A stretch of 23,681 nucleotides of DNA. Origin: Undibacterium sp. (GTDB lineage: Bacteria > Pseudomonadota > Gammaproteobacteria > Burkholderiales > Burkholderiaceae). This document shows, in pieces, positions 1 to 23,681 of the stretch. The notes beneath the pieces are model-generated. The model was not told the DNA's origin. It saw only the letters and a program-made list of their open reading frames with translations, and did no database searches. Each line of letters starts with the position of its first letter. Position 1 is the first letter of the stretch. Made by a program: the position numbers and the translations under genes. Location of the stretch: assembly GCA_014376575.1 (NCBI GenBank), contig JACMRF010000016.1, positions 1 to 23,681 on the forward strand, written 5' to 3'.

Positions 1-60
1 AATAATCAAATTATCGCGATGAAATGCATCGCATCTGTTTATGCACTAAATAATTGCCAA

Positions 61-84
61 ATCATATTAATCATATTAATCATT
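61..84. repeat. Short AT-rich tandem repeat
   Basis: Two and a half copies of a 9-bp unit (atcatatta) lie in the AT-rich stretch downstream of the methyltransferase stop codon. A 6-bp inverted repeat (gcgatg/catcgc, 16-32) lies just beyond it. Neither has a U-tract on the minus strand, so no terminator is called. No function is evident. Confidence 0.5.
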
Positions 85-122
85 ATTTATGACGTAGCGG
101 TGACGCTGTTTTCTGCAAATTA

Positions 123-989
123 TTACGGAACAAAAAAACGCTTACTGAGACTTTCCAGGCCGGTGGTTTTTAATACTTCCGCCAATCTGACTGCTGGCCG
201 TTTGGCTGGAGCGCCCGTGTATTCGGCAATGATCAACTCATTCTTCATTGAGTGCTCCCATCCAACCAGTTCTGTCACGCGCACCTGATAGCCGTGCGCC
301 TCCAGCTGCAGGCAGCGTAGTACATTGGTGATCTGACTACCAAATTCGCGCGTATGAATAGGATGCCGCCACATTTCCGATAGGGGGTTATCGCGTGCCA
401 CATCGCCCTTGCTCTTGCGCAGCTCGGCCGCCACCTCGGCCTGACAACAGGGCACCAGCACCATGAACTTAGCTTTCTTTTTCAACGCAAATTCTATCGC
501 ATCGTCGGTCGCGGTATTGCAGGCGTGTAGCGCTGTGACGATATCAATTTTCTCGGGCAATTCGGCCGAAGAAGTAGACTCAGCAACTGACAAATTCAAG
601 AACGACATACCGGGAAAATCGAGTCGCGTCGCCAGTTCACGTGATTTCTGTACCAACTCATCACGCGTTTCTATGCCATAGATGTGCGACTTACCACCGT
701 CCGATTTTTCAGCTGCGTTCTGTGCTTTAAAAAATAGGTCGTACAAAATAAAACCCAGATACGATTTGCCAGCGCCATGATCGACCAGGCTGACATTGAC
801 ATGATCTTTCTGCACTTGCTGCAGCAAAGGTTCGATGAATTGATACAGGTGATACACCTGTTTTAATTTACGTCGGCTATCCTGATTCATCTTGCCATCG
901 CGCGTCAGGATGTGTAGTTCCTTGAGCAATTCCAAGGACTGACCCGGCCTAATCTCATGCTTTTCATTGCTATCGGGCTTAACTTTCAT
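123..989 (-). CDS. SAM-dependent methyltransferase (Methyltransf_32-like)
   Basis: A predicted soluble 288-residue methyltransferase with no signal peptide or membrane helix. The SAM-binding motif I is DHGAGKSYLGF at residues 70-80. It is followed by an acidic motif (GIETRD, 105-110), a LHACNTATDDA motif (154-164) and VPCCQAE (179-185). The LHAC-TATD plus PCC signature is typical of the Pfam Methyltransf_32 family, which includes eukaryotic GSTCD and TRMT13-like proteins. The substrate is not predictable from sequence; RNA or small-molecule methylation is possible. The ATG at 989 has a good ribosome binding site (AAGGA, about 8 nt upstream). It lies downstream of the tandem tRNA-Lys genes but is separated from them by a terminator, so it is probably a separate transcription unit. 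No symbol is given because no characterised orthologue is recognised. Confidence 0.85.
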   Translation of the reverse strand: MKVKPDSNEKHEIRPGQSLELLKELHILTRDGKMNQDSRRKLKQVYHLYQFIEPLLQQVQKDHVNVSLVDHGAGKSYLGFILYDLFFKAQNAAEKSDGGKSHIYGIETRDELVQKSRELATRLDFPGMSFLNLSVAESTSSAELPEKIDIVTALHACNTATDDAIEFALKKKAKFMVLVPCCQAEVAAELRKSKGDVARDNPLSEMWRHPIHTREFGSQITNVLRCLQLEAHGYQVRVTELVGWEHSMKNELIIAEYTGAPAKRPAVRLAEVLKTTGLESLSKRFFVP

Positions 990-1084
990 CGGTCATCCTT
1001 GAAATGGTAAAAATGCGTATGCGTTACTATGGCACGACTAAAGGCTAGGTGCTTACTTAAGGCTTTATTGTCATCGCGCACAAA

Positions 1085-1116
1085 CAAAAAGGACTCAGGT
1101 TTTCACCTGAGTCCTT
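1085..1116 (-). terminator. Rho-independent terminator after the second tRNA-Lys
   Basis: On the minus strand a perfect GGACTCAGGT/ACCTGAGTCC-type stem with a short GAAA-like loop is followed directly by a run of five T residues. It starts 7 nt past the tRNA 3' end and ends the tRNA transcript. Its sequence matches the hairpin after the upstream tRNA-Lys copy. Confidence 0.85.
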
Positions 1117-1122
1117 CGTAAT

Positions 1123-1198
1123 TGGTAGGCCGTGCGGGATTCGAACCTGCGACCAACGGATTAAAAGTCCGCTGCTCTACCAGCTGAGCTAACGACCC
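1123..1198 (-). tRNA. tRNA-Lys(UUU), downstream copy
   Basis: A 76-nt tRNA whose minus strand begins GGGTCGTTAGCTCAGCTGG and ends with an encoded CCA. The anticodon loop is CTTTTAA with UUU at positions 34-36, which reads lysine codons. The T-arm GGTTCGAATCC is intact and the acceptor arms pair (GGGTCGT with the GCGGCCTA side). It is identical over all 76 nt to the copy at 1322-1397. I see no convincing promoter of its own in 1199-1284, so it may depend on read-through of the hairpin at 1283-1312 or on post-processing of a longer transcript. Confidence 0.97.
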
Positions 1199-1282
1199 AA
1201 AACTGTTTGCTAAGGGCGCTTCCGTGAAACTTGTGGAAGCTCCTTCTTTCAGACAATTACGCGAAGTAATTGCTTATAAATG
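1199..1282. other. Spacer between the two tRNA-Lys genes
   Basis: The 84-bp spacer contains two small inverted repeats: gcttcc/ggaagc (around 1218-1240) and caattac/gtaattg (around 1254-1272). On the minus strand these could fold in a precursor RNA and act in processing. No sigma70-like promoter with both hexamers was recognised. Confidence 0.4.
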
Positions 1283-1312
1283 AAAATGACTTAGGCTTTC
1301 ACCTAAGTCATT
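1283..1312 (-). terminator. Hairpin/terminator after the first tRNA-Lys
   Basis: An 11-bp perfect stem (AATGACTTAGG with CCTAAGTCATT, 1285-1295 and 1302-1312) with a 6-nt loop is followed on the minus strand by TTTTC. It begins about 10 nt after the tRNA 3' end. The U-tract is shorter than in the 1085-1116 copy, so it may be leaky, which would allow transcription of the second tRNA gene. Confidence 0.65.
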
Positions 1313-1321
1313 CTAAATTCG

Positions 1322-1397
1322 TGGTAGGCCGTGCGGGATTCGAACCTGCGACCAACGGATTAAAAGTCCGCTGCTCTACCAGCTGAGCTAACGACCC
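1322..1397 (-). tRNA. tRNA-Lys(UUU), upstream copy
   Basis: This 76-nt gene is identical to the one at 1123-1198, with anticodon UUU and an encoded CCA. A consensus promoter lies immediately upstream (1409-1437), placing the predicted transcription start only about 5 nt before the mature 5' end. The gene follows the tol-pal cluster by 53 bp on the same strand, with no obvious terminator between cpoB and this tRNA. Confidence 0.97.
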
Positions 1398-1408
1398 GAA
1401 AGAACGAA

Positions 1409-1437
1409 ATTATAGGGGGTTTCGCCCATCCTGTCAA
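1409..1437 (-). promoter_or_regulatory. Consensus sigma70 promoter for tRNA-Lys
   Basis: On the minus strand TTGACA (1432-1437) and TATAAT (1409-1414) are both exact consensus hexamers separated by exactly 17 bp (1415-1431). This is the strongest promoter visible in the window. It starts 14 bp past the cpoB stop codon and fits high-level tRNA transcription. Confidence 0.92.
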
Positions 1438-1450
1438 TCGGCTCGCCGGA

Positions 1451-2212
1451 TTATTTTACCGAGGACAAACGGCTCTTTGCCGCTTGCGCCGCTTCAGTAT
1501 CAGGAAATTGCTTCATCACCGCTTCCAGCGTTTTCTTACTGGCAGGCTTGTCTTTTAATTCGAGCTGGCACGCTGCGATATTAAGCATGGCATCTGGCGT
1601 CTTTGGATGCTCTGCATAATTCTTTACCAATGTCTGCAATGACAAAATCGTATTCTTGCAATCACGCTGAGCATAGTAGGAATTGCCCAGCCAATATTGG
1701 GCAGAACCGGCAAACACAGATTGAGAATAATTGGCGGTAAAACTGGAGAAAGCGGCACTCGCATTTTTATAATCAGCCGCTTTAAACAAGGACATGGCCA
1801 CATCGTAGGCGCGTTGCTCATTGACTTCTACCGTCGCTTCCTTGCCATCGACAGTCACACGCTTGGGTTCTATTTTACGCAGGCGGTTATCAAGATCGAC
1901 ATAAAAATCCTGCTGACGACGCTGAGTGTTCGCGAGGTCATTCGTCAACACTTCTATCTGCCCGCGCAACTTGGCGACTTCGGCACGCAATTGTTCATTT
2001 TGATTCGATAAGTCAAGTGCGCTACTCTTGTCGGCCTTGGTATCGAGTTTGGCGTCTAACTTATTGCTCACGGCATCGATCTTGGTACGCACGTCAAGAA
2101 TCGCTCTGCGCGCCTCGTCATCGTCGAATATTCCTGCGAATGTCACCGAAGGGAGCAGCACAAATGCCATGGTTCCGGCAACCATGTATTTGGCGAAAGT
2201 AGATGATTTCAT
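1451..2212 (-). CDS. cpoB: Cell division coordinator CpoB (YbgF)
   Basis: A periplasmic protein of the Tol-Pal system that in Escherichia coli links outer-membrane constriction to peptidoglycan synthesis (PBP1B/LpoB). The 253 residues comprise a signal peptide (about 1-26, ending SVTFA), the conserved GIFDDDEARRAI start of the mature protein, an N-terminal trimerising coiled coil (about 36-115) and C-terminal tetratricopeptide-like repeats (about 130-250, with YWLGNSYYAQRD and AMLNIAACQLEL). Domain order and length are normal for the family. It is the last gene of the tol-pal cluster and is separated from pal by 145 bp containing two stem-loops. A weak ribosome binding site at the ATG suggests modest translation. 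The tRNA-Lys promoter begins just after its stop codon. Confidence 0.95.
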   Translation of the reverse strand: MKSSTFAKYMVAGTMAFVLLPSVTFAGIFDDDEARRAILDVRTKIDAVSNKLDAKLDTKADKSSALDLSNQNEQLRAEVAKLRGQIEVLTNDLANTQRRQQDFYVDLDNRLRKIEPKRVTVDGKEATVEVNEQRAYDVAMSLFKAADYKNASAAFSSFTANYSQSVFAGSAQYWLGNSYYAQRDCKNTILSLQTLVKNYAEHPKTPDAMLNIAACQLELKDKPASKKTLEAVMKQFPDTEAAQAAKSRLSSVK

Positions 2213-2245
2213 TTTAATGGCGTCTTATGTAAATTTGAAAATAAG

Positions 2246-2303
2246 GAGCCCAAGAAAAACCAGGCTCACAAGCGATTCGGGCCTTGCAACAATGCAAAGC
2301 CCG
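2246..2303 (-). other. Paired stem-loops between pal and cpoB
   Basis: The 145-bp pal-cpoB gap carries two hairpins. The larger is an 11-bp stem (cgggccttgca 2278-2288 with tgcaaagcccg 2293-2303, one G-U pair, 4-nt loop). The smaller is gagcc/ggctc (2246-2250, 2263-2267) with a T-rich loop, followed on the minus strand by CTTATTTTC. Neither has a convincing U-tract. They could limit read-through into cpoB or protect the pal mRNA 3' end; that role is inferred. Confidence 0.5.
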
Positions 2304-2357
2304 ATGTTGATGTCGCTAACGAGCGAGATCTAAATGCTGAAGAGTGATCAATATCGA

Positions 2358-2894
2358 TTACTGATAAACGATATCAGCACGACGGTTCTCAGCCCATGAC
2401 GCTTCATCGCTACCCGTTGCTTTTGGCTTTTCTTTACCCAAGGAGACGGCTTCTACTTGTGACTCAGGTACGCTTAACAAAGCCAATGCTTTACGCACGG
2501 CTTCTGCACGCTTCTGACCCAAAGCCAGATTGTATTCGCGGCCGCCGCGCTCATCGGTATTACCTTGAATCAAAATCTTGCGCGCTTTGTTGGCAACAAG
2601 ATATTTGGCATGCGCCTCAACCAGTGATTTGAATTCATCTTTTACGACATAGCTATCGTAGTCAAAATACACGCTACGCTTTGCCAAAACGCCTTTTGGA
2701 TCGTTCAAAGGGTCAACCGCAGCGGCTGTCACTGTATTCACCGCACGCGTATCCGCAGGCACGACAGCAGTTTTTGCAGATTTATCTTCGACCGGTGGAG
2801 TAGGCTCCAGCTTGACGGGTGTGCTGCAAGCTGTGATCAGTGCGATGCTGGAAATCAGCAATGCCAGTGTTTTAGATGATGACGTAAAACGCAT
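2358..2894 (-). CDS. pal: Peptidoglycan-associated lipoprotein Pal
   Basis: An outer-membrane lipoprotein that binds peptidoglycan and TolB, anchoring the outer membrane during division. The 178 residues start with a lipoprotein signal peptide whose lipobox is ITAC, with the lipidated cysteine at residue 23. A Pro-rich linker runs to about 68. The OmpA_C-type peptidoglycan-binding domain fills the rest, with SVYFDYD at 74-80 and the family hallmark NTDERGG at 112-118. The start ATG has a strong ribosome binding site (AGGAG, about 7 nt upstream), in keeping with an abundant lipoprotein. It follows tolB by 50 bp with a small hairpin in the gap. All features are standard and the identification is secure. 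Confidence 0.97.
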   Translation of the reverse strand: MRFTSSSKTLALLISSIALITACSTPVKLEPTPPVEDKSAKTAVVPADTRAVNTVTAAAVDPLNDPKGVLAKRSVYFDYDSYVVKDEFKSLVEAHAKYLVANKARKILIQGNTDERGGREYNLALGQKRAEAVRKALALLSVPESQVEAVSLGKEKPKATGSDEASWAENRRADIVYQ

Positions 2895-2928
2895 ATATTT
2901 CTCCTGTTAATTAAAGATGACACAAATA

Positions 2929-2942
2929 GTGGGAAGACCCAC
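2929..2942 (-). other. Small stem-loop between tolB and pal
   Basis: A GTGGG/CCCAC stem with a 4-nt loop, extendable past one mismatch, lies immediately after the tolB stop codon and before the strong pal ribosome binding site. There is no U-tract. It may be an mRNA-stability element; the role is inferred. Confidence 0.35.
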
Positions 2943-2944
2943 CA

Positions 2945-4228
2945 TTATTTCATAAAAGGACCCCATGTGGGCTCCCGAATATCTCCGGCTTGCACCGTCA
3001 ATTTTTGCTTCACTTTGCCATCGATAGACACCACGGCCAATGAACCACGTCGACCTGATTCGGTGGCATACATGATGTAGCGCCCATTGGGTGAAAAGCT
3101 AGGCGATTCGTCCTTGGCTGTATCAGATAAACGCTGCTCTTGGCCACTTGCCAAGTCCAGCGAATACAATTGAAACTTGCCATCACGACGCGAAATATAA
3201 GCCAAAGTCTTACCATCTGGCGAAATACGGGGTGTTATATTATAACTCCCTCCAAAAGTGATCCGTTTTGCTTCGCCACCGGTGGAGCTCATGCGGTAGA
3301 TTTGCGGACCGCCGCTACGGTCACTTAAGAAATAAATAAACTGCCCATCGGCCGAAAACTGCGGCTCGGTATCAATGCCGCTGGTCGTTGTCAGGCGTTG
3401 CAATCCACTACCATTAGCGTTGACCATATAAATTTGTGTTAGGCCATCGCGCGATAGAGAAACAGCAAGTTTGCTACCATCAGCAGACCAAGCCGGAGCA
3501 GAATTGCTTCCTTTGTAATTGGCAACGACGGTACGCTCACGGGTAATCAAATTTTGCACATATACCACTGGCTTTTTGGCTTCAAATGAGACATAGGCAA
3601 CCTTGGTGCCATCTGGCGACCAAGCGGGTGAAATGATGGGTTCATTTGATCGCAACGCCACCTGTATGCCTTCACCATCCGCATCGGCGATTTCCAGTCT
3701 GTACTCTGAACCTGCCTTAGTGACATAAGCAACACGGGTCGAAAAAGCACCGCGCACGCCGATCAATTTTTCGTAAATATCATCAGCGATTTTATGCGCG
3801 GTTAAACGGGTGCTAGAGGGAAGTGCCGCTAAGGAAAACCCTGATAAAGTCGATGACTTCATTGTGTCGAGTAATTTGTAACGCACATCAAAACGGCCGT
3901 CGCTTAGTTTCTGTACACTCCCCACGACCAAGGCTTCCGCACCACGTGATTTCCACTCACCGAAATTGACCTGACTAGTCTCAGAAATGACCGTGCCGAC
4001 TTCAATTATCTTAAAGTAACCACTGCGCGCCAAATCGTCTTTAATAATGGCCGACACCAGCTGCGGCGCCAGGCCTTCATCCGCAAAAGTAGCAATTGCA
4101 ATCGGCAACTGATTTGAGCCAACACCAGACACCTCAACTCTTAATTGTGCCTGCGCTGCGCCCGCCACGATCAAACCTAGCAATGCAGCTGTTTTTGCAG
4201 CTTGCTTAAACAGGAAAATAATTTTCAT
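2945..4228 (-). CDS. tolB: Tol-Pal system beta-propeller protein TolB
   Basis: A periplasmic protein that binds Pal and the TolA C-terminal domain and transmits the Tol motor signal. The product is 427 residues from the ATG at 4228. A TTG one codon further upstream (4231) is a less likely start. It has a signal peptide (about 1-27, ending AAQAQ), an N-terminal alpha/beta TolB_N domain (about 30-165) and a C-terminal six-bladed propeller. At least five PD40-type repeats are readable, such as PAWSPDGTKVAYVS, PAWSADGSKLAVS, PQFSADGQFIYFLS, PRISPDGKTLAYIS and PSFSPNGRYIMYAT. Its start lies 6 bp after the tolA stop, so tolA and tolB are clearly co-transcribed. Length and architecture are typical. 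Confidence 0.97.
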   Translation of the reverse strand: MKIIFLFKQAAKTAALLGLIVAGAAQAQLRVEVSGVGSNQLPIAIATFADEGLAPQLVSAIIKDDLARSGYFKIIEVGTVISETSQVNFGEWKSRGAEALVVGSVQKLSDGRFDVRYKLLDTMKSSTLSGFSLAALPSSTRLTAHKIADDIYEKLIGVRGAFSTRVAYVTKAGSEYRLEIADADGEGIQVALRSNEPIISPAWSPDGTKVAYVSFEAKKPVVYVQNLITRERTVVANYKGSNSAPAWSADGSKLAVSLSRDGLTQIYMVNANGSGLQRLTTTSGIDTEPQFSADGQFIYFLSDRSGGPQIYRMSSTGGEAKRITFGGSYNITPRISPDGKTLAYISRRDGKFQLYSLDLASGQEQRLSDTAKDESPSFSPNGRYIMYATESGRRGSLAVVSIDGKVKQKLTVQAGDIREPTWGPFMK

Positions 4229-4234
4229 CAAATT

Positions 4235-5134
4235 TTATTCTTTCATTCTATGAACATACACGATGCTTGAGGGAGCACTACCCGATTGGTCGCGCGGAAA
4301 AGGTATCGATTTTTCGATGGCATTTTCAACTGCCGTATCAAATGCGGGTACGCCAGAAGATTTTAATTTTCTTATCGCACCGCGCAAGGATCCATCGGGC
4401 AAAAGGTCTATACGATATTCAACCGTAGGATTGTTATTTGACGTGTCTATCGAATTAAAAACTGTATTCGAGCGCACCTTAGCAGCAATACGCGCTGCAT
4501 AACTTGGATCGCCCCGATTATTGCCGGTTGATTTGGCCGCATCGCCAGTGCCGCCGCTGCCCGTGGTATTCGCCTGTCCCGCCAGCCTGCGCATATTCTC
4601 TTCGAATACTTTATCGCGTACCGATTGTTCCTTGGTTTGCACTTTCTTTTGGTCAAGCAGTTTTTTCTTTTCTGCCTCGTCAGCAAGTAATTTATCTGCC
4701 TTCTTTTTTTGCTCTGCAAGTTTTTCTTTTTCTTTCTTCGATACTTTTTCTTGCTCTAATTTGATGATTTCTTCTTGTTTTTTCTTTTCAATCAGCTTAC
4801 GTTTTTTTTCCTGAGCCAATGCGATTTCCGGATCTTCTACCGGTTCTACTTTCGGCATGATTTTAACCGCGGGTGTAACTTCTATTTTTTCCGGTTCAGG
4901 CAGTTTTATTTCTTCCGGCGCTGTCTTGGGTGCGGCCTGACGTGTAGTCATATCCCAAACCTCGGCCTCAACTGCGGTTGTCTGCTGACTTTGCCATTGC
5001 ACGCCTATCCACAAAAAAGCCAACAAAAGCCCGTGAACCAATGCGGCTAGTATGACGGAGCGCCACTGAACTGGCTCACGCGTAAATATGTGCGCTGGTG
5101 AAATAGGCGATATTATCGGGGAGAATTCTGTCAT
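4235..5134 (-). CDS. tolA: Trans-periplasmic protein TolA
   Basis: TolA is energised by TolQR and reaches across the periplasm to TolB and Pal. The 299 residues show the three expected domains. An N-terminal transmembrane helix (about 26-45) carries the conserved histidine in ALVHGLLL. A long Lys/Glu/Gln-rich helical domain (about 100-178) follows. The C-terminal domain (about 205-299) includes SYAARIAAKVRSN, YRIDLLPDGSLRGAIRKLKSSGVPAFDTAVENAIEKS and PFP. It is shorter than Escherichia coli TolA (421 residues) because the helical domain is short. It is not adjacent to tolR as usual: tamA-tamB and a 166-bp gap intervene. The gap carries a candidate promoter, so tolA-tolB-pal-cpoB may also be transcribed independently. 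Confidence 0.95.
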   Translation of the reverse strand: MTEFSPIISPISPAHIFTREPVQWRSVILAALVHGLLLAFLWIGVQWQSQQTTAVEAEVWDMTTRQAAPKTAPEEIKLPEPEKIEVTPAVKIMPKVEPVEDPEIALAQEKKRKLIEKKKQEEIIKLEQEKVSKKEKEKLAEQKKKADKLLADEAEKKKLLDQKKVQTKEQSVRDKVFEENMRRLAGQANTTGSGGTGDAAKSTGNNRGDPSYAARIAAKVRSNTVFNSIDTSNNNPTVEYRIDLLPDGSLRGAIRKLKSSGVPAFDTAVENAIEKSIPFPRDQSGSAPSSIVYVHRMKE

Positions 5135-5188
5135 GGCCTTGTTTGAGCGGTCAATAGCCGCTTAGTTCCATCTACACATGATTTGAGT

Positions 5189-5217
5189 TTTATCAAAAAC
5201 ATTATTTTAAGCATCAA
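5189..5217 (-). promoter_or_regulatory. Candidate sigma70 promoter upstream of tolA
   Basis: On the minus strand TTGATG (5212-5217) and GATAAA (5189-5194) are separated by 17 bp, about 55 bp upstream of the tolA ATG. Each hexamer matches 4 of 6 consensus bases. The site sits in the only large gap (166 bp) between tamB and the rest of the tol genes, where an internal promoter would be useful. No terminator was seen in this gap. Confidence 0.35.
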
Positions 5218-5300
5218 TATTTACTGCATCACGGCGGACACAGCTTATTAACGATCGCTCACTACGGAGCAAAATTATAAGCTTCATTCATGACACCACA

Positions 5301-8300
5301 TCAATGAAATGAGAATGTGTAATACGCATCGACCGACCCTTCCGTCCCCTTACGTCCAATAATACTAATGCGGCGCGTCAACTGCCAGCTTAATTTAAGC
5401 GCTCCACTCGCGTCCGACAAACCTCGCTCTACCGACAAAACCAAACCTGGCCTCAAGCGTTTTCCTATGCTGACAACTTGATCACCGGAAGACGAACCCA
5501 CTGCAGTTGCACCAGCCACGGTCTGCCCGGGCAATTTGGAGCTGCCCGCATTCTCAGCAGCACCGACGGAAAATTCGTCGAAACCCAGCCCTTGGACAAT
5601 ATCACGCGGAATATTGCGGCCGTTGTCGTCACCGAAAATTGCGCCTGCAGCGGACATGAGTACGCTAGTTTGGTTACTCGCAATATCCGCCGTGCCCGTA
5701 CCAAGCACTAACCAGGAAAGTTTTTCTGCATCCGGCACACTGGGCTCTGAAACCAAACGCACTTGCGACGAGGAAACAGTACCAGACACCTCCACACCCG
5801 CCTCTACTTCCAGCCCTTTTCTCAACGCAAGGATATTCAAACCGGGGTTGCCGGGAGAGCCCTGAAAAGTCAATATTCCGCGCTCTATCGCTAATTTTTG
5901 TCCATAGCCTTCATATATGCCATCTTCAGTGCGTATGGTGCCGCTTGCTTGCAGGGGAGAACCATCGTTGCTACGCAAACGGACTGTTCCTGTCAGCGTA
6001 GTATCGAGTCCGCTACCAACAAATACAAACTGAGGCCCCATGTCGAGCGTGACATCGAGTCGCGTTTTCAAGCCCTTTTTACCGGCATCCGCGCTGCGCT
6101 CTTGTGGGTTTTCCGGCGGCGCAGTTTTCTTGCTTGAGCGAGTGACGACAACATCGCTAGATAAACTTGGCGGCGGAGATTTAGGCAATTTAAAATAAGC
6201 GCCATCGGCGATTAATTTACCCGTTAATGCCCACACTTTACTATTTTCAGTAATGCTCGTATCACCACTAACGACAAACCATCGATCTTTGCGTTGCAAC
6301 AACGGAAATTTCTGAAATTGTGCTTGTATGTTGCCACTTTGTTTGGCGATATCAATTTCGCCTGAGGCGTGAAATTCACCCGTTTGCCCCACCCAATTTA
6401 GGTCACGAAATTTTGTATGCTTAGGCATGACAGAAACTTTATTACTAAATTGCAGTTGATTGAGCTTGAGGTGACTTTCATCAATCACGGCACTGAGGCT
6501 TCCATTTGGTAACAAAATCCCTTCTGAAGCAAATGCCACTTCCAGTTCGCGACCTTCAATTTGCGCCAGGTATTGTGGTGTGCCGATCGTACCTTTGAGT
6601 GTCGCGTTAACTTTCAGCTTACCTTTCAATGCCAATCCTGGATTTATCCATGGCCCCAACCACTGCAGATCCGACACCTCCGCTTGTAATTCGCCCGCCA
6701 ATGCGGCGTCACTCGGCAAGGTCCACTGCTCAGCGGTTTTTCTTAGTTGCGAATTACTTTTAAATCGCCAATTTCCTAGGCGTGCGCCAGTGGCCGTGAG
6801 GTCAACCGCGACCCGCTCTGTATCAGTACCGGCAACCAGACCACCTAAGGAAAGATTTAACTGTAAATCACTCATCTCCAACGGCAATGCCTGCCCGGTA
6901 CCATCGACATCATTAACACGAATATCACCACTCTGTCGCCGTACATGCACCGCACCGCTGACATTATCTTTCAGTTGCAGATCCCAATCTGCGTTGACGA
7001 GCAAATCACCTTCAACAGCATATTGCGGCTTGATAAGATTTGCTACATCAATCAATTTCACATCCGACATTTGTCCGCGGGTTTTAATATTCCCCGGCAT
7101 CCACTCAAATTGCTCCAAAATAATTTTACCCAAACTGCTACTAAATTGCGCACGACCCAGATGTACATTGGAGGCCGTGGCGTCAATCTGCATTGGCGCT
7201 AACAGCTTAATATCTTGCTTACCATTCAGACTTAAACGCGCCACTTGCCCGCTCCATTGCAGACCTTGGCCGCTGGCTGGTTTCAGACTACCTGAAGCAT
7301 TCAAAACGAATTGACGTGCCGCAGTTAAACGCGCATTCATTTCTATCAGGTGGGCATCACGATTACCCTTAATGCTCAAACTCATCTGTTGCGCAAGGAG
7401 TGGCATTTTCGTCGATTTATTTTGCTCAAGCACCTGGTTGTCCGCATGCGCAGTAATTTGCCTGTTTTCATCTGGCTGAATCATATTCGCCCGGACTCCG
7501 CGCACCACGACATCTGCATTAAATGCATCGTTTTGCTCACTTCCCACATCGAACGTTGCAGAGAGATCATCGAGCTCAATTTGTTTCTCTACACCTATCG
7601 CTTGCGAGCTAAGACGCAGTTTTCCTGCTGGTTTGGCGAGAGTCCCGGTCAAGTGCGCCTCGGCTTGCATACTGCCCGTCAGCTTAAGGTCTAGTAAAGG
7701 CGAGAATGCGGACATGTTCGGCGCATCAAGATTAAGCGTCAACCCTTCGTTACCGCGGCCCAAGACACCAATTGCATCCACTCTATTTTTACCCCAATGC
7801 ACATTTAATTTGCGCACTGACAAGGCCATATCCTGCTGCCAAGTGGCATCTACCACGCCCGATATTGCCTGACCCGCATAGTCCCCCTCCAAACGCGGCA
7901 ACTGTACATTGAGCAGCAGCTTTGGAAGAATTTGTCCGGACAAAACAATTTCAGTATCGATATGCCCTGCAGGTGTTGTTAACCAGCGAGATGGATCAAA
8001 CTTTTTCAATTCTCCTTGAAAATTAAATTTTTTCTGTTCAGAAAAATTAATCTCACCCTTACCGAGCATACGAGAATCCGCAGCGCTTAATTCAAATCTG
8101 GACAGATGTAAGCTGGAATTATTTTTATCAGTTTCATCGCCACTAATTTGATAATTCGCCTCCACCGCCAAGCTGGCACGAGGATCTTTTAATTGAGCTT
8201 GAAAGCGGAGTAATGTACTTGCTCGCCGCTGTGCGTCGTTGACGATGCTGGTATCAGCATGGATAGTGCCGGCAATTTTTGTGGGTTGAATACGCTGATC

Positions 8301-9638
8301 AATTTGCGCCAGATTGATGCCGCTTAAGTTGAAATGAGAATCAACTAATGGCAAGCCAATTGCCGGAAGATTGATGTTTGCCTGGCCTGTTATTTTCCCA
8401 TTACCAGAAAGCAGCATACTGGTATTTTTCAAAAGAATGACACTATCTGACCATTGCAAATCCGACTGCAAAGAAAGAATAGGTAAGGCATTCTGATCAA
8501 TACGGCCGGGCTTGGTATTTTCTATTTCTATCCTGCCAGCCAAGCTATTTTGAGTTGGCGTTGGCGTTGTTTGTTGTGATGTTATTTTATTCGCTTGACT
8601 CGCCATCAACGCAGAGCTTGTTTGAGCATGTAAATTTGCCCGCACTTGCAAATTTGCCTTCGGCGCATCGGCAGAAAAATCTGCCGGATTCAACCCGTCT
8701 ATATTCGCCTGAAGGGCACGCAAAGGCTGCGCTGAAAACGCCATGATCACGGCACTAAAACCCCCTTGCAGCTGCGGTACCGCTGTCGTCGCAGCTGAGG
8801 GAGTGGTTTTGCCGCCAGCCTCAGTGTTTGCTTTGGCCGAGATGCTCAATTGCGCCAGCGAACCTTGCAAGTGCCCGCTCACCCCTAGGCTGGGTATCGC
8901 CTTATTGGCTTGCCCACGATAATTAAATGTCCCTTGCAGTGCAAACGGTTGAGCACTGGCGATCTGTCCTTGCAACTGCAACCGCCCCCAGGGCGAAGTT
9001 AATTCACCGTTAAGTGCATGCTGCAATTGACTTGAATCCAACTGCGCCGTGATCGCGCTCAGCGTCAATGTGGGCAATTCACTACCATCATTCTGTAGGG
9101 TAAAAATACTCAGCCGGCCTAGTGCTGCATGACTGACCTTGACCGTAACAGGCAAACGTAAATCGGCAGGTAATTGCGCCGGAGTTGGATCGGCGGCACT
9201 GGCGATATGCAAGGAACTCATTTCCAGCGTGTCGACATTAAGCTGACCAAAAATCAAAGCACGTGGTTGCCATATTAATTTGACGCCACTCGCGCGTAAT
9301 TTCGTTTTTTGATTTTGATACGTTAGCTCGTCTATCCGGATTTCATCGGCAAGTCTGCCGCTTAGTCCAGACGTTTTCAGCGCACCGCCACTGAGCCATT
9401 GCACTAATTTAAATGTGGTTTGTGTTCCTGCCTGGGTTCCGCACAACCACGTCACGACCAGCGCCATAAGAATGAAAAGAAGAGTGAGTGCGACTAAAAG
9501 TTTCACAACAGATTTTGTTGTTCTGGCAGTGCGCGACATTGGCGCAACTGACTCCGGCGACATCTCAATCGGTGCCATTATTTTTTCTTCTGATAACGTG
9601 TTCTTGGGAATGTCCGGCAAACTCATTTTATTGGTCAT
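5301..9638 (-). CDS. tamB: Translocation and assembly module protein TamB
   Basis: A giant AsmA-like protein anchored in the inner membrane, whose beta-rich groove spans the periplasm to TamA. The family is implicated in autotransporter/outer-membrane protein assembly and in phospholipid transport to the outer membrane. The 1445 residues are somewhat longer than Escherichia coli TamB (1259). A cytoplasmic tail of about 42 residues precedes one transmembrane helix (about 43-66, ending WLCG). A long repetitive beta-strand region follows, then the conserved C-terminal TamB/DUF490 domain (roughly the last 350 residues, with TGTVRLRSNDGSPLQASGTI and YEGYGQKLAIERGILTF). It ends in YYTFSFH, a barrel-like terminus typical of the family. 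The ATG at 9638 follows the tamA stop by 5 bp; a second ATG at 9626 is possible. Its position inside the tol operon is unusual. Confidence 0.95.
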   Translation of the reverse strand: MTNKMSLPDIPKNTLSEEKIMAPIEMSPESVAPMSRTARTTKSVVKLLVALTLLFILMALVVTWLCGTQAGTQTTFKLVQWLSGGALKTSGLSGRLADEIRIDELTYQNQKTKLRASGVKLIWQPRALIFGQLNVDTLEMSSLHIASAADPTPAQLPADLRLPVTVKVSHAALGRLSIFTLQNDGSELPTLTLSAITAQLDSSQLQHALNGELTSPWGRLQLQGQIASAQPFALQGTFNYRGQANKAIPSLGVSGHLQGSLAQLSISAKANTEAGGKTTPSAATTAVPQLQGGFSAVIMAFSAQPLRALQANIDGLNPADFSADAPKANLQVRANLHAQTSSALMASQANKITSQQTTPTPTQNSLAGRIEIENTKPGRIDQNALPILSLQSDLQWSDSVILLKNTSMLLSGNGKITGQANINLPAIGLPLVDSHFNLSGINLAQIDQRIQPTKIAGTIHADTSIVNDAQRRASTLLRFQAQLKDPRASLAVEANYQISGDETDKNNSSLHLSRFELSAADSRMLGKGEINFSEQKKFNFQGELKKFDPSRWLTTPAGHIDTEIVLSGQILPKLLLNVQLPRLEGDYAGQAISGVVDATWQQDMALSVRKLNVHWGKNRVDAIGVLGRGNEGLTLNLDAPNMSAFSPLLDLKLTGSMQAEAHLTGTLAKPAGKLRLSSQAIGVEKQIELDDLSATFDVGSEQNDAFNADVVVRGVRANMIQPDENRQITAHADNQVLEQNKSTKMPLLAQQMSLSIKGNRDAHLIEMNARLTAARQFVLNASGSLKPASGQGLQWSGQVARLSLNGKQDIKLLAPMQIDATASNVHLGRAQFSSSLGKIILEQFEWMPGNIKTRGQMSDVKLIDVANLIKPQYAVEGDLLVNADWDLQLKDNVSGAVHVRRQSGDIRVNDVDGTGQALPLEMSDLQLNLSLGGLVAGTDTERVAVDLTATGARLGNWRFKSNSQLRKTAEQWTLPSDAALAGELQAEVSDLQWLGPWINPGLALKGKLKVNATLKGTIGTPQYLAQIEGRELEVAFASEGILLPNGSLSAVIDESHLKLNQLQFSNKVSVMPKHTKFRDLNWVGQTGEFHASGEIDIAKQSGNIQAQFQKFPLLQRKDRWFVVSGDTSITENSKVWALTGKLIADGAYFKLPKSPPPSLSSDVVVTRSSKKTAPPENPQERSADAGKKGLKTRLDVTLDMGPQFVFVGSGLDTTLTGTVRLRSNDGSPLQASGTIRTEDGIYEGYGQKLAIERGILTFQGSPGNPGLNILALRKGLEVEAGVEVSGTVSSSQVRLVSEPSVPDAEKLSWLVLGTGTADIASNQTSVLMSAAGAIFGDDNGRNIPRDIVQGLGFDEFSVGAAENAGSSKLPGQTVAGATAVGSSSGDQVVSIGKRLRPGLVLSVERGLSDASGALKLSWQLTRRISIIGRKGTEGSVDAYYTFSFH

Positions 9639-9643
9639 CCGGT

Positions 9644-11533
9644 TTAAAATGCGATAGCGATGGAAAAATCCAGACGGAATTTTTTCACTTGTTTGCCATA
9701 CGCCAAATCTAATGCGATCGGGCCTGCAGGTGTCTTATATCGAGCACCTAAGCCGAATCCCTGTTTGGCATTAAAGTTGCGCCAGGAGTCTGCCGCATCG
9801 CCAATATCAACGAAGGCAGCGCCCCCCAGATTACCCTCAAACCAATGTACATATTCCGCACTGCCTATCGCCATTACGCTACCACCAGAGACACCGCCAG
9901 CGTGTTGTATGCCCAAGCTTTGGTAGGCATAGCCGCGCACTGTGGTGCTGCCGCCGGTACGAAACAAATAATCTTCGGGGATACCACTAACACTCGCAGA
10001 AAACATTTTTCCTGCCTCCGCGCGTAAGACGATGCTGTCCTGTTTCGCGACCGGTATCCAGCGCTGGTATTTGCCATATAAACGAATAAATCGTTGGTCT
10101 GAAACTAAAGCTTTATCTGACACGGCCACATCAATTTGGGCGATCTGCCCTTTACGTGGAGCGAAACTATTATCGACATCGCGCCAGGTCCAGCCAACAG
10201 TGCCGACCAATGCGCGACTAAAACGCTCACGCTCACCATCGAGTTGATTTTTTTCCAGCGTCAGATTGATGCCAAAGCGCTGCTCTAAATGACCACGGGT
10301 GTTAGTACGCTTAACGCCGATGGCGGTACGCGTTTGCAACAATCCCGACACGTCTACGCTATCAAATAACACCCCGACCGAATCTAATTGATCACGTTCT
10401 AGCGGCGGCAAATATATATCGGCGTAAGCGAGTTGGCGTTTCTGTTCAAATCTGACGGCGCTATGTAAATCCCAGGCTTTTTCCAGCACATTGCGATCGC
10501 GGTACAAGACTTCGGTTCTAAAACCAGTATTGGTACTGTAACCAACTCCTAAAGCGAGATCGCGTGCTTTGCGCTCAACGACATTTACCTCAACGGGTAT
10601 GGCATCTGCTTTAACCGGATCTGGCTCGACACTGACTGCAACAGTAGAAAAATAAGCTGAATTTTGCAGCGCCCGTTGATAATCAAGCAAGCGTGTACGG
10701 GAATAAGGCTCACCTTTTTTAGGAGGATTAAATCGCTCCAGCAACGCCAAGGGATAACGCTGTAAACCACTCACGATCATCTCGCCCAAGACAAAAGCGG
10801 GACCGCTGTCTGCCTCCACTGCCAGTATCGCTGTGTGATTGTCTGCATCGATCGCAGCACTGCTATCGATGATGCTCGCGGCGGCGTAGCTGTCGGAACG
10901 CAAGCTTTCTGAGAGTTGCGTTTTTGCCCGCACCCACTCACTGTCTCGAAAAGGCTCTGCTGTTGACAAGGACCAATTTGCCACCAGACTATCGCGCCGT
11001 TCAACAGCGGCTACTTGCCCTAGCTTGACCGCATCTGCCAATGCGCCAGTGAATGTGAGATTAACATTTTGAATGAGCGTTCTGGGACCCGCATCAACAT
11101 TGACTAAAATGATACTGGCATTTTCAGTTTTTTTTTCAAAACTAATGACAGGTGAAAAATAACCTTCAGTCGACAATATGGAGTTAATGGCGTTACGCAA
11201 TTTACGCAATACGCCTGGAGTCAAGCTTTGCGCTTCCGCAGATGCAGTGAGTTCAGGTACATGTTGCTGCAATAAGCGCAACCACTCGCCCTTTGCCCGC
11301 CCAAGGCGAAATAAGCTGAGTTGAGAGGTGCTACTGACAAACAAGTCTTGCTCTTGCGCCTGTTCTGGTTCTGGTTCTGTGTAGTTAGCGTTAGCGTTAG
11401 TGCTGCCTGAAAGCGCAGTTGATTGGCTCGCGGCAGATACATCAGAGACAGGTGGCTCCAGTGCAAAACTTGCACCAACAAGCAAAGAAAAAATCACTCC
11501 TGACATATACCGAAAAAAACGTAAATAACTCAC
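9644..11533 (-). CDS. tamA: Outer-membrane assembly factor TamA (Omp85 family)
   Basis: An outer-membrane barrel of the Omp85/BamA superfamily and partner of TamB. The 629 residues (577 in Escherichia coli) comprise a signal peptide (about 1-25), a low-complexity acidic Glu/Pro/Gln-rich stretch (about 30-65), POTRA domains (to about 320) and a C-terminal 16-strand-type barrel. The barrel includes the superfamily STTVRGYAYQSLG lid-loop motif (near residue 530), AAFVDIGDA and a terminal phenylalanine in LDFSIAIAF. The start is GTG at 11533 and overlaps the tolR stop as GTGA, implying translational coupling to tolR. Two adjacent hexanucleotide repeat tracts encode the low-complexity stretch. TamA is distinguished from BamA by shorter length, linkage to tamB and the lack of five POTRA units. 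Confidence 0.95.
   Translation of the reverse strand: MSYLRFFRYMSGVIFSLLVGASFALEPPVSDVSAASQSTALSGSTNANANYTEPEPEQAQEQDLFVSSTSQLSLFRLGRAKGEWLRLLQQHVPELTASAEAQSLTPGVLRKLRNAINSILSTEGYFSPVISFEKKTENASIILVNVDAGPRTLIQNVNLTFTGALADAVKLGQVAAVERRDSLVANWSLSTAEPFRDSEWVRAKTQLSESLRSDSYAAASIIDSSAAIDADNHTAILAVEADSGPAFVLGEMIVSGLQRYPLALLERFNPPKKGEPYSRTRLLDYQRALQNSAYFSTVAVSVEPDPVKADAIPVEVNVVERKARDLALGVGYSTNTGFRTEVLYRDRNVLEKAWDLHSAVRFEQKRQLAYADIYLPPLERDQLDSVGVLFDSVDVSGLLQTRTAIGVKRTNTRGHLEQRFGINLTLEKNQLDGERERFSRALVGTVGWTWRDVDNSFAPRKGQIAQIDVAVSDKALVSDQRFIRLYGKYQRWIPVAKQDSIVLRAEAGKMFSASVSGIPEDYLFRTGGSTTVRGYAYQSLGIQHAGGVSGGSVMAIGSAEYVHWFEGNLGGAAFVDIGDAADSWRNFNAKQGFGLGARYKTPAGPIALDLAYGKQVKKFRLDFSIAIAF
11362..11400. repeat. 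Two adjacent hexanucleotide repeat tracts in tamA
   Basis: The plus strand reads three copies of gttctg (11362-11379), then nearly three copies of gttagc (11384-11400). On the tamA strand these encode the low-complexity linker between the signal peptide and the first POTRA domain. Because the unit is 6 bp, copy-number changes would keep the reading frame and only alter linker length. Confidence 0.6.
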
Positions 11534-11973
11534 TTGGTCGCCAGCCCTACCCGATTTATACCTAATTTTTTGGCTTCAGAAATAACTTGAATAACCTCGT
11601 CATATTTCATTTCCTTGTCTGCCGACACCAGCACAGATAATTCAGGTTTAGCTTCGTGATATTCACGTAGTTTTTGCATCAGTTGCTTGCGATCGACCGC
11701 TGTTTCTTTGGACTCCTGTTTACTATTGCCGTTGCTACTGCCCTTGCTGTTGAGACTGATCGTCGCAAAAGCATCAGGACTGAGTGCTATTTCAATATAG
11801 TCAGAAGGCGGTTGCGTGGATTGCCCGGCAGTCGGCAAATTAATCACGCTCGGGTTGGTCATCGGTGCTGCCACCATAAAGATCACGAGTAACACCAACA
11901 TCACATCGATGTAGGGTACGACGTTGATTTCGGCCTTAAATTTGCGCTTACGGTCGCCACGCAGATTGCTCAT
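11530..11973 (-). CDS. tolR: Tol system proton-channel subunit TolR
   Basis: An ExbD/TolR-family subunit of the TolQR proton-motive-force motor. The 147 residues have a short cytoplasmic N-terminus, one transmembrane helix (about 21-40, VVPYIDVMLVLLVIFMVAAP) carrying the essential aspartate at residue 23, and a periplasmic domain ending with EVIQVISEAKKLGINRVGLAT. A Ser/Asn/Lys-rich insertion (about 75-95, including GSSNGNSKQESKE) separates two periplasmic strands. It follows tolQ by 25 bp. Its stop codon overlaps the tamA GTG by 4 nt, so tamA rather than tolA is its immediate downstream partner. TolR rather than ExbD is chosen because ybgC-tolQ precede it and tolA-tolB-pal follow. Confidence 0.95.
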   Translation of the reverse strand: MSNLRGDRKRKFKAEINVVPYIDVMLVLLVIFMVAAPMTNPSVINLPTAGQSTQPPSDYIEIALSPDAFATISLNSKGSSNGNSKQESKETAVDRKQLMQKLREYHEAKPELSVLVSADKEMKYDEVIQVISEAKKLGINRVGLATK

Positions 11974-11998
11974 GCAGATTTATCCATTCTTAATATCA

Positions 11999-12694
11999 TT
12001 AGCGTGATTGTCTTTGCAAGATATTTGAAAACTCTTCAATGAAAGTTTCAAAATGGATCGCCAGCCTATCTATCTCGTGCGTATAACGGTTGTAAGCCAG
12101 CACCGCAGGAATAGCGGCAAATAAACCAATTGCGGTCGCAATCAGGGCTTCGGCAATACCTGGCGCTACCGCTGCCAGGGTTGCCTGCTGTACGTTAGCC
12201 AAACCACGAAACGCATTCATAATGCCCCACACGGTGCCAAATAAGCCGACATACGGTGAAACAGAACCCACCGAGGCTAGAAAAGACAAATGTGTTTCCA
12301 GCTCATCCATTTCACGCTGATATGATGCGCGCATTGCGCGGCGCGCGCCGTCTAACATGGCACCGGCATCTAGCGTGGTTTTAGTGGCGGCTTTCACTTT
12401 GTGGTATTCACTCATACCCGCTTCAAAAATGCGCTCCAGCGCCCCCGTCTTATCACGACTTGCGCGGCGATTTGTGACGGCCAACTGATATAACTCAACC
12501 AGGTTGCCGCCAGACCAGAAGTTCCGTTCGAACTCTTCTGTTTGAGCCCGGGCTCTTTTAATAGAAAACATTTTGCTAAAAATATAATTCCAGCTGGTGA
12601 GCGACACACCTAGCAGCAATAACATCACTAGCTGCACCAATATCGACGCATTGGTGATCAGGGTAATAAACGACAGGTCTTGGGTAACGGTCAT
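11999..12694 (-). CDS. tolQ: Tol system proton-channel subunit TolQ
   Basis: The MotA/TolQ/ExbB-family subunit that forms the proton channel with TolR and powers TolA. The 231 residues contain three membrane helices. The first is at about 16-36 (VQLVMLLLLGVSLTSW). The second lies in the conserved SVSPYVGLFGTVWGIMNAF segment (about 140-160). The third is in VAPGIAEALIATAIGLFAAIPAVLAYNRY (about 172-195). A cytoplasmic loop lies between helices 1 and 2. The signature GTVWGI and EALIATAIGL motifs are intact. The gene follows ybgC by 113 bp with a stem-loop in the gap, and precedes tolR by 25 bp. Identification as TolQ rather than ExbB rests on the surrounding genes. Confidence 0.96.
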   Translation of the reverse strand: MTVTQDLSFITLITNASILVQLVMLLLLGVSLTSWNYIFSKMFSIKRARAQTEEFERNFWSGGNLVELYQLAVTNRRASRDKTGALERIFEAGMSEYHKVKAATKTTLDAGAMLDGARRAMRASYQREMDELETHLSFLASVGSVSPYVGLFGTVWGIMNAFRGLANVQQATLAAVAPGIAEALIATAIGLFAAIPAVLAYNRYTHEIDRLAIHFETFIEEFSNILQRQSR

Positions 12695-12730
12695 AACTTG
12701 CTTATCTTTTTACGTTTGTAATCATTAAAT

Positions 12731-12759
12731 GGTGATTGCGCGAAAATTGCACAATCACC
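12731..12759 (-). other. Stem-loop between ybgC and tolQ
   Basis: An 11-bp stem (ggtgattgcgc 12731-12741 with gcacaatcacc 12749-12759, one G-U pair) with a 7-nt loop lies in the 113-bp ybgC-tolQ gap. On the minus strand it is followed by ATTTAATGATT, not a true U-tract. It is more likely an mRNA processing or stability element, or a weak attenuator, than a full terminator. Confidence 0.5.
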
Positions 12760-12807
12760 TAGTATCTCATCGGCCATTTCGGCATTTATTTCATCGCTTA
12801 TTCAGGC

Positions 12808-13212
12808 TTATTCAGACTTAATCAGCTGCATAATTTGTTCAGGGATTGCGGTCGGTCTGACGCTCAGCGCACCAACGCAAGCGACTTTAATCTTGCCGCT
12901 AGCGAGTAACTGATCGCCGCGCCAGGCTTCCTGAACAAATTGTACCGAAGCACGACCCATTCTTTCGACCACAACCGTCAGTTTCAGTTCATCGTCCAAT
13001 CTCGCGGGTGCATGATACTCGACCGCAGTGGCTTTGACGACAAACATGCACTGATAATCCTGCACCATTTGCAGCTGACTGATACCTGCTGCGCGTAGCC
13101 ATTCCGTCCTGGCGCGCTCAAAAAATTTGAGATAATTTGCGTAGAAGACGATGCCGCCGGCATCGGTGTCTTCATAATAAACGCGAACTGACCAAGTAAA
13201 TTCTTGCAACAT
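12808..13212 (-). CDS. ybgC: Acyl-CoA thioesterase YbgC (hotdog fold)
   Basis: A cytoplasmic 4-hydroxybenzoyl-CoA thioesterase-like enzyme of 134 residues, the conserved first gene of tol-pal clusters. In other bacteria YbgC hydrolyses acyl-CoAs and has been linked to phospholipid metabolism. The family signature VYYEDTDAGGIVFYANYLKFFERAR (residues 11-35) is present, with the catalytic aspartate at about 17 in YEDTDAGG. The central helix and later strands (KATAVEYHAPARLDDEL, RASVQFVQEAW) fit a single hotdog domain. The start is ATG at 13212 with no strong ribosome binding site. The 105-bp gap upstream has a 12-bp palindrome but no clear promoter, so it could be transcribed with ydfG or from an unrecognised site. 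Confidence 0.94.
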   Translation of the reverse strand: MLQEFTWSVRVYYEDTDAGGIVFYANYLKFFERARTEWLRAAGISQLQMVQDYQCMFVVKATAVEYHAPARLDDELKLTVVVERMGRASVQFVQEAWRGDQLLASGKIKVACVGALSVRPTAIPEQIMQLIKSE

Positions 13213-13274
13213 TATTTTTACAATCTCATTATTTAGGGGGGTATATGGGATTTAAGGCTAATCACGCACATGGA

Positions 13275-13286
13275 TAAAGCGCTTTA
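13275..13286. promoter_or_regulatory. Perfect 12-bp palindrome upstream of ybgC
   Basis: TAAAGCGCTTTA is a perfect palindrome with a central GCGC, located 63 bp upstream of the ybgC ATG in the ydfG-ybgC gap. The symmetric CG-centred form resembles operators of LacI/GalR-family repressors. No flanking promoter hexamers were confidently recognised, so an operator role is only a suggestion. Confidence 0.25.
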
Positions 13287-13317
13287 AAAATTACTCCCTC
13301 CCAGTATCCACAAATTA

Positions 13318-14067
13318 CTAGGGATTTCTTTTAATCGTTAATGGACCAAAGCCCTGGCACGTTGGCATCATCTCAATGTAATTAATATTTACGTGCGGTG
13401 GCAAGGTGGCGATCCAATACGCTGATTCAGCAATATCCACCGCTGTGAGCGGCACCGTACCTTCATACACTTTGGCTGCCGCATCATCATTGCCACGGAA
13501 ACGCACATTGGAAAATTCTGTTCCGCCGCATAAGCCTGGCGCAATATTGGACGTACGAACACCGGTGCCTGCCATATCCGCACGCAGATTTTTGGTAAAT
13601 TGCTCCACAAACGCCTTGGTCGCGCCATAGACATTGCCGCCCGGATAGGCAGTTGAGCCGGCAATCGAACCAATATTAATGATCATGCCGCTGTTACGCG
13701 CCACCATGGCAGGCAATACTGCGCGTGTTACCGTCACCAATCCCTGACAGTTAGTAGAAATCATCGTCTCCCACTCATCGAGCGAGGCCAGATGGGCAGG
13801 CTCGGTGCCTAACGCAAGGCCAGCGTTATTGATCAGCACATCAATTTGCTGCCACTCGACTGGCAAGCCTGCCAGAGCTTGCGTGACTGAGGCTTTCTTA
13901 GTGACATCCATCGTTACCGGCAACAGCGCGGTGCCAAGTTCTTTTTGTAAACCAGTCAAGCGATCCGCACGCCTTCCGGCGGCAATGACCTTATGGCCGT
14001 GACGCACAAACTTACGCGCCATTTCCTCGCCAAAACCTGAACTTGCTCCTGTAATTAAGACGATCAT
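13318..14067 (-). CDS. ydfG: NADP-dependent 3-hydroxy acid dehydrogenase, YdfG-type SDR
   Basis: A classical short-chain dehydrogenase of 249 residues, cytoplasmic. YdfG enzymes oxidise L-allo-threonine, serine and 3-hydroxy acids, including malonic semialdehyde reduction in pyrimidine breakdown. The coenzyme motif GASSGFG is at 7-13 and NNAG at 80-83. The catalytic set is N106, S134, Y147 and K151 (YGATK). The C-terminal GGTEFSNVRFRGND and ATLPPHVNINYIEMMPTCQ segments closely match the YdfG subgroup. GRRADR after strand 2 (31-36) favours NADP over NAD. The ATG at 14067 has AAGGA about 9 nt upstream. It is divergent from glyA and lies 105 bp upstream of ybgC on the same strand. The exact substrate is uncertain. 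Confidence 0.88.
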   Translation of the reverse strand: MIVLITGASSGFGEEMARKFVRHGHKVIAAGRRADRLTGLQKELGTALLPVTMDVTKKASVTQALAGLPVEWQQIDVLINNAGLALGTEPAHLASLDEWETMISTNCQGLVTVTRAVLPAMVARNSGMIINIGSIAGSTAYPGGNVYGATKAFVEQFTKNLRADMAGTGVRTSNIAPGLCGGTEFSNVRFRGNDDAAAKVYEGTVPLTAVDIAESAYWIATLPPHVNINYIEMMPTCQGFGPLTIKRNP

Positions 14068-14155
14068 GATGGTTTTCCTTATGTGCCTGATTGAAAGAAT
14101 GAATAGAGCAAATGCAAAGTCGCTATTTTAATAGGTTTTATGACGCGCGCCATTT

Positions 14156-14248
14156 GAACAGAGAACTTGCCCAAATTAGGTACATAACGTAAAATTTCGA
14201 GACCATTTCGTCTCACGTAACTGGCGAAAATGCCCAAATTCTCTGAAC
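14156..14248. repeat. Direct and inverted repeats around the glyA promoter
   Basis: The 10-bp sequence tgcccaaatt occurs at 14168-14177 and again at 14231-14240, exactly 63 bp apart, about six helical turns. Outside them, cagagaa (14159-14165) and ttctctg (14239-14245) form an inverted pair. The first copy overlaps the candidate -35 region. Paired binding by a looping regulator is possible, but no known site was recognised. Confidence 0.4.
14167..14195 (+). promoter_or_regulatory. Candidate sigma70 promoter for glyA
   Basis: TTGCCC (14167-14172) and TAAAAT (14190-14195) are separated by 17 bp. The -35 matches 4 of 6 and the -10 matches 5 of 6 consensus bases. Transcription would start near 14202, giving a long leader. 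Another start closer to the gene cannot be excluded. Confidence 0.45.
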
Positions 14249-14332
14249 AAGTGTTTTTGCGGCAAAAGATGGAGTTCCATCGTGAAGCGTGAGATTTGCA
14301 GAATCCTTATCAACAACTATTGATTCTAGCCG

Positions 14333-14377
14333 TGCGCCTGGGTAGCCTGATGGTAAGAGCGACTGAGGCTGCCCGCA
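14333..14377 (+). ncRNA. Structured 5' leader element of glyA (candidate cis-regulatory RNA)
   Basis: A 9-bp stem (gggtagcct 14340-14348 with aggctgccc 14366-14374, one G-U pair) closes a 17-nt purine-rich loop. Past a one-sided bulge it is extended by tgc/gca (14333-14335, 14375-14377). There is no U-tract, so it is not a terminator. The 5' arm could alternatively pair with the glyA ribosome binding site (AGGAACCCC, 14424-14432), which would make the two structures mutually exclusive. I do not recognise a known riboswitch class, and no glycine-riboswitch tandem aptamer is visible. Confidence 0.35.
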
Positions 14378-14433
14378 TTTCATGTTATCACCTCATTTCA
14401 GTGTAACCACTTACGTTTTCAATAGGAACCCCC

Positions 14434-15684
14434 ATGTTTGCAAAAAATCATACTTTGGCTAATATCGATCCAGAAATTTTCGCCACTATCCAGAACGAAA
14501 ATCATCGTCAGGAAGAGCATATCGAGTTAATCGCTTCGGAAAATTACACCTCACCAGCCGTGATGGAAGCGCAAGGATCGCAACTGACGAACAAATACGC
14601 CGAAGGCTACCCCGGCAAACGTTACTACGGTGGTTGCGAGCACGTTGACGTTGTTGAGCAATTGGCAATTGACCGACTTAAGCAATTATTTGGTGCCAAT
14701 TTCGCCAATGTACAGCCCAATTCCGGCTCACAAGCCAACCAAGCTGTGTTTTTTGCCCTGCTCAATCCAGGCGACACCATCATGGGCATGTCACTCGCTG
14801 AAGGTGGACACCTGACACACGGTATGCCTTTGAACATGTCGGGCAAATGGTTTAACGTCGTCTCTTACGGCCTCAATGCGCAAGAAGATATCGATTACGA
14901 TGCCATGGAAAAACTGGCGCGTGAAACCAAACCCAAACTGATCATCGCCGGTGCTTCTGCCTTTTCGTTGCGTATTGATTTCGAGCGTTTTTCTAAAATC
15001 GCCAAAGAAGTCGGCGCCTACTTCATGGTCGACATGGCGCACTACTCTGGCCTGATTGCCGCAGGTGTCTACCCTAACCCGGTACCGTTCGCCGATGTCG
15101 TCACCTCCACCACACACAAGAGCTTGCGCGGCCCACGCGGCGGCATCATCCTAAGCAATGATGAAGCCATCGCCAAAAAAATCAATTCAGCGATTTTCCC
15201 TGGTATACAAGGCGGCCCGTTGATGCATGTGATCGCCGGTAAAGCGGTCGCCTTCAAAGAAGCGCTCAGCCCTGAGTTCAAATCATACCAAGAGCAAGTC
15301 GTCAAGAATGCTGCCGCGCTGGCCAATACTTTGATCGAACGCGGTCTGCGCATTGTCTCTGGCCGTACCGAGTCTCACGTCATGCTGGTTGACTTACGCC
15401 CTAAAGGCCTGACAGGCAAAGAAGCCGAAGCCATCCTCGGCTCGGCTCACATGACCTGCAACAAAAACGGCATCCCAAATGACCCACAAAAACCCATGAT
15501 TACTTCTGGCATCCGCCTCGGTAGCCCGGCATTCACTACCCGCGGCTTCAAGGAAGCAGAAGCCGTTAAAGTTGGTCATTTGATCGCGGATGTTTTAGAT
15601 AATCCTAACGATGCAGCGACTATCGAAAGGGTGAAAGCTGAAGTTAAAAAACTGACCGCCGCCTTCCCCGTCTACGCCGCCTAA
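14434..15684 (+). CDS. glyA: Serine hydroxymethyltransferase
   Basis: A PLP-dependent cytosolic enzyme that converts serine and tetrahydrofolate to glycine and 5,10-methylene-tetrahydrofolate, the main source of one-carbon units. The 416 residues match the usual bacterial length (417 in Escherichia coli). The Schiff-base lysine is K229 in [14 protein letters not shown]. Other conserved segments are [39 protein letters not shown] and [14 protein letters not shown]. The ATG at 14434 has AGGA about 6 nt upstream. The leader upstream is unusually long and structured. A strong terminator follows the gene, and nrdR lies 203 bp downstream on the same strand. Confidence 0.98.
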
Positions 15685-15697
15685 GTTCGCAACATAA

Positions 15698-15728
15698 TAA
15701 AACGCCACTCTGACTGAGTGGCGTTTTT
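15698..15728 (+). terminator. Rho-independent terminator of glyA
   Basis: A 10-bp perfect stem (aacgccactc 15701-15710 with gagtggcgtt 15716-15725) with a 5-nt loop is followed by TTT, and preceded by AAA that extends the pairing. It begins about 14 bp after the glyA stop and should separate glyA from nrdR. Confidence 0.9.
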
Positions 15729-15887
15729 GTATCAAAGAATAAGACACATAATCAAAAATTATCAATATACCCCTCTCCAGTATTTTTAAATAACGCAATA
15801 TAGCCGTGCGCTATTGGGCATATTTATCAAAATAAATAGGGTGTATATGCATTTATCCATTCACAGCCTACGTCCGGAAGCGCCACC

Positions 15888-16340
15888 ATGAAATGTCCCT
15901 ACTGCCATCACGATGATACGCAAGTAATCGACACGCGAGTGCCTGACGACGGCAACACCATCAGGCGCCGCCGTAAATGTGCCAGCTGCGATAAACGCTT
16001 CACCACTTTTGAGCGCATAGAACTAGCGATGCCAGTCATCGTCAAAAAGAACGGCAGCAGAACCGAATTTGAAACATCTAAACTACGCGCAAGCCTGATG
16101 CTGGCCTTACGCAAACGCCCCGTATCAGCCGAGGCTGTCGATAGCGCGATTCAGCGCATAGAAGAAAAATTATTAGCCAGCGGCGAGCGCGAAGTGAACT
16201 CCGGCTATCTGGGAGAATTGGTGATGCGAGAGCTGAAACGATTAGACAAAATCGCCTACATCCGCTTCGCTTCTGTGTATAAGAGTTTTGAGGATGTTTC
16301 TGAATTTGCGGAGGCGATTCAGGAAGTTAAAAAAAATTAG
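15888..16340 (+). CDS. nrdR: Transcriptional repressor NrdR
   Basis: A zinc-ribbon and ATP-cone repressor of ribonucleotide reductase genes that senses ATP/dATP. The 150 residues are the typical length. The zinc ribbon uses C3, C6, C31 and C34 (MKCPYC and CASC), followed by the Arg-rich IRRRRKC DNA-binding segment. The ATP-cone spans about 46-136 and begins [13 protein letters not shown]. The ATG at 15888 is preceded by a GGAAG ribosome binding site. It follows glyA after a terminator and probably has its own promoter in 15729-15887, though no convincing hexamer pair was seen. The stop codon lies inside the bidirectional terminator shared with pilE. The product is regulatory and acts at nrd promoters elsewhere. 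Confidence 0.97.
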
Positions 16341-16374
16341 GGTATTGAATGTGCTTCATTCAATACCCTAATTT
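16334..16374. terminator. Bidirectional terminator between nrdR and pilE
   Basis: A perfect 18-bp stem (16334-16351 with 16357-16374) with a 5-nt loop. On the minus strand it is followed by a seven-T run, making a strong terminator for the pilin operon, 36 bp past the pilE stop. On the plus strand the tail is only TTT, so it is weaker for nrdR. The nrdR stop codon lies inside the stem. Confidence 0.92.
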
Positions 16375-16409
16375 CAGTCGCGACCTAAATCATGCATTAA
16401 CCATCCTGA

Positions 16410-16865
16410 TTATCGCCAGCATTCAGCAGAAATTGCAGCGCCTGCACCGGTATTGTTCCTCGCTGCAAAATTATTCAGCGTAAAGGTACCACAGCGATCA
16501 CTTGTCATCGAATTTGCCGGTGTTGCCGTCAGCGTGTAGCTAGATTGCACCGGTAGTGCCTGAGGAATAATGACAACTGCGATGTTATACATGACCGACG
16601 TGCCCGTAGCAGAACGCGGTGAGACCAATACAGGCAATACTGGCGCTGTTCCAGCCAGATTTTGGTCGTAGCGATTGTTTTCTGTATAAAACCTTTCCAT
16701 AAATTGCGCATTCTCAGTCAAGACAGACTTCACATCCGCCCTCCTGCTTTTTGCAACATTCTCTTGGTAACTCGGAAAAGCAACCGCGGAAATAATACCC
16801 AAGATGGCCACTACTATCATTAGCTCAATCAAGGTAAAACCGCGCACTGCATATTGATTATTCAT
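16410..16865 (-). CDS. pilE: Type IV minor pilin PilE
   Basis: A type IV pilin-like protein of 151 residues, last gene of the minor pilin operon. The prepilin leader is short (MNNQYAVRG), with cleavage expected between G9 and F10 ([24 protein letters not shown]) and glutamate at +5 present. The globular domain ends with a Cys pair (in DRCGTF and AECWR) that can form the C-terminal D-region disulfide. The ATG at 16865 has a ribosome binding site (GGGTG). It starts 22 bp after the pilY1 stop, so it is in the same operon. In Pseudomonas aeruginosa, PilE is a minor pilin that bridges the priming complex to the major pilin. It is too divergent from PilA to be called the major pilin. Confidence 0.9.
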
Positions 16866-16887
16866 ATCACCCTATCATTTATATAAA

Positions 16888-19800
16888 TTAGTCTTTACGT
16901 AATATTTGACGCCACAAACGCATAGACGGAATTTTTGTCAAATTAAGATTCTCACCAGTATCAGTACAGACGTTTTGGGCATTGCATTGCTTCTTCGGAA
17001 GTTTGCCCGCCGAATCTACCGAATAAACTTTGATGTTCTTCCCACGCAAAATTGTTTGACCAAAAGTCAATGCTCCCGTTTTTCCACTGACACGCGTATC
17101 AGTCGTATCGACCTTATTATCACCATTGGTGTCAAGTATATTGCCCGTTGATGCACCACCAGTTAAAGGATTAAATACTATCAAGCTCGATTTGCCATCG
17201 GTAACACAGGGATCAGTTGAACTACCCGGAATCACCGTTGTATAAGCCACTTCGTTGTACACCACTTCTGGATCAGTCGTGACGCGCTCACCGACATTTT
17301 TATCGAGATTGAAGTACCAACCTCTTTTTGTCGTCCAGTCAATTGTGTTGTTGCTCAACAAAACCAAATTAGCGGCAGGTACACTCAGCGTTTGCTGAAC
17401 TAACTGACTGAGACCAGTAACAGCTGTTGGCGTTACACCCGAAATACCACTTTTATCCCAGATCCCATAAATGGACTGCTGATCGGTCACGCCGGAATCG
17501 CCTGTTTCGAATAATTTACCGGTACCAAAGGTAACAATAAAACCACCGGCTGGGTGAGGATATAAGTCTGGCTGTGTCGTGATCGGTTGTTTTTTATTCA
17601 CCGGATCTGCCTGGAACAAACTACTTCCTGAAAAAGCAACCGTAGTACCTCCAGCAGCGAAATCAAACTTCCATAAGTTACCTTGCAAATCCCCTGCATA
17701 GGCAGCTTGAATCATTGAATTACTATCAATCACAAGCCGTGGCGTCGACAAGCCGTTTGGCGAAACCGAACTCCCTACGTTAGTATTTATTTTAGTCACA
17801 GCGCCGTTAGCTAAATTGACAATAAACAACATGGCTTTTTGAGAAGCGCTCCCGTAACCGTTGCCAAAAACCGCCACCCAATCGCCGTTGGGCGCCTTAC
17901 CAACCTGTGGATTGCCAATGGTATAACCGAGTTCGATCTCATTACTGGAATTAATTTCCCAAAGAACATCACTTGCACTGAAACTTGTGTTTGAAATATC
18001 CAGCGCAAAAATACCTTTACCACCGGCACCCGTCGTTCCGACCAACACGGTCTTCCAGCCACCAATATAGGCATCAGCAATAGTTGGCGTACCGTTAACA
18101 TAAAAATTATGTGAATAGACTGGGTTCGCAAGACTAGACAAATTAGCCATAACAGTTTTAGGCACATAGGCAAAACTCTCTGATCCGTCACTTGCATTAA
18201 ATGCATGCAACATACCATCGTTAGATCCAACGAAAACTCTACCCGCACGCGCCTTTTTTATCACACTATAAAAATTAAAATAGGAAGCAGCTTCAGCAGA
18301 GGGTAAATAACTATAACCCTCATCCTCACCCTGTGCATTATATTGTGGAGATGAACCAACCAAGTCACCCAATAAATTAGTACGGTCTCTGAAAACGCCG
18401 CCAGCTAATTTTTCTTTTGTTTTATCACCTTTAATATATTCAACAATGTCAGATCCTGTGACAGCACCACTAAATGGAATAGCGGCAGCAGCTGTCGTAA
18501 AAAAAGCTTGGTCACTCGACGCTAAATTAGCGAAACCAAAACTGACTCCTTTAGATGAGCTGTCTTTGTAACTAAAAATTTTTCTCGATGCTGGTGCTGG
18601 CCAAACAGTCGTGTAATCAATAATCCAGTCGTGCCCAGCTACAACACTCCCATCCGCTAGAAGACTTCGCTGCTCTAAAGCACCTGACCAATCTTTGGTG
18701 TTGTACGTTGAAATATAAATTTTTGTTCCCAACCGTACCGTGTTACTGGAAGTTCCAACAGCAGCCGCATCACCGGAACGGGCAGCAATATCATTGAGCG
18801 CATTACTTAATGAATCCGCAAATTGAGTTGGATTGTTTGCCTGATAAAATTGCCCATGCCCGTTGACAGCAGCATGGAATAAATCATCAATCTGATTCGC
18901 CGAACCATCAGGCCAGGTTTTAGCTCCTGTTTTCAACGCAGGCAAATCCGTAGTTGACAAGGTTCCGCTTACACCGACACCAACAGTGTACTGAACAAGA
19001 TGTTGCCAAAACGCTGGATCGATACCCGAACTGGCAATGGGGACATTCTTTTTTGCGGGGGACCAATCTGGACGCAAATCATTGACCCAGTAATAGAATG
19101 CCACGTCAGCAAGTACATTTTTATAACTATCTGCAAAAGTTTTATCGATTGGTGTTGTGCTTACCCCCGCTTTGTCTGTATATGTAGCTCCATTAACATC
19201 GTACTTGTATTTAGACCCATCGGCTGACACCATAATTGACCCAGCCGTACCATCAATATTATTATTGGCGATAGCCGATTGCGCGGAAGAACTATTCCAA
19301 TATCCATCCGTCATCATAATATGATAATTTTGTCTACAAGAATATTGATCCGTCGCAGCAGACCCAGTCCCTGGTATATTTTGCCAAGGTCCATTGATTG
19401 TTTTATCACTAAAATACTGCCCCACTTGATCCATGGACTGTCTTAACGGTGTGTTGCTCGCGGGCATGGGATGCGTGTAGAAATTATTAAAAAAACTTGC
19501 TCGATTAGCTCCAGAAAAATCAGAAGTTACACCAGCAACGACTGTGCCAGATTTGTTGATTGCGCCAAAGCCAACACGAATATTTGTCGCTTGCTTGGCA
19601 AACGCGGCCCCAGCGCCACCACGGGCCATCAAAACACGTGAACGATAGTACTGAAACCAATTAGCAAAATTTTGTATCTCTTGTGCATAAGTACATGTTG
19701 CAGCTGCTGCGGCAGGAGGAGTAGCATTACAGTCAGAACGAGTCGCTATTCCGCCTACTTTTGGATACGTAACGACCGTAGATTTGATTTCAACTCGTGT

Positions 19801-20451
19801 ATAGCAGCCAAGCGTATTTAAACTCTGTGGGCTACACGTCGCCAATGTTGTGTCATAGTTAAAATATGTGGCGGGATAAAAATTTCTAGCTTCATTTTGT
19901 CTAGGAGCGCCATTATATTGAGTCCAATTAAGATTTCCCCATTTCGCACTTTGGACACTTGAAGTTAAATCTATCGGTGCCATCAACACGCCACCTGTTG
20001 GGGCAATCGGGTTAAACAGCGCAGCAGTAGGCGTCGCATTCGCCATTGGTGTTCCGGCTGAAGATACCCAAGGAATATAAGTGATTGTTGGATCATAGTA
20101 CAACCCATTTGTTTTGGAAGAACGATACTTGGCGATATCAATATGCATCGTATTCGATGTCCCAATACCATCGCCGAAACCCATCACTAGCGGGTAAGGA
20201 TTAGCTCCAGCTTGGTAAAGCCCAGTTGGCATTGGGAAGCCGCTATACGCAAATACCATTGCGTCTGGTACTGCTTCCCATTGCATAGAACCTGAATCGT
20301 CTAATGTGAAAAAAATGTTTGGTGGTACTGGCGTTTGCACAAGAGGCGGAAATTGTGAAATAGCAGCAAACGCAGAAAAAATACACAAACTCTGTAAAAC
20401 GATTGCTTGCATCAAAACATTCTTTAATGACCGAGTAAATTGTAGCTTCAT
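16888..20451 (-). CDS. pilY1: Type IV pilus tip adhesin PilY1
   Basis: A large secreted or tip-located protein that primes pilus assembly with the minor pilins and acts in adhesion and surface sensing. The product is 1187 residues from the ATG at 20451, which has a strong GTGAGGAT ribosome binding site. A TTG at 20472 overlapping the pilX stop is less likely. A signal peptide covers about 1-31. A VWA-like domain follows, with a DDSGSM metal-ion site at 51-56. The C-terminal Neisseria_PilC-type beta-propeller includes GRVFVGSNDGMLHAFNASDG. A calcium-loop motif DTNGDNKVDTTD lies at about 1107-1118. The gene looks intact, with no frameshift. It is the fifth gene of six and separates pilX from pilE. 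Confidence 0.95.
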   Translation of the reverse strand: MKLQFTRSLKNVLMQAIVLQSLCIFSAFAAISQFPPLVQTPVPPNIFFTLDDSGSMQWEAVPDAMVFAYSGFPMPTGLYQAGANPYPLVMGFGDGIGTSNTMHIDIAKYRSSKTNGLYYDPTITYIPWVSSAGTPMANATPTAALFNPIAPTGGVLMAPIDLTSSVQSAKWGNLNWTQYNGAPRQNEARNFYPATYFNYDTTLATCSPQSLNTLGCYTRVEIKSTVVTYPKVGGIATRSDCNATPPAAAAATCTYAQEIQNFANWFQYYRSRVLMARGGAGAAFAKQATNIRVGFGAINKSGTVVAGVTSDFSGANRASFFNNFYTHPMPASNTPLRQSMDQVGQYFSDKTINGPWQNIPGTGSAATDQYSCRQNYHIMMTDGYWNSSSAQSAIANNNIDGTAGSIMVSADGSKYKYDVNGATYTDKAGVSTTPIDKTFADSYKNVLADVAFYYWVNDLRPDWSPAKKNVPIASSGIDPAFWQHLVQYTVGVGVSGTLSTTDLPALKTGAKTWPDGSANQIDDLFHAAVNGHGQFYQANNPTQFADSLSNALNDIAARSGDAAAVGTSSNTVRLGTKIYISTYNTKDWSGALEQRSLLADGSVVAGHDWIIDYTTVWPAPASRKIFSYKDSSSKGVSFGFANLASSDQAFFTTAAAAIPFSGAVTGSDIVEYIKGDKTKEKLAGGVFRDRTNLLGDLVGSSPQYNAQGEDEGYSYLPSAEAASYFNFYSVIKKARAGRVFVGSNDGMLHAFNASDGSESFAYVPKTVMANLSSLANPVYSHNFYVNGTPTIADAYIGGWKTVLVGTTGAGGKGIFALDISNTSFSASDVLWEINSSNEIELGYTIGNPQVGKAPNGDWVAVFGNGYGSASQKAMLFIVNLANGAVTKINTNVGSSVSPNGLSTPRLVIDSNSMIQAAYAGDLQGNLWKFDFAAGGTTVAFSGSSLFQADPVNKKQPITTQPDLYPHPAGGFIVTFGTGKLFETGDSGVTDQQSIYGIWDKSGISGVTPTAVTGLSQLVQQTLSVPAANLVLLSNNTIDWTTKRGWYFNLDKNVGERVTTDPEVVYNEVAYTTVIPGSSTDPCVTDGKSSLIVFNPLTGGASTGNILDTNGDNKVDTTDTRVSGKTGALTFGQTILRGKNIKVYSVDSAGKLPKKQCNAQNVCTDTGENLNLTKIPSMRLWRQILRKD

Positions 20452-20468
20452 TTCATCCTCACTTAAAT

Positions 20469-20954
20469 TCAACTTCCGAACCGCACTGTAGACTGCAGCC
20501 AGACAACTGCAGTGCTTGTACTTCCAGTACCACGCGCGGTAATTATATATACGTCGCCGGTATTATTTTTCGCCACACCTGCTACACGTCTAAAATCCCA
20601 CTTTTCAGCCAGACATTGTGGTTGCGCGATCACATTAGCAACGGTACCTGCTGGCAAGCGGGTAATCTGTAGATCGGTAGACCATGTCAAGGTATTCCAT
20701 TGGCTTGGCATAGCATTTCCACCAACGATCAAGGGCGTAATCGTCTGTGGATCACTTTCTATTCCATTTTGACAAAAACGCAATGCGGTCTCTGCAGCCT
20801 GAAAAGCTAAATTTTGCTCGCGTAAGTTACCCGCGACTTTCTCATCTAAAGTCGCACGACGGATCGCCGTGATCGCCAGCCCTGTCATAATAAGCAAAAA
20901 TATCATGCTCGTAATCAACACAAAACCGCCCTGATTTGAACGTAAACGTTTCAA
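20469..20954 (-). CDS. pilX: Type IV minor pilin PilX
   Basis: A PilX-type minor pilin (161 residues) of the pilus priming complex. It starts with TTG at 20954, overlapping the pilW stop by 4 nt and preceded by GGGGAG. The leader is short (MKRLRSNQGG), followed by FVLITSMIFLLIMTGLAITAI. As usual for PilX/GspK-like proteins, the +5 glutamate is absent (threonine here). The AGNLREQNLAFQAAETALRFC segment, typical of PilX N-terminal domains, supports the call. Four cysteine-poor beta regions follow. The stop overlaps the alternative pilY1 TTG, so pilX and pilY1 are translated in close succession. The role is inferred from family and operon. Confidence 0.9.
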   Translation of the reverse strand: MKRLRSNQGGFVLITSMIFLLIMTGLAITAIRRATLDEKVAGNLREQNLAFQAAETALRFCQNGIESDPQTITPLIVGGNAMPSQWNTLTWSTDLQITRLPAGTVANVIAQPQCLAEKWDFRRVAGVAKNNTGDVYIITARGTGSTSTAVVWLQSTVRFGS

Positions 20955-21943
20955 TTTATACTCCCCAAATTGCGATTTCTTAAGGCGATAACGGTAGAGA
21001 ACGTTTGGTATAAACGTCTATCTGGTGCGGTTATGATGGTGCCCGTACAATCTCTATACTGTTGCGGAATAGTCGCTATTCCATCATTCGCAGATCGAAC
21101 TACTAGGCATATTTTGGCCGACATGACTTTCATCCATTTTCTATCTTGCATCGCATTCGGAGTGCTAATCGCAACAGGATAGGAATCCGGATACTGCACA
21201 GCAGGATCAGGTAATGTAGGGTCATCGATCTGCGAGGCAGAAAAGAACGCATCCGATGATTGACCATCATCGACATTGGAAAAACCATAACTAATTCTCA
21301 TGTCCATGATGTTTTCTGCCACGGGCTGTGCAGGACTGACGAAAGTGGTGGCGTTAGACGCTGTACTACCGCTACCCTGACAATACAATTCAGTAAGGCC
21401 GGTAGTAGCATTACTGGCGACATAAAACCGATTTTCAACCACTGCGGGCACACGAATAACAGCTTGCCCCAAGCAATCGGTTGGGACACTTGCTGCAGTC
21501 AAATTTGAATTTTCTAATTCAGCGACATATCGAACTAAAAAGCCATCTGCAGCTGCCGTATTATTACAAGACCGAACAACGTTCGCGGCACTAACGAAGC
21601 CTCCAGTACAGCCAGCAATGCCAACGGCAGTGACTGAGGCGCTAACATTGTCATCCAGCATATTTGTTTTAGGGGTTCTACCCTGTAACGAATTACTTAC
21701 CAAGGGGCCATAACCAGCCATTCTTAGATGAAACGCCAGTAAATTGAGAGCTAAACGACCATCCTCTTCAAGTCTACCTTTGTCATCAGTTGCACGAAAA
21801 GTCTGCTTACTGCTCACAAAAAGTGAAGTAACTGCGACCAAGATAACCAAACCAATCGTCATCGCGATCATAACTTCAATCAGCGAGCGACCGCGCTGCG
21901 CTGAACAAGAAAATGGCATTATCATAATAAGTGATGCTCTCAA
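20951..21943 (-). CDS. pilW: Type IV minor pilin PilW
   Basis: A PilW-family minor pilin of 330 residues, inner-membrane until assembled. The prepilin site is QRG/RSLIEVMIAMTIGLVILVAVTSLF: glycine at -1, glutamate at +5, but arginine instead of phenylalanine or methionine at +1. The following VSSKQTFRATDDKGRLEEDGRLALNLLAFHLRMAGY segment is characteristic of PilW. The start is uncertain: TTG at 21943 overlaps the pilV stop by 4 nt, while ATG codons at 21925 and 21919 give a shorter, more usual leader. Overlaps on both sides indicate tight co-translation within the operon. Confidence 0.9.
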   Translation of the reverse strand: MRASLIMIMPFSCSAQRGRSLIEVMIAMTIGLVILVAVTSLFVSSKQTFRATDDKGRLEEDGRLALNLLAFHLRMAGYGPLVSNSLQGRTPKTNMLDDNVSASVTAVGIAGCTGGFVSAANVVRSCNNTAAADGFLVRYVAELENSNLTAASVPTDCLGQAVIRVPAVVENRFYVASNATTGLTELYCQGSGSTASNATTFVSPAQPVAENIMDMRISYGFSNVDDGQSSDAFFSASQIDDPTLPDPAVQYPDSYPVAISTPNAMQDRKWMKVMSAKICLVVRSANDGIATIPQQYRDCTGTIITAPDRRLYQTFSTVIALRNRNLGSIN

Positions 21944-22479
21944 AGAACAACAGTAACAACATAACAGCGCACACCAGCTCCGGGCGCAGGCGCTGCAGAA
22001 TTACTACAAATGAGATCAGTGCCGGTGAACCCTGGCTCCTGCCACATTATTGTCACGTCTAAAACCCCCTGAACGCCTAATGCCGTAGCACTAGCGTTCG
22101 GCGTAATATTTCCAGCGCCACCAACCAATTGCCGCGATAAATCCAACAGCCATTCGGCCCGATCAACCGCCGCGACAGTTGCTGAGCCACAAATCCCTGA
22201 ACATGTAGGAACGGTAGGCGGCGAAGCGACAGTTGAGGCATAAGCAGTTAGATAGTTGTAAGTACCTGCCTTGCCTGCCAATCCATTTGCGCGGATGCGC
22301 TCACTAATATCATAAGCTGACTGCATTGCTACTGAGCGCTGACTTGCTGTTTTTTGAAACTTCAGAGAATTTATTTGGAGAGCCGCAACACCGAGCAATC
22401 CAATGACAGTAATAACAATCGCAATCATTATTTCAAGCAATGAACTTCCCACTTGCGACGATTTAGGTTTCAATTTCAT
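21940..22479 (-). CDS. pilV: Type IV minor pilin PilV
   Basis: A PilV-family minor pilin of 179 residues. The ATG at 22479 is chosen because GTGAGGAT lies just upstream. A further-upstream start at 22539 would overlap fimT by 49 nt and add a charged tail with no role. The leader ends SSQVG, followed by SSLLEIMIAIVITVIGLLGVAAL: glycine at -1, serine at +1, glutamate at +5. The helix continues into QKTASQRSVAMQSAYDISERIRANG, typical of PilV. Four cysteines lie in the C-terminal half. It starts 11 bp after fimT and overlaps pilW by 4 nt. It works with FimT, PilW, PilX and PilE in the priming complex. Confidence 0.9.
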   Translation of the reverse strand: MKLKPKSSQVGSSLLEIMIAIVITVIGLLGVAALQINSLKFQKTASQRSVAMQSAYDISERIRANGLAGKAGTYNYLTAYASTVASPPTVPTCSGICGSATVAAVDRAEWLLDLSRQLVGGAGNITPNASATALGVQGVLDVTIMWQEPGFTGTDLICSNSAAPAPGAGVRCYVVTVVL

Positions 22480-22490
22480 CAAATCCTCAC

Positions 22491-23087
22491 TTAGCACGAT
22501 GTTTTGCTTACTCGAGCTCGCCCGCCGGAAGCAATGCATATAAAACGGTCATTCGACGCATTTGCATCCCAACTCGGACGATTCACTGCGAGTTGAACAA
22601 ACGCACCAAAAACTTGCCCTGTAGGTCCAAAAGTCACGAAGCGAAGACCGTTGCCATTTGGCATTATAGAGATGTCATTAATATCTTTCGAAAGCCTCCC
22701 CTGCACCATTACCAAGGAATCAGGTGGCACATTACCCGGTTCATAAATACCATTCCTATTGAGGTCGTTAAATATAATCCAACCGTCTGCCCATCCGGTA
22801 TTGGCAATAGTACTGTTCGTAACTGAACATTGTGGAATTGGGTTATTTGCGGTTTCACTGCGGCAAATAGTCACATTTGATCCGCGCTTTATAGCCTCAG
22901 ATCGAGCAAGTAACAATGCCCCATGCAAAGAACTGACTGCGGTGGTGATCCGGTTGACGCTCATTAGCGATTGGTATGATGGAAATGCTACAGCTCCCAA
23001 AATGCCTACTATTGTAAGCGTGATTAATAGCTCAACTAACGTAAACGCGTTTTGCATTCGTTGGCTGGGATAGATATCATTTTGCAT
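22491..23087 (-). CDS. fimT: Type IV minor pilin FimT/GspH family
   Basis: A FimT/GspH-like minor pilin, first gene of the pilin operon. From the ATG at 23087 (GGAAA about 7 nt upstream) it is 198 residues; a TTG at 23099 is less likely. The prepilin motif is MQNA/FTLVELLITLTIVGILGAVAFPSY, with the +5 glutamate but alanine rather than glycine at -1. The segment ALLLARSEAIKRGSNVTIC (about 57-75) is the family hallmark. The C-terminus has FICIASGGRARVSKTSC. FimT proteins in other bacteria bind DNA in natural transformation or act in pilus priming; which applies here is not visible. A candidate promoter lies at 23111-23138. Confidence 0.9.
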   Translation of the reverse strand: MQNDIYPSQRMQNAFTLVELLITLTIVGILGAVAFPSYQSLMSVNRITTAVSSLHGALLLARSEAIKRGSNVTICRSETANNPIPQCSVTNSTIANTGWADGWIIFNDLNRNGIYEPGNVPPDSLVMVQGRLSKDINDISIMPNGNGLRFVTFGPTGQVFGAFVQLAVNRPSWDANASNDRFICIASGGRARVSKTSC

Positions 23088-23110
23088 AGTGTTTTCCAAT
23101 CTGTTTCCTT

Positions 23111-23138
23111 ATGTTATTTGATTTAATATTAAACACAA
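23111..23138 (-). promoter_or_regulatory. Candidate sigma70 promoter of the pilin operon
   Basis: On the minus strand TTGTGT (23133-23138) and TAACAT (23111-23116) are separated by 16 bp, just upstream of the fimT ATG. Matches are moderate (4 of 6 in the -10). A palindrome tttaatattaaa overlaps the spacer and could bind a regulator. No sigma54-type GG-N10-GC element was seen. Confidence 0.3.
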
Positions 23139-23448
23139 AGCTAGTGTAGATTAAAGGTGCGAATGGTCTGACAGTCGGTTATTTGAAGTGTTTTTTGAGT
23201 AAAGTTAAAAGCGTCTAAAAGCACAAAAGAGAGTAAGTCGAAAAAATTCTTCAAAACTAGCTATTACTCATTTTGATCACTTCGTTGTTATATAACGTTA
23301 CTAATGACAAGTCCATCTCCAACCATCGTAAATACGATGTCATCTCAGTCACGCCAAGATCATCAAAAGTATGGGCCTTATGACGATTGCGATTTCAGCG
23401 AGAGGCAACTGGAGAGTCGGTTGGGACTCTCAGTTTGATGTCTGGAAG

Positions 23449-23496
23449 TCGAAGTGCGTGTGGGTATCAAAGTGCGTGTGCGTGTGCGTCTCAAAA
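23449..23496. repeat. GTGTGC-rich low-complexity tract
   Basis: The sequence tcgaagtgcgtgtg is followed by a second, longer version with gtgcgtgtgcgtgtgcg. It looks like an imperfect duplication plus short expansion of a gtgtgc unit. It lies just beyond the rRNA operon terminator. Confidence 0.5.
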
Positions 23497-23513
23497 GCGA
23501 TATTTAAAAAGCA

Positions 23514-23547
23514 AAAACCCCTCAGCAGGAATCTGCTGAGGGGTTTT
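23514..23547 (-). terminator. rRNA operon terminator
   Basis: An 11-bp GC-rich stem (cccctcagcag 23518-23528 with ctgctgagggg 23533-23543), extended by A/T pairs on both sides, with a GAAT-type loop. On the minus strand it is followed by a TTTTT run. It lies 10 bp after the 5S 3' end and closes the rRNA operon. Confidence 0.92.
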
Positions 23548-23556
23548 CTAATAAAA

Positions 23557-23670
23557 GCCTGACGATGACCTACTTTCACACTGGTTGCAGCACTATCATT
23601 GGCGCGGAGTCGTTTCACGGTCCTGTTCGGGATGGGAAGGGGTGGTACCGACTTGCTATGGTCATCAGGC
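23557..23670 (-). rRNA. rrf: 5S ribosomal RNA
   Basis: The minus strand reads GCCTGATGACCATAGCAAG to GTAGGTCATCGTCAGGC, about 114 nt, with complementary ends forming helix I. The internal CCACCCCTTCCCATCCCGAA segment and CCGTGAAACGACTCCGCG are typical of betaproteobacterial 5S rRNA. It is transcribed leftward, so the 23S and 16S genes should lie beyond the right edge. A strong terminator follows at 23514-23547. Confidence 0.96.
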
Positions 23671-23681
23671 ATAACTTGTTG

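Follow-up and report, generated by a model that had tools for sequence, protein, structure and literature searches.

A tamA-tamB pair between tolR and tolA in the tol-pal locus of Undibacterium and a sister genus

Introduction

The gene order of the tol-pal operon is described as highly conserved in Proteobacteria, with the canonical form ybgC-tolQ-tolR-tolA-tolB-pal-cpoB. A His in the transmembrane helix of TolA makes the contact with the motor. Passages of PMC12204202 describe split tol-pal loci of two types, tolQRAB // pal-cpoB and tolQRA // tolB-pal-cpoB. Here, we describe a tol-pal locus of Undibacterium sp. in a stretch of 23,681 nucleotides, the whole of which is called the window.

The window has all seven genes of the canonical operon, alike in order and strand, but tamAB separates tolR from tolA by 6.2 kb, and in one subclade of the lineage tolA-tolB-pal-cpoB is detached. 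In this detachment, as in the splits in the passages of PMC12204202, the two parts of the operon occupy separate genomic locations. However, the splits described there keep tolQR with tolA, whereas here the cut separates the motor genes tolQR, together with tamAB, from the transducer gene tolA. Like the tamA-tamB operon (TAM), the inserted pair consists of tamA then tamB, 5 bp apart, encoding a POTRA/Omp85 TamA and a PF04357 TamB; unlike that operon it does not stand alone, as tolQR lies upstream with a gene overlap. Absent from the preliminary description of this DNA are the distribution of the arrangement across the whole genus and a sister genus and a conserved TATAAT in the 166-bp gap between tamB and tolA. 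A whole genus pairs its motor genes with TAM genes instead of with tolA. This is a natural experiment on whether the Tol motor and TAM need matched dosage and on the way in which lipid bridges of the TamB type are tied to cell growth and division.

Results

Open reading frames and family profiles place nine genes on the minus strand of the window in the order ybgC-tolQ-tolR-tamA-tamB-tolA-tolB-pal-cpoB:

12808..13212, minus strand: ybgC, tol-pal acyl-CoA thioesterase (TIGR02799, 166.9 bits, above the cut-off of 141.35)
11999..12694, minus strand: tolQ, Tol motor (TIGR02796, 281.7 bits, above the cut-off of 221)
11530..11973, minus strand: tolR, Tol motor (TIGR02801, 117.2 bits, slightly below the cut-off of 127.3, full-length match; PDB TolR 9ddm, E 2.5e-14)
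11530..11533, minus strand: overlap of tolR stop and tamA start, 4 nt, GTGA
9644..11533, minus strand: tamA, Omp85/POTRA outer-membrane subunit of TAM, GTG start (PF07244 and PF01103; NF047950, 229.8 bits, below the cut-off of 625; PDB TamA 8us1, E 1.4e-33, and 4c00, E 4.6e-28)
5301..9638, minus strand: tamB, inner-membrane-anchored AsmA-like subunit of TAM, ATG start (PF04357, 156.5 bits; NF047952, 230.1 bits, below the cut-off of 825; PDB TamB 9xdc, E 4.1e-11)
5135..5300, minus strand: tamB-tolA gap, 166 bp
5274..5279, minus strand: TATAAT, -10-like element 145 nt 5' of tolA, with no -35 recognized
4235..5134, minus strand: tolA, force transducer (TIGR02794, 69.2 bits, above the cut-off of 59.45)
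2945..4231, minus strand: tolB (TIGR02800, 506.3 bits, above the cut-off of 343.15)
2358..2894, minus strand: pal (TIGR02802, 134.7 bits, above the cut-off of 125.35)
1451..2212, minus strand: cpoB/ybgF (TIGR02795, 116.4 bits, above the cut-off of 90.1)

The preliminary description had placed tamAB between tolR and tolA on the same strand, with a 4-nt overlap at tolR/tamA and 5 bp between tamA and tamB. The ORF coordinates and family matches agree with this placement, and both spacings are as claimed. The identical tolR-tamA junction in 48 further genomes rules out an assembly artifact or chance as its source.

TolQ, TolA, TolB, and Pal of the window pass their NCBIfam equivalog cut-offs, and TamA and TamB remain far under those of the TAM models. 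Their domains are those of TAM proteins. TamA has a POTRA repeat and a C-terminal Omp85 barrel, and its nearest solved structure is TamA (1.4e-33) and not BamA (1e-7). TamB carries PF04357 at residues 1084–1444 and an N-terminal membrane anchor (hydrophobic segment from residue 44). The TamA cut-off was likewise out of reach for all 215 family members sampled, so the low scores in the window reflect the scope of the models. A second tamAB copy is also ruled out as an explanation, as each genome of the genus has one TamA besides weaker BamA-type matches, with TamA broken up in a few assemblies that are themselves fragmented.

Next, we compared tol-pal neighborhoods across relatives. tamA lies directly 3' of tolR in 43/43 Undibacterium genomes (42 seen directly, plus G026, whose contig begins within the last tolR codons just 5' of tamA), in 5/5 genomes of one sister genus, and in the window. 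A tree for which TamAB was not used unites all 49 rows with the embedded pair in a single clade (support 99/100), and one insertion therefore suffices for all of them. Their TamA sequences likewise form one clade in a TamA tree, on a long stem; this tree does not distinguish transfer from descent. No such adjacency was found in about 161 other family members or 83 others of the phylum in which both genes could be located, with coordinates compared by eye at the best places only, a comparison that cannot establish separation when TamA and TolQ fall on different contigs. The phylum sample held 99 TamA-bearing genomes, of which 84 were comparable; TolQ was not listed in nine, and six had none. 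The same embedding was not found elsewhere in this sample, and the nearest cases (G304, G340, G331, and G332) have TamA 10–15 kb from TolQ with other genes in between. The neighbors of tamAB vary widely in 20 other family loci inspected, and no single ancestral site emerged. The arrangement is thus lineage-wide in Undibacterium and one sister genus and absent from the other relatives compared. Lineage-wide occurrence was one part of what the preliminary description had set against its own reading, joined there with a lack of coordinated expression.

In 17 genomes, tolA-tolB-pal-cpoB lies elsewhere while tolQR is still beside tamAB, so it is TAM and not the transducer TolA that the motor accompanies. 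This split is one change on the tree. The distance from tolR to tolB is about 107 kb to 1.9 Mb in the nine split genomes with both genes on one contig. Within the split clade, the right-edge neighbors of tamB changed several times and the tolR-tamA junction never did.

In 49/49 loci, a candidate tamA start lies no further than 33 nt past the tolR stop (48 measured, plus G026; the junctions of G006, G023, and G026 were read by eye). A start at -4 is available in 19 of the 48 measured loci, including all five of the sister genus. This spacing leaves no space for a promoter at the tolR-tamA junction, and the tol promoter is therefore the most likely source of tamAB transcripts. Judged by overlap and spacing, tolR-tamA-tamB very probably form one transcript with tamA translationally coupled to tolR. 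The preliminary description had proposed co-transcription and translational coupling of the Tol motor and TAM; this very probably holds for tolR-tamA-tamB and, in Undibacterium, does not seem to extend to tolA, which has a TATAAT on its 5' side and is elsewhere in 17 genomes. Tight co-transcription appears to be limited to tolQR and tamAB.

The TATAAT is found 5' of tolA in 39/41 Undibacterium loci, window included, versus 3.5 expected, although these are related rows and not independent counts. It occurs in 0/48 loci within 250 bp 5' of the tolR stop, and in 1/72 around the end of tolR in non-embedded relatives. A -35 with at least 4/6 matches accompanies it in 5/39 loci, versus 8.4 expected by shuffling. 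None of the five sister-genus loci has a TATAAT 5' of tolA; most gaps there are short and leave little space for one, which partly accounts for the absence. In four of its five loci, the sister genus has its nearest candidate tolA start at -8 to 18 bp from the tamB end; in G171 the distance is 156 bp. In contiguous Undibacterium loci, the corresponding distance is 35–349 bp (G019 and G026 aside), and in G027 it is about 3.6 kb.

Discussion

Synteny and the tree show that a single event put tamAB between tolR and tolA in an ancestor shared by Undibacterium and one sister genus. It is probable, in our view, that the locus now works as two units. At their new site, tamAB would depend on the tol promoter, with tamA coupled to tolR in translation. 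In Undibacterium, a separate promoter for tolA-tolB-pal-cpoB would then have arisen within the now wider gap between tamB and tolA, as the conserved TATAAT suggests, and in one subclade this second half later came to lie elsewhere. The resulting units would be ybgC-tolQR-tamAB (motor and TAM) and tolA-tolB-pal-cpoB (transducer and tether). The likely effect would be that, as the envelope grows or the cell divides, TAM is co-expressed with the Tol motor and matched to it in dosage; physical coupling is not part of this proposal. The arrangement suggests joint expression, and gene order alone does not show that the two machines cooperate.

The cause may have been a frozen accident, in which tamAB landed by chance and lost their own promoter, so that departure would silence them and the shared transcript would have no functional value. 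We put the chance of this somewhat short of even. The origin is single, tamAB is placed variously in the other family loci inspected, and the operon broke at the wide gap, as chance predicts. Across the 31 of 38 candidate Undibacterium rows with all genes, the partial distance correlations were 0.14 for both TolR-TamA and TolR-TamB versus 0.51 for TolR-TolA (G026, G028, and G032 were excluded in advance; G023, G029, and G034, in which tolA was not seen, were not candidates). Furthermore, the functionally unrelated ydfG, which sits 5' of ybgC in 53/72 non-embedded loci, keeps its place beside ybgC equally stably within the clade; since this synteny is also conserved, conservation of the tolR-tamA junction is weak evidence of selection. 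On the other hand, it would be unlikely for chance alone to bring tamAB into an envelope operon of matching function, and the right edge of tamB was repeatedly re-neighbored in the split clade with tolR-tamA constant. An accidental origin concerns cause and is compatible with the two-unit structure.

It is unlikely that all nine genes still form one operon in which transcripts of tolA and the genes downstream come chiefly from the tol promoter by way of tamAB. All genes are on the same strand, and the minus strand of the 166-bp gap in the window has no terminator-like site, so read-through into tolA is possible. Such an operon is probably real in the sister genus, where tolA mostly starts so close to tamB. 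In Undibacterium, however, the conserved TATAAT and the 17 genomes with tolA elsewhere argue against it, and tolA there does not look like part of the tolR-tamA-tamB transcription unit. With its own -10-like element and its separate location in those genomes, tolA indicates that any coupling is of TolQR with TAM and not of the whole Tol-Pal system with TAM.

A direct action of the TolQR motor on TamAB, whether to drive or to position it by supplying energy or septal localization for TAM-dependent lipid or protein delivery, seems very improbable to us. It would account for tolQR staying beside tamAB where tolA has gone, and passages of PMC7391070 (Tol-Pal) and PMC12800296 (TamAB) link both systems to outer-membrane lipid handling. 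The motor-contacting role of the TolA transmembrane His is stated in passages of PMC12204202, and this residue was retained in 14/14 TolA sequences shown, window included, of 71 extracted. However, TamB of the window and most others lacks a conserved His of the TolA/TonB type in its helix, with scattered occurrences in a few; in some rows of this survey (e.g., G003, G019, L215, and L218) starts are mis-set and the anchor was not seen. TolR also shows no co-variation with TamA or TamB by the correlations above, TamA does not adjoin TolQ in any of the compared genomes from the rest of the family and phylum, and a passage of PMC11226057 describes anterograde phospholipid transport as diffusive and not energy dependent. 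We see equally little prospect for a TolQR with two outputs in this lineage, driving TolA and also energizing or positioning a TamAB bridge, with gene order recording a partnership that outlived the linkage to TolA. A functional link of Tol-Pal with TAM, raised as plausible in the preliminary description, stays conjectural, and the two sequence tests (TamB His and TolR co-variation) lent no support to a direct link of TolR with TamAB. A longer Gly/Asn/Ser-rich TolR loop, present in most Undibacterium, was rejected as a sign of TamAB coupling, as the sister genus has the same insertion and no such loop.

Returning to the two-unit structure, the range of tamB-tolA gaps suggests that the operon was split stepwise, from a tight insertion through gap widening, a new promoter-like element, and a 3.6-kb insert to separation. 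G027, the genome with the 3.6-kb gap, clusters with the split genomes (100/98).

Position of tamAB in the tol-pal operon

On the minus strand, the gene order in the window is ydfG, ybgC, tolQ, tolR, tamA, tamB, tolA, tolB, pal, and cpoB. The genes at the insertion are:

11530-11973, minus strand: tolR, with a GTGA overlap with tamA
9644-11533, minus strand: tamA, matched by Pfam and solved TamA structures
5301-9638, minus strand: tamB, starting 5 bp past tamA, matched by Pfam and solved TamB structures
4235-5134, minus strand: tolA, starting 166 bp past tamB

Scores for both TamA and TamB fall under the NCBIfam equivalog cut-offs. The preliminary description had placed tamA and tamB between tolR and tolA on one strand, with this overlap and this 5-bp spacing, and the window bears out both. 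The tol-pal organization is described as highly conserved in Proteobacteria, with the named splits leaving tolQR with tolA (PMC12204202, whose main text does not mention TamB). A second paper likewise describes the order as highly conserved and ties Tol-Pal and ybgC to phospholipids (PMC7391070). Among the papers listed by searches of openly licensed literature, none describes the tolR-tamA-tamB arrangement in its title or abstract opening.

Distribution and origin of the insertion

A comparison of tol-pal neighborhoods, as the preliminary description had proposed, showed the insertion to be lineage-wide and TolQ and TamA not to be adjacent in the other sampled genomes in which both could be placed. 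The tolR-tamA junction is found in 43/43 genomes of the U. pigrum genus (42 plus G026, counted from a contig that opens with the end of tolR immediately before tamA). Each has a single TamA, broken up where a few assemblies are fragmented, with weaker BamA-type matches besides. Within the family sample (215 genomes), tolQ/tamA adjacency outside this genus occurs only in G084, G110, G146, G159, and G171, which constitute all five genomes of one sister genus. Their order is tolQR-tamAB-tolA, reaching cpoB in four; the G171 contig stops shortly after the tolA start. For the ~161 further family members with both genes, tables read by eye for best places only gave no tolQ/tamA pair under 45 kb apart on one contig. 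Among 190 phylum genomes (84 comparable), adjacency was seen only in U. pigrum itself. TamA lies 10-15 kb from TolQ, not in one operon, in four phylum genomes (G304, G340, G331, and G332; loci L232, L233, L234, and L235).

We also examined the best 80 of 592 loci from a TolQ search with one genome per species. In five (L001-L004 and L011), tamAB follows tolR; three are titled Undibacterium, and all five belong to the genus around G001. Both tolR and tolB could be placed in 71 of the remaining 75, always 0.8-1.4 kb apart, and therefore tamAB has no space there. One record, L045, is titled Mycobacteriaceae bacterium and has a Burkholderiales-like tol-pal operon; it is probably mislabelled or contaminated.

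In a tree of nine joined proteins, excluding TamA and TamB, all 49 embedded rows form one clade (bootstrap/SH-aLRT 99/100), comprising a clade of 44 Undibacterium rows (100/99) and one of 5 sister-genus rows (100/100). Therefore, a single insertion in their common ancestor is enough. The embedded sequences are also one clade, with a long stem, in a tree of TamA alone. In the nine-protein tree, the closest genome to the window is G035, with joined proteins 93% identical.

The junction is also tight. The distance from the tolR stop to the closest candidate tamA start never exceeds 33 nt in any of the 48 measured loci (two read by eye) or in G026. A start at -4 is present in 19/48, including 5/5 of the sister genus, and at -4 or -1 in 23/48. 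Four of five sister-genus loci have -8 to 18 bp between tamB and the nearest candidate tolA start; in contiguous Undibacterium (G019 and G026 aside), the range is 35-349 bp.

Separation of tolA-tolB-pal-cpoB and a candidate promoter

The right neighbor of tamB is tolA in 22/43 genus genomes. In G027, the two are separated by 3.6 kb that include an MBL-fold and a TetR-type gene, and contigs of G023, G029, and G034 end before this neighbor is visible. The other 17 have different genes after tamB, with tolA-tolB-pal-cpoB elsewhere; where one contig carries both tolR and tolB (nine genomes), the distance between them is about 107 kb to 1.9 Mb. These 17 and G034 form one clade (100/99) and G027 branches next (100/98), so one separation explains all split genomes. 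Since then, the tamB neighbor has been replaced repeatedly (M16 peptidase, chemotaxis receptor, dehydratase, and others) while the tolR-tamA junction stayed constant. The 16-kb stretches around detached tolA had no tolQ or tolR match above our script thresholds.

The tamB-tolA gap of the window contains a promoter-like element:

5274-5279, minus strand: exact TATAAT

An exact TATAAT precedes tolA in 39/41 Undibacterium loci, related rows, versus 3.5 expected from shuffles (21/23 contiguous; 18/18 split or insert loci). It is found in 0/48 loci within 250 bp upstream of the tolR stop, in 1/72 non-embedded relatives around the tolR end, and only 8 times in 46 kb of other upstream regions of the scanned Undibacterium loci. 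The sister genus has it in 0/5, most gaps being too short to fit one easily. We infer a candidate promoter in Undibacterium and go no further because the rows are related, no -35 box stands out, and a general promoter scan of the window did not call this site. Upstream of detached tolA (L175 and other split loci), the surrounding stretch is strongly conserved (several U. pigrum-group loci read GCGGTTTATAATTTCAGCTGTTACAAC) and might bind a regulator besides polymerase.

Most likely, the tol promoter also drives tamAB, behind tolR and translationally coupled to it, and Undibacterium tolA and the following genes at least partly use their own start. The units would be ybgC-tolQR-tamAB (motor-plus-TAM) and tolA-tolB-pal-cpoB (transducer-plus-tether). 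Of the co-transcription proposed earlier, the overlap and spacing support tolR-tamA-tamB; the TATAAT and the split genomes argue against tolA in the same unit in Undibacterium.

Relationship between the Tol motor and TamAB

The simplest benefit would be dosage matching of the Tol motor and TAM. A serious rival is a frozen accident, in which tamAB landed in the operon by chance and was kept without functional value. Unrelated ydfG precedes ybgC in 53/72 non-embedded loci; therefore, lasting neighbors need not cooperate. The rival also gains from evidence against a deeper functional link; the preliminary description had called shared function plausible, given the outer-membrane lipid roles of both systems. 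A His is conserved in the membrane helix of TolA and not in that of TamB. Furthermore, protein distances over 31 Undibacterium genomes, corrected for ydfG, glyA, and ybgC distances, correlate with TolR at 0.51 for TolA, the positive control, versus 0.14 for both TamA and TamB; the test is weak, and TolB (-0.17) and Pal (0.11) also lack signal. Other parts of the table would permit a link: TolQ-TamA reaches 0.56, near TolQ-TolA (0.60), and TamA correlates with TolA (0.66), Pal (0.63), and TamB (0.64). The many raised pairs suggest a shared background, which is perhaps also why TolQ-TamA (0.56) and TolR-TamA (0.14) differ.

Most Undibacterium have a longer Gly/Asn/Ser-rich loop in the periplasmic part of TolR than do the sister genus and the majority of the other relatives aligned. 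Phospholipid transport to the outer membrane has been described as diffusive (PMC11226057), and the force driving lipids into AsmA-like bridges is discussed and left unsettled in PMC10900882. A term search of PMC12800296 returned no words starting with Tol or TonB.

Other features of the window

Two tRNA-Lys(TTT) genes (1123-1198 and 1322-1397, minus strand) lie downstream of cpoB; ahead of them is a perfect match to the sigma-70 consensus, TTGACA-17-TATAAT (1437-1409). A ZMP/ZTP riboswitch (14207-14350, plus strand; Rfam RF01750, 44.6 bits) is just upstream of glyA. A 5S rRNA gene (23557-23669, minus strand) lies at the end of the window, so an rRNA operon may adjoin. Type IV pilus genes occupy 16410-22539 (minus strand).

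14434-15684: glyA
16410-16865, minus strand: pilin-like protein
16888-20472, minus strand: PilC-type tip protein
21940-22539, minus strand: PilV
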